A stretch of 64,000 nucleotides of DNA from Clostridia bacterium (GCA_017436915.1 JAFSCE010000031.1:1-64000), one strand, 5' to 3'. Shown: positions 1-64,000, counted from the first letter of the stretch. The notes: generated from the sequence alone by a model not told the origin. Translations and numbers: made by a program.

Positions 1-1
1 A

Positions 2-865
2 ACTATCCGCGATTACGCGTCGCTCGCCCCGCTTCACAACCCGCCGGGAGTGAAAGGTATGGAGGCGGCAGCGGCTGCTTTTGGAAAAGATATTCCGCAG
101 GTTGCGGTATTTGATACGGCGTTCCATCAAACGATGCCCGAGGTGGCATATTTGTGGGGCCTGCCGTATGAGTACTATGAGAAATACGGCATTCGCCGTT
201 ACGGCTTCCACGGCACCTCGCATCGCTTCGTTTCGGCGCGTTGCTGTGAATTGTTAGGCAAGCCGGACGGAAAAGGCACTCGCATTATCACTTGCCATTT
301 GGGTAACGGTTCTTCGTTGGCGGCGATTAAGGACGGTAAGGTAATCGATACCACGATGGGCCTTACTCCCTTAGATGGTTTCCTGATGGGTACCCGCAGC
401 GGTATGGTTGATCCCTCTGCTGTTACGTTCCTCATGGAAAAAGAAGGGCTGACACCCGCGCAGATGGATGATGTGATGAACAAAAAATCCGGTATGCTCG
501 GTATTTCCGGTGTTTCCAGTGATGACCGTGACATTGCTGCCGCTATGGAACAAGGCAATCGCCGCGCACAGTTAGCGTGGGATATGCGTAGTTATCAGAT
601 CCTCAAATATATCGGTGGCTATGTAGCTGCACTCGGCGGTTTGGACGCCATTGTCTTTACTGCCGGTATTGGTGAAAATCAAGATGCTCTGCGCGCTGAG
701 CTTTTGGAAAAGCTTGCTTACTTGGGCGTGAAACTGGATGCAAAAGCCAATTTGGCACACGGCGAGGAAGTCGAAATCACCACGCCGGATTCTGCCGTGC
801 GTGCTTTTGTTATCCCCACGAACGAGGAATTGGTAATTGCACGCGATACCAAAGCGCTGATCTAA
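2..865 (+). CDS. ackA: Acetate kinase, C-terminal part (5' end outside window)
   Basis: Acetate kinase makes acetyl phosphate and ADP from acetate and ATP, or runs in reverse to make ATP during fermentation; it acts in the cytoplasm. The open frame runs in from the window edge. The first visible codons read LAPLHNPP, the usual AckA segment ahead of the conserved FDTAFHQTMP stretch, so the 5' end is cut off and roughly 110-120 residues are missing. Other family motifs are FHGTSHR, the phosphate-binding HLGNGSSLAA, GTRSGMVDP and the ADP-binding FTAGIGEN near the C-terminus. A GTG at 50 lies inside the protein and is not the start. The partner gene pta, if linked, would lie upstream of the window. 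A hairpin terminator follows directly. The identification is secure. Confidence 0.96.
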   Translation, partial: TIRDYASLAPLHNPPGVKGMEAAAAAFGKDIPQVAVFDTAFHQTMPEVAYLWGLPYEYYEKYGIRRYGFHGTSHRFVSARCCELLGKPDGKGTRIITCHLGNGSSLAAIKDGKVIDTTMGLTPLDGFLMGTRSGMVDPSAVTFLMEKEGLTPAQMDDVMNKKSGMLGISGVSSDDRDIAAAMEQGNRRAQLAWDMRSYQILKYIGGYVAALGGLDAIVFTAGIGENQDALRAELLEKLAYLGVKLDAKANLAHGEEVEITTPDSAVRAFVIPTNEELVIARDTKALI

Positions 866-876
866 TAAACAAAAAA

Positions 877-913
877 ATCAGGACCGCCGTTTTGCGACGG
901 TCCTGATTTTTTA
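877..913. terminator. Bidirectional rho-independent terminator
   Basis: Arms ATCAGGACCG/CGGTCCTGAT extend by further pairs with one mismatch, closed by a short loop. An A-run lies on the left and a T-run on the right, so it can serve both ackA (plus) and the convergent DUF378 gene (minus), whose stop codon overlaps its edge. Confidence 0.85.
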
Positions 914-1126
914 GGCATCCTCTTTATCAAGAAGATGTTCACGCTTGCGGAAAAACAACGAAATGCACCACAACCCTGCCAAGCCGACCAGTGTGTAGAT
1001 TACACGGCTGATAGGGCCGTCCTGACCGCCGCAGATCCATGCGACGATATCAAATTGGAACAAACCGATGCTTCCCCAGTTCAGGGCGCCGATGACCGTC
1101 AGCAATAATGCGATTCTGTCTATCAT
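911..1126 (-). CDS. DUF378 family small membrane protein
   Basis: A 71-residue protein with two predicted membrane helices, around residues 4-24 and 40-60, and a charged C-terminus (FRKREHLLDKEDA). The signature ALNWGSIGLFQFD is typical of the DUF378 (YuzA-like) family, found as tiny inner-membrane proteins in many Firmicutes; its role is unknown. The start ATG is preceded by AAGGAGGG at good spacing. It is convergent with ackA and divergent from the DUF5685 gene, so probably monocistronic. Nothing in the sequence allows a function to be assigned beyond membrane residence. Confidence 0.85.
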   Translation of the reverse strand: MIDRIALLLTVIGALNWGSIGLFQFDIVAWICGGQDGPISRVIYTLVGLAGLWCISLFFRKREHLLDKEDA

Positions 1127-1251
1127 CCTGTTTCCCTCCTTGGAACGCTGCTTTCATTTAGCACGCACAGTAATGCGCGAACATAGTATCGCCGAATTTG
1201 ATAAATAATATACAGACATCACGACGTGGAATATTTACAAATCTTTCATTA

Positions 1252-1279
1252 TTGTAAAAGCAAACTATTGTATTATGAT
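1252..1279 (+). promoter_or_regulatory. Predicted sigma-A promoter of the DUF5685-DnaJ operon
   Basis: TTGTAA and TATGAT separated by 16 bp, about 25 bp ahead of the DUF5685 start codon. The hexamers are fair rather than consensus. Confidence 0.5.
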
Positions 1280-1301
1280 ATAGAGGTGAAAAGGGGATAC
1301 T

Positions 1302-2216
1302 ATGTTTGGCTACGTGAAGGTATACCAACCGGAACTTAAGATGGGTGAATTTGAACAATATCGCGGTATTTATTGTTCGCTTTGCAAAACACTTGGCAAG
1401 CGTTACGGCTTTACAGCGCAGATGACGCTCAGCTATGACATGACCTTTTTGGTTGTTCTGCATATGGCGCTTATGGAGGAGTGTACCGGCTTTAAAAAAG
1501 GCAGATGCCCGTATAATCCAATCAAAAAACGCACGTGTTGTAACCATAATGCTGCACTGGATTTTTGTGCCGATGCCGCTATGTTGCTTGCCTATCATAA
1601 AACGGAAGATACTCTTGCGGATGACCATTTTTTTAAGCAATTAACAGCCAGAATGTTATTGCCGATCATGCGCCGCAATCGCCGCCGTGCGGCCAAGCGA
1701 TTGCCGGAACTCGACCAATTGATCGAGCGAGAAATGCTTCGTCAGAACGAACTGGAAGAGAGCGGAATCGCTTCCGTGGATCTGGCGGCGGAACCCACGG
1801 CAGAGATGTTAAGTGCTCTCTGCTCCGAAGCCGCAAATGATGAAAAACAAAAACGTGTCTTATCGCGTTTCGGATATTGTCTGGGTCGTGTAGTCTATTT
1901 AATGGATGCAGCAGACGACTTGGAAGATGATTTGAAAAACAGATCGTATAATCCAATTGCCTTATCTATGGGGTTGAATACGGTTGATATGGAAAAGATA
2001 AAATCGGCACGAGAATCCGCAGGATGGATGCTGAACACTTCTATTGCCGAGTGCAAAGCCGCATACGAACTGTTGAACGTTCGCCGTTTTGACGGCATAC
2101 TTCGTAACGTATTGGAATGGGGAATCCCCGGTATGCAAAAATTAGTGTTATCCGGTGAACGGAAGAAACGGCCGTCTCGCCGATCAGGAGGTTTTAACGA
2201 TGCAAAATCCGTATGA
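1302..2216 (+). CDS. DUF5685 family protein
   Basis: A 304-residue cytoplasmic protein whose N-terminus ([13 protein letters not shown], then [15 protein letters not shown]) is the hallmark of DUF5685, a clostridial family of unknown function. Conserved cysteines sit in CSLCK (near residue 27), in [14 protein letters not shown] (near 68-84) and in DFCADA. The middle has a DAADDLEDD acidic stretch. The Cys pattern and the acid clusters suggest metal binding, but that is inference. The gene overlaps the following DnaJ-type gene by 17 bp, so the two are translationally coupled. The pairing with a J-domain protein recurs in Clostridia as far as I recall, which hints that the J protein recruits DnaK to this client or its metal centre. 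Confidence 0.85.
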
Positions 2217-2802
2217 AGTACTGGGAATCCAGCCAACTGCAACCGATGATGAAGTGAAAGCAGCGTACCGCGAACTTGCCAAAAAATATCACCCTGACAA
2301 TTATGAAAATAATCCGCTGTCCGATCTGGCGGAGGAGAAAATGCAGGAGATTAACGAGGCGTACGATGCCATTATCCGTATGCGTCGTCAAGGCGGCTCA
2401 GCAAAAGGGCAGTCCGGACATCACACGGGCGGAACGTCCCGGTATACGGATATTCGAAATTTGATCCGCACCGGTCGCACCATCGATGCCGAGGCGTTGC
2501 TTGATGGCATTCCTGCGCCTTCACGAGATGCAGAATGGTATTTCCTTAAGGGGAGTGTACTATATAAAAAAGGATGGCTGGAAGAAGCGTATTCGCATAT
2601 TTCCACAGCGGCTCGTATGGATCCCACCAATGCTGAATATCAGCAGGCAATGAATCGATTGGAAATGCAACGTCGCACCGGTGGTTATCGTGTATCACCG
2701 ATGTCACAAGGCGGCTGTAGTGCTTGTGACGTGTGTAACGGACTGATCTGCGCTGATTGTTGCTGTGAATGTATGGGTGGCGACCTTATTCGCTGCTGCT
2801 AA
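2200..2802 (+). CDS. DnaJ domain protein with Cys-rich tail
   Basis: A 200-residue protein. Residues 3-65 form a J domain (NPYEVLGI...[13 protein letters not shown]) with the HPD motif that stimulates DnaK ATPase. The middle (about 85-160) is helical and TPR-like ([20 protein letters not shown]). The last 30 residues are cysteine-rich: [18 protein letters not shown] ending in IRCC. The canonical DnaJ G/F and four-CXXCXGXG zinc regions are absent, so this is a specialised J protein. The start was placed at ATG 2200, preceded by CAGGAGG at 2186-2191; an in-frame codon further upstream would give a non-family extension. It overlaps DUF5685 by 17 bp. The Cys tail suggests metal binding, not tested. 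Confidence 0.85.
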
Positions 2803-2813
2803 GAGGTGATTGT

Positions 2814-3359
2814 TTGAAACGCACATCACGCATTGCTCTCGGCGGTATTCTCAGCGCCGTCGCCGTCTTAGTATTATTGCTGACGATCTTCCCGTTTGCC
2901 ACTTATGCGCTCCCGCCGCTCGCGGGAGCGTTTCTGATTCCGCTTGTGATTGAGTGCGGAAAGAAATGGGCGCTGTGCGCCTATGCAGCCGTATCATTGG
3001 TTGCCTTACTTATCGTACCCGATGTAGAGGCCAAAACCCTCTTCATCGTGTTCTTCGGTTATTACCCGATCGTCAAAGCAACTTTGGAATCCATGAACAG
3101 TCGTGTTTGGGAGTGGCTTCTGAAATTACTGATATTTAACGGAGCGGCCGTTGGCGGATATACGGTGCTTTCGCAGCTCGGATTCTCATTAGATTCCTTT
3201 CGCATCGAGGGGGTCGCATTCCCGCTCTATGGATTTCTGCTTCTTTTCTTGTTAGCAGGTAATGTTATTTTTGTCATATACGATATTGGCCTCACACGCT
3301 TCTTGCCATTATACTTTTCACGTTTCCAACCGATAGTTCACCGATTGTTTCAACATTGA
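2814..3359 (+). CDS. Multispanning membrane protein, ECF S-component-like
   Basis: 181 residues, with five or six predicted membrane helices: roughly 10-30, 32-48, 52-70, 73-90, 103-123 and 140-165. The first segment (RIALGGILSAVAVLVLLLT) resembles the N-terminus of ECF transporter substrate-binding components, but no substrate motif is recognisable. The start is TTG 2814 with AGAGGTG 6-12 bp upstream, chosen over an upstream ATG that would overlap the Cys tail gene. It is probably the third gene of the DUF5685-DnaJ operon, 11 bp after the DnaJ stop. It could equally be an uncharacterised membrane factor unrelated to transport. Confidence 0.6.
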   Translation: MKRTSRIALGGILSAVAVLVLLLTIFPFATYALPPLAGAFLIPLVIECGKKWALCAYAAVSLVALLIVPDVEAKTLFIVFFGYYPIVKATLESMNSRVWEWLLKLLIFNGAAVGGYTVLSQLGFSLDSFRIEGVAFPLYGFLLLFLLAGNVIFVIYDIGLTRFLPLYFSRFQPIVHRLFQH

Positions 3360-3369
3360 TTTTGCAAGT

Positions 3370-3397
3370 TTGATGATTCGTCTTGCATTTTTATAAT
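3370..3397 (+). promoter_or_regulatory. Predicted sigma-A promoter
   Basis: TTGATG and a perfect TATAAT with a 16-bp spacer, upstream of the MurR/RpiR regulator gene. Confidence 0.65.
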
Positions 3398-3431
3398 GAA
3401 AGCATTAGAATAGGTGTGTTGAGAGGAGTGA

Positions 3432-4325
3432 ATGTCGATGAGTATGGATCTGATCGCACATATTACAAATGAGATGCCGGGCTTTTCCAAAGGACAGCGC
3501 CGAATCGGTACATACATTTTGGAGCATTACGATGAAGCGGCTTTTATGACTGCATATCGCTTGGGTGAAACGGTTGGGGTAAGTGAATCCACAGTAGTTC
3601 GTTTTGCCACCGAGCTTGGCTTCCCCGGCTATCCGCAATTGCAAAAAGCCGTGCAAAAGCTCGTCCGGAGTAAACTGACGAGTGTGCAACGTGTGGAGGT
3701 ATCTCGATCTCGTATGCGGGACGACGAGGTCCTTGAAAGTGTCATGTCGTACGACATGGCTAACATTCGACAAACACTGGAAGAAATGCCGTGCGAGGTG
3801 TTTAACGAAGCGGTGGAAGCTTTGGTTAATGCACGCCACGTGTATGTGTTTGGTGCCGGCAGTTGCAGCGCACTCGCTCAGTTCGCCGCATTTTATCTCA
3901 AATTGTTATTACCGGATATTCGCCTAATCAACACCTCAAACGTTACCGAAGTGTTGGAGGAGTTATATTCCATCGGAGAGCAGGATGCACTATTAGTTGT
4001 CAGCTTTCCACGGTATTCCGCGCGTTCTGTAAAAGCAGCGCACTTTGCTCACTCGCGCGGCGCAAAGGTGATTGCTGTCACCGACAGCATATTGTCGCCG
4101 GTTGCACAGCTTAGTTCCAGTTTGTTACTCGCTCACAGTGATCTGCCTACCGTTGTGGATTCCTTGGTGGCTCCGTTGAGTGTTATTAATGCGCTGCTCG
4201 TGGCAATCTCACTCAAACGCGCGGATGAAAACCGCGAGCGCTTGACAGAACTGGAAGAGCTTTGGGAAACGTATCAGATCTATCAACCACTCGGACAAGA
4301 TAAGGAGCGGGAGGACACGCCGTGA
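3432..4325 (+). CDS. MurR/RpiR family transcriptional regulator
   Basis: A 297-residue regulator. Residues 1-77 form the RpiR-type helix-turn-helix domain (AYRLGETVGVSESTVVRFATELGF). Residues about 120-260 form a SIS (sugar isomerase) domain with VYVFGAGSCSALAQFAAFYL and VVSFPRYSARSVKAA, which in this family binds a phosphosugar effector. Such proteins usually regulate amino-sugar or sugar-phosphate genes, often beside their targets. Here the next genes are a FAD oxidoreductase and cmk, which are not sugar genes, so the target cannot be read from context. The start ATG 3432 has GAGAGGAG just upstream. The stop overlaps the following gene start. Confidence 0.9.
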   Translation: MSMSMDLIAHITNEMPGFSKGQRRIGTYILEHYDEAAFMTAYRLGETVGVSESTVVRFATELGFPGYPQLQKAVQKLVRSKLTSVQRVEVSRSRMRDDEVLESVMSYDMANIRQTLEEMPCEVFNEAVEALVNARHVYVFGAGSCSALAQFAAFYLKLLLPDIRLINTSNVTEVLEELYSIGEQDALLVVSFPRYSARSVKAAHFAHSRGAKVIAVTDSILSPVAQLSSSLLLAHSDLPTVVDSLVAPLSVINALLVAISLKRADENRERLTELEELWETYQIYQPLGQDKEREDTP

Positions 4326-5548
4326 TGGAGGTCGTTGTTGTCGGAGGTGGCGCTTCTGGCTTGCTTGCCGCCGGTATGGCTGCACAGCGCGGCTACCGTG
4401 TCACTGTGGTTGAACGCAATGCACGTATGGCACGCAAGGTGATGATCACGGGAAAAGGCCGTTGTAACGTCACAAATGCCTCTTCGGTGCAAGATTGTGT
4501 CGCTAACACACCGGGGAACGGTCGTTTTTTGTACAGTGCCTTTTCCGCCTTTACGCCGCAAGATACGATGGCTTTTTTCGAGGAACAAGGGGTACCGCTT
4601 AAAATCGAACGCGGTAATCGCGTTTATCCTGTTTCTGATAAAGCAGTGGATATTGTCGATGCTTTGGTGGCATTTGCGCGCCGACAAGGGTGCCGATTTA
4701 TAACCGGTCGGGTTACGCAACTTCTGTTGGATGATAACGTTTGTTGTGGTGTGAAACTCGAAACAGGAGAAACACTTCCTGCATATGCGGTTATAGTCTG
4801 TACAGGCGGTTGTTCCTATCCCGGTACCGGTTCCACGGGCGACGGGTATGCACTGGCACAACAAGCCGGGCACACCGTGATTCCGCCGCGTCCATCCTTG
4901 GTCGCTTTAAACACAGCGGAAGAGTGGTGCGCGGAGTTGCAAGGCCTCTCACTCAAGAACTGTGCATTAACGGTGCAAGATACGCAAACAGGGAAAACTG
5001 TGTATACCGATTTTGGTGAGATGCTGTTTACTCATTTTGGTGTATCCGGACCGATCATTCTCAGTGCAAGTGCGCATTTGAATGATGTTGTCAACGGGCG
5101 GTATACACTTTCTTTAGATATGAAACCCGCTTTGACGGCGGAACAGTTAGATGCTCGCTTGGTACGTGAGTTTGAAGAGAATACAAACGCTTGCCTCGGT
5201 AATGCGCTTGCAGCGCTGATGCCCCGCTCAATGGTGCCGGTTATCTTACGCTTAAGCGATACGACGGGGGAAACCAAATGCCATTCGGTATCCCGTGCAG
5301 AACGTGCGCATATCGTCCAAATTCTTAAACATATCCCGTTGACCGTATCCGGTCTTCGTCCGTTTGAGGAGGCAGTCGTGACTGCGGGTGGCGTTAACAC
5401 ACGCGAAATCAATGCCAAAACAATGGAATCAAAACTTGTCAGTGGTTTATATTTCGCCGGTGAGGTATTAGATGTGGATGCCTATACCGGTGGCTTTAAT
5501 TTGCAAATTGCTTTTTCTACCGGCTATGCCGCCGGTAACAACGTGTAA
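4325..5548 (+). CDS. FAD/NAD(P)-dependent oxidoreductase, HI0933/YhiN family
   Basis: About 407 residues. The N-terminal Rossmann FAD site reads VVVGGGASGLLAAGMAA, followed by the family motif GRCNVTNAS near residue 45. A second nucleotide contact is TGGCSYPGTGSTGDGY near residue 165, and the C-terminal FAD motif is LYFAGEVLDVDAYTGGFNLQIA. These mark the HI0933-like 'aminoacetone oxidase family' flavoproteins, whose true substrate is not settled. In many Clostridia the gene sits directly upstream of cmk, as here (15 bp). The start could be GTG 4322 or ATG 4325; ATG was preferred, and it shares one base with the regulator stop codon. It starts a run of tightly spaced genes ending in the IspH-S1 fusion. 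Confidence 0.9.
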   Translation: MEVVVVGGGASGLLAAGMAAQRGYRVTVVERNARMARKVMITGKGRCNVTNASSVQDCVANTPGNGRFLYSAFSAFTPQDTMAFFEEQGVPLKIERGNRVYPVSDKAVDIVDALVAFARRQGCRFITGRVTQLLLDDNVCCGVKLETGETLPAYAVIVCTGGCSYPGTGSTGDGYALAQQAGHTVIPPRPSLVALNTAEEWCAELQGLSLKNCALTVQDTQTGKTVYTDFGEMLFTHFGVSGPIILSASAHLNDVVNGRYTLSLDMKPALTAEQLDARLVREFEENTNACLGNALAALMPRSMVPVILRLSDTTGETKCHSVSRAERAHIVQILKHIPLTVSGLRPFEEAVVTAGGVNTREINAKTMESKLVSGLYFAGEVLDVDAYTGGFNLQIAFSTGYAAGNNV

Positions 5549-5562
5549 AGGGGTAGAGGAAA

Positions 5563-6240
5563 ATGAACAAACCGATCAGTATTGCCATTGACGGGCCGTC
5601 CGGTGCCGGTAAGAGCACCATTGCCCGTGTTCTAGCCAAGGAATTAGGATATATCTACGTGGATACCGGTGCTTTATACCGTACCGTCGGATATGCGGTA
5701 CTACAGCGCGGGATCGATCCCAAAGATGCGGTGGCTGTCGAAGCACTATTGCCCAATATCACCGTCTCCATGGGGTATGCAAATGGGGAACAACGAGTTT
5801 TCTTAAATGGTGAAGACGTTAGTGCATATATTCGCACACCAGAGGTGTCTATGGCAGCGTCAACAACATCGGCTATGCCGCCTGTCCGCCGGTTCTTGTT
5901 CGAATTGCAGCAGGATACGGCGCGACAGAATAACGTAATCATGGACGGTCGTGATATTGGCACAGTTGTTTTGCCGTTTGCTACCGTTAAAATCTTTTTG
6001 ACTGCTTCTGCAGAGGATCGCGCGAAACGTCGTTTCTTGGAATTGCGTGAAAAAGGCATGGACGTTACCTATGAAGATGTTTTGTCGGATATGAAAGAAC
6101 GCGACTATAACGATTCCCATCGTTCCGCTGCTCCTTTAAAGCCGGCGGAGGATGCCATTATGGTTGATACCAGTGGTAACACTTTGGAAGAATCAATTGA
6201 TATACTGAAAACCCTGGTACAAAAGACTGTGAAGGGATGA
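5563..6240 (+). CDS. cmk: Cytidylate kinase
   Basis: Phosphorylates CMP and dCMP to their diphosphates with ATP. The 225-residue length is usual. The P-loop is DGPSGAGKST at residues 8-17, followed by YVDTGALYRTVGYAV, the CMP-binding start. The NMP region includes YIRTPEVSMAAS and DGRDIGTVV, and the lid region has FLTASAEDRAKRRF. The start ATG is preceded by GGGTAGAGG. The stop overlaps plsC by four bases (ATGA), so the two are coupled. The order cmk-plsC-ispH is common in Clostridia. Confidence 0.97.
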   Translation: MNKPISIAIDGPSGAGKSTIARVLAKELGYIYVDTGALYRTVGYAVLQRGIDPKDAVAVEALLPNITVSMGYANGEQRVFLNGEDVSAYIRTPEVSMAASTTSAMPPVRRFLFELQQDTARQNNVIMDGRDIGTVVLPFATVKIFLTASAEDRAKRRFLELREKGMDVTYEDVLSDMKERDYNDSHRSAAPLKPAEDAIMVDTSGNTLEESIDILKTLVQKTVKG

Positions 6241-6857
6241 GAGCATATATGTGGCTCGGCCGCGCTTTAATTCATGTTTTAGGGCCTATTATTCGGCTGT
6301 TTATGCGAGTACATGTTGTCGGTAAGGAAAACATTCCTTGTGAAGATATACCACTTGTGCTGTGCTGTAATCATATTTCCAACTGGGATCCGATTTTTTT
6401 GATTGTCGCAAACCCCAAGCGCCACGTGTATTTCATGGCGAAAGCGGAGCTGTTTGCCAATCGATTATTCACCTGGTTTCTGGGAAAACAATTGGGCGCC
6501 TTTCCTGTACGTCGCGGTTCCGGTGACATGAGTGCTATCGATACTGCCAAGCGATTAGTCAACGAGCGAAAACTGATGGGTATTTTCCCGGAAGGAACGC
6601 GCTCGAAAGACGGTAACTTGTTACGTCCGAAATCGGGTGCTGCATTGATCGTCGCGCAGACGGGTGCTTCCGTTCTGCCGGCAGCGGTTGTCACACGCGG
6701 TCAGCGGGTACGATTGTTTCAACGTGTTACGGTTGCGTATGGTAAACCGCTATCGCCGGAGGAATTACATTTAACGGATTCGGAGCGTCCGGATATCCGT
6801 TATGCCACGCGCCTGATCATGAAGAGAATCGCGGAGTTGATTGAAACAAATGGATAA
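6237..6857 (+). CDS. plsC: 1-acyl-sn-glycerol-3-phosphate acyltransferase
   Basis: Transfers an acyl chain to lysophosphatidic acid to make phosphatidic acid at the inner face of the membrane. The 206-residue protein has an N-terminal hydrophobic helix and the PlsC motifs: the catalytic HX4D in NHISNWD (near residue 45), the block III glycerol-phosphate site FPEGTRSKDG (near 122) and the later block GAALIVAQTG. It starts inside the cmk stop codon and overlaps the start of the IspH-S1 gene, so the three are coupled. Confidence 0.95.
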   Translation: MRAYMWLGRALIHVLGPIIRLFMRVHVVGKENIPCEDIPLVLCCNHISNWDPIFLIVANPKRHVYFMAKAELFANRLFTWFLGKQLGAFPVRRGSGDMSAIDTAKRLVNERKLMGIFPEGTRSKDGNLLRPKSGAALIVAQTGASVLPAAVVTRGQRVRLFQRVTVAYGKPLSPEELHLTDSERPDIRYATRLIMKRIAELIETNG

Positions 6858-8886
6858 AAACATATTGGTTGCCAAATCCGCGGGTTTTTGCTTCGGGGTG
6901 AAACGTGCGGTAGACGCGGTATATGCGTTGTTGGATGAGGGTAAAACTGTTTGTACGCTCGGACCGATCATTCACAATCCACAGATGGTTGAAACGTTGA
7001 CAAAACGTGGTGTAGTTATTGTCAATACCCCTGAAGAGACAACGAATGGTGCTACGTTGGTTATTCGTTCACATGGTGTTCCCAAAGACGTGTATGATGC
7101 CATTGAAAAGCAAGGTATCACCTGCCATGATGCTACCTGCCCGTTTGTTGCTAAAATTCATCGTATTGTTTCCGAACAGTCGGCAAATGGTGCCACTGTT
7201 TTGATTGCAGGGGATGAGGGGCATCCTGAGGTAATTGGTATTCGCGGGCATTGTCACACCCCTTCATACGTTTTTTCTTCCGAGGAAGAACTACTGAAAT
7301 TGGAAGAAAGTGGAATTCCGGACCGAAATGCACCCGTTATTTTGGTCGCGCAGACCACTTTTCATATGAATACTTGGAAAAAGTGTTCTAAAATTGCAAA
7401 AAAACACTATACAAATCTCATAATCTTTGATACAATATGCAGTGCTACCGCGAAAAGACAAGAGGAAGCGGTAGACCTATCACAGCAAAGCGATGTGATG
7501 GTGATTGTCGGTGGGCGACAAAGTTCCAATACCGCAAAACTGCGCGAAGTATGCCGGCCCTATTGCCAAACGGTTTTGATCGAAAAGGCAGAGGAGCTGA
7601 CGGCTGAACCGTTCGCAGGTGCGAAGGTCATCGGTTTGACCGCCGGAGCTTCAACGCCTTCCGATATAATTAAGGAGGTACTTTCAACCATGTCCGAGAT
7701 CGTTAACAACAGCGAAGTCCAAGAAAATGAGGTGGCCGTTGCCGCCGAACCTGTCAAGTCCTTTGACGAAATGAGTTTTGAGGAGGCGCTTGAAGCATCT
7801 CTTCAAAGTTTAACTACAAATGAAAGAGTGCACGGTATCGTCGTGGGAATCGCTCCCAACGAGGTACAGGTAGAAGTTATCGGCCGCAAACAAACCGGTT
7901 ACATTCCTACTGAAGAGCTTTCCGCAGAAGGCACGGATCCTTCCGAGCTGGTTAAAGTCGGCGATGAGCTTGAACTTCTCATCATGCGTACCAACGACCA
8001 GGAAGGCACGATCATGCTTTCCAAAAAACGTGTCGATGCCAAAAAGGGCTGGGACACCATTGTGGCTGCAGGCGAAAGCGGCGAGATCCTTGAGGGCGTC
8101 GTTACGGATGTCATCAAAGGCGGCGTGTTAGTTGCGTCGCACGGCGTAAAAGTGTTTGTTCCCGCGTCCCGCGCTTCTGTCAGCCGTATGGAGGATTTAA
8201 GTCCGTTACTTAAGCAGACCGTTCGTTTCAAGATCTTAGAGATCAACACCCAGCGCCGCCGTGCGGTTGGCTCCATCCGTGACGTTGCCCGCGAGGAGCG
8301 TCGTGAGAAGGAAGAGGCATTCTTTGCACAGGCAGAGGTCGGCCAGAAATATACCGGCACAGTTAAATCCATGACTTCCTATGGTGCGTTTGTGGATCTC
8401 GGAGGTGTGGACGGTATGATCCACGTATCCGAGCTTTCTTGGAAACATATTAAGCACCCCTCCGAGGTCGTTTCTGTCGGCGACACCGTCGAAGTCTATA
8501 TCCGCGATTTGGATGTCGAGAAACACAAGATCTCGCTCGGCTACCGCCGTGCGGAGGATAATCCGTTTGAACTTTTCAAGGCACAGTACGCGGTGGGGGA
8601 CGTTGTCTCTGCCACGATCGTTGGTATGACCACCTTCGGTGCTTTTGCACAGATCCTTCCCGGCGTTGACGGTTTGATCCATATTTCACAGATTGCAAAT
8701 CGCCGCATTGACAAACCGCAGGATGCGTTGAAGGTTGGCGAAGAGGTTCAGGTAAAAATCACGGCTGTTGATTTGGAAAGCAAGCGCATCAGCTTGTCCA
8801 TTCGTGCACTTTTGGAGGATGCTCCCGCTGTTGAGGAAGTAACCGAGGAAGTTGCTCCCGAAGTCACCGAGGAAACCGCTGAATAA
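6850..8886 (+). CDS. ispH: IspH - ribosomal S1 fusion: HMBPP reductase with four S1 domains
   Basis: Residues 1-280 are 4-hydroxy-3-methylbut-2-enyl diphosphate reductase, the last step of the MEP isoprenoid pathway. The iron-sulfur cysteines lie in [18 protein letters not shown] and DTICSAT, and the substrate residues include HNPQ, SHGVP and GDEGHPEV. From about residue 310 there are four S1 RNA-binding domains; the third and fourth are canonical ([20 protein letters not shown] and [20 protein letters not shown]), the first two divergent. Such fusions are known in Clostridia. ATG 6850 was chosen; TTG 6841 is possible because GGAG at 6832-6835 suits it better. A strong internal ribosome binding site lies at the domain junction. 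The gene is 3' in the cmk-plsC run and ends at a terminator. Confidence 0.95.
7671..7692 (+). promoter_or_regulatory. Internal Shine-Dalgarno and ATG at the IspH/S1 junction
   Basis: TAAGGAGGT at 7671-7679 is followed, 10 bp on, by ATG 7690, which is in frame with the fusion. Initiation here would give a free S1 protein of 398 residues beginning [10 protein letters not shown]. The motif is the strongest ribosome binding site in the gene and sits exactly where the IspH domain ends. Confidence 0.6.
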
Positions 8887-8889
8887 TTT

Positions 8890-8942
8890 ACGGAAAACAA
8901 AATGGGCAACACTTCCAACCGGAGTGTCGCCCTTTCCGTTTT
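8890..8942 (+). terminator. Rho-independent terminator after ispH-S1
   Basis: A two-part hairpin: outer arms ACGGAAA/TTTCCGT and inner arms GGGCAACACT/AGTGTCGCCC (one mismatch), ending in a short T-run immediately before the rpiB ribosome binding site. Confidence 0.75.
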
Positions 8943-8957
8943 AAGGAGGAATTTGGT

Positions 8958-9407
8958 ATGATTGCCATTGCATGTGACCACGCAGCTGTTGAATTAAAAC
9001 GCGAGATAGAAGCGATGTTGACCGAAATGGGGGAAGAATATCGCGATTTCGGTACTGACACAACAGATAGTTGTGACTATCCCATTTTTGCCGCCAGAGC
9101 CGCCAAAGCGGTAGCAGACGGTTCTTGCGAAAAGGGAATTGTCATCTGCGGCACGGGTATTGGTATCAGTATCGCTGCCAATAAAGTACACGGTATTCGT
9201 TGCGCCTTGTGCAACGATCCGTTGTCTGCGCAGCTTACCCGTCAGCACAACAATGCCAATATGCTTGCCATGGGAGCCCGTATCATTGGGGTGGAGCTTG
9301 CCAAGTGCATTGTTAAGACCTTTTTGTCAACACCTTTTGAAGGCGGCCGTCATCAACGTCGCGTTGATCTGATTACCAAATTAGAGCAAGAACAGGTGAT
9401 TGAATAA
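8958..9407 (+). CDS. rpiB: Ribose-5-phosphate isomerase B
   Basis: Interconverts ribose 5-phosphate and ribulose 5-phosphate; some relatives act on allose or galactose phosphates. The 149 residues match the family length. Motifs are ACDHAAVELK (phosphate and ring-opening residues), DSCDYPIFA, GIVICGTGIGISIAANK with the catalytic cysteine, ARQHNNANMLAMG-like (here TRQHNNANMLAMGARI), and FEGGRHQRRV at the C-terminus. The start ATG has AAGGAGG upstream. The LUD-domain gene begins 1 bp after the stop, so they form an operon. Confidence 0.96.
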   Translation: MIAIACDHAAVELKREIEAMLTEMGEEYRDFGTDTTDSCDYPIFAARAAKAVADGSCEKGIVICGTGIGISIAANKVHGIRCALCNDPLSAQLTRQHNNANMLAMGARIIGVELAKCIVKTFLSTPFEGGRHQRRVDLITKLEQEQVIE

Positions 9408-9408
9408 T

Positions 9409-10062
9409 ATGAGAATGTCACTCGCTGAATTAGAGCCGATTGCTGCTGCTTTGCGTAAAAACAATATAGCAGCTCACTGTGTTGAAAATAAGGAAGACGT
9501 AATCACGATTATCAAAACACTGCTGTCTACCGGAGATACGGTTGCGGTCGGTGGTTCGATGACCTTGTTTGAGACCGGTGTTATTGACTTATTACGAAGC
9601 GGCGACTATCACTTTTTTGATCGCTATCAAGATAGTTTGACCCCTGAGGAATTGAGTGAGATTTTTGCCAAAGGGTTGACAGCGGACGTCTTTTTGTGCT
9701 CTTCAAATGCTGTCACACGTGACGGAGTACTGTACAACGTGGATGGACGCGCCAACCGCATCTCACCGATCGCCTTTGGTCCGGATACGGTGGTAATGGT
9801 TGTCGGCTGTAATAAAATTGTAGACGATCTGCCGGCAGCTGTTCGCCGTGTAAAAACAGTAGCGGCACCCCTTAATGCCAAGCGCCTGAATTGTCAAACG
9901 CCTTGTGCGGTAACCGGTATTTGTACAGCGTCGGAAAGTGATCTGTTTACCGACGGTTGTCAATCGCCGGACCGCATTTGTGCTCACTGTTTGATAAGCG
10001 GTCGGCAACGAGTAGAGAACCGTATACATGTCATTTTGGTGGGAGAATCCCTCGGTTTTTAA
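9409..10062 (+). CDS. LUD domain protein (LutC-like)
   Basis: A 217-residue protein of the LUD family, named for lactate-utilisation proteins but widespread alone in Clostridia with unknown specificity. Motifs are GDTVAVGGSMTLFETGVIDLL near residue 45, CSSNAVTRDGVLYNVDGRANRI near 100, and GPDTVVMVVGCNKIV. The C-terminus has cysteines in LNCQTPCAVTGICTAS and RICAHCLI, which may bind metal. The start ATG 9409 lies just after the rpiB stop; an upstream TTG would overlap rpiB. No lutA/lutB partners are near, so a lactate role is not supported here. Confidence 0.85.
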   Translation: MRMSLAELEPIAAALRKNNIAAHCVENKEDVITIIKTLLSTGDTVAVGGSMTLFETGVIDLLRSGDYHFFDRYQDSLTPEELSEIFAKGLTADVFLCSSNAVTRDGVLYNVDGRANRISPIAFGPDTVVMVVGCNKIVDDLPAAVRRVKTVAAPLNAKRLNCQTPCAVTGICTASESDLFTDGCQSPDRICAHCLISGRQRVENRIHVILVGESLGF

Positions 10063-10168
10063 AAAATTTTTTTGGCGTGGAAAAACCTTTCATGTCTAAG
10101 CAATCGAAATATTGCCATACTATATATGGTATAAAAATCAAAAAGCGTAAGATTTTTTTAGAAAATAT

Positions 10169-10196
10169 TTGATTTTTACGAAAAGTATGGTATACT
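10169..10196 (+). promoter_or_regulatory. Predicted sigma-A promoter of murA
   Basis: TTGATT and TATACT with a 16-bp spacer, in an AT-rich 230-bp gap that holds no gene. The expected start site (about 10203) falls within the palindrome at 10200-10225. Confidence 0.65.
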
Positions 10197-10199
10197 GGA

Positions 10200-10225
10200 G
10201 CATGTGGGTATATATACCCACATGC
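10200..10225. repeat. Perfect 26-bp palindrome at the murA transcription start
   Basis: GCATGTGGGTATA followed by its exact reverse complement, with no spacer. It starts 4 bp downstream of the predicted -10 box. It could be an operator or a 5' hairpin of the transcript; there is no T-run, so it is not a simple terminator. Confidence 0.8.
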
Positions 10226-10295
10226 TTTGATTGTATCATCCTTTTGGATTTTTCGGCATATCCCCCCAATTATTGTATTCGAGGGAGTGGGTTTC

Positions 10296-11582
10296 TTGGA
10301 TAAGTACGTTATCCGCGGCGGTCATCCGTTGACCGGAACCGTTGATATCAGCGGTGCCAAAAACGCAGTTGTTGCTATTTTACCGGCTACCGTCTTGGCA
10401 AACGGTGTTTGTCGTATTGAAAATATTCCAAACATTGCTGACGTTGCTACAGCGTTGGAAATTTTGGCTTCACTTGGTGCCATGGTGCGTCGAATTGATC
10501 GGCACACGGTTGAAATTGACTCGCGTACGATCGTTACACAAACGGTACCGCATGATCTGGCTAAGAAAATGCGCGCTTCCTATTACTTTATTGGCGCTTT
10601 ACTGGGTCGTTTTGGCAAGGCAAGTGTTCCGATGCCGGGCGGTTGCTATTTTGGCGTTCGTCCGATAGATCAGCATTTGAAAGGGTTTTCTTGCTTGGGT
10701 GCCAAGGTTATGCCGATGAAAAACGGCATGATCGATGCACAAGCCGATCAGTTGCAAGGCAGTTCTGTGTATTTGGATATGGTGTCAGTCGGTGCTACCG
10801 TTAACATTATGCTTGCGGCTGTTTGTGCAGAGGGGACTACAGTGATTGAAAACGCTGCAAAAGAACCGCACATCGTTGACTTGGCAAACTTCTTGAACTC
10901 CATGGGCGCAGATATTCGTGGCGCCGGTACTGACGTCATCAAAATTTACGGTGTTGAGCGCCTATATGGTACCACGTATTCCATCATTCCGGACCAGATT
11001 GAGGCCGGTACGTATATGGCAGCAGCCGTAGCAACCGGTGGTGACGTGACGGTTTGTAACGTCATTCCGAAGCACTTGGAATCCATTACGGCAAAGCTAC
11101 AGGAGATGGGTGCTGAGATTGAAGAGTTCGATGAAGAAATCCGTGTTTCAGCTTCGGGGCGGCTTAGTCACTGTAATGTGAAAACCATGCCTCATCCCGG
11201 TTTCCCCACTGATATGCAACCGCAGATTGCGGTGCTGTTGTCACTTGCAGAGGGGACAAGCATTATCAATGAGGGTGTTTGGGAGAACCGCTTCCGTTAC
11301 GTCGATGAACTGCGCCGTATGGGTGCCGATATTCAGGTTGATGGTAAACTTGCCGTTGTACAAGGAATTCCGCAGTTGACGGCCGCTCCTGTAAAGGCGA
11401 TGGACTTGCGCGCAGGTGCGGCAATGGTGATTGCGGCATTGGCGGCTAAGGGTGTCACTGAGATTGAAGAGATTCAATATATCGAACGCGGATACGAGGA
11501 TATTGTGGAAAAATTGCAGAAACTCGGCGCGGTAATTGAACGAGTGACAGAGGATGACCCCGGTTTACAGCAAGCATTATAA
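10296..11582 (+). CDS. murA: UDP-N-acetylglucosamine 1-carboxyvinyltransferase
   Basis: First committed step of peptidoglycan synthesis: moves enolpyruvyl from PEP to UDP-GlcNAc, in the cytoplasm. 428 residues. GAKNAVVAILPA near residue 20 holds the conserved Lys-Asn pair, and the catalytic cysteine loop is MPGGCYFGVRPIDQH near 115, so the fosfomycin target Cys is present. EAGTYMAAAVATGGDV and the late AGAAMVIAALAAKG are standard. The start is TTG 10296 (DKYVIRGG), 8 bp after GAGGGAG; the open frame upstream would add a non-family tail. It has its own promoter and terminator. Clostridia often carry two murA copies, so this may be one paralogue. Confidence 0.96.
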   Translation: MDKYVIRGGHPLTGTVDISGAKNAVVAILPATVLANGVCRIENIPNIADVATALEILASLGAMVRRIDRHTVEIDSRTIVTQTVPHDLAKKMRASYYFIGALLGRFGKASVPMPGGCYFGVRPIDQHLKGFSCLGAKVMPMKNGMIDAQADQLQGSSVYLDMVSVGATVNIMLAAVCAEGTTVIENAAKEPHIVDLANFLNSMGADIRGAGTDVIKIYGVERLYGTTYSIIPDQIEAGTYMAAAVATGGDVTVCNVIPKHLESITAKLQEMGAEIEEFDEEIRVSASGRLSHCNVKTMPHPGFPTDMQPQIAVLLSLAEGTSIINEGVWENRFRYVDELRRMGADIQVDGKLAVVQGIPQLTAAPVKAMDLRAGAAMVIAALAAKGVTEIEEIQYIERGYEDIVEKLQKLGAVIERVTEDDPGLQQAL

Positions 11583-11588
11583 AAGGAT

Positions 11589-11621
11589 GAGCGCACCGCT
11601 CGCAAGCGGTGCGCTCTTTTT
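11589..11621 (+). terminator. Rho-independent terminator after murA
   Basis: Perfect 12-bp arms GAGCGCACCGCT/AGCGGTGCGCTC with a CGCA loop and a T-run. Confidence 0.92.
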
Positions 11622-11636
11622 AAGGGGAGGGAAAAT

Positions 11637-12419
11637 ATGGCACGGTTTTGTCCACTATTCAGTGGTAGTAGCGGTAACTGTTTATATATCGGTACTTCGA
11701 CTGCCGGTATCTTGATTGATGCCGGTGTCAGTGCACGTCGAATCGAACAAGCGCTGATCGCCCACGAGATTGATCCTAAAACCATTCGTGCCGTATTCGT
11801 CACACACGAGCATAGTGATCATATTACCGGGTTGCGTGTGCTTCAAAAGCGCCTTCACATCCCGATCTATGCGTCTGTCGGTACTTGTGAAGGGATTGCG
11901 GAGGCGGCCGCATATGATAGTGATTGCTTAGCTATAACCGATACTGTTGAATTGGATGAATTTTCCGTTACACCTTTTAGGACGTCTCACGACAGCCGCG
12001 AAAGCACCGGCTTTCGTATTTGTTTGCGCGATGGTCGAAGTGTTGGAATTGCTACGGATCTTGGAGTGATGACGTCTGTTGTGCGTGAACAATTGCGCGG
12101 CTGTGATCTGATACATATTGAATCAAATCACGATGTTCGCATGTTGGAAAACGGTCCTTATCCGTATGTTCTCAAACGGCGAATCCTATCCACGACCGGT
12201 CATTTGTCGAATGAGGCGTGTGCTAACGAATTACCGGAACTTATTCGCCAAGGTACAACACGCGTCTTTTTGGGGCATTTAAGCCGCGAAAACAACATGC
12301 CGACATTGGCGGAGGCAACCGCAGAATCGGCCCTAAAAACGAGCGGAATGACCCGAAATATTGATTATATCCTGCAGGTTGCGCCTCCCGAAAATGATCG
12401 ACCGTACACTCTTTTTTAA
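11637..12419 (+). CDS. Metallo-beta-lactamase-fold hydrolase, WalJ/YycJ-like
   Basis: A 260-residue MBL-fold protein. The metal motif HEHSDH is at about residues 58-63, with further ligands in FRTSHDS and the aspartate in ATDLGVMT; a late histidine lies in FLGHLSRENN. The N-terminus FCPLFSGSSGNCLYI and the IESNHDVRML segment are typical of the YycJ/WalJ branch, tied in Bacillus to cell-wall or DNA-damage phenotypes and proposed as a nuclease. Its position beside rlmH, as in the Bacillus yyc region, supports the call. It begins after GGGGAGGG and lies 12 bp before rlmH. Confidence 0.9.
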   Translation: MARFCPLFSGSSGNCLYIGTSTAGILIDAGVSARRIEQALIAHEIDPKTIRAVFVTHEHSDHITGLRVLQKRLHIPIYASVGTCEGIAEAAAYDSDCLAITDTVELDEFSVTPFRTSHDSRESTGFRICLRDGRSVGIATDLGVMTSVVREQLRGCDLIHIESNHDVRMLENGPYPYVLKRRILSTTGHLSNEACANELPELIRQGTTRVFLGHLSRENNMPTLAEATAESALKTSGMTRNIDYILQVAPPENDRPYTLF

Positions 12420-12431
12420 GGGGGATAAGCC

Positions 12432-12914
12432 GTGTTAACTGTAACGATTGCTTGCGTGGGAAAATTAAAAGAATCCTATTGGCGAGACGCTTGCGCCGAA
12501 TACATAAAACGGTTATCGGTGTTTTGCCGATTAGAAATTGTTGAAGTGGCAGAGGAACGCGTTCCTGATAATCCTTCTGCAGCACAAATCACCGCGGCAT
12601 TGGAGGAAGAGGGGCACCGTCTATTATCCCGCATTCCTGCGGGAGTTCCGATGATTGCACTGTGCATTGAGGGGAAAGGGTATACTTCAGAAGGCCTATC
12701 CAAACAACTTTCACAATGGACAGTAGACGGCGTCAGTCACGTGGCTTTTGTCATTGGTGGTTCTTTTGGATTATCGCCGCTCGTCAAAGAAATCTCGCGC
12801 GTACGTTTATCAATGTCGGGCATGACCTTTCCGCACCAGATGGCGCGTGTCATGCTACTTGAGCAGATCTATCGTGCCATGCAGATCGCGGTTGGCGGCA
12901 AGTATCACAAATAA
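12432..12914 (+). CDS. rlmH: 23S rRNA (pseudouridine-1915-N3)-methyltransferase
   Basis: SPOUT-class methyltransferase that modifies pseudouridine 1915 of helix 69 in 70S ribosomes using SAM. 160 residues, the family length. The N-terminus is VTIACVGKLKESYW; the SAM-binding knot region includes ALCIEGKGYTSE, VAFVIGGSFGLSPLVKE and the C-terminal MTFPHQMARVMLLEQIYRAMQI with KYHK at the end. The start is GTG 12432 with AGGGGGAT upstream. A strong inverted repeat follows. Confidence 0.96.
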   Translation: MLTVTIACVGKLKESYWRDACAEYIKRLSVFCRLEIVEVAEERVPDNPSAAQITAALEEEGHRLLSRIPAGVPMIALCIEGKGYTSEGLSKQLSQWTVDGVSHVAFVIGGSFGLSPLVKEISRVRLSMSGMTFPHQMARVMLLEQIYRAMQIAVGGKYHK

Positions 12915-12920
12915 GCTAAA

Positions 12921-12953
12921 ACGAGAGCTCCCTTTCATAAAAGGGAGCTCTCG
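12921..12953 (+). terminator. Strong hairpin after rlmH, weak T-run
   Basis: Arms ACGAGAGCTCCCTTT/AAAGGGAGCTCTCGT pair perfectly over 15 bp. No long T-run follows, so termination is likely but not certain. Confidence 0.6.
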
Positions 12954-13024
12954 TCTATGTTATGGATCATTTTTTATATTCCAAAAATTATTTGGAAATT
13001 ATTTTAAAACTTTACAAAATATGC

Positions 13025-13053
13025 TTGCAAACTTTTTGGATTTGTGCTATTCT
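13025..13053 (+). promoter_or_regulatory. Predicted promoter of the TetR-adhesin operon
   Basis: TTGCAA and TATTCT separated by exactly 17 bp, 65 bp ahead of the regulator start codon. Confidence 0.65.
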
Positions 13054-13085
13054 TGGATTAGTACAAATTAGCATTAGTGCAAATT
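13040..13085. promoter_or_regulatory. Candidate TetR operator cluster
   Basis: Two direct repeats TTAGTACAAATT (13058-13069) and TTAGTGCAAATT (13074-13085), plus an inverted near-copy ATTTGTGCTA (13040-13049) overlapping the -10 region. Three related half-sites around the start point of a TetR gene suggest autoregulation. Confidence 0.5.
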
Positions 13086-13117
13086 TATTAAAACCGATCG
13101 TTTCAGGAGGTGATCGT

Positions 13118-13837
13118 GTGGCGCGAAAGCGAGTGAACACAACGAAATGTGAGATCATTCAACATGCCACAAAGCTGTTTTTAGAAGTTGGATATTCCGC
13201 AACGCCGCCAAAACGCATTTGTGATGAGTTGGATATCAGTACCGGCAACCTTACCTATTATTTTCCGACAAAGGAACACCTTCTGACGGTTTTAGTCGAG
13301 ATGCTGTGTGATTTCCAACGAAAGCTGCTGCAGGATGCCGTTGAGGAAGGGCAGACGTCCTTACTGGCAGTTTGCTTAGAACTTGTCACAATGACGGCTG
13401 CAAGCGAAGATAACGAGAGCGCAAAGGATCTGTTTCTTTCTTCCTATTCCAGTCCCATGTGCCTGGAGATCATTCGAAAGAACGACAACGAACGGGCCAA
13501 AATGGTGTATGGAGAGTTTTGTTCGGATTGGGACGAAGAACAGTTTGCGGAAGCTGAAACGCTGGTGTCCGGCATTGAATACGCGACTTTGATGACAACC
13601 GACGTTTCTGCTCCTCTGGAAATGAGAATCACGGGCGCACTGAATAATATTATGCGTATTTACAACGTTCCGGAAGAACTTCGCAAGACAATGATACAAA
13701 AGGTCCTGAAAATAGATTACCGCACTTTAGGTAAAACGGTTTTGGAAAATTTCAAAGATTTTGTCTATCAAACCAATGAGTTGAGTTTCCAAACGCTTCA
13801 AAGTGATGTTGGGCAGTTTAAGGAGGTAACCGTATGA
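13118..13837 (+). CDS. TetR/AcrR family regulator
   Basis: 239 residues. Residues 5-55 form the TetR helix-turn-helix: EIIQHATKLFLEVGYSATPPKRICDELDISTG is broken here as helix 1 followed by the recognition helix GNLTYYFPTKEHLL. The C-terminal two-thirds is an all-helical ligand domain that I cannot assign. The start is GTG 13118 with CAGGAGG 7 bp upstream; the longer open frame would put a hydrophobic, non-TetR segment in front. The stop overlaps the giant adhesin start by ATGA, so the regulator is made together with the protein it probably controls. It lies downstream of a promoter with candidate operators. Confidence 0.88.
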   Translation: MARKRVNTTKCEIIQHATKLFLEVGYSATPPKRICDELDISTGNLTYYFPTKEHLLTVLVEMLCDFQRKLLQDAVEEGQTSLLAVCLELVTMTAASEDNESAKDLFLSSYSSPMCLEIIRKNDNERAKMVYGEFCSDWDEEQFAEAETLVSGIEYATLMTTDVSAPLEMRITGALNNIMRIYNVPEELRKTMIQKVLKIDYRTLGKTVLENFKDFVYQTNELSFQTLQSDVGQFKEVTV

Positions 13838-16800
13838 AAATGAAACTGAAACTTTCAAAACGCCTTGTTACTATTGTGCTTTGCGTGGCACTTTTACTGA
13901 CGTGCATGCCGTTTACGGTCTTCGCAGCTGACGAATCGGCTGAGTATTATAACCGTATCGTTGATTCCAACACGATGAATAACTGGCAGAAGTATTTTGA
14001 TCTGAATAATTTGGACACTTCAAATGCCGGCGGTGTTTGGACCGACAAATCCGTGTTTACGGATGCGTCTGCTTTCCCGAACAGCGTGCAGATGTTGAAT
14101 GAGGATCAGAATTTCCTTACCGCTCTTTCTGCTTTGGCAGCGAATAAAGAGATAGTAGGGTATTCAACCATCCCTACCGACACGGTATTGGTGCTTGATC
14201 TTTCGGGCTCGATGAGAGGTTCCGAAAGTGCATTGATCAATGCCACAAACAGCGCGATCGCAGAGCTCCTTGCGGTGAATGAAAACAACCGCGTCGGCGT
14301 GGTGCTGTATTCGGCGGCTGGTTCTACCGGCACTTCCACCTATGCGGAAAGTGTCACGCGTATCTTACCCATCGACCGCTATACCACCGGAAATGACAAC
14401 GTTTATCTGCGCCTTAGCAATAACACCGTTTCGGTGGATAACGACGTTAAAGGCACTGTGGCGAATGCCGATCTGGATAACAGAAAGAGTTTCGGCGGTG
14501 GCACCTATATTCAGGCCGGTCTTTGGGAAGCCAAGGAAATGTTTGAAGAAATGGATACGGTCATTGGCGACAATAACTGGCAGTCGGGTGATAACCGTAT
14601 GCCTATCCTTGTTTTGATGTCGGATGGTGCGCCTTCAACCGGTACCAGCTATTATGCCGACGTCGAAAATTCTCAGTATACTACCAGCAACGGTTGGTGG
14701 CAAGAGACTGTTTACGAATCTAATGTCGGTAACGGCAATGAAGATGACCTCACTGCCGGCAACGCATTTCTCACTCAGCTTACCGCTTCGTATGTTATGA
14801 ATCAGATCGAGGCGCACTATCAGAAAAAAGACCCTCATGTCCGCGGTCTTTTCTACACGCTTGGCTTTAATATCGGAAACAACAATGTGGCACAAAGCGT
14901 TATGAATCCCGATAATTCCACCTTTACCGACGCGCTTTGGAACACCTACAACAATTTGACCACCGGTAATATGTCGATACGAGTAAAAAATCGTAGCGGC
15001 GGAACATCGGACGTCACCATTTCCAAGAACTCGTATGCGACAAGCAAGTCTTATGTTGATGAGTATTTCTCCGCTTCCGGAAACGGGTTGAGTACCGCTT
15101 TTGGCTCGATCGTTGAGGAGATCATTCTTCAGTCCCGTTACTACCCGACCCATTTAGAAGGTGGAAGCCCCGACTTTTCGGGTTATGTGGAATTCACGGA
15201 TGTGCTTGGCGCGTATATGGAAGTTAAGCATATTAACGGTATTTTGCTCGGCGACACCCTTTATGACGGCCATATGATGGCCTCCAAGCTCGCCGATACG
15301 ACAAGCGACGGCCTCGGCACTGTTGAAGATCCCACCGAACTGGGCGATGAATTTATCCGCGCCGTCAAGACCCGTCTCGGTATTGCTCAAACCACAGATG
15401 CCCAAATTTTGGTTGCCAATGCGTTCAATGCGGGACAATTGAAATATAACTCGCCTACCGATTGGTCCAACTATATCGGTTGGTACGCCAAAGCTGACGG
15501 CACGTATGTTGGGTTCTGGGATGAAAATTCGACGGCGGTTGTACCCGCCGATGCGGTTTACAAAATAAAATCGTACGGTTTCCTGGGAGAAACCACCGGG
15601 AGTATCAAAAATTCCGACATGATGTATATGTCGGTTCAGGTGCGCACCAACATTTCTACCGGTGAACAGATGATGCTTTGGAAGATCCCGGCAGCTCTTG
15701 TTCCTATGGTGACATATCTTGTTTCACTTGATGGAACGAATGTTGATGAAGCTCGAAATGTAACCGTATCGGTCGAAAATGCGAATACGGTTTCTCCGAT
15801 TCGCCTTGTTTTCGAGAGTGGCCTGCGTTCCGACCTGAATGAGCTTAACATTACCCGTATAACCGATCCCAAACATCTTGCGGAGGATGGTATCACCAGA
15901 CAGTTCTGGACCAACTTCTTTGATATTTCTGCCCCTGAGCACGACGATCATATTACCGCTCTTTCCGAGTTTACTCCGTCAAAGGAAAACGAGCGTTTCT
16001 ACTACACCTTCGATTCGGCCGTTCATAAATTGGTAGGCGGTCAATATGTTCTTGTAGAAGAAAACGAGGGGACAGGCGGAAAACTGAGTACAAACGGCGA
16101 ATACTATCACCGTCGGTACGTCTTTAAAAAAGGTGAAAGCGAACCGGTATTTCTTTACGAAAAAATGTCAGCCACGTCTATCGCCGCCGCCACCTGGGAC
16201 AGCACCTTCAAAACTCTCACCGGTGAAACCGGTGCGTATGTGGTGCCTGCCGGTACTCCGGCCCGTGAACTGAAGATGTATGATGAGCAGAAATCCACTA
16301 ACGCAACCGAGTCTGCCAACATGGTCTTCCACCCGTATCTGACCGAGGAAAACGCGGTGTTCTATGTGGATATGAACCTCGGTAACAACGGTCGCTTAGA
16401 GGTCACGCCTGCGCAGGGTATCAAGCTTTCCAAGACCATTGACATTTACGAGACCGGTACCTCTACTGATTTCAGCTTCCGCATTACGGTTCACAATGCC
16501 AACGGCACTCCGTATACGGGCGCGCTGAACAGCTGGATCACCGAACTGGATACGGTCCCGCTGGACGATCCTGCCGAAATCAATCTTTCGGCTACGGGAA
16601 CCTACACGGTAGACCTTTCAAGCAATCAGACGTTATGGCTTACCGGTATTCCGACGGGGGCTACTTATACTATTGAAGAGATTACCACCACCGACGATTA
16701 CAAGGTGAAATCAGTTCACGTGAATGGTGTATCTACCGGTACGGCTGCTGTAGGCACGATTGCTGCCCACTTTATCGACGACGTTGACTTCGTTAACACC

Positions 16801-19800
16801 GCGCTGGGAGAGGGTAACCTCGCTATCACCAAGCGGGTTGTGAATGAAAACGGAACGGTCGTTGACATTAACGATAATGTCACCTTTACCGCACAGGTTA
16901 CCCTTGTTGACGCTTCTAATAATCCCGTATCCGGTCGCTTTGAGGCCAGTAACGCCGCAGGGTATGTCAACGTGCCTGCAAACGGTGAATTTACCGTAAC
17001 GCTTGCTGAGGGTGAATCCTTTATTGTGCGGAACATCCCGGAGGGAACGAAATACACAGTCGTTGAAACGAACGTTCCCAACGGATTTGCGTTCAACGCT
17101 GACAGAAGTTCTATGGAAGGTGTTATAGATGCTTCCGAAAATAAGCAGGCGTTGATCGTCAACACCTACGATCCTACCGGTACTAACGGACATGCTGTTT
17201 CGATCGATGTTACCAAGGTTATTACCGGTAACCGTACCCAGTGGTTGAACGGTGAAAGCTATAGCTTCCAGGTCAAGCGTATCCCCGCAGGCAATACCGT
17301 TGCACAGTTTACCATCGATTCCAATGATCCTGATAAGAAATACACCCTAAATCTCTCAAATCAGAATTATTCTGAAGCAGGCACCTATCGTTACAGCATT
17401 ATCGAAACGAGGGGTGCCGCCGGTGGCATCACCTACGATACCGCAGAACGCCGATTTGCTGTTGTGGTTGCCGACTCGGATATGAACGGTGATCTTGAGG
17501 TCACGGCTGTAAACAACGAGGCATATACCACTGTTACCAAAGCAGGAAACGCGTATACCGTGACCGCAAACTTTAACAATATTTACGCGCCCACAGGCAC
17601 GGCAACCGCTGTCATTGATATCCAAAAGGCCTTTGCCAGCGGCAATCATGCCCTTAGCGGATATCAGTTTGCACTGTATGATGCAGATCCTTCTGTAAAT
17701 ACAGAGGTAACCGAAATCGTAAGATCAGGACTTACCGATTCTTCGGGAAAAGCCACCATTACGCTTGCGTATGCAGCAAACCTCGCTACCATGGAGGGCG
17801 TAACGCACACCTATTATCTTGCCGAAATCAACGCCGGTCAGACCATTAATAATATTAAGTATTCGAATACGGTGTACAAAGTGGAGGTTACCGTAAAAGA
17901 TAACGGTGACGGTACTGTTTCGGCAAATACCGTGATTTCCGGATTGGCTCAGAGCACGACAATTCCCACTTTCACGAATGAATATGTCCCGTCGCGATCT
18001 GATTTCGTTACCATTTCGGGTCAAAAAAGGATTTCCACCGGCAATCGCGTGCTCAATGCAAATGAATTCTCGTTTGTGTTGAACGCTGTTACGGCTAATG
18101 CGCCGATGCCTGCCAACTCTATCGTTAAGAATGCCGCAAATGGCTTCTTTGCTTTCGATGCTATTGAGTTCGGCGATGCACACAAAGGAAACTCTTATGA
18201 ATATACGATAACGGAAGTCAGCACTGACAAGATCGGCGGTTTTGATTACGATGAAACCGTATATACCGTTACCGTCAACGTAGTGGATAACGGGAATGGC
18301 ACCATTACCGCAAACGCTACGATCAACAACGGTACAGCTGATGTTCAGGATATTGTCTTCAACAACGCGTATGATCCGAAAGATGCCGAAGTCGTTCTTT
18401 CGGCCGAAAAGATTCTTACCGGTAAGACCTTACAAGACGGTGAGTTCACCTTTGTTCTCACGCCTACCGGAAACACGACACTTCCGAGCGGATATGTCGA
18501 TACCGTTACCAACGTAGGGACCGTAATCACCTTCAATAAGCTCAGTTACGATAAGGCGGGTGTGTATACCTACACCGTGACTGAGCGTGCGACGAACGAC
18601 ACCCGTTACGATTTCGATACTTCGGTTTATGAGGTGATCGTTACCGTTACCGACAACTCCCGTGGTACGCTTACCGCAGATGTTGATATCGTGAAGAACG
18701 ATATGCCCGCTACTGCTATCGTTTTCAAAAATGGCTTTGTCCCTACACCGATAGACTTTGACATCTACACCGAGTTCGGTGGGGAAAAGGTGTTGAACGG
18801 TCGGCCTCTGCAAAACGGTGAGTTTGAGTTTGTTCTGATAAATGCAGTCACCGGTGTTCAGATGGGTGAAGCTGTGAAGAACGACGCTAACGGCGCTTTC
18901 CGCTTCCCGATTGTGACGCTCCCCGACGAGGGTGTCTATCACTTCAAAATTTCCGAGGTGGCAGGGGATGAGAAGGGCATAACCTACGACACCGCTACCT
19001 ATCACGTTCTCGTCCGAGTCGCTAAATCCGAAAACGGTGTTCTATCCATCACCGAACGGAGTCTTTACAAAGGAACCGTGACAAAAGAAGAAGTTGGCGG
19101 CGTTCTGACAGAGGTTGTGCATTACGACAATATCACAGGGAACGGTAAAATTGTTTTTAACAACTCGTATACGGCGGATCCCGCATACGTCACCTTGGAA
19201 GCAACTAAGGTCTTGACAGGCCGTGATCTTGTTGACGGCGAATTCAAATTTGATCTGCACAAGACTGCAGCCAATTTTGTGTATGATGCGAATACTCTTG
19301 TTCAAGACGATGTCGTTCTCACCTTAAACGATGATGGCGCGGGTGTTGTCACCTTTATGCCGATGGCGTTCGAGGCGGCGGGCGTGTACTATTACGTTAT
19401 TCTTGAAGATGAAACCGACGAAAAAGGTATCACCTCCGACGATACGGAGTACAAGGTTAAGATCACCGTAACCGATAATCACGACGGTAATCTGATTGCT
19501 GCTGTTACCGTGAACGGTGAGCCGATTGTGGGTTCTACCGTCGAAGCGATACAGTTCCACAACACCTATATGGTAGCAGCTACCGAGATCGTTATCAAAG
19601 GCAAAAAGACGCTAACGGGTCGCGATTTGGTCGCTGACGAGTTCTCGTTTGAACTGTATGACCAAGACGATACGAAACTTGAGACTGTCAAAAATGCGGC
19701 AGATGGTAGCTTCGCGTTCACCGCGATCCCGGTGGAAAAGGAAAGCACCTATGTCTACACTGTTTTGGAAACGCAAGGAAATGCTGATGGTGTGACATAC

Positions 19801-20067
19801 GACAGTACGGTGTATACCGTCACCGTTACGGTTACCGACAATCTCGACGGAACCTTTAAGGTTGCGTATGCGTATGCCATAGGTGCTGACAAGGCGGAGA
19901 CGATGACCTTTGTCAATGCCTATACGCCTCCCGCTTTGGTTCCGGAGATTCCGCAGACCGGTGAAGGCAATGCCCTGTGGTTGTGGTTTGCCGTTGCGTT
20001 TGTGAGCGGCGGTTACCTCTTTGGAACTGCTCAACTGAAAAAGCGGAAAAGGGAAGAAGAAAACTAA
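13834..20067 (+). CDS. Giant sortase-anchored adhesin: vWA head and nine isopeptide-type stalk domains
   Basis: 2,077 residues. Residues 1-31 are a Sec signal ending TVFA-AD. A von Willebrand A domain spans roughly 110-420, with MIDAS motif DLSGSMRG near 120 and later SDGAPSTG. A beta-rich region to about 855 follows. Then come nine stalk domains starting near 855, 990, 1115, 1254, 1387, 1516, 1638, 1782 and 1915. The last seven resemble Spy0128/FctA pilin domains, with repeats such as TKVLTGRDLVDGEF and TVTVTDN. Each domain has a candidate Lys, Glu and Asn for an internal isopeptide bond. The C-terminus is a sortase signal: IPQTGE, a hydrophobic helix, then KKRKREEEN. It is surface-exposed and wall-anchored; the ligand is unknown. 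No sortase gene is in the window. ATGA overlap with the TetR gene. Confidence 0.93.
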   Translation: MKMKLKLSKRLVTIVLCVALLLTCMPFTVFAADESAEYYNRIVDSNTMNNWQKYFDLNNLDTSNAGGVWTDKSVFTDASAFPNSVQMLNEDQNFLTALSALAANKEIVGYSTIPTDTVLVLDLSGSMRGSESALINATNSAIAELLAVNENNRVGVVLYSAAGSTGTSTYAESVTRILPIDRYTTGNDNVYLRLSNNTVSVDNDVKGTVANADLDNRKSFGGGTYIQAGLWEAKEMFEEMDTVIGDNNWQSGDNRMPILVLMSDGAPSTGTSYYADVENSQYTTSNGWWQETVYESNVGNGNEDDLTAGNAFLTQLTASYVMNQIEAHYQKKDPHVRGLFYTLGFNIGNNNVAQSVMNPDNSTFTDALWNTYNNLTTGNMSIRVKNRSGGTSDVTISKNSYATSKSYVDEYFSASGNGLSTAFGSIVEEIILQSRYYPTHLEGGSPDFSGYVEFTDVLGAYMEVKHINGILLGDTLYDGHMMASKLADTTSDGLGTVEDPTELGDEFIRAVKTRLGIAQTTDAQILVANAFNAGQLKYNSPTDWSNYIGWYAKADGTYVGFWDENSTAVVPADAVYKIKSYGFLGETTGSIKNSDMMYMSVQVRTNISTGEQMMLWKIPAALVPMVTYLVSLDGTNVDEARNVTVSVENANTVSPIRLVFESGLRSDLNELNITRITDPKHLAEDGITRQFWTNFFDISAPEHDDHITALSEFTPSKENERFYYTFDSAVHKLVGGQYVLVEENEGTGGKLSTNGEYYHRRYVFKKGESEPVFLYEKMSATSIAAATWDSTFKTLTGETGAYVVPAGTPARELKMYDEQKSTNATESANMVFHPYLTEENAVFYVDMNLGNNGRLEVTPAQGIKLSKTIDIYETGTSTDFSFRITVHNANGTPYTGALNSWITELDTVPLDDPAEINLSATGTYTVDLSSNQTLWLTGIPTGATYTIEEITTTDDYKVKSVHVNGVSTGTAAVGTIAAHFIDDVDFVNTALGEGNLAITKRVVNENGTVVDINDNVTFTAQVTLVDASNNPVSGRFEASNAAGYVNVPANGEFTVTLAEGESFIVRNIPEGTKYTVVETNVPNGFAFNADRSSMEGVIDASENKQALIVNTYDPTGTNGHAVSIDVTKVITGNRTQWLNGESYSFQVKRIPAGNTVAQFTIDSNDPDKKYTLNLSNQNYSEAGTYRYSIIETRGAAGGITYDTAERRFAVVVADSDMNGDLEVTAVNNEAYTTVTKAGNAYTVTANFNNIYAPTGTATAVIDIQKAFASGNHALSGYQFALYDADPSVNTEVTEIVRSGLTDSSGKATITLAYAANLATMEGVTHTYYLAEINAGQTINNIKYSNTVYKVEVTVKDNGDGTVSANTVISGLAQSTTIPTFTNEYVPSRSDFVTISGQKRISTGNRVLNANEFSFVLNAVTANAPMPANSIVKNAANGFFAFDAIEFGDAHKGNSYEYTITEVSTDKIGGFDYDETVYTVTVNVVDNGNGTITANATINNGTADVQDIVFNNAYDPKDAEVVLSAEKILTGKTLQDGEFTFVLTPTGNTTLPSGYVDTVTNVGTVITFNKLSYDKAGVYTYTVTERATNDTRYDFDTSVYEVIVTVTDNSRGTLTADVDIVKNDMPATAIVFKNGFVPTPIDFDIYTEFGGEKVLNGRPLQNGEFEFVLINAVTGVQMGEAVKNDANGAFRFPIVTLPDEGVYHFKISEVAGDEKGITYDTATYHVLVRVAKSENGVLSITERSLYKGTVTKEEVGGVLTEVVHYDNITGNGKIVFNNSYTADPAYVTLEATKVLTGRDLVDGEFKFDLHKTAANFVYDANTLVQDDVVLTLNDDGAGVVTFMPMAFEAAGVYYYVILEDETDEKGITSDDTEYKVKITVTDNHDGNLIAAVTVNGEPIVGSTVEAIQFHNTYMVAATEIVIKGKKTLTGRDLVADEFSFELYDQDDTKLETVKNAADGSFAFTAIPVEKESTYVYTVLETQGNADGVTYDSTVYTVTVTVTDNLDGTFKVAYAYAIGADKAETMTFVNAYTPPALVPEIPQTGEGNALWLWFAVAFVSGGYLFGTAQLKKRKREEEN

Positions 20068-20081
20068 ATAACTAACTGAAT

Positions 20082-20119
20082 AAAGAGCAGGCATAAAATG
20101 CCTGCTCTTTGCTTTTTTT
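20082..20119 (+). terminator. Rho-independent terminator after the adhesin
   Basis: Perfect arms AAAGAGCAGGCAT/ATGCCTGCTCTTT with an AAA loop, then GC and seven T. The next 140 bp to the spo0A promoter hold nothing else recognisable. Confidence 0.93.
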
Positions 20120-20258
20120 GATGGTATCACAATGTGCGTTCAGACGACACGCCCCGACAAGTCTCGCGACCCGGTTTTATGGATAATTACGTTTTCCTTT
20201 TATAAATTCCTTTCTATTTTATTCTTTTGCACAAAATTGAAAAATAATTTCCAAGTAC

Positions 20259-20287
20259 TTGAAATATTTTCCAATTTATGGTAATCT
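20259..20287 (+). promoter_or_regulatory. Predicted promoter of spo0A
   Basis: TTGAAA and TAATCT with a 17-bp spacer, about 40 bp before the TTG start. An imperfect palindrome (ATTTCCAAGTACTTGAAAT) overlaps the -35 box and may be a binding site. Confidence 0.5.
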
Positions 20288-20325
20288 AATGTTGCCGGCA
20301 AAAATATTAGGGAGGTTTATGTAAC

Positions 20326-21093
20326 TTGGAGAAGAAAATCAAGGTACTGTTAGCGGATAACAGCGAAAGTTTCGGAATACCATGTGCCACAAGAATGCGG
20401 AGTCACGGATTAGAGGTCGATTTGACGGAGAAGGACGGGAAAAGCGTTGTAGACACCATTTCTCAAAAGAAACCGGATGTTGTCATTTTGGATTTCTTTT
20501 TGCCGCGCTTAGATGCGATCGGTGTAATGAACAGCATCCGATCGATGAACTTGCCGTATGCGCCGCAGTTTATGGTAATGTCCGGATTTGATAATCCCAA
20601 TTTAGAACGCGAGGCCATTGAAGCGGGAGCAGCATATTATTTTTTAAAGCCGTTTGATGCCAATGAAATGTCGGAACGCATCTTATCGTTGTCCAGCAAA
20701 GAAAATATTGAGCCAATTCGTCGCAACGCAAACGGCAATACTAATTTGGAGATACGTGTCACGGATATTTTGCATCAAATTGGCGTTCCCGCACATATTA
20801 AGGGATATCAATATTTGCGCGACTCTATTATGATGGCGATTGAGGACGAGGAGATCATCAATGCTGTCACCAAACGCTTATATCCCGCCGTTGCGAAAAA
20901 ACACGGGACCACTTCTTCGCGCGTAGAACGCGCTATTCGTCATGCGATCGAGGTAGCTTGGGATCGCGGTGATGTCGATGTTTTAAATTCCTATTTTGGA
21001 TATACTATCCATAATGAGCGCGGCAAACCGACTAACTCTGAGTTTGTTGCGATGATTTCGGATAAATTCCGACTGCAGTTGAAAATATCTTGA
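20326..21093 (+). CDS. spo0A: Sporulation response regulator Spo0A
   Basis: Master regulator of entry into sporulation. Residues 5-122 are a receiver domain: phospho-acceptor Asp in VILDFFLP, switch Ser in MVMSGFDN, conserved Lys in FLKPFD. Residues 145-253 are the Spo0A DNA-binding domain, with TDILHQIGVPAHIKGYQYLR, SSRVERAIRHAIEVAW and KPTNSEFVAM, nearly identical in pattern to the Bacillus protein. The start is TTG 20326 after GGGAGG. Odd: the acidic pair that binds magnesium, Asp-Asp in Bacillus, reads ADNS here, so one acid is Asn. The gene usually follows spoIVB; here it follows an adhesin, so the neighbourhood is rearranged. Confidence 0.95.
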   Translation: MEKKIKVLLADNSESFGIPCATRMRSHGLEVDLTEKDGKSVVDTISQKKPDVVILDFFLPRLDAIGVMNSIRSMNLPYAPQFMVMSGFDNPNLEREAIEAGAAYYFLKPFDANEMSERILSLSSKENIEPIRRNANGNTNLEIRVTDILHQIGVPAHIKGYQYLRDSIMMAIEDEEIINAVTKRLYPAVAKKHGTTSSRVERAIRHAIEVAWDRGDVDVLNSYFGYTIHNERGKPTNSEFVAMISDKFRLQLKIS

Positions 21094-21114
21094 CGTATTG
21101 CGTCGTTTTATACC

Positions 21115-21155
21115 GCAAAAAAGCGCGCCTGCACTGATACAGACGCGCTTTTTTA
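21115..21155. terminator. Bidirectional terminator between spo0A and the recombinase gene
   Basis: Arms AAAAAAGCGCG/CGCGCTTTTTT with an inner CTG/CAG pair and a loop. It serves both convergent genes. Confidence 0.85.
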
Positions 21156-21161
21156 ATTTCT

Positions 21162-22151
21162 TTATGATTTTGGTTTTCCTTGCTTATCCATCGTTATTTG
21201 TGACAATGGGTTTAACTTTGCGGCGTTTTCAATTTGTTCGCTGGATAAGTGTGTATAGATCTCTGTTGTCCCTAAATTTTCGTGGCCTAAATAGTTTTGC
21301 AACACCCGCAGATCAACACCGCTTTGGTACATCAGTGTCGCCGCGGTATGCCGCAGTTTATGAGCGGTCATTTTTTGAGCGCCGTCAACCTGCGCAAGGT
21401 ATCCTTTTACAATGTAATGCACGCCTTGCAAGCTGATACGGCTCTTTAAACGGCTTAAAAAGAGTGCGTTCTTATCTTTGACATCAACAGGCCTGACCTT
21501 CAAATACTGCTCAATGGCCTGCTGGCAGGCATCATTGAGGTATAGCATGCGTTCCTTATTGCCTTTTCCGCGAACGCGCAACGTATGATCGGTCTGGTTA
21601 ATGTCTGTTAAGTTGATGTTAACCAGCTCAGCGCGCCGCAAACCGCAGTTTAAGAACAACACCAGCATGCAGTAATCACGTTCCGCAAAATCGCCGGAAA
21701 CGCTGTTTAAAAGGGCGACAGATTGTTGCAAGGATAAATATTGCGGCAAAGATTTTTTGGGTTTGGGGGTTTCCAGATTTTTAACCGGATTATGTTCCAG
21801 ATAATGAGAGTAATCTGTTAAATACCGAAAAAACATGCGCACGGAACTGGTCTTTCGTGCCCGCGTTTTATTGGAATTGCTACGTTCGTTGCGCAGGTAA
21901 TTCATATACTCATATACGTCGGTTGTTGTGATCGTCCGCACAAACTCCAAATCAATATCTGTAATGGATATTTCTTCGGTAGAGACAGTAGGGGGGACAA
22001 GACCGCGAAGCTCCTTCATATATCGAAAGAACGTGCGCAGATCAATGAAATATTCGTTGATTGTATTTTCAGAACGTCCCTTGATCGTTTGCATATATCC
22101 CAGATATTCTTTCATAATAGGAGGACACTGTGACATGTACTCTTTGCGCAT
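21162..22151 (-). CDS. Tyrosine recombinase, XerC/XerD type
   Basis: 329 residues. An N-terminal SAM-like core-binding domain (about 10-130) is followed by the catalytic domain, with the full set of residues: Arg in CGLRRAELV, Lys in GKGNKERML, HKLRHT, LGHENL and the nucleophile in TTEIYTHLS. The length and motif style fit chromosomal XerC/D better than phage integrases. The start was placed at ATG 22151, 6 bp after AGAGGAG; an earlier ATG abuts that site. It may resolve chromosome dimers or act on the inverted repeats just upstream. Convergent with spo0A. Its promoter lies within an inverted-repeat region. Confidence 0.9.
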   Translation of the reverse strand: MRKEYMSQCPPIMKEYLGYMQTIKGRSENTINEYFIDLRTFFRYMKELRGLVPPTVSTEEISITDIDLEFVRTITTTDVYEYMNYLRNERSNSNKTRARKTSSVRMFFRYLTDYSHYLEHNPVKNLETPKPKKSLPQYLSLQQSVALLNSVSGDFAERDYCMLVLFLNCGLRRAELVNINLTDINQTDHTLRVRGKGNKERMLYLNDACQQAIEQYLKVRPVDVKDKNALFLSRLKSRISLQGVHYIVKGYLAQVDGAQKMTAHKLRHTAATLMYQSGVDLRVLQNYLGHENLGTTEIYTHLSSEQIENAAKLNPLSQITMDKQGKPKS

Positions 22152-22173
22152 ACGCATCTCCTCTGTGAAACAT

Positions 22174-22189
22174 TGTTTCACGCGAAATA
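22174..22189. promoter_or_regulatory. ParB (parS)-like 16-mer upstream of the recombinase gene
   Basis: TGTTTCACGCGAAATA matches the parS consensus TGTTTCACGTGAAACA at 14 of 16 positions. It overlaps an everted pair, GTGAAAC/GTTTCAC, at 22165-22181. It is in the leader between promoter and start codon. Confidence 0.35.
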
Positions 22190-22209
22190 ATTAACGCTGT
22201 TACAACCTT

Positions 22210-22218
22210 AGTATAGCA
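22210..22218 (-). promoter_or_regulatory. Extended -10 promoter of the recombinase gene
   Basis: On the minus strand TGCTATACT, an extended -10 box, about 60 bp before the start codon. No good -35 is visible. The box lies in the left inverted-repeat arm. Confidence 0.5.
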
Positions 22219-22786
22219 TATCAACTATACAAAATAAATAGTATTTTTAAAAATTTATGTAATAGGCAGTAAGTGTGCTTATACGCGATAATACAAAAAC
22301 AATATTGTTATTACGATACTATTAAATTCGTCAATCTGATACTATGCGTACGAAATTCCTGAATTTGCTGTGTTTGCACAAAATTCTATCCGATAGAAAT
22401 TTTCTTAACGACCATGAGTATGTCAGGAAAATTTCTATTGTCTGGAAAAGAGCGGTTAGAAAATTTTGATAAGGAAAACGAACAGAAAAATATAATTAAA
22501 ATATCAGTTATTAAAATATGTGAATGTTATACACCAAGAGACGGTTAATTAAAACATAAGGATATAAACCATAGGTGGCAAGCGGTTTTATTTTGCAAAA
22601 CCCTAAAATGAGCCCTTTATCCATTATTTTTTCTGTTTCGCTCTCCTCTCAACTATACAAAATATTCATTTTGTATAGTTGGTGCTATGGGAGTAGGTTA
22701 AAGAGTTTAGTCTCCCCGATAAGGTTCTGTGTGGATTTTTGTTTATTAGAATAAGTAAAATATAGGTTATAAAGAATTATAAAGAA
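22216..22786. other. AT-rich non-coding region with inverted repeats
   Basis: About 570 bp with no credible gene on either strand. It holds three copies of AACTATACAAAAT: 22223 (plus), 22651 (plus) and 22669-22680 (minus), and a 12-bp inverted pair ATAGAAATTTTC (22393-22404)/GAAAATTTCTAT (22427-22438) beside a further TTCTATC/GATAGAA palindrome (22384-22398). A short hairpin GGTTTT/AAAACC lies near 22585. No riboswitch or known RNA family was recognised. Confidence 0.7.
22651..22680. repeat. Perfect 30-bp inverted repeat, Xer-site-like geometry
   Basis: Arms AACTATACAAAA and TTTTGTATAGTT, 12 bp each, around a 6-bp centre TATTCA. Two 11-12 bp arms with a 6-8 bp centre is the layout of tyrosine-recombinase core sites such as dif. 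A further copy of the arm with matching flank lies at 22223-22240 in opposite orientation. Confidence 0.75.
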
Positions 22787-22816
22787 ACATCCTCCGAGAA
22801 ATCGGAGGATGTTTTT
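22787..22816 (-). terminator. Rho-independent terminator after the GNAT gene
   Basis: Perfect arms ACATCCTCCGA/TCGGAGGATGT with a GAAA loop. The minus strand continues into a T-rich stretch. Confidence 0.8.
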
Positions 22817-22819
22817 ATA

Positions 22820-23584
22820 TTAATAAATGCAATTGATGATTTCTGAATCCTTGTATAAGGGATGCACAACGATGTTTCCGTCGAGACTCCAGCCGACACA
22901 ATGACCGTCTTCAGCAAACAGCATACCAACACGATCCGGACAGAAAATCAGATACTCCTCAACAAACTCATATTCGCCCATAAAGAAGTCGTCACCCTTC
23001 CCTATCATGGACATCGCAAAACGGAGCAAGCAATCCAACTCATGACGATATTCAAGACTTCCACGTTTATGAATCAGCGTTTTAGAGGGCTGATAATACT
23101 TCGCACAAAACTCTGTGAAAGTTTCCGGCGAGTTGCCAAGCGGACGATAGAGATAGCCGCCGTGCTTAGTAGGATCGATTTCGCGGAAACCGTATTTACG
23201 GTAAAAGCGATCGATGATTTCGGGTTCTGCCGTACAGAACAGCGCCAGCGGCACGTCACCGCGGGTCAAAATATCAGATGCCCAAACTTTTAACACGTGG
23301 TCGCCGAGGCCTTTTCCACGTGCTTCCGGCAAGGTTAAAAAATGACCAAAATTGCCGATAGCGTCTTTGTGCCTACCCCAGCCGGACCACAATCTGTTAT
23401 AGCAGCCGTTCTCGTCGTATGCAATATAGTAATTGTCAACGCACAGATCGGCAAGCTCGCCCTTAACACGTCTTCTGATGGTTTCGGCATACGCTACTTC
23501 CGGTTTATCATCCTTAACCATATTCCACAGTGCGTGATACGCATCATTAGGCAATTGACCGGCAAAATATTTTTCAAATTTCAT
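22820..23584 (-). CDS. GNAT family N-acetyltransferase
   Basis: 254 residues. The acetyl-CoA site, motif A, is LPEARGKGLGDHVLKVW near residue 85, and FYRKYGFREID near 130 closes the GNAT core; the last 100 residues form an extra C-terminal domain of unknown type. The substrate cannot be read. The gene lies 19 bp after the M28-like peptidase gene and is likely co-transcribed with it, ending at the hairpin at 22787. The start ATG has GGAGG 7 bp upstream. Possible substrates include amino sugars or amino acids released by the neighbouring hydrolases, which is inference only. Confidence 0.85.
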   Translation of the reverse strand: MKFEKYFAGQLPNDAYHALWNMVKDDKPEVAYAETIRRRVKGELADLCVDNYYIAYDENGCYNRLWSGWGRHKDAIGNFGHFLTLPEARGKGLGDHVLKVWASDILTRGDVPLALFCTAEPEIIDRFYRKYGFREIDPTKHGGYLYRPLGNSPETFTEFCAKYYQPSKTLIHKRGSLEYRHELDCLLRFAMSMIGKGDDFFMGEYEFVEEYLIFCPDRVGMLFAEDGHCVGWSLDGNIVVHPLYKDSEIINCIY

Positions 23585-23603
23585 TATGCATTTCCTCCCA
23601 CTT

Positions 23604-25451
23604 TTACATTTTGATATAGCCGTACTGAGCCATCAACTCGAGTGTGCCGACAAAATCCTCAATTTCCTCATCGCTGTAACGGGTATTCAGATCCCATTCC
23701 GCTTCGATAAGCAGATCCTTAAGGGATTTCTTACCGTCCATACCGGTGAAAACGAAACTCAACAGTGCGACAATGTACGGACGCAAACGAACCCCCATCG
23801 GCATGGCGGCAAAGTCGTGCGGGATGCCAACAGTCAATCTGGAAGGACGAATATCCGCATACTTTTCCAATATAAGCGTTGCCGGATTGGGTGCTGCCGG
23901 TACAGGATCGGTATTATTAACATAATCGTTTATGATTTGGCAAGCCGCCTCAATCGATGCGGAATCAACACCTGCGTTCTCAAAATTACGGATATTGGCA
24001 ATTTCAATGTCTGCCGCATGGCGCAAACGTGCAACCGCATCCGTACCCGGGCGAAGCGGACAGATATCCGCTTTCCCCCTCAAGCGGGCGATGGAATAGT
24101 CCGCAGCTGTCGGTAAGAATTCCGCAATCGCTTTCGGGTCAGGACAAACTGTTGCCGCCAAATGAGCGGCATAAACGGCGGAAATACGAGAGAACTGTTT
24201 ATAATTGAGATATCCAAAACGTTGAGCCGAATTGTGCCAGCAACGTTCGGGATAACGCACGCCCATCGGCATAATAGTGGGCAATCCCATATCGGCATCG
24301 GACAGGAAGCTGTCGCCCGACCAAGAATAATGCCATGCACCGATGTGCGGCGGCAAATTGATGGTATTTTCATAAATGCGCCACATAGCTTCAAGCAACA
24401 CGTTGGAATAGAACGGAACAGCCGTCGGAGCAAAGCCAAGCGTCATTTGAGGAGCATTTACCGGAGTACCATCGATGCTGACGGCACCAATGCACTTGCC
24501 CTTGAGGATCGGGCCGTAATAGTTCGCACAAGCGGCAAACCCGTACAATTCCGGCGCCAAGATCAAGCGAATGGAATATTTGAGCGGGGGTACTTTTCCC
24601 TCTTCAATTGCTTGTTTGAGCAATTTCAAAACAAAGATACTCAGGCAAACACCATCGTTGTTATCGTTTTCCAACGGTTCACCGTTGTGTGCCAGAATCC
24701 AAAACTCTTTCGGGCTTTCTCCCTTGATATACGTCGTAACAACCGGCATTTTTCCGGCAAACCGACGTCCGTCGCACTCTGCTTTAACAGTAACCTCGCC
24801 GGCAGCGCAAGCTTTTTCCAGCTTTCTCTGCATATTGGGCGATACGGAGTAAGCAATAAAATCGCGTTCACCTTCAATAGGATGCCAACAGTTGGTCTCT
24901 GTGCAGTTATTCGCCCAAAGCAAGCAGTCAGGATGTGTTCCGCCGTCAATGGTGCCGCCGCTTACCAAGCCGATCGCGCCTCTGTCTAAAATGGGCGGCA
25001 ACGCTCTATCAGTGGGCAAAATGTGTTGCGGCAACAAAATCATGGCACCGGTGACATCTTCACCCGCCATCATTTTATCCCATGTAACTAGGCGTGTTGT
25101 GATGCCCTCTTTGGGCGTTGAAACGGAACCGCGAATGACAGAGAACGGCTCTTGCTCGTAATCGGCAATGACCCTATCCCCTTCCCAATCGGACAAAATG
25201 GTAAGTTTCGCGTGATCAACATCCCAACATAACGGCATTACTTTATCCTGAAAAACGGTTTTGCCGTCAAAATCAATTTCAGGTCTTTCCGGCTCAAATC
25301 CCAGTTTCTTCAACAGATCTGCAGCATAGTCCATTGCATCATGATTGGCGCGATATGTCTGCGGCAATTCTCTTGCGTGCAATGCTTGCGTGTGCTCTTT
25401 CAGAAATGCTTCATCCCGCATTTCCCAAAAGGTTTCAAAATACTTTTTCAT
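23604..25451 (-). CDS. M28-like (DUF4910-type) zinc aminopeptidase
   Basis: 615 residues without a signal peptide, so cytoplasmic. The central part has the metallopeptidase pattern: first His in WILAHNGEPLENDNNDG with the bridging Asp, a Glu in ILAPELYGFA, Asp in AVSIDGTPV, and the terminal His region RYPERCWHNSA. The spacing follows M28 peptidases with an inserted domain (around residues 110-220, protease-associated-like) and a winged-helix-like C-terminus. The start ATG 25451 has AAAGGTG upstream; a longer open frame upstream lacks a ribosome binding site. Promoter TTGACA/TATAAC lies at 25504-25532. It may trim peptides or glycopeptides; the exact substrate is unknown. Confidence 0.75.
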   Translation of the reverse strand: MKKYFETFWEMRDEAFLKEHTQALHARELPQTYRANHDAMDYAADLLKKLGFEPERPEIDFDGKTVFQDKVMPLCWDVDHAKLTILSDWEGDRVIADYEQEPFSVIRGSVSTPKEGITTRLVTWDKMMAGEDVTGAMILLPQHILPTDRALPPILDRGAIGLVSGGTIDGGTHPDCLLWANNCTETNCWHPIEGERDFIAYSVSPNMQRKLEKACAAGEVTVKAECDGRRFAGKMPVVTTYIKGESPKEFWILAHNGEPLENDNNDGVCLSIFVLKLLKQAIEEGKVPPLKYSIRLILAPELYGFAACANYYGPILKGKCIGAVSIDGTPVNAPQMTLGFAPTAVPFYSNVLLEAMWRIYENTINLPPHIGAWHYSWSGDSFLSDADMGLPTIMPMGVRYPERCWHNSAQRFGYLNYKQFSRISAVYAAHLAATVCPDPKAIAEFLPTAADYSIARLRGKADICPLRPGTDAVARLRHAADIEIANIRNFENAGVDSASIEAACQIINDYVNNTDPVPAAPNPATLILEKYADIRPSRLTVGIPHDFAAMPMGVRLRPYIVALLSFVFTGMDGKKSLKDLLIEAEWDLNTRYSDEEIEDFVGTLELMAQYGYIKM

Positions 25452-25503
25452 TTTACAACACACCTTTCCAATTTGGATCACCATCCCCAATGGTTTCAAC
25501 CTC

Positions 25504-25532
25504 GTTATACCACCATAAAAAGAGCATGTCAA
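25504..25532 (-). promoter_or_regulatory. Promoter of the peptidase-GNAT operon
   Basis: Minus strand TTGACA and TATAAC with a 17-bp spacer, a near-consensus sigma-A promoter. Confidence 0.8.
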
Positions 25533-25616
25533 GCAAAAACAAGCAGGCTAATCACCTAATACAAAAAATGGACAAATTTAACAAAATGGCCTCTTTCAAA
25601 AAGGTCGTTTACAAAA

Positions 25617-25648
25617 AAACAAAGCGGCTCAGTTGAGCCGCTTTGTTT
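25617..25648 (-). terminator. Terminator overlapping the SGNH gene stop codon
   Basis: Perfect 15-bp arms AAACAAAGCGGCTCA/TGAGCCGCTTTGTTT. The stop codon at 25647-25649 lies in the stem and a T-run follows on the minus strand. Confidence 0.88.
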
Positions 25649-26723
25649 ACAATATTTCATTTAGTTTAGCGATAATTGCCTCCGCAAAACGTTCGTGTGC
25701 TTTTGCTCCGGGATGATGTCTGGAACCTTTAAGATCAGGGGTAGCTCTCGGTAGGCGCACAGTGTAGATTTTGTCGTCACCTGTATCTTGTTTGAATCTC
25801 TCGGCTGCTTCAATCATTTGCGGATCAAGAGCATCCGTCAGTGTATTATGACACAGCAAAATGATGGTTTTTTTGTTGCGTTTTCGGATGTTTGCGCAAA
25901 AATTATAAAAGGCGTCAACAATGTAATGCAGATCATCAGGGCGCTTCAATTTGTGCGAAAGACCATTCTCATCAATCCACGCCTCCGCGTTTTCATTGTA
26001 GGCATTTGAATCATTTGCACCAAGATTGATAATCGTAATGTTTGTCCTATCGTTTTCAACGTCAAAAATATCACGCGCACCAAGCTCCGTAGCTTCTGGT
26101 GTTTCGTTAGTGCCGTAGACATAATCGTACTCTTTCGGGACGGCATGCTCACGGTTGTTTTTGTAATCGGTGAACACGCCCCAGCCGCCGTGCGCCACAA
26201 TACTCCAATCTGCATCAAATGCTTTTGCCACGGTGAGTACGTAGTGCCCGCGGGAGCTGAAAACGGCAGGTGACCATTCGGTCATGGAGGGGGCACCGGC
26301 CAACCCTTCGCCGGCGGTTACACTGTCCCCAAACGCTTCAATCTTGTATTTCCGCTCGGGGAGTGTCTTAAATTCTCCGTCACTATACAATGCGTCACAC
26401 GTAATAAGAGTTGCCGAAAATGCTGACGTTTCTCGGAAAATGCGAACGTTTTTAATCTGTTCTGCAGCTAACCCGCGCATAATGCAAACTTTGTGTGTAC
26501 CGATATCAATCGGGAAACGATACATATCAAATCCGTCAATTTCCACACGAAGATAGGCATCGCCGGTGCAGGTATATTCAAGCCACAGTTCGGTGCCGGT
26601 AATGTTAAATTCTATCGCCGCGGCAGACCAAAACAACGGAATGCCTTTTGTTTTTCGGTTGCTTACTCGTCCGTGCACCCTAATTTCGGGCACTTCTGTG
26701 CATAGATGTTTTGTTAAATTCAT
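25647..26723 (-). CDS. SGNH/GDSL carbohydrate esterase, CE2-like
   Basis: 358 residues. Residues about 1-125 form a beta-rich N-terminal domain as in CE2 acetyl-xylan esterases; residues 130-358 are an SGNH hydrolase. Block I is EAFGDSVTAGEG with the nucleophile Ser, block III is NLGANDSNA, and the C-terminal Asp/His region is LKGSRHHPGAKAHERFAEA. It lacks a signal peptide. The start ATG 26723 follows GGGAGG by 6 bp. It lies 24 bp after the GH20 gene and shares its promoter. Together they suggest deacetylation and cleavage of an imported acetylated oligosaccharide; the substrate is inferred. Confidence 0.85.
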   Translation of the reverse strand: MNLTKHLCTEVPEIRVHGRVSNRKTKGIPLFWSAAAIEFNITGTELWLEYTCTGDAYLRVEIDGFDMYRFPIDIGTHKVCIMRGLAAEQIKNVRIFRETSAFSATLITCDALYSDGEFKTLPERKYKIEAFGDSVTAGEGLAGAPSMTEWSPAVFSSRGHYVLTVAKAFDADWSIVAHGGWGVFTDYKNNREHAVPKEYDYVYGTNETPEATELGARDIFDVENDRTNITIINLGANDSNAYNENAEAWIDENGLSHKLKRPDDLHYIVDAFYNFCANIRKRNKKTIILLCHNTLTDALDPQMIEAAERFKQDTGDDKIYTVRLPRATPDLKGSRHHPGAKAHERFAEAIIAKLNEIL

Positions 26724-26747
26724 TTCTGTACCTCCCAAAGCCCATAG

Positions 26748-28205
26748 TTAACGCTCGTAAAAACATAAGACATTGTCAATCACTTCGTCCAAACAGTGCA
26801 AATCACTCAAAAACTTCTCTTTATCAACTGTTTGATAGGATGTCCACGTTTTTTCTGCAAGCGCAGGAAGACGTTCTTTTAATTTTGAAAACTCATCGCG
26901 TAACATATCACAGCGCGGAGCGTATCCGTTCGACGGCTGCATTCTGTCGCCCCATACACAGATTTGTCCACCTAAAATGGCGGGGCTCTCCTCTGTCACG
27001 ATGGGAGCTTTTGTGGCCTGTGATTTTTCCCACCAATGGTTCCAACGGTTTTTCTCCCAATCCAAGATTTCCTCCGTGGGCCACATCCGCTGAGGATGAA
27101 CAATGTAGAGCGGTTGCCAAGAAGCATTGATGATGTTAAAACCGCCGCGCAGTAACGACGGCGCTATTTGATAGTAGGATTCCCAACTAAACACTAAGGT
27201 TTCTTTTGGGATCATAGGATTCGTCTTTTCACTAAAACCTTCCCAGACTACAGGGATCTTGCCCATATCAAGGATCATTTGGCTGAAACGCGCAACACAG
27301 TGGCCGTACAGCTCGTGAATATCGGAGAGTCCGTGTTCCGCGCAGTATTGCATGGACGCTTCACAGTTCGCCCATTGATCAATTTGCGCCTCATCCCCAC
27401 CGATATGGATCCACGGCGAATCGTAAAATACTTCCGTTACTTCTTTGAAAATGTCTTGCATGATATCGAAGCTTTGCTCTTGGGCTCTCATAATGCCGGA
27501 AACGCCGCCGGTTTCGGCAGTTGTCTCGGCACCCTCGGTTTCACCAACCGTTCCGAAAAGATCGGGATAAGCCGTATTAAAGGCGCGGAAATGACCGGGA
27601 GCGTCGATTTCAGGTACGATCGTGATACCGCGGTCGTGGCAGTATTCAATCAAGCCCGTAAGCTGCTCGCGCGTGTAGTGCTCGTCGGAAACAGCGTTTG
27701 GTAACGATGAAAAGGGAAATCGAATCGCTTGATCATCGGTCAAGTGAAGTTGAAACCGATTGATCTTATAAAACCAACAGAGGTCTGCTACAGCATAGAG
27801 GTATTCGATCTCATGAAAACAACGCACCGTATCAATCATAACACCGCGCCAACTGCTGTCTGGTGAATCAACAATTTCACATTGCGGGAAAACCACATCG
27901 TTGTCGATAGTTTGAGCCAACTGCAACAACGTCGCAAGTGCATAATTCGCTCCAACGTTTGTGGATGCCGAAATAATAACGTGGTCATCAATTGACATAC
28001 GATACCCATCGTCAAGTCCATCCTGAAAAATCAATTCAATGTTCGTTGATGAATTTTTAACAGAGCCAAAAATGCGCTTGGCATATTCCCTAAACGCACA
28101 GATAGCCGGAGTGAAAATCGGGTCTGTTTTTGTAACTTCAAATGCTGCGGGAATCGTACCGCCTGTAATGTCAAATTTTTTAGGACGTGGGATGGGATGA
28201 TTCAT
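26748..28205 (-). CDS. Beta-N-acetylhexosaminidase, GH20
   Basis: 485 residues. The N-terminal domain (1-115) is the GH20b type. The TIM barrel begins at WRGVMIDTVRCFHE. The catalytic Asp-Glu pair is WIHIGGDEAQ near residue 245. Other barrel motifs are FQLHLTDDQAIRF, IVPEIDAPGH and LVFSWESYY. GH20 enzymes remove terminal GlcNAc or GalNAc by substrate-assisted catalysis. No signal peptide is seen, so it acts inside the cell on imported material. The start ATG follows GGAGGT, with a 17-bp-spaced promoter upstream. First gene of a two-gene operon with the SGNH esterase. Confidence 0.93.
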   Translation of the reverse strand: MNHPIPRPKKFDITGGTIPAAFEVTKTDPIFTPAICAFREYAKRIFGSVKNSSTNIELIFQDGLDDGYRMSIDDHVIISASTNVGANYALATLLQLAQTIDNDVVFPQCEIVDSPDSSWRGVMIDTVRCFHEIEYLYAVADLCWFYKINRFQLHLTDDQAIRFPFSSLPNAVSDEHYTREQLTGLIEYCHDRGITIVPEIDAPGHFRAFNTAYPDLFGTVGETEGAETTAETGGVSGIMRAQEQSFDIMQDIFKEVTEVFYDSPWIHIGGDEAQIDQWANCEASMQYCAEHGLSDIHELYGHCVARFSQMILDMGKIPVVWEGFSEKTNPMIPKETLVFSWESYYQIAPSLLRGGFNIINASWQPLYIVHPQRMWPTEEILDWEKNRWNHWWEKSQATKAPIVTEESPAILGGQICVWGDRMQPSNGYAPRCDMLRDEFSKLKERLPALAEKTWTSYQTVDKEKFLSDLHCLDEVIDNVLCFYER

Positions 28206-28244
28206 GTTGTAACCTCCGTTTATATCGTGAATACTGTGTTTTTT

Positions 28245-28273
28245 ATTATAACAAAGGCGTTTTAGTTTGTAAA
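28245..28273 (-). promoter_or_regulatory. Promoter of the GH20-SGNH operon
   Basis: Minus strand TTTACA and TATAAT with a 17-bp spacer, 40 bp before the GH20 start. Confidence 0.8.
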
Positions 28274-28337
28274 GTTATATCGCAAGTTCAACGTTTATGA
28301 TTCAAATATTGTTTTCGTATTTGTTCAAATCCCACCT

Positions 28338-28381
28338 AATAAAAGAAGGATCATGAAATTAATCATGGTCCTTCTTTTATT
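28338..28381 (-). terminator. Terminator of the 28.4-34.5 kb catabolic operon
   Basis: 19-bp arms AATAAAAGAAGGATCATGA/TCATGGTCCTTCTTTTATT with one G-U, a six-base loop. It separates the operon from the GH20 promoter. Confidence 0.85.
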
Positions 28382-28396
28382 GATTAACCAATACCC

Positions 28397-28819
28397 CTAA
28401 ATTTTCACTTTTCCCACAATTTTCAAAACCTTTTCAGGCATTTCTTTTGCTATACCGGGCTTGTGAGCATCTTTAGGGAAGAAAATCTCATATTTACCGG
28501 CAGGAACAACCATTCTTTTTGCCATTTTAGGTTCTTTAAAAAATACAATATCTTTTTGAGAATCGTATGGCACTTCACATTCTAAAAATGCAGAAGCGGT
28601 TACCTCCATACATTCTTTACCTTTTACAATGTATTGAATATCAACATACTTTTTATGTGCCTCGAACTTACACTCATGGGGCATTTTAGTTTCATATTCC
28701 TGAACTAAATAAAAGAACTCATCATCAACGTCATATCTTCCACATTTTAATTCATCAAAATTGAGGGATGAAATCAATTTAACTGCTGATACAATTCTTT
28801 GTGGTAAGGTACTTGCCAT
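28397..28819 (-). CDS. YhcH/YjgK/YiaL family protein
   Basis: 140 residues, a cupin-like family often linked to sialic acid or uronic/keto-sugar operons; one member is an anomerase for sialic acid (NanQ). Motifs are the metal-ligand segment HKKYVDIQYIVKGKE near 60 and the C-terminal IFFPKDAHKPGIA with a conserved His near 118, typical of this family. Last gene of the operon. The family's role would be mutarotation of the sugar substrate or of the keto-deoxy intermediate. The start ATG has AGGAG upstream. Confidence 0.88.
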   Translation of the reverse strand: MASTLPQRIVSAVKLISSLNFDELKCGRYDVDDEFFYLVQEYETKMPHECKFEAHKKYVDIQYIVKGKECMEVTASAFLECEVPYDSQKDIVFFKEPKMAKRMVVPAGKYEIFFPKDAHKPGIAKEMPEKVLKIVGKVKI

Positions 28820-28850
28820 AATATTCTCCTTGTGTAAGATACTAGGTGAA

Positions 28851-29933
28851 TTAACGGTTAAAAACGCCTATTAACATACCTTCTTCTCTAATACCTGCCC
28901 AATGAGCTTCATTAATTTGTTTGAGAGAAAAACGATGAGAAATAAGACGATATAGCGGCAAATTTTTTCTCTTTGCAGAATCTAAAATTGCCAAACATTC
29001 TCTATATTCTTCATCGGTAAATGAAGTTTTGCTAATCCCATGAGAATCTTCAAATCTTTGAATTTTCTCATTTCTGTTGTGAATGAGATTGCTTAGATCA
29101 TAAACAGAACCTTCAGAAACGGCAAATCGCTTTGTAATTGAAGGAGAAATTGCTTTTTCTGTACACAAAAGAACCATATCGGCCTTTTTACCACCAAATT
29201 CACTTAAAATGGCTTCTTGAATTCCCTCAACACTGGTTTTTTCCGAGGAAATTACCGTATCTTTCGCACCTAACATTTTTGCTAAACGTAATTCCTCTTC
29301 ATCAGCGCCTACAATTATTATATTGTTGAAATCATTTGCTTTGAGAATCGCGGTTATTAAAAGTGCTTCTAATTTGCTGCCAAAAATAACAACGTTACTA
29401 CTATTCCCTCTACCCATTTTAGAAACTCTCTTGACTTCCCAATAAACATCAAGAACCTTTTTAAAAATCAACCGAGAATCTAAATCTAAAGAGTTAACTT
29501 TTAACAGAGTTGTACTTGGATTACAAACAACATAATTTGAATACCAAGTGTCTGCAGATGCTCCGAAGCTGTTTTTCTTGATAATTCCAATAACCTTATC
29601 ACCTTTTTGAAGAGATGACCCAAAAGCATCAACAACATTTGTACCGACCTTTTCAACAACGCCGGTACCATATTGTCCAAAGAAAGGGGTATATCCGTTT
29701 TTATGCTCTCTCAAAAATTCAACCGTATCGGAAAAAGAGAGACAACAGCCTTCAACTTTAACCAATACTTCATTACCAGAAATAGAAGGAATACAGCCTT
29801 CTTCAAACTCATACTTTTCAGGAGTTTTTAAGACGGCGGTACGGATCTTATCTTCTGCAACCTTGGATCCTTGCAATGCTTGAACCTCAGATAGGACTAT
29901 TTTAACAATATCATCAACTTTTCTATCTAACAT
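28851..29933 (-). CDS. Medium-chain dehydrogenase/reductase, zinc ligands altered
   Basis: 360 residues of the MDR superfamily: a GroES-like N-terminal domain (about 45-170) and a Rossmann domain with NVVIFGSKLEALLITAIL near 195. The catalytic zinc pattern is changed: the usual GHE motif reads FGQYGTGVVEKVG, so the His and Glu are absent, although a Cys pair (EGCCLSFSD) stands at the first position. It may be zinc-free, like the quinone-reductase branch. An N-terminal extension of about 35 residues is unusual. It sits between the YhcH and DapA-like genes and probably reduces an aldehyde or oxidises a sugar acid; the direction is unknown. Confidence 0.75.
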   Translation of the reverse strand: MLDRKVDDIVKIVLSEVQALQGSKVAEDKIRTAVLKTPEKYEFEEGCIPSISGNEVLVKVEGCCLSFSDTVEFLREHKNGYTPFFGQYGTGVVEKVGTNVVDAFGSSLQKGDKVIGIIKKNSFGASADTWYSNYVVCNPSTTLLKVNSLDLDSRLIFKKVLDVYWEVKRVSKMGRGNSSNVVIFGSKLEALLITAILKANDFNNIIIVGADEEELRLAKMLGAKDTVISSEKTSVEGIQEAILSEFGGKKADMVLLCTEKAISPSITKRFAVSEGSVYDLSNLIHNRNEKIQRFEDSHGISKTSFTDEEYRECLAILDSAKRKNLPLYRLISHRFSLKQINEAHWAGIREEGMLIGVFNR

Positions 29934-29949
29934 TCCATCCGACCTCCTT

Positions 29950-30846
29950 CTATATCAATTGCATTTCTTTCATTTTATTATAGACCTTTGCTTTTGCTTT
30001 AGCATCGAGTGATAAAGCGGGAAGTGTTTCATAGCAATCCTTATCCAAAACTCGATAATACATAGCTTGTTTACAAGCCAAGAATAGTGGGGTGCTATAA
30101 TTATAAATTTCCATAGCATCAACCATTTTTCTGAACCAGACACTCGCCTCGTTGAAATCATTTCTTAAAACCGCTTGATATGTATTAACAGTGAATTCAG
30201 GTGCAAAGTTTGCGGTTGCGTTAATGAAACCATCAACACCACACGCAAGAATACCTAATGCCTGATTTTCAAACGCGGCAAACACAGAGAAATCAGGGTT
30301 GATTTCTTTCACTTTGTTCATACTTAAAATATGGTTAAAGTCGCCAATTGTGTCCTTAATGCCGACGATATTAGGATTGTCTTTAACCAATCTACAAACA
30401 ACATCAGCATTAAAACAATAGCCCGTTAGATCAGGAAAATTATAAATAATAACAGGCAGATTAGTATGAGAGGCAACGTGATTAAAGTATGCAATAACCA
30501 TATCACTGCTATAAACGCTGAAATAAGGATTTACCAAAAGGACACCATCTGCGCCTTCTTTTTCGACGAAATCCAACATTTCAAGCGTGTTGGTGATACA
30601 AGTATCACCAACACCAATAATAACATTAACCCGACCATTAACATATTTAATCATTTCTTTAACGAAACGCTTCTTTTCTTCAAGGGGGATTACGCTAAAC
30701 TCCCCCGAAGTTCCTAAATAAGCTAATCCGTCGACTCCTTTGGAAATAAGGAAATCTGCCTGTTTCTTACTCGCTTCAATGTCAATCTTTCCTTGTTCAT
30801 CAAAAAGTGTGATAACAGGAGGATTAACACCGCATAATTTTTTCAT
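29950..30846 (-). CDS. DapA/NanA-type class I aldolase, complete active site
   Basis: 298 residues. The family is a TIM-barrel of Schiff-base lyases (dihydrodipicolinate synthase, N-acetylneuraminate lyase, 2-keto-3-deoxy acid aldolases). The pyruvate site GTSGEFSVI is near residue 45, the proton-relay Tyr in VIIYNFPDLTG near 137, and the Schiff-base Lys in IVGIKDTIGD near 165. This combination fits a keto-acid lyase rather than biosynthetic DapA because it sits in a sugar-type operon. The neighbours, an enolase-superfamily dehydratase and MBL hydrolase, point to a 2-keto-3-deoxy sugar acid substrate. Start has GGAGAA upstream; 17 bp before the MDR gene. Confidence 0.85.
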   Translation of the reverse strand: MKKLCGVNPPVITLFDEQGKIDIEASKKQADFLISKGVDGLAYLGTSGEFSVIPLEEKKRFVKEMIKYVNGRVNVIIGVGDTCITNTLEMLDFVEKEGADGVLLVNPYFSVYSSDMVIAYFNHVASHTNLPVIIYNFPDLTGYCFNADVVCRLVKDNPNIVGIKDTIGDFNHILSMNKVKEINPDFSVFAAFENQALGILACGVDGFINATANFAPEFTVNTYQAVLRNDFNEASVWFRKMVDAMEIYNYSTPLFLACKQAMYYRVLDKDCYETLPALSLDAKAKAKVYNKMKEMQLI

Positions 30847-30893
30847 TTGGTTTTCTCCTTAATTACCGCTATGTAATAGAAAAAATTTTCGGA

Positions 30894-32060
30894 TTATTTG
30901 GATTTTTCAACCTTAAAACGTTGTTCCGTACCCGGTTTGTAAGGATATTTATTGATAATTTCATCATCTAAGTGGATACCGAGACCGGGCGTGTTGGGAA
31001 TGAGTAATTCACCATCAACCATTTTGAGAGGTTCATTCATTAACTCTTCGCGCAACGGGTTCGCTACCTGCTGGAATTCGCAAATCAACGCATTAGGAAT
31101 TGCAGAGAGAAGATGCAAATGAGCCATAAACGATGCGCCCGAACGGAATACGTGAGGAGCAACAGTGATACCGTTGTAATAAGCATATTCGGCTGCCTTT
31201 TTAACTTCAGCGATACCACCGGCGTGTGTAACGTCAGGCTGAATGATGTCAAGACAATTGTTATCGATTAATGCTTTGTATTCATAAATTGAACAACCAT
31301 TTTCACCGCCGGCAATCGGTGTTGTCCCACTTGCTTCATGAACCTTTCTATAAACGTCTAATTCATCTGTTCTGCAAGGTTCTTCAATGAACATCAACTG
31401 ATATTCCTCTAAGGCCTTAACAACGCCGATCGCCTCTTTTGCAGACCAAGCAAAAGGAACATATCCTTGACCGCAGTCAATAGCCAAATCAAAATCATAA
31501 CCTAAAGATTCTCTTAAAGCTTTGACTTTTTGAACATCGCGTTTTTTATCATAACCACCACGGATTTTAACGGCCTTAAAGCCCTTCTCTAAGTAACCGT
31601 TTACTTCTTTTATTAAAGAATCAATCGGCTGTTCCATACCGCCGCTGGCATACGTTTTAATGGAATCTCTGTATTTACCACCAAGAAGCGAATGAACAGG
31701 CACACCCAATGCCTTGCCCTTCAAATCCCATAATGCATTTTCAATACCACTGATAACGCCCATAGCAATACCGCGACGACCCCAGTTGGCACCAAGCTTA
31801 TACATTCTTGATTGTAAAACCTCAATTTCAAAGGGATCTTGGCCGATCAATGTTTTTGCCAAAAATTCGCAGATGGCTTTTGCCGCTTCCGGAATATAGT
31901 GACCTGTACCCATTTCGCCACAGCCATAAATGCCTTCGTCCGTCCAAACTCTAACTAATGAAGTATGCCAAACTTTAACTTCACCGCCGGACCAGCCCCA
32001 CTGTTCTTCCGGTTTGTATTCATAAGACAATAAAATCGGTTCAACTTTTGTAATTTTCAT
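30894..32060 (-). CDS. Enolase-superfamily sugar acid dehydratase (MR/MLE type)
   Basis: 388 residues. The mandelate racemase/muconate lactonizing subgroup has an N-terminal capping domain (1-125) and a barrel. Metal and catalytic motifs in order: AVKIRGG near 165 (K-x-R instead of K-x-K), LAIDCGQG (metal Asp), MFIEEPC (metal Glu), GGENG (metal Glu), IQPDVTHAGG and APHVF, giving a His-Asp pair. This pattern is seen in acid sugar dehydratases that remove water from an aldonate. The exact sugar is not readable. It is preceded in the operon by the MBL hydrolase and followed by the aldolase. Confidence 0.88.
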   Translation of the reverse strand: MKITKVEPILLSYEYKPEEQWGWSGGEVKVWHTSLVRVWTDEGIYGCGEMGTGHYIPEAAKAICEFLAKTLIGQDPFEIEVLQSRMYKLGANWGRRGIAMGVISGIENALWDLKGKALGVPVHSLLGGKYRDSIKTYASGGMEQPIDSLIKEVNGYLEKGFKAVKIRGGYDKKRDVQKVKALRESLGYDFDLAIDCGQGYVPFAWSAKEAIGVVKALEEYQLMFIEEPCRTDELDVYRKVHEASGTTPIAGGENGCSIYEYKALIDNNCLDIIQPDVTHAGGIAEVKKAAEYAYYNGITVAPHVFRSGASFMAHLHLLSAIPNALICEFQQVANPLREELMNEPLKMVDGELLIPNTPGLGIHLDDEIINKYPYKPGTEQRFKVEKSK

Positions 32061-32086
32061 AGTTTTTTATCCTCTCTTAAATATTA

Positions 32087-32815
32087 TTATAATTCTGCAA
32101 TAACAGGACATTTGAAATCGTGACCTGTTAATACAATACCGTTATGTTGTTTGCAAAGAGAAACAGCAGTTTTTGCTTTATCCGGTTCCATGCAAAACCC
32201 TATGGGGATTTCATTTTGAATATTTTCTAAAAGATAAACAACATCCCCGGTAAATAAAAAGTTTCCAGCATAAACCATTATGCTGCCAGGAGTATGCCCT
32301 CCAACTACCTTACACTTGATATTGGATTCTGTATAAAGATCTTCCACTAAACACAAGTCGCCGTTTTCTTTTTTATTTTCCAGAAAAGACACGGCATCAT
32401 CTAAGTGTTTTCTGTGAGGATGTTCTTCGCCACACAAATAATCATATTCTTTTGCAGACATATAGATTTTCGCATTGGGAAAGTGCACAATACCTGAAAA
32501 ATGATCATAATGGGTATGCGTTATAAATATCTTTTTGATATCTATAGGTGAAACACCGACTTTTTCTAAATTCCAAAGAATGTTTCCGTCGGTTTCCCCT
32601 CTTTTCCAATCATCTTTACTTGATTTTGTTTTATTTACAACATCAATATCTTCGATTCCGCAATCCACTAAAACATATTCATCATTATTCTTGATTAAAT
32701 AAGCAAAGCAACCGATTAATGTTAATGTTTCAGGATTGCCACCTAAAGTGAGAATGGAATCTTTGCATAATATGTTTGCGAAATCTAAACGCCAAACTTT
32801 AATGTCTTTTGCCAT
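32087..32815 (-). CDS. Metallo-beta-lactamase-fold hydrolase, lactonase-like
   Basis: 242 residues. The motif HTHYDHFSG near residue 102 is the HxHxDH metal site. Further ligands are in GGHTPGSIM (His near 178), LFTGDVVY (bridging Asp) and LTGHDF (last His). This pattern matches AHL-lactonase-type MBL proteins, which open lactone rings. In this operon, between an SDR and an aldonate dehydratase, a sugar lactonase role fits. The length and lack of signal fit a cytoplasmic enzyme. Starts after GGGGTTA, a weak ribosome binding site. Confidence 0.82.
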   Translation of the reverse strand: MAKDIKVWRLDFANILCKDSILTLGGNPETLTLIGCFAYLIKNNDEYVLVDCGIEDIDVVNKTKSSKDDWKRGETDGNILWNLEKVGVSPIDIKKIFITHTHYDHFSGIVHFPNAKIYMSAKEYDYLCGEEHPHRKHLDDAVSFLENKKENGDLCLVEDLYTESNIKCKVVGGHTPGSIMVYAGNFLFTGDVVYLLENIQNEIPIGFCMEPDKAKTAVSLCKQHNGIVLTGHDFKCPVIAEL

Positions 32816-32832
32816 AAGTTTAACCCCCGAAA

Positions 32833-33723
32833 TTATTTTACTCTGTCATATAACGTGAAGAGTTCTTGCTTTTCGGGCTCGGAAAGGACTGTTCCCGGAC
32901 GTCTGATCAAAACATTATCCATAACGCCGATTTTGCATAGTAATTCTTTTTCGCAAGAAATATAGAATTCTAACGATTGGTCTTCAAACCAAACAAGGGG
33001 TAGAATTTTTTCGAAAATAGTTCTTGCCTCATCTTCTTTTCCCGAATATAAATTGTTATAAATTTCAACAAATTTATCACAGATCGCAACACCCGGCATA
33101 ATGCCCCAAGCGCCGCATTTATGAGCATCGATCGTATAAATACCACCGTTGCCGCTATAGCACTTAATTTCGCCATTTGTGATTTTATTGATCTGACGAA
33201 TTTTTCTGGTTGGGAACGGACATTCAACTTTGAGGTATCTAAATTGAGGGACTCTTTTGTACACGTCGATAATAAAATCCAAACTCATATTAATACCGGT
33301 TGACCGGGGGTTATCCTGAATCATAACAGGTAGATCAACGGCATCGGCAACTGTTTTGAAATAATAAATTAATTCTTCACCCGCCGGACAAGAAATGGAT
33401 GGCGGATAAAGAATGATGCCATTCGCATGGCCTTCTTTGGCAGTAAGCCCTAACTCAATAACACCTTTAATAGAATTATCAATAAGACCTATGACAGTTT
33501 GAATTCTGCCACCAACTGAATTTAAGAAGTATTTAATAACTTCCTTTTTTTCCTCTAAAGTCATTTTGTGGGGTTCACTGTTAAAGGCAAAGAGGCAAAC
33601 GCTTTTGCATCCGCTTTTAATAACAAAATCAACGATTTTATTTATTCCCTCATAATTAATACTTTCATCGTCATTAAAAGGGACGTTAATTACGGGACAG
33701 ACGTCCTTAAATAAATACTCCAT
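32833..33723 (-). CDS. Second DapA-family protein, catalytic Tyr missing
   Basis: 296 residues, DapA/NanA barrel. The Schiff-base Lys is kept (YLKVECPFP near 163), but the pyruvate-binding GTTGE is replaced by AFNSEPHKM, and the conserved Tyr of the YN.P..TG motif is replaced, with IQDNPRSTG at that position. It may be a keto-acid lyase or dehydratase of a divergent branch that uses a different proton route. It is the second gene of the operon (after the SDR). Start ATG 33723 with AAAGGTG 6 bp upstream; a GTG in that site is not the start. Confidence 0.8.
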   Translation of the reverse strand: MEYLFKDVCPVINVPFNDDESINYEGINKIVDFVIKSGCKSVCLFAFNSEPHKMTLEEKKEVIKYFLNSVGGRIQTVIGLIDNSIKGVIELGLTAKEGHANGIILYPPSISCPAGEELIYYFKTVADAVDLPVMIQDNPRSTGINMSLDFIIDVYKRVPQFRYLKVECPFPTRKIRQINKITNGEIKCYSGNGGIYTIDAHKCGAWGIMPGVAICDKFVEIYNNLYSGKEDEARTIFEKILPLVWFEDQSLEFYISCEKELLCKIGVMDNVLIRRPGTVLSEPEKQELFTLYDRVK

Positions 33724-33745
33724 TTCATTCACCTTTCTCTAAAAA

Positions 33746-34498
33746 TTATAATAATTTACCGCCATCAACAACGATTTCAGCACCTGTTATGTACGATGCT
33801 TCATCTGTTGCCAAAAACGTTACCACACCGCCTATATCATCCGGTTTTCCCAAACGTTTCAAAGGAATACCGTTTCGGCAAGCTTCGTAGAATTCAGGAT
33901 CCGACAAGACATCGTTATTAAAGTCGGTGTGAATACTACCCGGCAAAACCGCATTAACGGTTATTCCATAAGGAGCAAGTTCTAAAGCACCACTCTTTGT
34001 CAACATACCAATGGCACCTTTCGATGCACAATAATGGGTTCTGTTAACTGCGGCCTCGTATTGTGAAATGGAAGAAATATTGATAATTCTTCCACACTTT
34101 TTATCAATCATTAATTTTGCCGCATTTTGCATACACAAGAAATACCCTCTTGCGTTCGTTTCCATAACCAAATTCCATTCATCAATCGTTAATTCGAGAA
34201 ATGGGGTTCTGGTAAGAACTGCTGCGTTATTAACCATAATATCAAGATGACCATACGTTTCTTTGATTCGGTTAAACATTCTTTCAATTTCTTCCGGCTT
34301 TGAAATATCAGCAGCCATATATTCGCATTTAACGCCGAGTTCTAAAATCTCTTTTTGAACATTTAAGCACTCGCTAATGTTGTTTCGACAATGTAAAATA
34401 ACATCCGCACCGGCTTCTGCTAAACTTTTTGCAATAGCTCTACCGATACCACGACTGGAACCCGTTACTAAAGCCGTTTTTCCTTTTAACGAAAACAT
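33746..34498 (-). CDS. Short-chain dehydrogenase/reductase, FabG-like
   Basis: 250 residues. NAD(P) site TGSSRGIGRAIAKSLA near residue 13, NNAAVL near 86, catalytic Ser in IINISSISQ near 137 and YCASKGA (Tyr, Lys) near 152; VDGGKLL closes the family. It fits a sugar or 3-oxoacyl dehydrogenase; in this operon it likely oxidises an aldose to the aldonolactone. First gene of the operon, facing the AraC gene. Start ATG 34498 with AGGAAGG upstream; an earlier ATG would lie in that site. Confidence 0.9.
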   Translation of the reverse strand: MFSLKGKTALVTGSSRGIGRAIAKSLAEAGADVILHCRNNISECLNVQKEILELGVKCEYMAADISKPEEIERMFNRIKETYGHLDIMVNNAAVLTRTPFLELTIDEWNLVMETNARGYFLCMQNAAKLMIDKKCGRIINISSISQYEAAVNRTHYCASKGAIGMLTKSGALELAPYGITVNAVLPGSIHTDFNNDVLSDPEFYEACRNGIPLKRLGKPDDIGGVVTFLATDEASYITGAEIVVDGGKLL

Positions 34499-34722
34499 GT
34501 CTTCCCTTCCTTTCGCCATTTGCAACAGATTATTGTCACCCTATTGTATAATCATATATCTCGATTATATATATTGACACGGTGTTTTACCATAGTATTT
34601 TTGACAGAATCATAATAATCTTTGTTTTTTTGTCCTTGTTTTTTTGCATACTAATATTCAATATTTTAGTTTTTGGTCAATATTGCCAATTACATAACAA
34701 GTTAATACATCATTATAACCAA
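34499..34722. promoter_or_regulatory. Divergent control region of the catabolic operon
   Basis: About 220 bp, very AT-rich, between the SDR and AraC genes. It contains an ATATAT-type imperfect palindrome near 34555-34575 but no clear minus-strand sigma-A promoter. An AraC-binding site is expected here but not identified. Confidence 0.35.
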
Positions 34723-34750
34723 TTGACAATAGCAAGTTTTTTGATATAAT
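34723..34750 (+). promoter_or_regulatory. Consensus promoter of the AraC gene
   Basis: Perfect TTGACA and perfect TATAAT with a 16-bp spacer, 46 bp before the start codon. Confidence 0.9.
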
Positions 34751-34795
34751 ACAGGTGTATTTTTCAAAAAAATAATGTTAATAAGGAAAGAAAAA

Positions 34796-35623
34796 ATGCG
34801 TAACTTTGATCTGCCTTCGGGAATAAAAATCCAAAAATTTGTTGACAAAAAAACCTTTGTAAAATCAAGTCATTCGCATCCATATTATGAATTTTTATAT
34901 GTTCGCCACGCCTCTTTCAACTACTTGATCGAAGATGAAATTGTTTCTCCAGTAAATAACAGCATTATTTTAGTTGATAAAAACACAATACACAAAGCCC
35001 TTTACGCCGATACCGATATTGATACGTATATCATTGTTCAATTTTACGGAAGTTTGATAGAAGATGAATTGAAGGCGGATTTAGAAAATTTATTCAAAAA
35101 CCGTATTTTAACCTTGAGCGATAAAGATATGGTCCTAATTGATTTTCTCATGAATAAAGCATATAAAGAAAGCAAAGAAAGAAAAAACAATCGCATGGCA
35201 ATGCTAAAGTATCAACTACATGAGCTTATAGAAATTCTTTATCGCATTTCTGTCAACAACAAGACCGGCCCCTCCCCCTCGGCACCTTCCACGATGGAAA
35301 AAGCCATTACGTATATTAACGAGAATTTGTTTTCGCAAAACGGTCCTGAGATCACTTTGCAAAGTGTAGCCGACCAATTCCATATGAGTCCTTATTCTTT
35401 TTCAAAAATGTTTAAACGAGAATCCGGAATCGGTTTTAAAGAATATATTATATCTGCAAAGATTCTTCAAGCCAAAAAACTCCTTGCTTCAACCGATTAT
35501 CCTATCACCGAAATTGCTTTTTTAAGCGGTTTTACCGATAGCAACTATTTTTCAAGTGTATTCAAAAAATATGAATCTGTTACCCCTTCTGAATATTCGA
35601 AATTTATAAAAAAATATAATTAA
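34796..35623 (+). CDS. AraC family transcriptional regulator
   Basis: 275 residues. Residues 1-140 are a cupin-like sensor (SSHSHPYYEFLYVRHASF near 28). Residues 175-275 hold two helix-turn-helix motifs: TLQSVADQFHMSPYSFSKMFKRE and ITEIAFLSGFTDSNYFSSVFKKY, ending TPSEYSKF. Divergent from the operon it very likely controls. The start ATG 34796 has AAGGAAAG 5 bp upstream; an earlier in-frame ATG overlaps that site. Codon use is AT-rich like the operon genes. A terminator follows at the stop. Confidence 0.92.
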   Translation: MRNFDLPSGIKIQKFVDKKTFVKSSHSHPYYEFLYVRHASFNYLIEDEIVSPVNNSIILVDKNTIHKALYADTDIDTYIIVQFYGSLIEDELKADLENLFKNRILTLSDKDMVLIDFLMNKAYKESKERKNNRMAMLKYQLHELIEILYRISVNNKTGPSPSAPSTMEKAITYINENLFSQNGPEITLQSVADQFHMSPYSFSKMFKRESGIGFKEYIISAKILQAKKLLASTDYPITEIAFLSGFTDSNYFSSVFKKYESVTPSEYSKFIKKYN

Positions 35624-35665
35624 CACAAAAAGACGGTACACCAAATGGTGTACCGTCTTTTTGTG
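35624..35665. terminator. Bidirectional terminator with 20-bp perfect arms
   Basis: CACAAAAAGACGGTACACCA and its exact complement with an AA loop, ending between the AraC and PfkB genes. Followed by GTGGCAAGTTGCAACGA, a tail similar to the one after the 36915 terminator. Confidence 0.92.
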
Positions 35666-35679
35666 GCAAGTTGCAACGA

Positions 35680-36768
35680 TTAAACTTTGTCGTCATACAT
35701 TTCCATTGCTTTGGAAATGTCATCAAAGCTGTTACATTTTCCATTCTTAACGTAAAGATATGATGTTGTCATACCGCTTATAAGGCAACTCTTTACGTCC
35801 AGACCTGCAAGAAGGCCTGCACAGAAGCCTGAATTAAAATTATCTCCACCGCCCGTGGTCTTCTTGGGCTTCTCACACAAAATCCCTTGCACTTCTACCT
35901 CACCGCCATCATATACGGCAGCTGAGCTGTCAACCGGATGAATGATTACTGTACCTATGCCGGAGAATTCTTTAATTACTCTTGCAATAGACAAAGAACC
36001 CTCGTATTCACCCTCACACAAAACCGAGTGCATTACCATTGATTCGCTCTTGTTAAGCCCAAGGTATGTGGGAGCATACTGACTGTAACGGCCGAACATT
36101 TTAAGAGCCGCTTTTATTTCATTGGGGGATCTTTTAGCGCAGTCTGCGATATCAATGTATATTTTTCTGTCCTTCTTTTTGAGTTTGGGCATTACCACTT
36201 CAAGAAAGTTTTCATATATTTCGTGGAAATGAACAAGGTAACTCCAATTCACAAGAGTGATAATATCTGCATCTTCAAAATATTTCACCATTTCGTCAAT
36301 GCTGACACGCTCTATCAAATCATTCCAAGTAAACTTGCTGATTTCCTTAATATTACTCATAATTATTTTTCCGTCTTCGAACTCAAACAGATACGAATAT
36401 CCGGGCTCACCGACAGTTATCGTCTTACAATTTTTATGCAAATCAAACACGGGGTTCATTTCGGGATAGCCGAGAGTACCCACGCAAGTACAGTTTACGC
36501 CCATGTTGGCAAGTCCGTTTATGTAGTGAGGTCCGCATCCGCCGAAATCGGTCTTTTCAAAAACAAGCTCAATATTGCCGCTTATCCCCGCAAGACTCGA
36601 CACCTTTTCCCCGAATGTATCAATAGTGGGATAATACGTGCAAGTGTTTTCATCCGCACGTGTCTTGACAGGCTTTACAACATAATCAATAAATCCGTCA
36701 AATCCAACACTGACATTCTTTGACTGTACCAGTTCTTTTTTCTCCTTAAACTGCTGTGAATACTTCAT
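35680..36768 (-). CDS. PfkB family carbohydrate kinase
   Basis: 362 residues. The ribokinase-fold signature near the C-terminus is TTGGGDNFNSGFCAGLLAG, with the catalytic Asp in GGGD. The N-terminus SVGFDGFIDYVV and the FGGCGPHYINGLANMG segment bind the sugar. ATP-dependent kinase, substrate unknown; possible ones are a 2-keto-3-deoxy sugar, a nucleoside or a hexose. It stands alone on the minus strand with its own terminator. Codon use is less AT-rich than the operon beyond the terminator. Start ATG has GGAAAT upstream, a weak site. Confidence 0.85.
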   Translation of the reverse strand: MKYSQQFKEKKELVQSKNVSVGFDGFIDYVVKPVKTRADENTCTYYPTIDTFGEKVSSLAGISGNIELVFEKTDFGGCGPHYINGLANMGVNCTCVGTLGYPEMNPVFDLHKNCKTITVGEPGYSYLFEFEDGKIIMSNIKEISKFTWNDLIERVSIDEMVKYFEDADIITLVNWSYLVHFHEIYENFLEVVMPKLKKKDRKIYIDIADCAKRSPNEIKAALKMFGRYSQYAPTYLGLNKSESMVMHSVLCEGEYEGSLSIARVIKEFSGIGTVIIHPVDSSAAVYDGGEVEVQGILCEKPKKTTGGGDNFNSGFCAGLLAGLDVKSCLISGMTTSYLYVKNGKCNSFDDISKAMEMYDDKV

Positions 36769-36914
36769 ATTTCCCTCTCCAAAATACTTTTTATAGAAAA
36801 CTGATTGCTACCCGAACTCACACAAGAAATTATACCCATAAGCCGTTGAAAAGTCAATTAAAATATCAAGCTTATAACCCAAGAGCAAACCTACACCACA
36901 TCTTTTGTAACAAG

Positions 36915-36952
36915 CAAAAAGCACGATACACAAAAGTGTACCGTGCTTTTTG
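36915..36952 (-). terminator. Terminator of the nitrilase gene
   Basis: Arms CAAAAAGCACGATACAC/GTGTACCGTGCTTTTTG with one mismatch. A tail GTGGCACGTCGCACCGA follows it on the plus strand, similar to the tail after 35665. Confidence 0.85.
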
Positions 36953-36980
36953 TGGCACGTCGCACCGAAAAAGATATCGG

Positions 36981-37781
36981 TTAATTTTTGAAAATGTCAG
37001 GGCGAAGTCCGTAGTTAATAAAATCATCATTGCGAACCATGCCGCCACCAAACCCCGCGGTACGCATGTATTTTTCTTTGGGTTCAATGTTTGCAGAAAC
37101 TGAACCTACTGTTTTTCCCATATCTTTCAGTATTTTTCCATTAGGCGCAATGATCATGGAACAACCGCCCTTTTCATCGCTATCCATAGAATAAGAAGAT
37201 TTCGCTACAAATGCATTGCAACGAAAAGCAATCATTTTTGTTTGGGCGCGTATAATATCCGTAGTTTCTCCACGCTGATAACCGGGAATCAGTATTATGT
37301 CAGGCTTTTGAGAAGCAAGGTATTCGATCTGCTCATTAAAATACACATCATAGCAAGTTAAAAAACCGAATCGTATACCATCCAAATCGCAAACGCAAGC
37401 ACCTTTTCCATATTCAACACCTAAAGTAACTTCCGAGGGAGGCAGATGTATTTTATCATAAATAAATGCAATATTGCCTGATTTATCAAACAAATAGGTG
37501 CTGTTTCTGATTTTCCCTTCTCGTTCTTCCAATACATTAATTGCAATATAAGCAGTCGTTTCTTTAGCCATCGCCGCCGCTCTTTTTAGCATTTTCTTTG
37601 CGCGCGGCATCGCGGCTTTTTCGCTTTCAATGTCTGAAATACCGCCCGCATTAGAATATTCAGGCAAAACGATTAAAGAGTCTTTTTCAACTTTTTGCAG
37701 TTCATTTATCAAAAACTCGGCAATTTTTTCATCAGGATTTTCGCCCATAAAATATGGCGGTTGTACTACTGTGATTTTCAA
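36981..37781 (-). CDS. Carbon-nitrogen hydrolase (nitrilase superfamily)
   Basis: 266 residues. The Glu-Lys-Cys triad is complete: IVLPEYSNAG near residue 40, IYDKIHLPPSE near 110, and FLTCYDVYF near 140. Such enzymes hydrolyse amides, often omega-amides or N-carbamoyl compounds; the substrate cannot be read here. It is monocistronic, with a terminator at 36915-36952. It is the last gene before the tRNA-fMet region. No signal peptide. The start ATG has AGCAGGTG upstream. Confidence 0.88.
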   Translation of the reverse strand: MKITVVQPPYFMGENPDEKIAEFLINELQKVEKDSLIVLPEYSNAGGISDIESEKAAMPRAKKMLKRAAAMAKETTAYIAINVLEEREGKIRNSTYLFDKSGNIAFIYDKIHLPPSEVTLGVEYGKGACVCDLDGIRFGFLTCYDVYFNEQIEYLASQKPDIILIPGYQRGETTDIIRAQTKMIAFRCNAFVAKSSYSMDSDEKGGCSMIIAPNGKILKDMGKTVGSVSANIEPKEKYMRTAGFGGGMVRNDDFINYGLRPDIFKN

Positions 37782-37936
37782 AATATGTCACCTGCTTTCT
37801 AAACACAGTATAACATATATCCGTCTTTTTTTAAAGGAAAATATGTGATTTGCTGTAAAGTTTTAGTTCAAGTCTTCCCCAAAGGTCGTTTTGAGGAAAT
37901 GATATCTTTTGAATTTCATCTTGAAAATTGGCATAA

Positions 37937-37994
37937 AAAACCCAGAAACCGTTGTGGTTTCTGGGTTTTCCGAACCGATATCTTTTTCGGTTCG
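37937..37994. terminator. Two adjacent hairpins before the tRNA region
   Basis: Hairpin 1 has arms AAAACCCAGAAACC/GGTTTCTGGGTTTT (37937-37969) with a GTTGT loop. Hairpin 2 has CGAACCGA/TCGGTTCG (37971-37994). They lie just before a partial tRNA copy and may terminate read-through from either side. Confidence 0.6.
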
Positions 37995-38000
37995 CATTGT

Positions 38001-38031
38001 TGGTTGCGGGAGGAAGATTCGAACTACCGAC
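38001..38031 (-). repeat. Partial copy of the tRNA-fMet 3' end
   Basis: Matches the T-arm, acceptor 3' strand and CCA of the initiator tRNA at 38247-38277 with 29 of 31 bases. No 5' half is present upstream, so this is not a tRNA gene. Same orientation as the real gene, 246 bp away on its downstream side. Confidence 0.8.
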
Positions 38032-38210
38032 TATACCTTTGCGGTGCCCGACTCCGTCTGCGGCGGGTAAACCGCCTTGCCGATCGTCGACCTCGGCAGC
38101 AGCTTATGTCTCGCTGTATCTCGCACCGCGAGCGCTCGACAACGCTACAAGTTATTCGCCCTTCGGGCTCATAACCCACAAGTGGGAGCACAAACTTATC
38201 CATAACGGAA

Positions 38211-38244
38211 GAAATCCGAAACCGCAAAAGCGATTTCGGATTTC
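38211..38244 (-). terminator. Hairpin after tRNA-fMet
   Basis: Arms GAAATCCGAAACCGC/GCGATTTCGGATTTC with one mismatch and an AAAA loop, directly at the tRNA 3' end. The T-run is weak. Confidence 0.55.
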
Positions 38245-38246
38245 TT

Positions 38247-38321
<75 letters not shown>

Positions 38322-38330
38322 ATATGGTGC

Positions 38331-38344
38331 GTTCTCATGAGAAC
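38331..38344. repeat. 14-bp perfect palindrome before the tRNA
   Basis: GTTCTCATGAGAAC, between the tRNA promoter and the mature 5' end; it may be an operator or a leader hairpin. Confidence 0.6.
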
Positions 38345-38350
38345 AAAGAT

Positions 38351-38379
38351 AGTATACCAGTATTCTTATTAAGTGTCAA
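38351..38379 (-). promoter_or_regulatory. Promoter of tRNA-fMet
   Basis: Minus strand TTGACA and TATACT with a 17-bp spacer. Confidence 0.85.
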
Positions 38380-38425
38380 GAGGTATTCCTTAAATTTATA
38401 AAATTATCTATCGACACAATCCGCA

Positions 38426-38623
38426 TCAATCCGGCACTCGAAAATCTTTTAACAAGGCGGCATATTCTTTATATTTGTGCGGACGAATAGGTCTTATAAA
38501 CGGTGGCGTACTAAACTCTAACACCAAACATTCACCAATATTAGGATAATCGCTAATAAATTGATATCCAACTAATTCTCCGTTCTTGATACGCTGCTTT
38601 ATTTTGTTATGATACGGATACAT
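38426..38623 (-). CDS. Small conserved-looking protein, unknown
   Basis: 65 residues, basic, without a membrane segment: starts MYPYHNKIKQRIKNGEL and ends with RPIRPHKYKEYAALL. I do not recognise the family with certainty; a similar short protein occurs in related genomes as far as I recall. The start ATG 38623 has GGAAAG 8 bp upstream. An upstream TTG overlaps the ribosome binding site. It is divergent from the SPFH gene. Function unknown. Confidence 0.5.
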   Translation of the reverse strand: MYPYHNKIKQRIKNGELVGYQFISDYPNIGECLVLEFSTPPFIRPIRPHKYKEYAALLKDFRVPD

Positions 38624-38651
38624 CGTACACTTTCTTTCCAAGCACTGTTAT

Positions 38652-38681
38652 TTGACAGGTAGTATGCGCGTATGATATACT
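38652..38681 (+). promoter_or_regulatory. Promoter of the SPFH gene
   Basis: TTGACA and TATACT with an 18-bp spacer, 46 bp before the start. Confidence 0.75.
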
Positions 38682-38727
38682 AAAATCGTAACCGTTTATG
38701 TTACAAATTATCAAATGAGGTGATTTA

Positions 38728-39666
38728 ATGCCGATCGTTATTGCTGTTATTGTTTTGTTGATCTTGGTGTTCAGCTTGAAAGTTGTCCAACAACAAACCG
38801 AATGGGTTGTTGAGCGACTTGGCAAGTACAAAAAAACGTGGGGTGCCGGTTTACACTTCTTAGTTCCCGTTTTTGATCGAATCGCTAAAAAAGTCACCTT
38901 GAAAGAACAAGTGTTAGACTCCCCTCCTCAACCCGTTATCACCAAAGATAACGTTACTATGCAGATCGATACCGTTGTGTATTTTAAAGTGTTTGATGCA
39001 AAACTATTCACTTACGGTGCGGTGAATCCCATTAGCGCGCTTTCTAATCTTACTGCTACCACTCTGCGTAACATTGTTGGCGAGCTGGAATTGGACGATA
39101 CTTTAACGTCACGTGATACGATCAACGGGAAAATGACGGATATTTTGGATTCCGCTACCGACCAATGGGGCATCAAGGTTAACCGCGTAGAACTCAAAAA
39201 CATCATTCCCCCTGCCGAAATCCAGAACGCTATGGAAAAGCAGATGAAAGCGGAGCGCGATCGCCGTGAGACCTTGTTGGAAGCCGAAGGCCATAAAGCG
39301 GCGGTTATTACGCGTGCCGAGGGTGATAAGCAGGCCATGATCCTTGCGGCTGAAGGTGAACGTGATGCACGCATTGCCAGAGCGGAAGGTGAGGCAAAAG
39401 CCATTTTACTTGCTAAACAAGCGGAAGCCGACGGTTTGGCAGCACTCAAATCTGCGGGTGTAGACGGAGCCGTGTTGGAACTGAAAAAGTACGAAGCACT
39501 TGTCGCAATGTCCAACGGTAAGGCCTCCAAAATTATCGTTCCCACAGATGCCGTAGATATGGCAAAATCGAACGTCATGTTTTCGGAAACCACCGGTATC
39601 GGAGACGTTACCGAGCCCGCTCCCGCGGCAGCGAAGGTGAAAAAAAGCGACCCTTGCTGTGATTAA
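38728..39666 (+). CDS. SPFH/Band 7 (stomatin-like) membrane protein
   Basis: 312 residues. An N-terminal membrane anchor (residues 2-20) is followed by the Band 7 domain (about 25-180), with ERLGKYKKTWGAGLHFLVPVFDR and NVTMQIDTVVYFKV. The region 180-250 is a long Ala/Glu-rich helix (repeated AEGE) typical of the stomatin C-terminal coil that oligomerises. It ends with DPCCD. Such proteins form membrane microdomains and regulate proteases or transport; here no partner NfeD gene is adjacent. Starts after AAATGAGGTG. A terminator follows. Confidence 0.92.
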   Translation: MPIVIAVIVLLILVFSLKVVQQQTEWVVERLGKYKKTWGAGLHFLVPVFDRIAKKVTLKEQVLDSPPQPVITKDNVTMQIDTVVYFKVFDAKLFTYGAVNPISALSNLTATTLRNIVGELELDDTLTSRDTINGKMTDILDSATDQWGIKVNRVELKNIIPPAEIQNAMEKQMKAERDRRETLLEAEGHKAAVITRAEGDKQAMILAAEGERDARIARAEGEAKAILLAKQAEADGLAALKSAGVDGAVLELKKYEALVAMSNGKASKIIVPTDAVDMAKSNVMFSETTGIGDVTEPAPAAAKVKKSDPCCD

Positions 39667-39678
39667 AAATAAAATATG

Positions 39679-39719
39679 AAAATGGCAGATACGCAAATCC
39701 CGCGTATCTGCCATTTTTG
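39679..39719 (+). terminator. Rho-independent terminator after SPFH gene
   Basis: Perfect 16-bp arms AAAATGGCAGATACGC/GCGTATCTGCCATTTT, AAATCCC-type loop, then a T-run. Confidence 0.93.
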
Positions 39720-39734
39720 TTTTAGAAGAAAGTA

Positions 39735-39797
39735 TTCACCTCTTACTGCCCTTTTGCATGATATGAAGTGAGGGTCGATATCAAAAAAAGAGGTGAA
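39735..39797 (+). promoter_or_regulatory. Possible Shine-Dalgarno sequestering stem
   Basis: TTCACCTCTT at 39735-39744 is the exact complement of AAGAGGTGAA at 39788-39797, the ribosome binding site of the ABC ATPase gene. A 43-nt loop lies between. Confidence 0.35.
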
Positions 39798-39804
39798 GTT
39801 TTCT

Positions 39805-40575
39805 ATGGATATGTTACGTGTTAAAAATGCCGGGTTTCGATATCAAGCGGAAAACGGAGAGGTTGAAGCATTTCGCAACATCACCTTTTCCGTTCCACAG
39901 GGACAGTTTTTAAGTATCGTCGGCCCCAGTGGATGTGGCAAGAGCACGCTGCTTTCGTTGATCGCCGGTTTACTTCCACGTACAAGCGGTACCGTGGAGA
40001 TTGGCGGCGAAGAAGCAAAAGGTATATCACCTCATATCGGATATATGTTGCAGCGCGATAATTTATTGGAATGGCGAACGATCTGGGATAACGTAATGTT
40101 CGGTTTGGAGATCCGCCAAGCAATCTCAGAGCAAACGATCAAGCGCGCCGAAGATCTGCTGAGAACATACGGTTTATACGAATTCCGCAACAAATATCCT
40201 CGCCAACTATCGGGTGGTATGCGCCAACGAGTGGCGCTGATCCGTACGTTGGCAGCCGGTCCTGATATCTTGTTACTGGACGAGGCGTTCAGCGCACTGG
40301 ACTTTCAAACACGGTTGACGGTTACCGATGACGTATACCGTATTTTGAAGGCGGAAAAAGTGACGATGTTGATGGTAACGCACGATATACCTGAAGCGGT
40401 AGCTATGGGAGATGCGGTGTTGATCTTATCAGCCCGTCCGGCTTGCGTAAAAGAAATCTATACGATCGTTTTCGATGAGGACCGCTCCCCCCTGTCCTGT
40501 CGCAGTGATCCTCGTTTTTCACAGTATTTTAGTCACATCTGGAAGGAGCTGCGCGAAGATGAAGAAATCAAGTAA
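39805..40575 (+). CDS. ABC transporter ATPase, NitT/TauT type
   Basis: 256 residues. Walker A GPSGCGKST near 38, Q-loop MLQRDNLLEW, signature LSGGMRQR near 139, Walker B ILLLDEAFSALD. This is the SsuB/TauB/ThiZ-like branch. The start ATG 39805 follows AAGAGGTGAA; a GTG at 39793 lies in the ribosome binding site. The stop overlaps the permease gene by 17 bp. With the permease and lipoprotein it makes a complete importer; the substrate is not readable. Confidence 0.93.
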   Translation: MDMLRVKNAGFRYQAENGEVEAFRNITFSVPQGQFLSIVGPSGCGKSTLLSLIAGLLPRTSGTVEIGGEEAKGISPHIGYMLQRDNLLEWRTIWDNVMFGLEIRQAISEQTIKRAEDLLRTYGLYEFRNKYPRQLSGGMRQRVALIRTLAAGPDILLLDEAFSALDFQTRLTVTDDVYRILKAEKVTMLMVTHDIPEAVAMGDAVLILSARPACVKEIYTIVFDEDRSPLSCRSDPRFSQYFSHIWKELREDEEIK

Positions 40576-41374
40576 TTTGGAAATATCCGCAGAACGCGCA
40601 GTTTGGCTGCGTCAACAGAAAAAGCGGCGCTTCTCTATCAAAGCGTGGCAGTGGGGATTACTGTTCGGGCTGATAATTTTGTGGGAACTCGCGGCGTACC
40701 TCAATTGGATAGATGCCTTTTTGGTAAGTCAACCAAGTCGAATCGTTGGGACCCTTCTTAACACCTCCAAAAACGGGTTGCTGACGCATATCGGGGTCAC
40801 GGTGTATGAAACGCTTACCGGTTTCTTTTTAGGCGTCATATTCGGTTTATCGATCAGTGTGTTGTGCTGGTGGAGTCCGTTCGTTTCGAGGGTAGCTGAG
40901 CCGTATTTAGTCGTTTTGAACAGTTTGCCGAAAATTGCACTCGGACCTGTCATTATCCTAATTGCAGGAGCCGGGACAAAAGCCATTATTTTTATGGCAC
41001 TCGCCATATCACTCATTGTCACGGTTCTGGAAATGCTTTCGGGCTTTCATCATACCGATAACGAAATTATAAAGATGGCGCAAACCTTCGGTGCATCACG
41101 AAAACAAGTGTTATTCAAAATCGTGCTCCCCGCTAACTTACCTACGCTGTTTAATTCCTTGAAAATCAATATTGGACTATCACTGGTAGGTGTCATTGCC
41201 GGCGAATTTTTGGTCAGTAAAGCGGGACTTGGATATCTGATCGTTTATGGCGGTCAAGTATTTCAAATGGATCTCGTAATGGCAAGCGTATTGATCTTAG
41301 CTGCAGTTGCCGCTTTGATGTATCAAGGCGTTTCCCTCTGTCAGAAGCTTGTCACAAAGCGTTTCGGCGCTTAA
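40559..41374 (+). CDS. ABC transporter permease, NitT/TauT type
   Basis: 271 residues with about six membrane helices. The permease EAA-type loop is ETFGASRKQV-like (AQTFGASRKQVLFKIVLPANLPTL, broken here at the loop) near 190, and the segment SLPKIALGPVIILI is typical of the SsuC/TauC family. N-terminal 35 residues are basic and cytoplasmic. The start ATG 40559 lies inside the ATPase gene, with GGAAGGAG upstream. Confidence 0.93.
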   Translation: MKKSSNLEISAERAVWLRQQKKRRFSIKAWQWGLLFGLIILWELAAYLNWIDAFLVSQPSRIVGTLLNTSKNGLLTHIGVTVYETLTGFFLGVIFGLSISVLCWWSPFVSRVAEPYLVVLNSLPKIALGPVIILIAGAGTKAIIFMALAISLIVTVLEMLSGFHHTDNEIIKMAQTFGASRKQVLFKIVLPANLPTLFNSLKINIGLSLVGVIAGEFLVSKAGLGYLIVYGGQVFQMDLVMASVLILAAVAALMYQGVSLCQKLVTKRFGA

Positions 41375-41394
41375 TATGATTAGGAGTGATACTT

Positions 41395-42396
41395 TTGAAA
41401 AAACGAATTCTCGCGTGTGTTTTAATCTTGATTCTCATACTGGTTCCTACCCTTTCAGGATGCAGTAAAAACGACGAAGGCGGTATAACCACCGTGCGTC
41501 TGTGCGAGGTAACGCACAGTATTTTTTACGCACCGCAGTATGTAGCAATCGCCAAAGGATTTTTTGAGGAAGAAAACATAACGATTGAGCTCAGCAACGG
41601 CGGTGGTGCCGATAAGGTAATGAGTGCCGTAATCAGCAACAGTGTGGACATTGGATTAGCAGGACCGGAGGCCAGTGTATACGTATACAACTCCGGCAGC
41701 GAAGATTATCCCGAGGTTTTCGCACAGTTAACCGCGTGTGACGGAAGTTTCTTGGTCGGCCGCGAACCCGATCCTGATTTTAAGTGGAGTGATCTTGCCG
41801 GTACGCACATTTTGCCCGGTCGCACCGGCGGTATGCCCTATATGGCTTTTCGATATGCCATGGAGGAAAACGGGATCAACCCCGATACCGATGCCAATTT
41901 GGACAACACGATTCAATTTGATATGATGACGGGTGCCTTCCTTGGCGGAACCGGTGATTACGTCACAATGTTCGAGCCGGTTGCTTCCAGTGTGCAGCTT
42001 GAAGGTAAAGGATATATCGTCGCCAGTGTCGGCGCCGCAGCCGGAGAAATGCCGTACACCGCTTATTTTGCCAAAAAAAGCTACATTAAGGAGAACAGCG
42101 ACCTGATACAGCGTTTCACCAATGCGGTCGCTAAAGGGCAAAAATGGGTCAAAGAACACACGTCGGAAGAAATTGCCGAATGTGTTAAAGACTTCTTTGC
42201 CGATACCGACGTTACCTTGTTAGCAAGCGCGGTAAAAAGTTATAAAGATATCGGCGCGTTCGCTACCACACCTGTGATGACTGAAGAAGCGTTCAATCGT
42301 TTACAAGAAGTTATTCAGCGTGCAGGCGAACTGGATTCACCTGCCCCGTTTGATAAACTCATCAACAACACCTTTGCAAATAAAGCAATCGGGTAA
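41395..42396 (+). CDS. ABC transporter substrate-binding lipoprotein, NitT/TauT type
   Basis: 333 residues. A signal peptide with lipobox LSGC (Cys near 22) anchors it to the membrane. The mature part is a periplasmic-type fold of the SsuA/THI5-like branch (FYAPQYVAIAKGFFEEENI; MSAVISNSVDIGLAGPEA). The ligand might be a sulfonate, nitrate, thiamine precursor or other small organic. The start is TTG 41395, 8 bp after TAGGAGTG; an earlier GTG lies in that site. The operon ends at the terminator at 42404. Confidence 0.9.
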   Translation: MKKRILACVLILILILVPTLSGCSKNDEGGITTVRLCEVTHSIFYAPQYVAIAKGFFEEENITIELSNGGGADKVMSAVISNSVDIGLAGPEASVYVYNSGSEDYPEVFAQLTACDGSFLVGREPDPDFKWSDLAGTHILPGRTGGMPYMAFRYAMEENGINPDTDANLDNTIQFDMMTGAFLGGTGDYVTMFEPVASSVQLEGKGYIVASVGAAAGEMPYTAYFAKKSYIKENSDLIQRFTNAVAKGQKWVKEHTSEEIAECVKDFFADTDVTLLASAVKSYKDIGAFATTPVMTEEAFNRLQEVIQRAGELDSPAPFDKLINNTFANKAIG

Positions 42397-42403
42397 ACAA
42401 AAG

Positions 42404-42438
42404 AACAGCCGGAAGCCACTGCTTCCGGCTGTTTGCTT
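42404..42438. terminator. Bidirectional terminator between two ABC operons
   Basis: Perfect 13-bp arms AACAGCCGGAAGC/GCTTCCGGCTGTT with a CACT loop. Confidence 0.85.
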
Positions 42439-43181
42439 TATAAGACTTTCGACAAAAATTCTTTAGTGCGCGGATGCTGTGGGTTACCGAATACTTCTTC
42501 GGGTGTTCCCTGCTCCGCAATTTTTCCGTCGTCAATGAAAAGGACGCGATCCGCAACCTCACGAGCAAAGCCCATTTCGTGCGTAACCACGACCATGGTC
42601 ATACCCTCGGCGGCGAGTTGCTTCATAACGTCCAATACCTCGCCGACCATTTCCGGATCAAGAGCCGAGGTGGGCTCGTCAAACAACATAACGTCCGGAT
42701 TCATTGCCAGCGCCCGTACAATGGCAACACGCTGTTTTTGACCACCGGAAAGTTGGGACGGATAGGCATCGGCTCGGTCGGCAAGACCGACACGCGACAG
42801 TAATTGCATCGCCTTCTCTTGAGCTTCTTCTTTGGATAAGCCACGTAACTTCATAGGCGCGATGGTTAAGTTCTTTAACACTGTCATATGCGGGAACAAA
42901 TTAAACTGTTGAAATACCATTCCCATACGTTGACGATGCTGATTGATATTACACTTTGCATCCGTGATATTGACGTCATCGAAAACGATGGTACCATCCG
43001 TAGGTTCTTCCAATCGATTCAAGCAACGTAAAAATGTGGATTTACCGGAACCGGATGCGCCGATGACCACGACAACTTCGCCTTTGTGAATATCAGTGGT
43101 GATATCCTTAAGAACCGACAGGTCGCCAAAGGATTTTTTGAGGTTGTTAACGGAAATAAGGACTTTGGAATTAGTGATCAC
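42438..43181 (-). CDS. glnQ: Polar amino acid ABC transporter ATPase
   Basis: 247 residues. Walker [10 protein letters not shown] near 37, LSGGQKQR signature near 139, Walker [13 protein letters not shown], and the H-loop VVTHEMGFA. The GlnQ/ArtM branch is shown by NRLEEPTDG and [13 protein letters not shown]. Start GTG 43181 follows AAAGGAGG by about 10 bp. It overlaps the permease stop by 11 bp. Third gene of the minus-strand operon after the binding protein and permease. The glnQ symbol marks the family, not a proven glutamine specificity. Confidence 0.93.
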
Positions 43182-43929
43182 TACGACGCAACCTCCTTTC
43201 CAATTTACCAACCAGGTTTGTCAACAACAAGACTACACATAAATATATTGCGGCAACGGCAATAAGCGGCATAAAGATCTCAAACGACACACCGCGGATC
43301 AATTCGCCCGCTTTGTTAAGATCACGAACACCGATATAACCGGCAACTGACGTTTCCTTAAGTAGAGCAATAAACTCATTCAGCAACGGCGGCAAGGTGT
43401 TTTTGAAGGCCTGCGGCAGAACGATACGGAGCATTGTTTGGGCATAATTAAATCCCAAAGAACGACCTGCCTCAATTTGGCCGCGATCAATTGACATAAT
43501 GCCGCTTCGCATGATCTCTGCCACATAGGCACCGGAATTGACACCAAAGGCAACCGTAGCAACGACTAAGGTGTTATCCACATTGCTCAAAATGATAAGA
43601 TAGGCAATCAGTAACTGCACCATCACAGGCGTTCCGCGGAATACGGAAAGATAGATTTTGCACAAGCGATTAAGGACGCGCATAACAAAGAATCCAAAAC
43701 CGCCGCGACGGGACCACGATTCCAAGTTATTATCATACGTCGTACGAATCATAGCAACGACGATACCGATAAAAATACCGATAATCGCCGCCAGCAACGT
43801 AATAAGTAAGGTGTTACCAAAACCTTCGAGCAACATTTTCCAACGATCATCCGTGATGAAACTGGAAACAAAAGGTTGCTTGATGGAGTTTTCGTAAAAG
43901 TCTAATAGAGTTTGCCAGATTTTTTCCAT
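43171..43929 (-). CDS. Polar amino acid ABC transporter permease
   Basis: 252 residues with five membrane helices (around 30-55, 80-110, 115-140, 185-210 and 225-245). The EAA loop is [21 protein letters not shown], broken here as [12 protein letters not shown] followed by [24 protein letters not shown] is typical of HisM/GlnP. Start ATG 43929 with GGAAG upstream. It overlaps the ATPase gene, and a terminator-like hairpin separates it from the binding protein gene. Confidence 0.93.
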
Positions 43930-43948
43930 ACAGTTCTTCCTTTGCAAG

Positions 43949-43977
43949 GAAAGGGCGGTGCTTTCCACCGCCCTTTC
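43949..43977 (-). terminator. Intra-operon hairpin between binding protein and permease genes
   Basis: Perfect 12-bp arms GAAAGGGCGGTG/CACCGCCCTTTC, five-base loop, weak T-run. It may lower expression of the membrane parts relative to the binding protein or stabilise the upstream message. Confidence 0.7.
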
Positions 43978-43996
43978 ACGTTAGTGTTTATGGAAA

Positions 43997-44794
43997 TTAT
44001 TGAGCCGGAATATACTTCGTGATAATCTTATCCAACGTACCGTCAGCTTTCAGATCTGCCAACGCCTTGTTGATTTTCTCGAGCAATTCGGTATCTTCTT
44101 TAGCAACAGCGATTGCGTAATCTTCATCGGTGTAAGCACCTTCCAAAATCTTCAGGCCATCATTAGCGGCAACAAAAGATTTTGCGGGCTCGTTATCAAT
44201 GATAACAGCAGTGATCTTGTTCGCTTTCAGCGCAGCAACCGCTTCGTTACCGGTTTTGTAACGGACAACGTTAGCATCGCCAAAACCCCAATCCACCGGA
44301 TCAGACGAAGAATAAATATCACCGGTCGTGGTCTGCTGTACACCAATCTTGATGCCTTCCTTCACACCTGCGGGATTGCCATCGGCATCGAAGCCGGTGT
44401 AGAAATCCTCAAACGAGGTGTAGGTGCTGTTTTCAGCAACGATAACAGCTTGGATGCCCTTTGCATAGCTGGTGGAGAAATTAACCTTTTCTTTACGCTC
44501 ATCGGTTACCGTCAAGCCGGCCATACCGATGTCGTATTTACCGGTTTGAACACCGGCGATAATGGTGTCAAAATCGACGTCCTCAATTTTGAGCTCCATG
44601 CCCAATTTTTCGGCGATCTTGGCAGCGATCTCAGCATCAATACCGACGACCTTACCACCTTCAACGTACTCGTACGGCGGGAAAGCGGCATTGGTTGCCA
44701 TAACCAAGGTATTGGCTTCCTCTTTCTTTGCGCCGCAAGCAGTGCAAGCAAGCAACAGAACCGCAACGAGAAGCAAAGCTACAAACTTTTTCAC
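43997..44794 (-). CDS. Polar amino acid ABC transporter binding lipoprotein
   Basis: 265 residues. Signal peptide with lipobox ACTACGAKK (Cys 20). SBP family 3: ATNAAFPPYEYV near 34, GIDAEIAAKIAEKLG, and YDIGMAGLTVTDERKEKV near 88. The ligand is probably a polar amino acid such as arginine, glutamine or cystine; the exact one cannot be told. First gene of the operon, with a strong promoter at 44849-44877 and a small hairpin GGAG/CTCC in the leader. Confidence 0.93.
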   Translation of the reverse strand: MKKFVALLLVAVLLLACTACGAKKEEANTLVMATNAAFPPYEYVEGGKVVGIDAEIAAKIAEKLGMELKIEDVDFDTIIAGVQTGKYDIGMAGLTVTDERKEKVNFSTSYAKGIQAVIVAENSTYTSFEDFYTGFDADGNPAGVKEGIKIGVQQTTTGDIYSSSDPVDWGFGDANVVRYKTGNEAVAALKANKITAVIIDNEPAKSFVAANDGLKILEGAYTDEDYAIAVAKEDTELLEKINKALADLKADGTLDKIITKYIPAQ

Positions 44795-44848
44795 GAAAAT
44801 CCCTCTTTCTTGATATTTTAGGAGCGTTACTCCTTTTGAACACTACAC

Positions 44849-44877
44849 ATTATACGACTGCTTGAATAAAAAATCAA
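44849..44877 (-). promoter_or_regulatory. Promoter of the amino acid ABC operon
   Basis: Minus strand TTGATT and TATAAT with a 17-bp spacer. Confidence 0.85.
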
Positions 44878-44997
44878 CACTTTTTCATAAAGTTACACGA
44901 AATTCCGCATATTGAACAACAAATTGTTTCAAATTGAATAGAAAAAACAGCATTTTGCATAACAATTCACATTTAATTGCAAAAACGGGCGTTATTA

Positions 44998-45014
44998 GAA
45001 TGAATATTCATTCA
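44998..45014. promoter_or_regulatory. ARG-box-like palindrome
   Basis: GAATGAATATTCATTC is a perfect 16-bp palindrome, and TGAATATTCATTCA inside the stretch fits the ArgR consensus TGAATWWWWATTCA except one W position. It lies about 120 bp upstream of the amino acid ABC promoter and directly after the prmC stop. Confidence 0.35.
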
Positions 45015-45017
45015 TAT

Positions 45018-45866
45018 TCATCTTTTTCCTATAACGACGCGATCGATGCCGGCAAAATCAGTGTGTATGGTGGTCTGCGATAGTCCGTGCGAACGAAATA
45101 GTTTGGCAACCGTTTGCGCCTGCCCTATTCCTACTTCCACCGCAACGAATCCATCGTGTGAGAGTTTCGGCAGCCATCGCTCAGCGATCACACGGTAAAA
45201 ACGATAGCCGTCCTCGTCGCCGTCTAACGCCATACGCGGCTCGTGTTGTACCTCGCGTTGCAAAGAATCAAGATCGCGGGTTGGTATATACGGTGGATTG
45301 GATAGTATGGCGTCGATCGGCTCACCAAAGCGATCGTATTCCGTAAGCACGTTTGCGCGCGTGGCTGCCACTTGATAAGCAGGATAGCGCGCAATGTTCC
45401 GCTCAAGATATGCAAACGCTTTTTCCGACAGTTCAATCGCCGTCACCTTGGCTGAGGGACACAGCGAGGCGACTCCTAAACCGACGCATCCGCTTCCTGC
45501 GCATAAATCATAGACATTCTTATTCGGAAAAGATTGTAAGCATTCCGCAGAAAGTTCGCATAACAACTCAGTTTCCGGACGTGGGACCAAAACGCCCTCG
45601 CCGACGTCTAACGTGAGTCCAAGAAAATCCCAAGTGCCCAAAAGATACTGGAGCGGCTCTCCCGCGGCGCGTCTAACAGCCGCATTCAACACTGCTGTTT
45701 CGTGTTCCAATGGTACGGACAAAGAGCGAGAGGAAGACACCCGTCCCCTACCAATCTTTCCGATATCTTCCAACAGACATACGGCATCAAAGGCGGGGGT
45801 TTCGCAACCGCCCGCCTTCAGTATTTCTTCAATTCGTTTTTGAAGTTCAAAAACCGTCATATCCAT
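45018..45866 (-). CDS. prmC: Release factor glutamine N5-methyltransferase
   Basis: Methylates the Gln of the GGQ motif in release factors RF1/RF2. 282 residues. Residues 1-85 form the helical N-terminal domain; the SAM site is VYDLCAGSGCVGLGVA near 115, and the catalytic motif SNPPYIP near 183. Usually next to prfA, which is absent here; the neighbour instead is yqhQ (DUF1385), as in other Clostridia. The start ATG directly follows the yqhQ stop, so the two are coupled. Confidence 0.95.
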   Translation of the reverse strand: MDMTVFELQKRIEEILKAGGCETPAFDAVCLLEDIGKIGRGRVSSSRSLSVPLEHETAVLNAAVRRAAGEPLQYLLGTWDFLGLTLDVGEGVLVPRPETELLCELSAECLQSFPNKNVYDLCAGSGCVGLGVASLCPSAKVTAIELSEKAFAYLERNIARYPAYQVAATRANVLTEYDRFGEPIDAILSNPPYIPTRDLDSLQREVQHEPRMALDGDEDGYRFYRVIAERWLPKLSHDGFVAVEVGIGQAQTVAKLFRSHGLSQTTIHTDFAGIDRVVIGKR

Positions 45867-46811
45867 TTACCACTTATCTGTTTGTTCGTCTTCGGGTACC
45901 ACCGCGACAAAGGCGGTAATGGCGCACTCAATCATATCATCTTCCGGCTCTTTCGTTGTTAATCGTTGAATCCACAGACCGGGTGCCGAAATAACGCGTG
46001 TAAAGGTATTGTCCTTTCGCCCGGCTAGCTTGATTAACTCATATCCAACACTCACGGTGAGCGGCAACAATGCAATTTTAATTAACACACGCAACCAAAC
46101 GGTTTGCACCTGAATACAAATCGAAACGACGATACCGATCAGCAACGTTAAAATTAAAAAGGACGTGCCGCAACGAGGATGAAAACGACTTTGCTTTTTA
46201 ACGTTTTCAACAGTAAGTTCTTCACCGTGTTCATAACAAAAAATGGTTTTATGTTCCGCGCCGTGGTACATAAACACGCGCCGAATATCCTTCATCAGTG
46301 AAATTACCGAGATATATGCTAAAAACAGTGCCAGACGAAGCAGACCTTCAAAAACACCGCGCAAAACGGCATTGTTTATCCAGAAATCGCCGCCGTTCAA
46401 GCGATCCAAACCGTTTGCCATCCATTTGTACAAAAAGGAAGGCAGATACATAAACAGTCCCAGTGCCAAGGCAACACCGATAACCATGCTGATTACCATC
46501 ATACCCGTCATCACTGCTTTTTGTCCGGCTGTTTGCGGCTCGTCCTGCTCATCCTCTTCCAAGCCGGCAAGCACAGCGGAACGCATTAAGCACTTGTAAC
46601 CAAAGCGCAAGGAATCCACTAAATTGTATATACCACGGAAAAACGGTATTTTCCAAAGCCGTGGCTTGTTATCCGTATCAAGAGCCCATTCCTCAGTCAC
46701 AATATTTCCAGATGTATGTCGCACAGCCATCGCCGTCTTTTTCGGACCGCGCATCATAACACCTTCTATCAGCGCCTGACCGCCGATGGACGTCTTTTTC
46801 ATATCCGGCAC
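45867..46811 (-). CDS. DUF1385 (YqhQ) family membrane protein
   Basis: 314 residues. The N-terminus IGGQALIEGVMMRGP is the family signature, followed by about five membrane helices (near 95-120, 145-170, 205-225, 230-255) and the metal-like motif HGAEHKTIFCYE near 185 with FHPRCGTSFL. Function is not settled. Start taken as GTG 46811, 8 bp after AGAGGTG; ATG 46802 is also possible. It sits 7 bp after the kinase gene and touches prmC. Confidence 0.9.
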   Translation of the reverse strand: MPDMKKTSIGGQALIEGVMMRGPKKTAMAVRHTSGNIVTEEWALDTDNKPRLWKIPFFRGIYNLVDSLRFGYKCLMRSAVLAGLEEDEQDEPQTAGQKAVMTGMMVISMVIGVALALGLFMYLPSFLYKWMANGLDRLNGGDFWINNAVLRGVFEGLLRLALFLAYISVISLMKDIRRVFMYHGAEHKTIFCYEHGEELTVENVKKQSRFHPRCGTSFLILTLLIGIVVSICIQVQTVWLRVLIKIALLPLTVSVGYELIKLAGRKDNTFTRVISAPGLWIQRLTTKEPEDDMIECAITAFVAVVPEDEQTDKW

Positions 46812-46818
46812 TCTGTAT

Positions 46819-48237
46819 TCACCTCTTAGTCGGTAGTGTGACGGTAACAACCGTCCCCTTGTCAAGCTCGCTTTCTATCAATAACGTACCGCCATGCGCG
46901 TTCACAATATCTTTTGCTACCGCGAGACCGATGCCTGATCCCGGTTGAGAATTGGAGGCACGGTAAAATCGCTCGGTAACAAGCGGTAAATCGGCTTCGG
47001 AAATACCAATACCGTTATCGCTGACAACGATTTGAACGCCGCCTGTAACCGGTGCCGCATCCACGTGAATGGATCCATTCGGTTTGGCATACTTGATGGC
47101 GTTGTCAATGATATTCACAAATACCTGTCGCAAACGGTCTCCGTTTCCGCAAATCGCCGGTAAAGCTTCTTGTTCTGTGCAGGTTAACGTGATTCCCTGT
47201 TTTTTTGCACGATCATTCAACAGAAAAACAGCATCTTGAACCTCGGCGTATACGTCAATCTTTTCACTTACTTCCGACGGTTTTGCTTGTTGCATACGGG
47301 AAAAATCCAGTAATTCTTCAACGATGCCGGAGAGCCGTTCGGTTTCACTGCCAATGATGTCAAGACCTCGATCCAACAGTTCGGGATCCTCCAATCCGCC
47401 ACCTTTCAGCGTTTCACTCCACCCTTTAATCGCAGTAAGCGGCGTGCGCAGTTCGTGTGAGATGGAAGAAATAAATTCGTTTTGCAATTTCCCCGAAGAC
47501 TCTATCTGCGCCGCCATATCGTTGATGGTATCACACAGGTCGCCGATCTCATCATCATATTGCTTCGAAATGCGGTGTGAGTATTCCCCCTGCGCAATTT
47601 TCGTTGCGGCTTCACCGATCTCGCTAAGCGGTCGAAGGATACTGTTTACGAAATACGAACTGATTAGCATGATTAAGAATAAAAGAGCAATACCGAGCGT
47701 AATCATGGCAGACGTAATCAAAGTGATTTGCTTGTCAACATTATCCAAAGCAACCACGTAGCGAATGGCACCGCACACCGTATCGTTTGATTTTCTTACC
47801 AACATCGTTAAGGCAAGTACATTCTGCCCCACAGCATTTTTACCGTTCCACACACCCCACGCTGATTTCGAGTCTAAGTTCGCATTGCTAACGGCTGATT
47901 GATAATCAAGCGGAACGTCCGATTGCGGCGAAAATCCGGTGGAACTTGCCAGAATGTTACCTGCAACATCCAGCACTTGGAACTCCATTTTATTTCGTTC
48001 CGTAAAATCTTCCATATACGTCTTGGCACTTTCTTCGAAGTCAAAATCCGCGTCATTGACGTACAGACTCATCATATCGGATAATGATACGGCACGGGTA
48101 TATAGACTGTTTTGCGCTTGCTGATAATAATAGGAACGAACCAAAAATGCTGCTGCGAATTCAATGACAACCAACAATGCCACAACCGCACCAAGGCCAT
48201 TGATCAGCCAGCGCCGCGTTACTTTTTTGAACAGCAT
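46819..48237 (-). CDS. Sensor histidine kinase
   Basis: 472 residues. Two membrane helices (12-34 and about 172-195) flank an extracytoplasmic sensor domain of about 135 residues. HAMP runs to about 245. The phosphorylated His is in SSISHELRTPLTAIKGW near 260. The ATPase boxes are NIIDNAIKYA (N), DNGIGIS (G1) and GSGIGLAVAK (G2). It pairs with the upstream OmpR regulator, 24 bp away. The signal is unknown. The FG-GAP-like lipoprotein at the head of the operon could be an accessory sensor. Confidence 0.95.
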   Translation of the reverse strand: MLFKKVTRRWLINGLGAVVALLVVIEFAAAFLVRSYYYQQAQNSLYTRAVSLSDMMSLYVNDADFDFEESAKTYMEDFTERNKMEFQVLDVAGNILASSTGFSPQSDVPLDYQSAVSNANLDSKSAWGVWNGKNAVGQNVLALTMLVRKSNDTVCGAIRYVVALDNVDKQITLITSAMITLGIALLFLIMLISSYFVNSILRPLSEIGEAATKIAQGEYSHRISKQYDDEIGDLCDTINDMAAQIESSGKLQNEFISSISHELRTPLTAIKGWSETLKGGGLEDPELLDRGLDIIGSETERLSGIVEELLDFSRMQQAKPSEVSEKIDVYAEVQDAVFLLNDRAKKQGITLTCTEQEALPAICGNGDRLRQVFVNIIDNAIKYAKPNGSIHVDAAPVTGGVQIVVSDNGIGISEADLPLVTERFYRASNSQPGSGIGLAVAKDIVNAHGGTLLIESELDKGTVVTVTLPTKR

Positions 48238-48261
48238 ATTCGTTCCTCCTTTTTCACCGTC

Positions 48262-48942
48262 TTATTCTTCGTTCCAACAGTATCCCGTCCCCCACACAGT
48301 GATAATATGCCGAGGATTCGAGGCGCTGTCTTCGACTTTCATGCGTAAACGGCGGATATTAACATCCACAATTTTTTCTTCACCAAAATACTCACTGCCC
48401 CACACGCGATATAAAATATCCGTGCGCGATAAAGGACGACCTTGATTCTCCAAAAAACATTGCATCAACTGAAATTCTACCTGCGTAAGTTCAATCGTCC
48501 GATCTGCTTTTTTCAGCGTACGAGTACGTAAATCTAATACAAACTCTCCCGACTGAAGCACGCTTGATTTCGAGCGGGCAATCCGCCGTTCCAACGCTTC
48601 AAGCCGCGCAGCTAGTTCCGAAGGGCTAAACGGTTTGGTTACGTAATCGTCCGCACCCAGTTTAAGTGCCTTAATTTTTTCACTTTCCTGTGCACGGGCA
48701 GTAAGCATCACGATTCCAAGGGAAGCATCCCGCTCACGCAATGCTTCACACACCGCAAAACCGTCCATTTGCGGCAACATGATATCCAACAATACCAGTT
48801 CAATACGTGGAGTTTCGTCATAGACCCGCAACGCTTCCTCACCGGACGTAGCTTCAAAGACCTCATAACCGTATCGTTTTAAATTGATGGCCAGTAATTC
48901 GCGAATGGGGCGCTCATCTTCACAAACCAATACACGTGACAT
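48262..48942 (-). CDS. OmpR/PhoB family response regulator
   Basis: 226 residues. Receiver: acidic residues in VCEDERPIR, phospho-Asp in LVLLDIMLPQMDG near 51, Lys in DDYVTKPFSP near 101. The winged helix domain (about 128-226) has LTQVEFQLMQCFLENQG and VDVNIRRLRMKVE. Start ATG 48942 with AAGGAGG 9 bp upstream; the longer open frame upstream lacks homology. Part of an operon with the lipoprotein and kinase. Confidence 0.95.
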   Translation of the reverse strand: MSRVLVCEDERPIRELLAINLKRYGYEVFEATSGEEALRVYDETPRIELVLLDIMLPQMDGFAVCEALRERDASLGIVMLTARAQESEKIKALKLGADDYVTKPFSPSELAARLEALERRIARSKSSVLQSGEFVLDLRTRTLKKADRTIELTQVEFQLMQCFLENQGRPLSRTDILYRVWGSEYFGEEKIVDVNIRRLRMKVEDSASNPRHIITVWGTGYCWNEE

Positions 48943-48956
48943 GATGAAGAACCTCC

Positions 48957-50300
48957 TTAAAGCACCACAAACAAGTATTGGGCTTCTTCTAATGTTACGA
49001 TATCCGTATCGACCCACACAGCATAGTGCCAAGTATCTAGCCCGTCAAAATACGAGAATCCATCCGGCAAAGTGGTTTTAGTATCGGAATGTGTAGCTAA
49101 CAACCGCAGGAAATCCTTATCAGCATTTTTTTGTCGAATCGACAAAATATGCCCCTTTTTATCATATGAGATCTCAACCGTATCGTCGTTCCACTTATCG
49201 CGCAAGCGTAACATGTAAGAATCCATCAAATTCACAACACTGCTAAACTTTCGCTCTGACTGCGCCGAACGAAAATCGTACGCCATCCAATCGGTTTGCA
49301 AAAGCGCGCTTTCTAAAGGGGCCGTTTCATAGCCGTTCAAGCGCCTGGAAACCGGCCATTCAACGGTGCCGTCTCCGTCAATATCTCGACAAGAAAGACC
49401 GTTTTCGCGAGCCGTAACGGTGTTTAAATTGGATTGCTTATCGCTTAACGGCGATTCCAAAGAACTGTTATTCCAAAAAAGCAACTCCGTAACGGTGGTA
49501 GCGGCATCCTTTTGACAATCTACGAAGATTCCGTTGACCGTCGGAGACAGCGTAGCTACAATTGACGATTTTATCTGCTTAATACCGCTGTCTAACAAAG
49601 TTTCGCCACGGTACTGCATTTGATTCTTAACATACGAATACAAATGTGCTTTCACTTCCGATGTGCCACTGCTGATGTTAAACAAAAGAAGATCCTCCGC
49701 CCCATCATCAGTCATGTCGGCACAACGCAATTCGGTATATGCTTTTTCAAAAGTGACCGCAGACAGTTTGCGGTCAATGCGATAAATAGCCACCCGCTTA
49801 TCTGTCGTATTATACATATTCCAGCCAACCAGAAGCTCCGGGAAACCGTCACCGTTGAGATCAGCGAAGTTCACTTCCTGAACATTTTCGCTGTATCCCT
49901 CAACATCAGCAACGGTTTCCCATACACCCTCTTCGTTTTTCCGAAGAAGGTGTATCTTTGTTTTGGCGTTGTTCATATTCCAGCGATAGAAAACAATACC
50001 CCAATTACTTAGCGTGTTGGAATTCGGTGTAACTGCCTTGTTTACCGTTTGCGAAGAAAGGACTTCCGCTTGTTTTATTTGATTCAGCACAATAAACGGC
50101 GCTTGATAGTCACCGGAAATCGGATAAGTAAGTGTAAAATTATAACTCTGTAAATAATCGTATAGCGCTGTCTGCATAGCATTTTGCTCTTTATCGTTTT
50201 GAGGGGGAATCAACTGATTTTCAACATCCAAGCCGATGATGTTGCAGCCGGACAAAAGTAGGCAAATCGCAACAAGCGTTATAAGCAAACGCACTTTCAT
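48957..50300 (-). CDS. Lipoprotein with FG-GAP/VCBS-like calcium repeats
   Basis: 447 residues. The signal peptide has lipobox LLSGCN (Cys near 18). Three calcium-loop motifs of FG-GAP/VCBS type appear: DLNGDGFPELLVGW, DMTDDGAEDLLLFN and DIDGDGTVEWPVSR, as in beta-propeller repeats. It is exported and membrane-anchored. Head of the operon: 14 bp before the response regulator. The position suggests it may sense or supply a ligand for the two-component system, which is inference. Start ATG 50300 follows GGGGAG by 7 bp. Confidence 0.75.
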   Translation of the reverse strand: MKVRLLITLVAICLLLSGCNIIGLDVENQLIPPQNDKEQNAMQTALYDYLQSYNFTLTYPISGDYQAPFIVLNQIKQAEVLSSQTVNKAVTPNSNTLSNWGIVFYRWNMNNAKTKIHLLRKNEEGVWETVADVEGYSENVQEVNFADLNGDGFPELLVGWNMYNTTDKRVAIYRIDRKLSAVTFEKAYTELRCADMTDDGAEDLLLFNISSGTSEVKAHLYSYVKNQMQYRGETLLDSGIKQIKSSIVATLSPTVNGIFVDCQKDAATTVTELLFWNNSSLESPLSDKQSNLNTVTARENGLSCRDIDGDGTVEWPVSRRLNGYETAPLESALLQTDWMAYDFRSAQSERKFSSVVNLMDSYMLRLRDKWNDDTVEISYDKKGHILSIRQKNADKDFLRLLATHSDTKTTLPDGFSYFDGLDTWHYAVWVDTDIVTLEEAQYLFVVL

Positions 50301-50366
50301 CGTACTCTCCCCTTTCATTGCACAAAGTTACATTTATTGTAGAATAAATTTGCTGTAAAGTCAATA

Positions 50367-50397
50367 AGAAAAGCACGGTTAACAACCGTGCTTTTCT
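50367..50397 (-). terminator. Terminator of the B12 uptake operon
   Basis: 14-bp perfect arms AGAAAAGCACGGTT/AACCGTGCTTTTCT with an AAC loop. Confidence 0.88.
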
Positions 50398-50398
50398 G

Positions 50399-50905
50399 TC
50401 AACATATGGTTTGTTTTAAGCGGGATAACAACCGATACAGCGGTTCGCAAAGAACAAGGGCTGTAAGAAAATTGCCGCCCATATGCAGCAAATCAAACGG
50501 AATACCGGAAATCCAATACGCTGTCATTGCCGAAAATCCACCTATAAACAAATAGGTAATCGAGCAAAGCGCACCAAACAAAAAACCGTAGGCGGTATTC
50601 ACAAGAACCCACAGTGCATTTGAATTGTACCGACGCAGCAATAACACAACAAGCGCTAAGATGGTCCATACATAGGTGTATTGGATAACCCAGGTGTTAA
50701 TGCCATAGTAGACGGCCTCTAATGCCACGAACAGGTAAATCGGATAAAACACCTTTCGACCGTACACACGGGTATAGACGATGATTAGAACCGATACCAA
50801 TTCAATATTCGGGAGAAAGCCAAGTACTACCTGTACAACAAACAACAATGCTCCCAGAAGACTTAATATTACTAGTTCCAATAAGGAGATCTTAGAATGA
50901 ATCAT
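50399..50905 (-). CDS. ECF transporter S-component, probably cobalamin (CbrT-like)
   Basis: 168 residues with six membrane helices and the S-component pattern VILSLLGALLFVVQVVLG at the N-terminus. Controlled by a cobalamin riboswitch and overlapping a DUF4430 gene, so the substrate is likely B12 or cobinamide. The shared ECF T and A subunits are elsewhere in the genome. Start ATG 50905 lies inside the end of the DUF4430 gene. The ligand is inferred from regulation; the sequence alone would give only S-component. Confidence 0.8.
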   Translation of the reverse strand: MIHSKISLLELVILSLLGALLFVVQVVLGFLPNIELVSVLIIVYTRVYGRKVFYPIYLFVALEAVYYGINTWVIQYTYVWTILALVVLLLRRYNSNALWVLVNTAYGFLFGALCSITYLFIGGFSAMTAYWISGIPFDLLHMGGNFLTALVLCEPLYRLLSRLKQTIC

Positions 50906-51299
50906 AGCCAACCTTCAACGTTGCCTCAAAAACTTCCCCGTCTGCAATCGGCGTGGTATCAACGCCCGTCATCAGTGTTTCACCCCCCTTGGTAAAGCAC
51001 CACCACTCTTGTTTTGTTTCGTCAGCGGTACGGCCGTTTACCGTTTTCACAAACAGACCGTATTCCGACTCGTCACCGGCAATTAAGTTCTTTTCTTCCA
51101 AAGCGCCGCGCAAATACTCCGCATTGGTATGGATCGTGACGGTGGTATCGACATCGTCGTATACCAGTTGGATCGTAATTTCCTTAGCACCTTCTTGCGG
51201 CTCCGGACGTGTCTTCACGTAGATAACAACTGCTGTCGCTACCACTAACGCGAGTACCACAAAGCCAATTACCAGTCCCAACCATTTCTTTTTTTGCAT
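50892..51299 (-). CDS. DUF4430 (transcobalamin-like) membrane-anchored protein
   Basis: 135 residues. A membrane helix (8-28) anchors it and the outside portion (about 35-135) is a DUF4430 domain, with YLRGALEEKNLI and GRTADETKQEWWCFTKGGE, typical of the C-terminal domain of transcobalamin and intrinsic factor. The B12 riboswitch upstream and the S-component gene downstream suggest that it captures cobalamin for the transporter. Start ATG 51299 with AAAGGGTG upstream. Confidence 0.88.
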   Translation of the reverse strand: MQKKKWLGLVIGFVVLALVVATAVVIYVKTRPEPQEGAKEITIQLVYDDVDTTVTIHTNAEYLRGALEEKNLIAGDESEYGLFVKTVNGRTADETKQEWWCFTKGGETLMTGVDTTPIADGEVFEATLKVGYDSF

Positions 51300-51419
51300 A
51301 AAAATGCACCCTTTCTTCCCGAATCGCGTTAGCGACACCGGCAGGAGGGTGTACAAGAAGGGTAAGCCGAAAGAAAGCGGCTGTTACTTGTGCCCTCGCC
51401 AACACTCGTGGCTTCCTGC

Positions 51420-51600
51420 ACGGCAACATCAGGCAAGTCTTCTGACTCATGGGTCGCGCCGCTTCGCCTTCCCGATTACTCAGTGGCATATTGAAGCGAC
51501 AGTCACCCAAATACAGCGACGGGTTCGCGGGGGATTCACACCCCTCTTCCTTGTTCGGCCAGCGATTACAGCTGAACACCTGACGGCCTCCGTGATTCAA
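51420..51600 (-). ncRNA. Cobalamin (AdoCbl) riboswitch
   Basis: On the minus strand, in order: GGTGTGAATCCCCCGCGAAC, CGTCGCTG, GCCACTG, CGGGAAGGC and the B12-box neighbourhood GAGTCAGAAGACTTGCCTG. These are the conserved core and peripheral motifs of B12 riboswitches. It lies between a strong promoter (51637-51665) and the DUF4430 gene. A hairpin AGCCG/CGGCT near 51360-51380 precedes the start codon and may be the expression platform. Confidence 0.92.
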
Positions 51601-51636
51601 TTTTTTTATGACAGAATTCATTGTCTGTCGACATTA

Positions 51637-51665
51637 AGTATAGTGATTAACTACGTTCCTGTCAA
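51637..51665 (-). promoter_or_regulatory. Promoter of the riboswitch operon
   Basis: Minus strand TTGACA and TATACT with a 17-bp spacer, about 35 bp before the riboswitch. Confidence 0.88.
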
Positions 51666-51683
51666 TGTTTTTCGGCTTTTTCC

Positions 51684-51712
51684 TTGACAAATGTGTGGTT
51701 TGATGCTACCAT
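51684..51712 (+). promoter_or_regulatory. Promoter of thrS
   Basis: TTGACA with a 17-bp spacer to an extended -10 TGCTACCAT; -10 itself is weak. Confidence 0.6.
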
Positions 51713-51718
51713 TACCTT

Positions 51719-51965
51719 GTTAAAGCAATGACGGGAACGGCATTTGCACCGCGGTCTTCTTTCAGAGAACATCCGGTAGCTGAGAAGGATGTGAAGAACG
51801 GCAACTGCTTACCACCCCCGAGCGCGTTTGGGAACTTCGGTGAAAGAACGACGGTATGCCCCGTTATCGGCAACAATGAGTGCAGATCACATGGTCTGTA
51901 AATCAGGGTGGAACCGCGTGGATAATATACCTCGCCCCTATTTTTTGGGGGCGAGGTTTTTGTTT
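51719..51965 (+). ncRNA. T-box leader (threonine) with terminator
   Basis: The T-box sequence AGGGTGGAACCGCG is at 51905-51918. The terminator CCTCGCCCC/GGGGCGAGG with a T-run is at 51931-51962. Upstream lies about 190 nt of stem I, including ACC triplets near 51810 that could be the Thr specifier. Uncharged tRNA-Thr would pair with the T-box and favour read-through into thrS. Confidence 0.92.
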
Positions 51966-51982
51966 TTGAAAGGAGAAACACT

Positions 51983-53917
51983 ATGCTGAAAATCACATTA
52001 AAAGGCGGCGACGTGCGCGAGGTTGCTCAAAATACAACAATCGACACATTATGCCGTGACATTTCCATGGGTTTATACCGAGCCGCTTGTGCGGCGCGCG
52101 TTGACGGTGAAGTCGTCGATCTGCGCACCCCGCTAACCTCCGATTGTACACTGGAGATCTTAACGTTTGATGATATTGACGGTAAAAAGGCCTATTGGCA
52201 CACCACTTCTCACGTCATGGCGCAGGCGGTAAAACGCTTGTATCCCGATGTGAAGCTGGCAATCGGCCCATCCATTGATTCCGGATTCTATTATGATTTT
52301 GATCACACCGGCGGCTTTTCTCCGGATGACCTGGCTGCCATTGAAGCCGAAATGAAGAAGATCATTAAGGAAGCGCTCCCGATTGAACGCTTTACTCTTC
52401 CCCGCTGTGAAGCATTGCAGTTGATGGCGAACGAGCCGTATAAGGTGGAGCTGATTGAAAATCTGCCCGAGGACAGTGATATTTCGTTTTACCGTCAAGG
52501 CGATTTCACCGACCTTTGCGCCGGCCCTCACCTGCCGGATACCGGCCGCCTGAAAGCTGTCAAGCTGCTCAGCGCTACCGGTGCATACTGGCGCGGCGAT
52601 TCCAAAAATAAGATGCTACAGCGCATTTACGGTATCTCGTTCCCCAAAAACGCGGAACTGGAAGAGCATTTGAACCGTTTGGAGGAAGCCAAAAAACGCG
52701 ATCACAACAAGCTTGGTCGCGAATTGGAGCTGTTCACAACGGTCGACGTTATCGGACAAGGTTTGCCGATCCTACTTCCCAAAGGTGCCCGCGTCGTACA
52801 GCTTTTACAGCGTTGGATCGAGGACGAGGAACAAAAGCGTGGCTATCTGTTGACTAAAACCCCGCTGATGGCAAAGAGCGATCTGTATAAGATCTCCGGC
52901 CACTGGGATCATTATTTAGATGGTATGTTTGTGCTCGGCGATCCCAAAGACGAATCCAAAGAATGCTTGGCTATGCGCCCCATGACGTGTCCGTTCCAGT
53001 ATCAGGTGTTCTTAAACCGAGCCCGCTCTTATCGCGACTTGCCGATGCGTCTCGGTGAAACTTCTACCCTTTTCCGCAACGAAGACAGTGGTGAGATGCA
53101 CGGCCTTATCCGTGTACGTCAATTCACCATTTCCGAAGGTCACTTGATCCTGCGCCCCGATCAGTTAGAGGAAGAATTCAAGGGTTGTTTGGAGCTGGCC
53201 AAGCATGTGCTGGATACCGTAGGTATGTGGGAGGACTGCACCTTCCGTTTCTCCCAGTGGGATCCCGATAATAAAGAAAAATATATCGGCACCGCCGAAC
53301 AGTGGGAAGAGGCCCAGGGCATCATGGGCAAGATCCTTGATGACCTCGGTCTTGATTACACAATCGGCATTGATGAAGCTGCTTTCTACGGTCCGAAGCT
53401 GGATATTCAGTATCGCAACGTATTCGGCAAAGAAGATACCATCGTCACCATTCAGGTTGACCAGTTGTTGGCCGAACAGTTTGACATGGAATACACCGAT
53501 CAGAACGGTCAGAAAGTACGTCCGTATATCATTCATCGTACAAGTCTTGGCTGTTACGAGCGTACGCTGGCATATCTCATCGAAAAATATGCCGGTGCCT
53601 TCCCGCTGTGGTTAGCACCGGAACAGATTCGCGTACTTCCCTTGTCCGAAAAAATGCTCGACAAGGCAGAAGCGATTACCGAAACCTTAAAGCAATACGG
53701 ACTCCGTGCTGAAACTGATGTCCGCAACGAAAAGATCGGATATAAGATCCGTGAAGCACAGATGCAAAAGGTTCCGTATATGCTGGTTATCGGTGAGCGT
53801 GAAGCGGAAGCCGGTTTGGTATCCGTACGCTCCCGCAAGGACGGCGATATTGGTACCATGACAATTGATGAGTTCATTGCCAAAGCACTCAAAGAAGTTG
53901 CCGAAAAAGCGCGTTAA
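51983..53917 (+). CDS. thrS: Threonyl-tRNA synthetase
   Basis: 644 residues. TGS domain 1-60; editing domain with HTTSHVMAQAVKRLYP near 72 and FTDLCAGPHLP near 175; catalytic domain 240-540 with class II motif 2 (FRNEDSGEMHGLIRVRQFT, here in two parts) and zinc Cys in MRPMTCPFQ; anticodon domain 545-640. Attaches threonine to tRNA-Thr. Start ATG follows AAAGGAG. Regulated by the T-box. A terminator follows directly. Confidence 0.98.
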   Translation: MLKITLKGGDVREVAQNTTIDTLCRDISMGLYRAACAARVDGEVVDLRTPLTSDCTLEILTFDDIDGKKAYWHTTSHVMAQAVKRLYPDVKLAIGPSIDSGFYYDFDHTGGFSPDDLAAIEAEMKKIIKEALPIERFTLPRCEALQLMANEPYKVELIENLPEDSDISFYRQGDFTDLCAGPHLPDTGRLKAVKLLSATGAYWRGDSKNKMLQRIYGISFPKNAELEEHLNRLEEAKKRDHNKLGRELELFTTVDVIGQGLPILLPKGARVVQLLQRWIEDEEQKRGYLLTKTPLMAKSDLYKISGHWDHYLDGMFVLGDPKDESKECLAMRPMTCPFQYQVFLNRARSYRDLPMRLGETSTLFRNEDSGEMHGLIRVRQFTISEGHLILRPDQLEEEFKGCLELAKHVLDTVGMWEDCTFRFSQWDPDNKEKYIGTAEQWEEAQGIMGKILDDLGLDYTIGIDEAAFYGPKLDIQYRNVFGKEDTIVTIQVDQLLAEQFDMEYTDQNGQKVRPYIIHRTSLGCYERTLAYLIEKYAGAFPLWLAPEQIRVLPLSEKMLDKAEAITETLKQYGLRAETDVRNEKIGYKIREAQMQKVPYMLVIGEREAEAGLVSVRSRKDGDIGTMTIDEFIAKALKEVAEKAR

Positions 53918-53928
53918 TTAACAAAAGT

Positions 53929-53962
53929 AAAAGCCCCACGGTTACAACCGTGGGGCTTTTTT
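53929..53962. terminator. Bidirectional terminator, thrS/spoIIE
   Basis: Perfect 15-bp arms AAAAGCCCCACGGTT/AACCGTGGGGCTTTT, two-base loop. The spoIIE stop at 53961 lies next to its T-run. Confidence 0.92.
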
Positions 53963-56291
53963 ATGCTGTTTTGCGCAACTGCGCCACCAAAACCGTGATA
54001 TCATCTTCGTCGGCGCCCTGCCGCTCCCTGGCAGCGTGTGCAATCGTTTCTGCAAGTTCACTCAAATCCGCCTCGTTATCAGAAGCGAAGGTTTTTAATA
54101 TCTCCTCCACCCACGATAATCCCTCATTGCTCACACCATCGCTCATGGTAACCAGAATATCTCCCTCAACCAAACGATCGTGTGTCCTAGCAAACGTCAG
54201 CTCTCGCAAGATTCCAAGCGGAAGAGAGGATTCTTCAATTCGGGATACTCGTCCTTTGCTATATAAAAGCGAAGCACCCGCCCCGGCTTTCAACAAGCAC
54301 ACATTTCCGCTGAACAAGTTGATATCCACGATATCGAGCGTTGCCAAGCTCTCATCCTCTGATTTTGCCATCAGTGCGGTGTTGATCATTTTCAAAACAC
54401 TTTCATATCCAAACCCTGCTTTGAGCAATCGGACTGCCAACCCCGCTGCCATAGCACTGTCTACTGCAGCCCTTCCGCCGCTACCCATGCCATCACTTAA
54501 AACCAGCAATTGCCTCCCCTCGCTGTCACGGAAAATTTCATAAGCATCGCCGCAAAGCTTTTCGCCTTTACAGATAAGTTGAGCCGTTCCGACAGCCACA
54601 CGGTATGTGTTTTCCTCCATAAACGAAATACGCGTTACACCGGACGCATATTCTGTGATCGGTTGTGCAAAAGTTCGACCGCATAATTCACCAAATTTAC
54701 GTCGCAGTGCACCCTTATCGTGTGGTTGATAGTTACCATCTAACAATATTTCCACCGTCATCCTGCCACGGTCACTGACACGACACGATAACGTGAGTGG
54801 TTCGATTTTTTCTTTTGCTAATGTCCTTCGAATGCGCTTTTCGGTTTCAACGTCCGACCATTCGGGATCTGAATAATGATGTGCAAATTCCTCTAACATC
54901 GTCGCCATACTGGCAAACTGATCGTTAACGATAGCGCGCAGTTCATGTAAGCGGCGAAAAGCAGCTTCGCGTGCTAAAAACTCCCGGTAGCGTATCGTCA
55001 GACACTCTGCAAGATCTTGTCCCGCGTGACACTCCGAGCGCAGATAGCCCGAAAAATCCTCCACCGTTATTTTCCCCTTTTCGCGCAGATGAGGAATGGC
55101 ATGATTTAAGGAATCCATCATCGCTGAAAAGTGTGATTCCCAACACATCGTACGCTTCTTGCACTTTCCGCAGACTTCGTCGGTGCATTCACGACATAAT
55201 CCGCCGATCTCAGGCGCACCGAGGGATGCTAATTGAGACGATACCGTATCCACAGTACCAACCACTTCCATCATGGCTTTTGCTGCATATTCCATTTTGA
55301 GAGCTGTTGCTTTTCGAGAAGCGTACACCTCCGGGAGCTGTCGCGTCTGAAGAAAGGTTCGCTCAATAAAGGTTTCTGTTGCAGACGGTAATACCACAAA
55401 CAATAAACAAGATGCAGCAGCTTCGTACAATCCGATAATAACGACCGTTTCGTTACTTGCCTGCACGGTTGCAATGCCAACCGAAAGCAGATATATCAGC
55501 GACATGACCCATTTACCTTTTTCCGAAAATACGGCTGATAACACTCCACCGAGAGCAAAGGCGGGTGCTAAATGCCCCATGTCCGGCGTTGAGAGCAATA
55601 CCGCTACTCCCATTAAAATACCCACCGGTGCCCCTCCGGTGATGCGGGCGCAGCGAGCCGCCAGGAGTATTAATACGCCGCACAGAATACGACCGGGCGC
55701 AATACCGGAGAATTCAACTGTGAGCAAAGCCATCATTAAAACGGCTGTTAGCACCATTGCACTGAGTTGACCACGTATCGAAAACGGACGTTCCCGAACA
55801 TCAACCATTTCTTTACCAAATATCGTCATAAAATAGGCAAATGCACTGCCGAGCAAACTTTCGGCAATGACTGTCAGAATAGCACTAACGGTCGGACTGG
55901 CACTCAACAGCAGTGCGCTTCCGGTTACCAATAGTCCGACAAAGACAACTGCTGCAGGAAAAATGGCGGAACGTGATATGCTGCGAAAACCGCTGATTGC
56001 CCACCGTATACCGGCCACAACAATAAGAGCAGCCATATACCGCAAGGAAACGGCAGAGCCCTGTAACAAATACCCCATCATCACCGCCAGATAAACCAAT
56101 ACTGTTCCCGGACCGCTGACCGATGCCGCTAATCCGATTCCAAAGGGCATCAACCCTTCATATACCGATGCACGCGGTAACAAAATTCCTAAAAAAATGC
56201 CACCGACCATTTCGATTAAGGTTCGCCCTACTCCGTTCTCCCACCATGCTTTTTTGGCGGCAATCAACCCGCCGCCTCTAATATACTTCAT
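53961..56291 (-). CDS. spoIIE: Stage II sporulation protein E
   Basis: 776 residues. About ten membrane helices in residues 20-310; a linker with Cys clusters (LCRECTDEVCGKCKKRTMCW near 375), and a C-terminal PP2C phosphatase (565-776) with LVLSDGMGSGGRAAVDS, the metal Asp in DGMGSG, and MSDGVSNEG. In Bacillus it dephosphorylates SpoIIAA in the forespore to activate sigma-F and sits at the asymmetric septum. Start ATG 56291 with AAAGGTGG upstream. The linker Cys motif resembles rubredoxin-like zinc sites; present in Clostridia. Full length and intact. Confidence 0.95.
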   Translation of the reverse strand: MKYIRGGGLIAAKKAWWENGVGRTLIEMVGGIFLGILLPRASVYEGLMPFGIGLAASVSGPGTVLVYLAVMMGYLLQGSAVSLRYMAALIVVAGIRWAISGFRSISRSAIFPAAVVFVGLLVTGSALLLSASPTVSAILTVIAESLLGSAFAYFMTIFGKEMVDVRERPFSIRGQLSAMVLTAVLMMALLTVEFSGIAPGRILCGVLILLAARCARITGGAPVGILMGVAVLLSTPDMGHLAPAFALGGVLSAVFSEKGKWVMSLIYLLSVGIATVQASNETVVIIGLYEAAASCLLFVVLPSATETFIERTFLQTRQLPEVYASRKATALKMEYAAKAMMEVVGTVDTVSSQLASLGAPEIGGLCRECTDEVCGKCKKRTMCWESHFSAMMDSLNHAIPHLREKGKITVEDFSGYLRSECHAGQDLAECLTIRYREFLAREAAFRRLHELRAIVNDQFASMATMLEEFAHHYSDPEWSDVETEKRIRRTLAKEKIEPLTLSCRVSDRGRMTVEILLDGNYQPHDKGALRRKFGELCGRTFAQPITEYASGVTRISFMEENTYRVAVGTAQLICKGEKLCGDAYEIFRDSEGRQLLVLSDGMGSGGRAAVDSAMAAGLAVRLLKAGFGYESVLKMINTALMAKSEDESLATLDIVDINLFSGNVCLLKAGAGASLLYSKGRVSRIEESSLPLGILRELTFARTHDRLVEGDILVTMSDGVSNEGLSWVEEILKTFASDNEADLSELAETIAHAARERQGADEDDITVLVAQLRKTA

Positions 56292-56459
56292 TGCCCGTAC
56301 ACCACCTTTTTTACCTCTATTATAGAGCTTGTCCGCATCTTTTCCTGTCATATACCGTCAGAGAAAAATGAAAGGTTTTCACGATAAATGGCAAATAAAA
56401 TCAGTGGTGTCTATTCGGTACATGCTATGAATATAGTGTGATAAAAGGAGTTGACAATC

Positions 56460-59108
56460 ATGACGGAATATTCGACAAACGGACTAAACGATCAACAAGT
56501 GGCACTTTCGCGAAAAGAACACGGACCGAATGTCTTAACACATAAAAAGAAACACAGTTTTGTCCGACAATATGTCAGTAATTTCGGTGATCCTATTATA
56601 AAAGTATTGTTGGTAGCTCTGGGAATCAACGTGCTTTTTCTGTTTCGCAATCACGATTGGTATGAATCGGCAGGAATCGCCGTTGCCGTTTTTCTTGCAA
56701 CCTTTGTATCAACCCTTTCGGAATACGGCAGCGAATCCGCTTTTGAAAAGCTCCAAGAGGAGGCCGGAAAAGTCTGTTGTCGTGTGCGACGGAGCGGGAA
56801 GTTGCTTTTGATACCAATGGAGGAAATCGTTGTAGGTGATATCGTTCTGTTACAAAGCGGGGAACGCGTACCGGCAGACGGTCTTCTCATTGAGGGAAGC
56901 TTACGCGTTGACCAATCCGCCTTAAACGGTGAAAGTGAAGAAACAGAAAAGTATACCGGGCAACATGAAAATGAACTCACACTTACCGGTGTTTCTTCTC
57001 TCTTTCGTGGGACCGTGATCTGCTCAGGCAACGGTACGATGTGCGTTACAAAAGTCGGTGAAAAAACCATTTACGGACAAGTTGCTGACGAGTTACAAGA
57101 GGAAACTCGCGAGAGTCCGTTAAAATTACGATTAGCGGGACTTGCAAAAACGTTGAGTCGAATCGGGTTTGTTGCCGCAGGTGTTGTCGGTCTTGCGGAT
57201 CTGTTTAACAGTCTCGTTATTCAAAACGGGTATTCCCTCCCGATGATTGCTGCCGCCTGTTCCGACATTGGATCATTGATTGGTCACGTACTGCACGCCA
57301 TCACGTTGGCAATCACGGTAGTTGTCGTAGCGGTTCCGGAGGGACTACCCATGATGATTACAGTCGTGTTATCCTCTAACATGCGCCGTATGCTCAAAGA
57401 TCAGGTATTAGTGCGTAAACTTGTGGGAATTGAAACTTCGGGCAGTCTTACCATGCTTTTTACTGACAAGACAGGTACTCTTACAGAAGGGAAACCAAAA
57501 GTTTCCACCTTTATGGATGGCGAAGGAAACCATTATGACACCGTTTCTCTGTTGCGCCATCGAAAGCCCTTATGGCGATACGTACAGCTCTCTTGCCTTT
57601 ATAATACAGAAAGTCGTCTGTCTGGTGGTGAGGTGCTTGGGGGAAACGCCACCGACCGCGCCCTGCTTCGCTATATTTATGAGCGGCATCCACTGCACAC
57701 GACCGGAACCGTTAAGAAGCAAATCCCCTTTGACAGTGACAGAAAATGGTCAGCTGTAGAGATAGCCGATGTTGATGGTTCGGCTATTTCACTGTACAAA
57801 GGAGCTGCTGATCGTTTATTACCGTCGTGTACACACTTTTTGACGCCCGGCGGAAACATCTGCCCCCTATCCGAAAAAGCGAAAGAAATCCATTCGCAGT
57901 TAGCCGCAAAAGCTATGCGCGTAATTGTAATCGCTTTCAGCGAATGCCCGCTCGAGGATCATCCCTCACGCTTGATCTTAGTCGGTTTTGCAGGACTTAG
58001 GGATGATGTTCGTCCGGAGGTGCGCAAGGCCATTTTGGCGGTACAAAAGGCCGGCATTCACGTTGTGATGATGACCGGTGATAGCAAGGAAACCGCTTGT
58101 GCTATTGCACGTTCAGCCGGTTTGTTTCATACTGCCGCTGACGAATCAACGGGAATTCTGACGAGCGGTGAGCTATCACAGCTGAGTGACGATGAAATAA
58201 AAAAACGCTTATCCTCCCTACTTGTTGTTGCACGCGCACTACCCGCCGATAAAAGTCGTTTGATTCGTTTGTCTCAAGAATGCGGACACGTGGTCGGTAT
58301 GACGGGCGATGGTGTTAACGATGCTCCTGCTTTAAAAAAGGCCGATGTCGGTTTTGCCATGGGCAGCGGTACCGAGGTTGCCAAACAAGCGGGCGACATC
58401 GTCATATTAGATAATAACTTTGCATCGATCGCTAAAGCGATTCTGTACGGACGCACCATTTTTAAAAGTATCCGTAAATTTATTATTTTTCAACTGACGA
58501 TGAATCTGTGTGCGGTAGGAATTTCAATCATCGGACCGTTTATCGGTGTCGATTCCCCGGTAACGGTCATGCAAATGCTGTGGATCAATATTATCATGGA
58601 TACCTTGGCAGGGTTAGCATTTGCCGGTGAGCCACCGCTTGCAGAATATATGGAAGAGCCACCAAAGCGACGTGATGAACCGATTCTCAATCGCTACATG
58701 CTCAATCAAATTCTTTGTACCGGTGGATTTACCATTGCGTTGTGTGTTGCATTTTTGCGGTTAGATTTTTCAAAAATACTGTTCCGTTATAACGCACAAC
58801 CCATTTATTGGATGACCGCCTTTTTTGCTCTCTTTATTTTTTGCGGTGTTTTCAACAGCTTTAACGCACGTACTACCCGTCTGAATTTACTTTCACACTT
58901 GCGAAAAAACGCATCATTTGTTGTCATTATGAGTGCCGTTACCGTTATACAGATCGCGCTAATCTATTACGGTGGGAGTTTGTTTCGTACGGCATGGCTG
59001 TCGGCGCGTGAATTAGTCATCATTTTATCGCTATCTGCATTAGTGATTCCTTTTGACATGTTGCGAAAAAGTATTATTCGATTGTACCACCGTCACGGCA
59101 CCGTATGA
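56460..59108 (+). CDS. P-type Ca2+ ATPase, PMCA/P2B-like
   Basis: 882 residues. N-terminal cation domain, A-domain TGES-like loop ALNGESEETEKY, phosphorylation site FTDKTGTLTEG near 346, ATP-binding KGAADRLL, hinge TGDGVNDAPALKKADVGFAMG near 620. Ten membrane helices. The TM4 site VAVPEGLPMMIT and TM6 site NIIMDTLAGLAFAGEPPL are those of plasma-membrane calcium pumps, with one Ca2+ site. It probably exports calcium. The start ATG 56460 follows AAAGGAG by 9 bp; TTG 56451 abuts the ribosome binding site. Divergent from spoIIE. Confidence 0.94.
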   Translation: MTEYSTNGLNDQQVALSRKEHGPNVLTHKKKHSFVRQYVSNFGDPIIKVLLVALGINVLFLFRNHDWYESAGIAVAVFLATFVSTLSEYGSESAFEKLQEEAGKVCCRVRRSGKLLLIPMEEIVVGDIVLLQSGERVPADGLLIEGSLRVDQSALNGESEETEKYTGQHENELTLTGVSSLFRGTVICSGNGTMCVTKVGEKTIYGQVADELQEETRESPLKLRLAGLAKTLSRIGFVAAGVVGLADLFNSLVIQNGYSLPMIAAACSDIGSLIGHVLHAITLAITVVVVAVPEGLPMMITVVLSSNMRRMLKDQVLVRKLVGIETSGSLTMLFTDKTGTLTEGKPKVSTFMDGEGNHYDTVSLLRHRKPLWRYVQLSCLYNTESRLSGGEVLGGNATDRALLRYIYERHPLHTTGTVKKQIPFDSDRKWSAVEIADVDGSAISLYKGAADRLLPSCTHFLTPGGNICPLSEKAKEIHSQLAAKAMRVIVIAFSECPLEDHPSRLILVGFAGLRDDVRPEVRKAILAVQKAGIHVVMMTGDSKETACAIARSAGLFHTAADESTGILTSGELSQLSDDEIKKRLSSLLVVARALPADKSRLIRLSQECGHVVGMTGDGVNDAPALKKADVGFAMGSGTEVAKQAGDIVILDNNFASIAKAILYGRTIFKSIRKFIIFQLTMNLCAVGISIIGPFIGVDSPVTVMQMLWINIIMDTLAGLAFAGEPPLAEYMEEPPKRRDEPILNRYMLNQILCTGGFTIALCVAFLRLDFSKILFRYNAQPIYWMTAFFALFIFCGVFNSFNARTTRLNLLSHLRKNASFVVIMSAVTVIQIALIYYGGSLFRTAWLSARELVIILSLSALVIPFDMLRKSIIRLYHRHGTV

Positions 59109-59151
59109 TTACAATTGCCCCGCGCGTTTATACTATTAGCGGGGTGAAACA

Positions 59152-59940
59152 ATGGCAAATACATTTACAAGACGATCTAAAGCAGCAACTATTTTACAAG
59201 GACAATGGAAAACGGCCATTTTTGTACAAATCTTATGTATAGGAGCGGAAACCATCTTGATCGTTGCAGAGGGTTTTTGCCTTTATCGCTTCGGAGCAAT
59301 CCCTCTTTTCCCGTTCTGGCTACTGGCAGACCTGTTGTTACTATCCCCTCTGAAAGCCGGACGTGCATTATTTTATGAAACCGTGGTCACCGGCGATGAC
59401 AAAGCAACCATAAAACAGTTGCTTCGATTTTACGCGCACGGCTATTCTCGCTGCATTGAGTGGCGTGCAGGACTTTGGCTTCGCCGAATGGGCTGGCATA
59501 TCCTGTTATCAATTCCCGCGGCACTCTTTTTATTTATCAGCCGAGCAATCGAGCAAACCGGTCAAGAGACGTTGGCAATGATCGCGTTTATCTTCTCACT
59601 TATCTTTTTGGTGATCGGTTTTACTGTTGCCGAAATTTTATTATTTCGCTACATTCCTGCTGTGTATCTGTTGACGAAGGTAGTGTCTGTACCGCATGCG
59701 TTTTCGCTTTCAAAGCGTATTTCGAAAGGATTAACCACTCACTGGACGTTACTCTATTTAGATTACGCCGGCTGGTCATTTTCCTTTTTATTGTTTTTTC
59801 CTTTCTTTTACGTATCTCCGCTGTTTCATACTGCCCGCGCCTCTACCGTTAGACGATTATTTTCGGAGATTTCGCCGCAGATTCATCAACAACTCTTGCA
59901 ACGCAGAAAAAATCATGGTAGAATAAGGAACGAATTTTAA
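59152..59940 (+). CDS. Integral membrane protein, unknown
   Basis: 262 residues with about six membrane helices (around 25-45, 50-70, 115-135, 140-165, 205-225). Features: RRSKAATILQGQWKTAIF at the N-terminus and a basic C-terminal tail. I do not recognise a family, though it resembles the DUF975-like polytopic membrane proteins of Firmicutes. Lies 43 bp after the calcium ATPase and 17 bp before the ABC-F gene. A hairpin CCCCGC/GCGGGG overlaps its ribosome binding site GGGGTG. Confidence 0.55.
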   Translation: MANTFTRRSKAATILQGQWKTAIFVQILCIGAETILIVAEGFCLYRFGAIPLFPFWLLADLLLLSPLKAGRALFYETVVTGDDKATIKQLLRFYAHGYSRCIEWRAGLWLRRMGWHILLSIPAALFLFISRAIEQTGQETLAMIAFIFSLIFLVIGFTVAEILLFRYIPAVYLLTKVVSVPHAFSLSKRISKGLTTHWTLLYLDYAGWSFSFLLFFPFFYVSPLFHTARASTVRRLFSEISPQIHQQLLQRRKNHGRIRNEF

Positions 59941-59957
59941 ATCATCTTGGAGGCGCC

Positions 59958-61562
59958 ATGATTACCGTATCGGATTTAGGCATCAATTTTAGTGGACAAA
60001 ACCTTTTTACACATGTTAATCTCTTATTTACGCCCGGAAACTGCTATGGCGTAATCGGTGCTAACGGCGCCGGGAAATCCACCTTTTTGCGCATTTTATC
60101 GGGTGATTTGGAGCCGTCCTCCGGCGAAGTCATCATCGATAAGAAAAACCGTATGTCGGTCCTTAAGCAGGATCACTATGCATACGATGAGTACACGGTG
60201 TTGGATACCGTAATTTTAGGTAATCCGCGTTTGTATGAGATCATGCAGCAAAAGGATGCACTGTATGCAAAAGAAGATTTCACCGAAGAAGACGGCGTCC
60301 TTGCTTCCGAATTGGAAGGTGAATTTGCCGAACTAAACGGATGGGAGGCGGAAACCGAAGCAGGACAAATCTTGCAAGGCCTTGGCCTTCCCACCGATAT
60401 TCTTTATCAGCAAATGAGCACCTTGCCGGATAAGGACAAGGTTAAAGTGTTACTGGCACAAGCGTTGTTTGGTCAGCCCGACATCATTCTGCTTGACGAG
60501 CCCACTAACCACTTGGACATTGCCTCTATTGCATGGCTTGAGGAGTTCTTAATGGATTATGTGGGTACGGTTATCGTGGTATCACACGACCGTCATTTCT
60601 TAAACAACGTCTGCACACACATCGTCGACGTCGACTACAACAAGATCAAGATCTACGTCGGCAACTACGATTTCTGGTACGAATCCAGCCAGCTGATGCA
60701 GAAAATCATGAAAGAGCAGAACAAAAAAGCCGAAGATAAGATTCGTGAACTGCAAAACTTTATCCAACGCTTTTCCGCCAACAAATCCAAATCCAAGCAG
60801 GCAACCTCCCGTAAAAAGCTGATTGAAAAGCTTAGTGTTGAAGAAATGCCGGCTTCCTCGCGGCGTTATCCGTTTGTCGGCTTTACCATGGACCGTGAAG
60901 CCGGCAAAGAGATCTTGGCAGTAGAGGATCTTTCCCTTACAACAGATGGTAACACGGTATTGGATCACGTGTCGTTCCGTGTCAATAAAGGTGACAAAAT
61001 CGCGTTTGTTGGCGAAAATGAACTGGCAATCACTGCCCTCTTCCGCATCCTTATGGAAGAGGTCACACCGGATTCCGGCAATTTCAAATGGGGCGGCACC
61101 ACCTCGCAATCCTATTTTCCGAAAGATAATTCTGACTTTTTTGATGATTGCGACTTGAATCTGCTGCAATGGCTGAATCAGTATTCTGCCGATAACACCG
61201 AAACCTATTTGCGCGGCTTCCTCGGTAAAATGCTCTTTTCGGGTGACGACGTTCAAAAACCGGTTAAGGTCTTGTCCGGTGGTGAAAAAGTCCGCTGTAT
61301 GCTCTCGCGCATGATGATGTTCGGTGCCAACGTTCTACTCTTAGATCAACCGACTAACCATCTTGACCTTGAATCCATCACAGCAGTCAACGACGGTTTG
61401 ATCGCATTTCCCGGAAACGTGCTCTTCTCGTCCTATGACCACCAGTTCATCGAAACGGTCGCCAACCGTATTATCGAGTTCCGTGCAGACGGCACGATCA
61501 TTGATAAGATGATGTCCTATGACGATTATCTGAACTGGAAAGCCGAAAACCATATTCAATAA
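59958..61562 (+). CDS. ABC-F ATPase, YkpA/YbiT-like, asymmetric
   Basis: 534 residues, two ATPase domains joined by a helical linker (about 235-300) with KQATSRKK, no membrane part. NBD1: Walker A GANGAGKST near 36, Walker B IILLDEPTNHLD near 180; its signature is degenerate (STLPDKDKVK). NBD2: Walker A is degenerate (VGENELAITA, no Gly-Lys), signature intact (LSGGEKVR), Walker B carries Gln (LLLDQPTNHLD). So site 1 (NBD1 nucleotide, NBD2 signature) is intact and site 2 is not. Such proteins act on ribosomes (translation factors or antibiotic protection); the role here is unknown. Confidence 0.92.
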   Translation: MITVSDLGINFSGQNLFTHVNLLFTPGNCYGVIGANGAGKSTFLRILSGDLEPSSGEVIIDKKNRMSVLKQDHYAYDEYTVLDTVILGNPRLYEIMQQKDALYAKEDFTEEDGVLASELEGEFAELNGWEAETEAGQILQGLGLPTDILYQQMSTLPDKDKVKVLLAQALFGQPDIILLDEPTNHLDIASIAWLEEFLMDYVGTVIVVSHDRHFLNNVCTHIVDVDYNKIKIYVGNYDFWYESSQLMQKIMKEQNKKAEDKIRELQNFIQRFSANKSKSKQATSRKKLIEKLSVEEMPASSRRYPFVGFTMDREAGKEILAVEDLSLTTDGNTVLDHVSFRVNKGDKIAFVGENELAITALFRILMEEVTPDSGNFKWGGTTSQSYFPKDNSDFFDDCDLNLLQWLNQYSADNTETYLRGFLGKMLFSGDDVQKPVKVLSGGEKVRCMLSRMMMFGANVLLLDQPTNHLDLESITAVNDGLIAFPGNVLFSSYDHQFIETVANRIIEFRADGTIIDKMMSYDDYLNWKAENHIQ

Positions 61563-61603
61563 AAGAAAAGAGCTTGTGCGTTATGGCACAAGCTCTTTTC
61601 TTT
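61562..61603 (+). terminator. Terminator after the ABC-F gene
   Basis: Perfect 18-bp arms AAAGAAAAGAGCTTGTGC/GCACAAGCTCTTTTCTTT with GTTATG loop. Confidence 0.9.
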
Positions 61604-61610
61604 ACAGAAC

Positions 61611-61643
61611 AAACGGACGAGTCTCGGTGACTCGTCCGTTTTT
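61611..61643 (-). terminator. Terminator of rpsB-tsf
   Basis: Perfect 13-bp arms AAACGGACGAGTC/GACTCGTCCGTTT, T-runs on both sides. Serves the minus-strand operon. Confidence 0.9.
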
Positions 61644-61653
61644 AGTTAAGCTC

Positions 61654-62571
61654 TTATTTCGACATAGCAGCGACTTCAGCTGCAAAATCGTCTTCTCTCT
61701 TCTCGATGCCTTCACCCATAATATAGTGAATAGCATTTTTGAAGGTGATGGTACCGCCGAGCTTCTTGGCAGCATCGGCAATGTAGCCCGCAACGTCGCC
61801 CTTGAACAGATCCGAGCGAACGAATTCCTGCTGCAGCAAGCAAGACTCTTTGTAGAACGCGTTCATCTTACCGGCAGCGATCTTCTCTTTCACAGCATCC
61901 GGTTTGGAAGCCATGTTCGGATCGTTGTTCATCAGAGCAATCTGAACCTGCAGTTCTTTGTCAACATCGGCCTGCGGAACCTGCGCTTTGTCCCAGTATT
62001 TCGGGCCCATAGCAGCAATCTGCATAGCAACGTTCTTACCGACCTCGGTCACGTCGATGTCACCCTCAACAGCGAGGTTGACAAGCACACCGTGCGTACC
62101 GCCCGCATGGACGTATGCAACGGAGGTGTTCTCGGGGAAACGGTCAAAACGGCGGATCTGCATGTTCTCGCCGATCGACATAACCTTTTCCTGCATAATT
62201 TCGGTAACCGTCAGGTTGGAGTTCGGATATGTGCAACCTTTCAGCGCCTCAACGTCAGCAGGATTCTGGGTCGCAACGACCTCAGCCAGATTTTTAACAA
62301 GATCGGTGAAAGCATCGGTCTTGGCGGCAAAGTCGGTCTCCGAGTTAACCTCGATCACAACACCGACACCGTCCACGACAGTAGCATACGCCACGCCCAT
62401 CGCAGCAACGCGGTCTGCTTTTTTAGCAGCTTTCGCCAAGCCCTTTTCGCGCAGCCAATCAACGGCCTTGTCCATATCACCATCGGTCTCGGTCAATGCT
62501 TTTTTGCAGTCCATCATACCGACGTTGGTCATATCGCGCAACTTCTTAACATCTTGTGCAGTAAAAGCCAT
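61654..62571 (-). CDS. tsf: Elongation factor Ts
   Basis: GDP/GTP exchange factor for EF-Tu. 305 residues. UBA-like N-terminal domain with VKKLRDMTNVGMMDCKKAL; the core TDFAAKTDAF motif (near residue 78) inserts into EF-Tu. Full length. Lies 20 bp after rpsB and shares its promoter. Start ATG follows GGAGG. Minus strand ends at the hairpin at 61611. Confidence 0.97.
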   Translation of the reverse strand: MAFTAQDVKKLRDMTNVGMMDCKKALTETDGDMDKAVDWLREKGLAKAAKKADRVAAMGVAYATVVDGVGVVIEVNSETDFAAKTDAFTDLVKNLAEVVATQNPADVEALKGCTYPNSNLTVTEIMQEKVMSIGENMQIRRFDRFPENTSVAYVHAGGTHGVLVNLAVEGDIDVTEVGKNVAMQIAAMGPKYWDKAQVPQADVDKELQVQIALMNNDPNMASKPDAVKEKIAAGKMNAFYKESCLLQQEFVRSDLFKGDVAGYIADAAKKLGGTITFKNAIHYIMGEGIEKREDDFAAEVAAMSK

Positions 62572-62591
62572 AGCTTGTATACCTCCTGTGA

Positions 62592-63350
62592 TTATTCAGC
62601 AGCGGGAGCTTCGACAGCTTCCGGAGCGGCCTCTTCGGCAGCGGGAGCTTCTTCAGCAGCGCCTTGATCGCCCTGACGGCCCTCGATGATGGCGCTTGCC
62701 ATGGCACCGGCAATCAGTTTAACAGCGCGGATAGCATCGTCGTTGCCCGGGATCACATAATCAACGTCGTCGGGATCGCAGTTGGTGTCAACGATCGCAA
62801 CGATCGGAATACCAAGCTTCTTCGCCTCGGCAACCGCGATCTTCTCCTTGCGAGGATCAACGATAAACAACGCGCCGGGGATCTTATCCATGCCTTTGAT
62901 ACCGCCGAGGAATTTCTCGAGCTTTTCAATTTCATGGTTCAGTTTGATTACTTCTTTCTTCGGCAACAGATCAAACGTGCCGTCCTCTGCCATCGTCTTG
63001 AGCTGATTCAAGCGAGCAATACGACCGCGGATTGTGCGGAAGTTGGTGAGCATACCACCGAGCCAACGAGCGTTTACAAAATACGCACCGGCACGAACGG
63101 CTTCCTCAGCGATAGAATCCTGTGCCTGCTTTTTGGTACCGACAAACAAAACGGTTTTGCCTTCGGCGGACAGGTCACGGATAAACATGTAAGCTTCTTC
63201 GAGCTTACGCACCGTCTTCTGCAGGTCAATGATATAGATACCATTGCGCTCAGTGAAGATGTACGGTGCCATTTTGGGGTTCCAGCGACGGGTCTGGTGA
63301 CCGAAATGGACACCGGCCTCGAGCAGCTGTTTCATGGATACGACTGACAT
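62592..63350 (-). CDS. rpsB: 30S ribosomal protein S2
   Basis: 252 residues. Motifs [41 protein letters not shown] and [29 protein letters not shown] are standard S2. The C-terminus has an Ala/Glu-rich tail ([20 protein letters not shown]), longer than in many S2 proteins. Start ATG 63350 with AAGGAGG upstream; the longer frame upstream is the leader. Leader and promoter are described separately. Confidence 0.97.
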
Positions 63351-63472
63351 TAGAAATCCTCCTTGGTTTTCACCTCTACGGGATCTGTCGGCCAAAGACA
63401 GTTTTTTCGACCGCATCTCCGGAATCGCCAAAGCGACACCACCGGAGCCAGGGATACCCGTATGCATTTTGC
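63351..63472 (-). promoter_or_regulatory. Structured rpsB leader candidate
   Basis: About 120 nt between promoter and start, able to form at least two hairpins: CTCCGG/CCGGAG around GTCGCTTTGGCGA-like sequence, and CTGTC/GACAG near the ribosome binding site. S2 leaders bind S2 for autoregulation in other bacteria; a match to a known family was not recognised. Confidence 0.35.
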
Positions 63473-63478
63473 CGTGAT

Positions 63479-63507
63479 ATTGTACCACAGTCATAGTAAA
63501 ATAGCAA
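63479..63507 (-). promoter_or_regulatory. Promoter of rpsB-tsf
   Basis: Minus strand TTGCTA and TACAAT with a 17-bp spacer. Confidence 0.7.
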
Positions 63508-63535
63508 GCCCTTTTCAGAAAAAAACTAAAAATTT

Positions 63536-63844
63536 TTAATTTCCGAAAATACCGCTTAAAACACTGTTATGACGACGTTTTTTACACGACTCCGGACCGC
63601 ATAACGACATGGGATGATTCACTAAGATCGTATGCTCCCCTATTACCTCAATCTCTTTCCAACAAATCACAATATCATCATCGTGGCCAAATACCCCCAA
63701 AATTTTTGGACGCCCGTAAATCACAAGGGAAATCAATTGTGCAGTACAGGTATCAACCTCAACGTCGTCCACACGTCCAAGTCGCATCCCATCGCAAATA
63801 TTAATAACCTCTTTGTTGTGCATGTCCGTTATTCTGCAAACCAT
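63536..63844 (-). CDS. YlmC/YmxH family sporulation protein (PRC-barrel)
   Basis: 102 residues. PRC-barrel fold with [21 protein letters not shown] and [17 protein letters not shown]. In spore-forming Firmicutes it sits next to sigG or spoIIGA and is grouped with sporulation proteins of unknown role. The C-terminal Cys/Arg tail ([11 protein letters not shown]) is longer than in the Bacillus protein. Start ATG follows GGAGTG. Divergent from the probable sigG. Confidence 0.88.
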
Positions 63845-63916
63845 TTACCATCACTCCTATACCATTATACTTATTCGTTGTGCCGCGGAAAAATGAATAG
63901 TTTCCAATCATTTACT

Positions 63917-63945
63917 GAATCCCTGCAAAAAAACCGGGTCATACT
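63917..63945 (+). promoter_or_regulatory. Candidate sporulation-sigma (F/G-type) promoter
   Basis: GAATC, an 18-bp spacer, and CATACT. It resembles the forespore sigma-F/G promoter style. About 36 bp before the candidate sigG start. Confidence 0.3.
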
Positions 63946-63980
63946 CAGTGTGCATGTAGAATAAAGGAGTGACCGGTGGT

Positions 63981-64000
63981 TTGTATAACAAAGTGGAAAT
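63981..64000 (+). CDS. sigG: Probable start of RNA polymerase sigma-G gene (partial)
   Basis: TTG at 63981, 11 bp after AAGGAG, encodes (M)YNKVE, the usual SigG beginning (clostridial SigG starts NKVEICGVNT). The gene runs off the window after seven codons. Divergence from ymxH and the SigG-like promoter support the call, but too few codons are visible to prove it. An alternative GTG at 63976 in another frame gives VCITKW, which is not recognised. Confidence 0.4.

Follow-up and report, generated by a model that had tools for sequence, protein, structure and literature searches.

The window analysed here (a stretch of 64,000 nucleotides, contig C30 of a 1.5-Mb genome that is 99% complete) contains seven genes on its minus strand, filling positions 28397-34498, in which the families of aldose dehydrogenases, lactonases, aldonate dehydratases and 2-keto-3-deoxy acid aldolases/dehydratases (taken as families only) all occur in one operon. 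The question raised by this locus is whether its products form a non-phosphorylative sugar oxidation pathway, as an earlier note on this DNA had proposed, and which of the seven genes would belong to it. Judging from active-site residues, relatives and genomic context, we consider it rather probable that the operon encodes such a pathway, with the core as proposed and with an accessory MDR protein that would be non-catalytic.

Operon layout and flanking genes

The open reading frames and their Pfam families bore out the seven-gene operon in the positions and order first described, with intergenic gaps (in transcription order) of 13, 17, 26, 47, 16 and 31 nt. An AraC-family regulator (PF12833; 34775-35623, plus strand) is divergent from the operon, facing it as the earlier note had said, and a match to the promoter consensus (TTGACA-16-TATAAT, 34723-34750) is located on the AraC side. 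The seven-gene run contains neither a transporter nor a kinase, as had also been claimed; a ketohexokinase-family gene (prokaryotic, PF25270; 35680-36768) lies just past the regulator and is convergent with it, the two being separated by a strong stem-loop (19-bp stem). A homologue of this gene (33%) was found near Gln-type DapA and enolase-superfamily genes at another locus (L018). On the opposite flank, a GH20 gene follows 191 nt beyond the last operon gene, with a promoter-like site at 28273-28245; the same-strand downstream region (23604-28205) comprises this GH20 hexosaminidase (PF00728), a CE2-like SGNH esterase (PF17996, PF00657) and a 642-aa protein that had no Pfam match.

Conservation of the core

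The dehydratase was used as query against the GTDB genome contigs and recovered four records above 80% identity (the next best reaching 36%), all from MAGs named Clostridia or Oscillospiraceae, three of which name a ruminant gut sample. Their gene order, a check that the earlier note had called for, agreed with that of the window to different extents. The Clostridia MAG RGIG3123 (L024) carries a syntenic copy of the operon at 97.5-100% identity, and the match takes in the whole region, including the AraC, kinase and GH20 genes, with protein identities of 94-100%; in the three carriers outside the window lineage the dehydratase is 82-87% identical. MAG SIG443 (L016/L025), which represents a second family, has a compact run (aldolase, dehydratase, MBL, SDR, DapA1) that adjoins housekeeping genes (alaS and a bacA-type gene in L016) and has identities to the window of 27% (aldolase), 86% (dehydratase), 41% (MBL), 66% (SDR, 66-67%) and 55% (DapA1). 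Two short contigs (L026, L027) contain partial copies in the order AraC, aldolase, dehydratase (and MBL), and in both a homologue of the regulator (37-46% identity) is likewise divergent from the operon.

The core consists of five genes (aldolase, enolase-superfamily dehydratase, MBL, SDR and DapA1), both DapA types included. The putative aldolase of the window (DapA2) is a non-orthologous replacement in the core slot, with 24-29% identity to the aldolases of the other carriers, which share 48-62% among themselves. The MDR and YhcH genes, absent from the compact L016 core and seen only in the window lineage, are accessories added in that lineage, outside the core; hence the earlier view that both supply core pathway steps is not sustained. 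Considering that a syntenic copy exists in RGIG3123 and that the core recurs in other MAGs, the operon is not a product of chance, and its conservation is to be read as spanning few genomes, since a single complete core occurs outside the window lineage. A dehydratase search of 398 genomes of the phylum and 16 genomes from the family of G301 (the other full core carrier) revealed no further carrier. At 1e-10, 74 distant enolase-superfamily loci (32-38% identity) had no match to DapA1, DapA2, MBL, MDR or YhcH, and therefore do not define the substrate.

Across 28397-36768, synonymous divergence from the RGIG3123 copy is patchy (SDR 0.019, YhcH 0.025, dehydratase 0.18, kinase 0.26), which suggests recombination; the dehydratases differ by 39 synonymous and 0 nonsynonymous changes. 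A separate locus (L019 of G563, 7393-12865) brings together an SDR, a UlaG-like MBL protein, an enolase-superfamily protein, a Gln-type DapA, a KDPG-type aldolase and a PfkB kinase, and is an independent assembly of the same predicted enzyme families that ties them together. A LacI-type regulator adjoins this cluster.

SDR, MBL and enolase-superfamily enzymes

The SDR oxidoreductase (33746-34498; PF13561/PF00106), a proposed aldose (hemiacetal) 1-dehydrogenase, has intact motifs (TGSSRGIG for TGxxxGIG, NNAA, NISSI with its Ser, and YCASK for YxxxK), and its closest solved relatives are glucose/ribitol dehydrogenase and FabG. The MBL-fold hydrolase (32087-32815; Pfam and active-site residues) had been placed in the lactonase slot, and this placement as a putative sugar lactonase is supported by its intact residues (HTHYDH100-105, H174, D191, H232) as well as by its top NCBIfam models, which, all below cut-off, were AiiA lactonase (64.7 bits), AttM lactonase (50.1) and 4-pyridoxolactonase (48.4), the AiiA and AttM models being named as acyl-homoserine lactonases.

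The enolase-superfamily enzyme (MR/MLE, mandelate-racemase group; 30894-32060; Pfam and residues), a proposed aldonate dehydratase, retains the catalytic set K165, D195, E226/E227, E253, D276 and H303, with the Lys on strand 2, the three acidic metal ligands and the His-Asp dyad of mandelate-racemase-group acid-sugar dehydratases, a residue set that is not specific to dehydration because cycloisomerases and racemases have it in common. Its AF2 model (pLDDT 86) matched MR-group dehydratases/cycloisomerases with Z of about 44-49; these included dehydratases of mannonate and gluconate as well as the cycloisomerases 5olc and 4hpn. The structure prediction suggested earlier thus recovered the MR-group fold but did not discriminate between substrates, and, as cycloisomerases are among the matches, neither the substrate nor even the reaction is fixed by the fold. 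Against NCBIfam, the models of named dehydratases (D-galactonate, arabinonate, mannonate, rhamnonate and others) stayed under their equivalog cut-offs (best PRK14017, 226.7 of 311 bits), and none of the core enzymes scored high enough to be assigned to any NCBIfam equivalog of defined sugar specificity.

Two unlike DapA proteins

DapA2 (29950-30846; DHDPS/NAL by Pfam) is predicted to be a YagE-like class I 2-keto-3-deoxy acid aldolase: it matches YagE with 186 bits and keeps Y135, K164 and GTSGE, that is, the Tyr, the Schiff-base Lys and the GxxGE motif of YagE-type class I aldolases. DapA1 (32833-33732; DHDPS/NAL by Pfam) is a Gln-type protein in which the aldolase Tyr is replaced by Gln and the GxxGE motif is missing, and its best solved relative is L-2-keto-3-deoxyarabonate (L-KDA) dehydratase (3fkk, 83 bits). 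That enzyme is thought to descend from an aldolase ancestor whose Tyr was replaced by Gln143, with Glu173 and Glu200 as its proposed bases (reviewed in PMC9795676). Aligned with 3fkk, DapA1 has the equivalents of Gln143, Lys171 and Glu173, and carries Gly at the Glu200 site in both the window and L016, for which reason we do not file it as an L-KDA dehydratase; it is probably not an ordinary aldolase, and probably an enzyme of the Schiff-base dehydratase-like kind. DapA1-like Gln-type proteins lie beside KDPG-type aldolases in three other loci (L017, L018, L019; two also with PfkB kinases), which fits a non-aldolase role. Thus, the presence of two unlike DapA proteins, pointed out in the earlier note, extends to the sole complete core outside the lineage, but a role of DapA1 as a second ordinary aldolase is not supported, its catalytic Tyr being Gln.

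Accessory proteins and a possible microcompartment link

The YhcH/YiaL-family (DUF386) protein (28397-28819) scored 119.9 bits with PF04074 and above the cut-off of TIGR00022, and is a possible sugar anomerase. It fell below the cut-off of the N-acetylneuraminate anomerase (YhcH/NanQ) model NF040884 (90.6 of 160 bits), and on this score a sialic-acid reading of YhcH was dropped.

The MDR protein (28851-29933) is at the limit of its Pfam families (ADH_N scores 23.5 bits, equal to its cut-off, and ADH_zinc_N 25.1 against a cut-off of 31.8). Its relatives came from 29 loci found by searching 391 genomes of the class and from one further locus (L007) in a family search; microcompartment shell genes accompany all 30 nearest non-self relatives examined, and wherever the site is covered these all have CG(V/I)CGTD and GHEGTG. 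Within the class, those nearest to MDR are lactaldehyde reductases encoded in glycyl-radical microcompartment loci, and one lies in the window's own genome. Aligned with these relatives, the MDR protein reads CCLSFSD for CGVCGTD, GQYGTG for GHEGTG, FKK for IEP and GSKLEA for the NAD glycine motif GxGxxG, and lacks a loop of about 25 residues; in a FastTree phylogeny its branch, 1.94 long, arises inside the compartment clade, where local support is weak. The protein derives from a microcompartment lactaldehyde reductase, and aldehyde dehydrogenase activity is improbable for it; the role of aldehyde reductase or oxidase once given to it was not borne out, as the zinc ligands and the NAD motif are lost.

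The N-terminus of the MDR protein (VDDIVKIVL) aligns with the encapsulation helix of its relatives. The helix pattern occurs in 17 of 1,137 ORFs from other loci, five of which are MDR (four copies) and a microcompartment PduL, and the remainder resemble membrane or signal segments. The AF2 model (pLDDT 77) has a helix at 3-21 and the MDR fold, with 1vj0 as best match (Z 28.8). Scored against a strict profile built from the encapsulation helices of its relatives, MDR gave nothing significant, so that it is position, pattern and alignment that suggest an encapsulation helix. Of the changes that separate the MDR gene from its RGIG3123 counterpart, 11 are synonymous and 6 nonsynonymous (Ka/Ks 0.15; for neutral evolution, P = 1.7e-4), and the gene is under purifying selection.

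GRM5 organelles are known for fuculose- or rhamnulose-phosphate. On contig C10 (from 13225 to 22560 and further; L126), the window's genome carries a complete glycyl-radical microcompartment locus of the GRM5 type (as defined in PMC6325248; see also PMC5311937), which has its own intact lactaldehyde reductase, the MDR gene being situated outside this locus, in the sugar operon. Two more BMC shell-domain matches, apart from the GRM5 locus, are found on contig C7 (6509-6995; L127), next to genes for a DeoR-type regulator and a malate/lactate dehydrogenase (PF02615). RhaA is present in the genome (5e-175) and a fucose-isomerase domain match is weak (1.6e-10); for the window lineage, these and the GRM5 locus favour lactaldehyde as the aldehyde formed, which makes a 6-deoxyhexose the best guess for the sugar. 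L-fucose would be an example, and we advance a sugar of this type tentatively, as a guess with more chance of being wrong than right. In G301, a search for shell genes found none, and FucI and RhaA are both present; this indicates that the core is independent of the compartment and that the fucose guess is weak.

Proposed pathway and alternatives

The intact residues of SDR, MBL, dehydratase and DapA2 fit a sequence in which the SDR would oxidize a cyclic aldose to its lactone, the MBL hydrolase would open the lactone to the aldonate, the enolase-superfamily enzyme would convert this to a 2-keto-3-deoxy acid, and DapA2 would split the latter into pyruvate and a short aldehyde. DapA1 would act as a Gln-type (dehydratase-like) Schiff-base enzyme, rather than as a second aldolase, and its substrate would be either that 2-keto acid or a related one; YhcH, added in the window lineage, may be an anomerase. 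The MDR protein, a putative GRM5 lactaldehyde reductase derivative that lost its catalytic centre and kept the fold and a putative encapsulation-type helix, would probably be a non-catalytic partner. Of the pathway first proposed, the core (SDR, MBL, dehydratase and class I aldolase) stands on the shared gene set and the residues, but the roles of DapA1 and MDR do not.

A version closer to the original one, with both DapA proteins as aldolases and an active MDR aldehyde reductase/oxidase completing the pathway, draws on family membership and on the MDR fold retained in the model (1vj0, Z 28.8); we hold it to be highly improbable, given that DapA1 has neither the aldolase Tyr nor GxxGE, that CCLSFSD, GQY, FKK and GSKLEA replace the zinc/NAD motifs of MDR, and that MDR is missing from the L016 core. 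It is also conceivable, if rather unlikely, that dehydration of the 2-keto-3-deoxy acid by DapA1 yields a semialdehyde, which is then oxidized to a 2-oxo dicarboxylate (as in Route II), with DapA2 working elsewhere or in parallel. The Gln, Lys and Glu common to DapA1 and L-KDA dehydratase (PMC9795676) would agree with this, as would the separate KDPG-type aldolases beside DapA1-like proteins in L017, L018 and L019, but the proposed catalytic Glu200 is Gly, the operon has no aldehyde dehydrogenase, and the genome-wide Aldedh matches amount to two ORFs, one being the microcompartment enzyme. Entry through a 2-keto-3-deoxy ulosonic acid (KDO or sialic-acid type), which DapA2 would split into pyruvate and an aldose for SDR, MBL and dehydratase, with DapA1 acting last and YhcH as ulosonate anomerase, would account for the pair of DHDPS/NAL enzymes and for the presence of YhcH (NanQ-like by family match); DapA2 is, however, nearest to YagE and not to NanA, YhcH scores well under the N-acetylneuraminate anomerase cut-off and the L016 cluster lacks YhcH, all of which makes this entry very improbable.

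Alongside any of these readings, the MDR gene by itself could be a decaying, functionless copy, as the loss of all recognizable catalytic elements and the very long tree branch might imply. We regard decay as improbable, because the ORF is intact in two genomes, 6 of 17 changes are nonsynonymous (against neutrality, as above), and a fold and a helix are predicted. Under the preferred pathway, MDR may link the sugar route and the microcompartment, or be an inactive helper. More specifically, and only as an unlikely conjecture, a pseudoenzyme with an encapsulation peptide would tether to the GRM5 microcompartment, or regulate there, the part of a cytosolic pathway that yields the aldehyde. MDR would then, for example, pair with the intact lactaldehyde reductase, and aldolase-derived lactaldehyde would enter the compartment without phosphorylated sugars, a scheme that we consider equally speculative.

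Significance and comparison with known systems

Full-text searches of openly licensed literature found no account of an MBL sugar lactonase combined with DapA and 2-keto-3-deoxy chemistry, and among the titles and abstracts listed there was no report of a microcompartment with a pseudoenzyme or with 2-keto-3-deoxy acids. The operon points to a sugar-acid route of gut Clostridia that would be new to the literature, in which an MBL-type lactonase is combined with an ordinary aldolase and a dehydratase-like DapA. It also points to a relative of a microcompartment enzyme, possibly devoid of catalysis, that selection has maintained within a sugar operon; if MDR does still reach the compartment, a phosphate-free pathway would be connected with GRM5 organelles.

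A precedent is the SDR/MBL pair of pyridoxal 4-dehydrogenase and 4-pyridoxolactonase, whose substrates are a hemiacetal and the corresponding lactone; the SDR/MBL pairing of the operon resembles it. With E. coli YagE, a 2-keto-3-deoxy acid aldolase, DapA2 shares the complete Tyr/Lys/GxxGE site, whereas the other core carriers fill its slot with an aldolase of different descent. DapA1 agrees with L-KDA dehydratase (3fkk, 7c0c) in the Gln143, Lys171 and Glu173 positions and in the loss of the aldolase GxxGE, but differs in its Gly for Glu200 and matches at only about 83 bits. The MDR protein belongs to the same family as the GRM5 lactaldehyde reductase, has a putative N-terminal encapsulation-type helix in the same place and aligns in its C-terminal region, although it is encoded outside the compartment locus and has lost the zinc ligands, the NAD motif and the loop of some 25 residues. 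At the level of the whole pathway, the operon has in common with the Weimberg/Dahms or ED-type non-phosphorylative aldose/deoxyhexose pathways a dehydrogenase, a lactonase, a sugar-acid dehydratase, a last step by the DHDPS/NAL family and the absence of a kinase step, and it differs from them in its MBL-fold lactonase, in the Gln-type DapA that accompanies a separate aldolase, and in having no aldehyde dehydrogenase.
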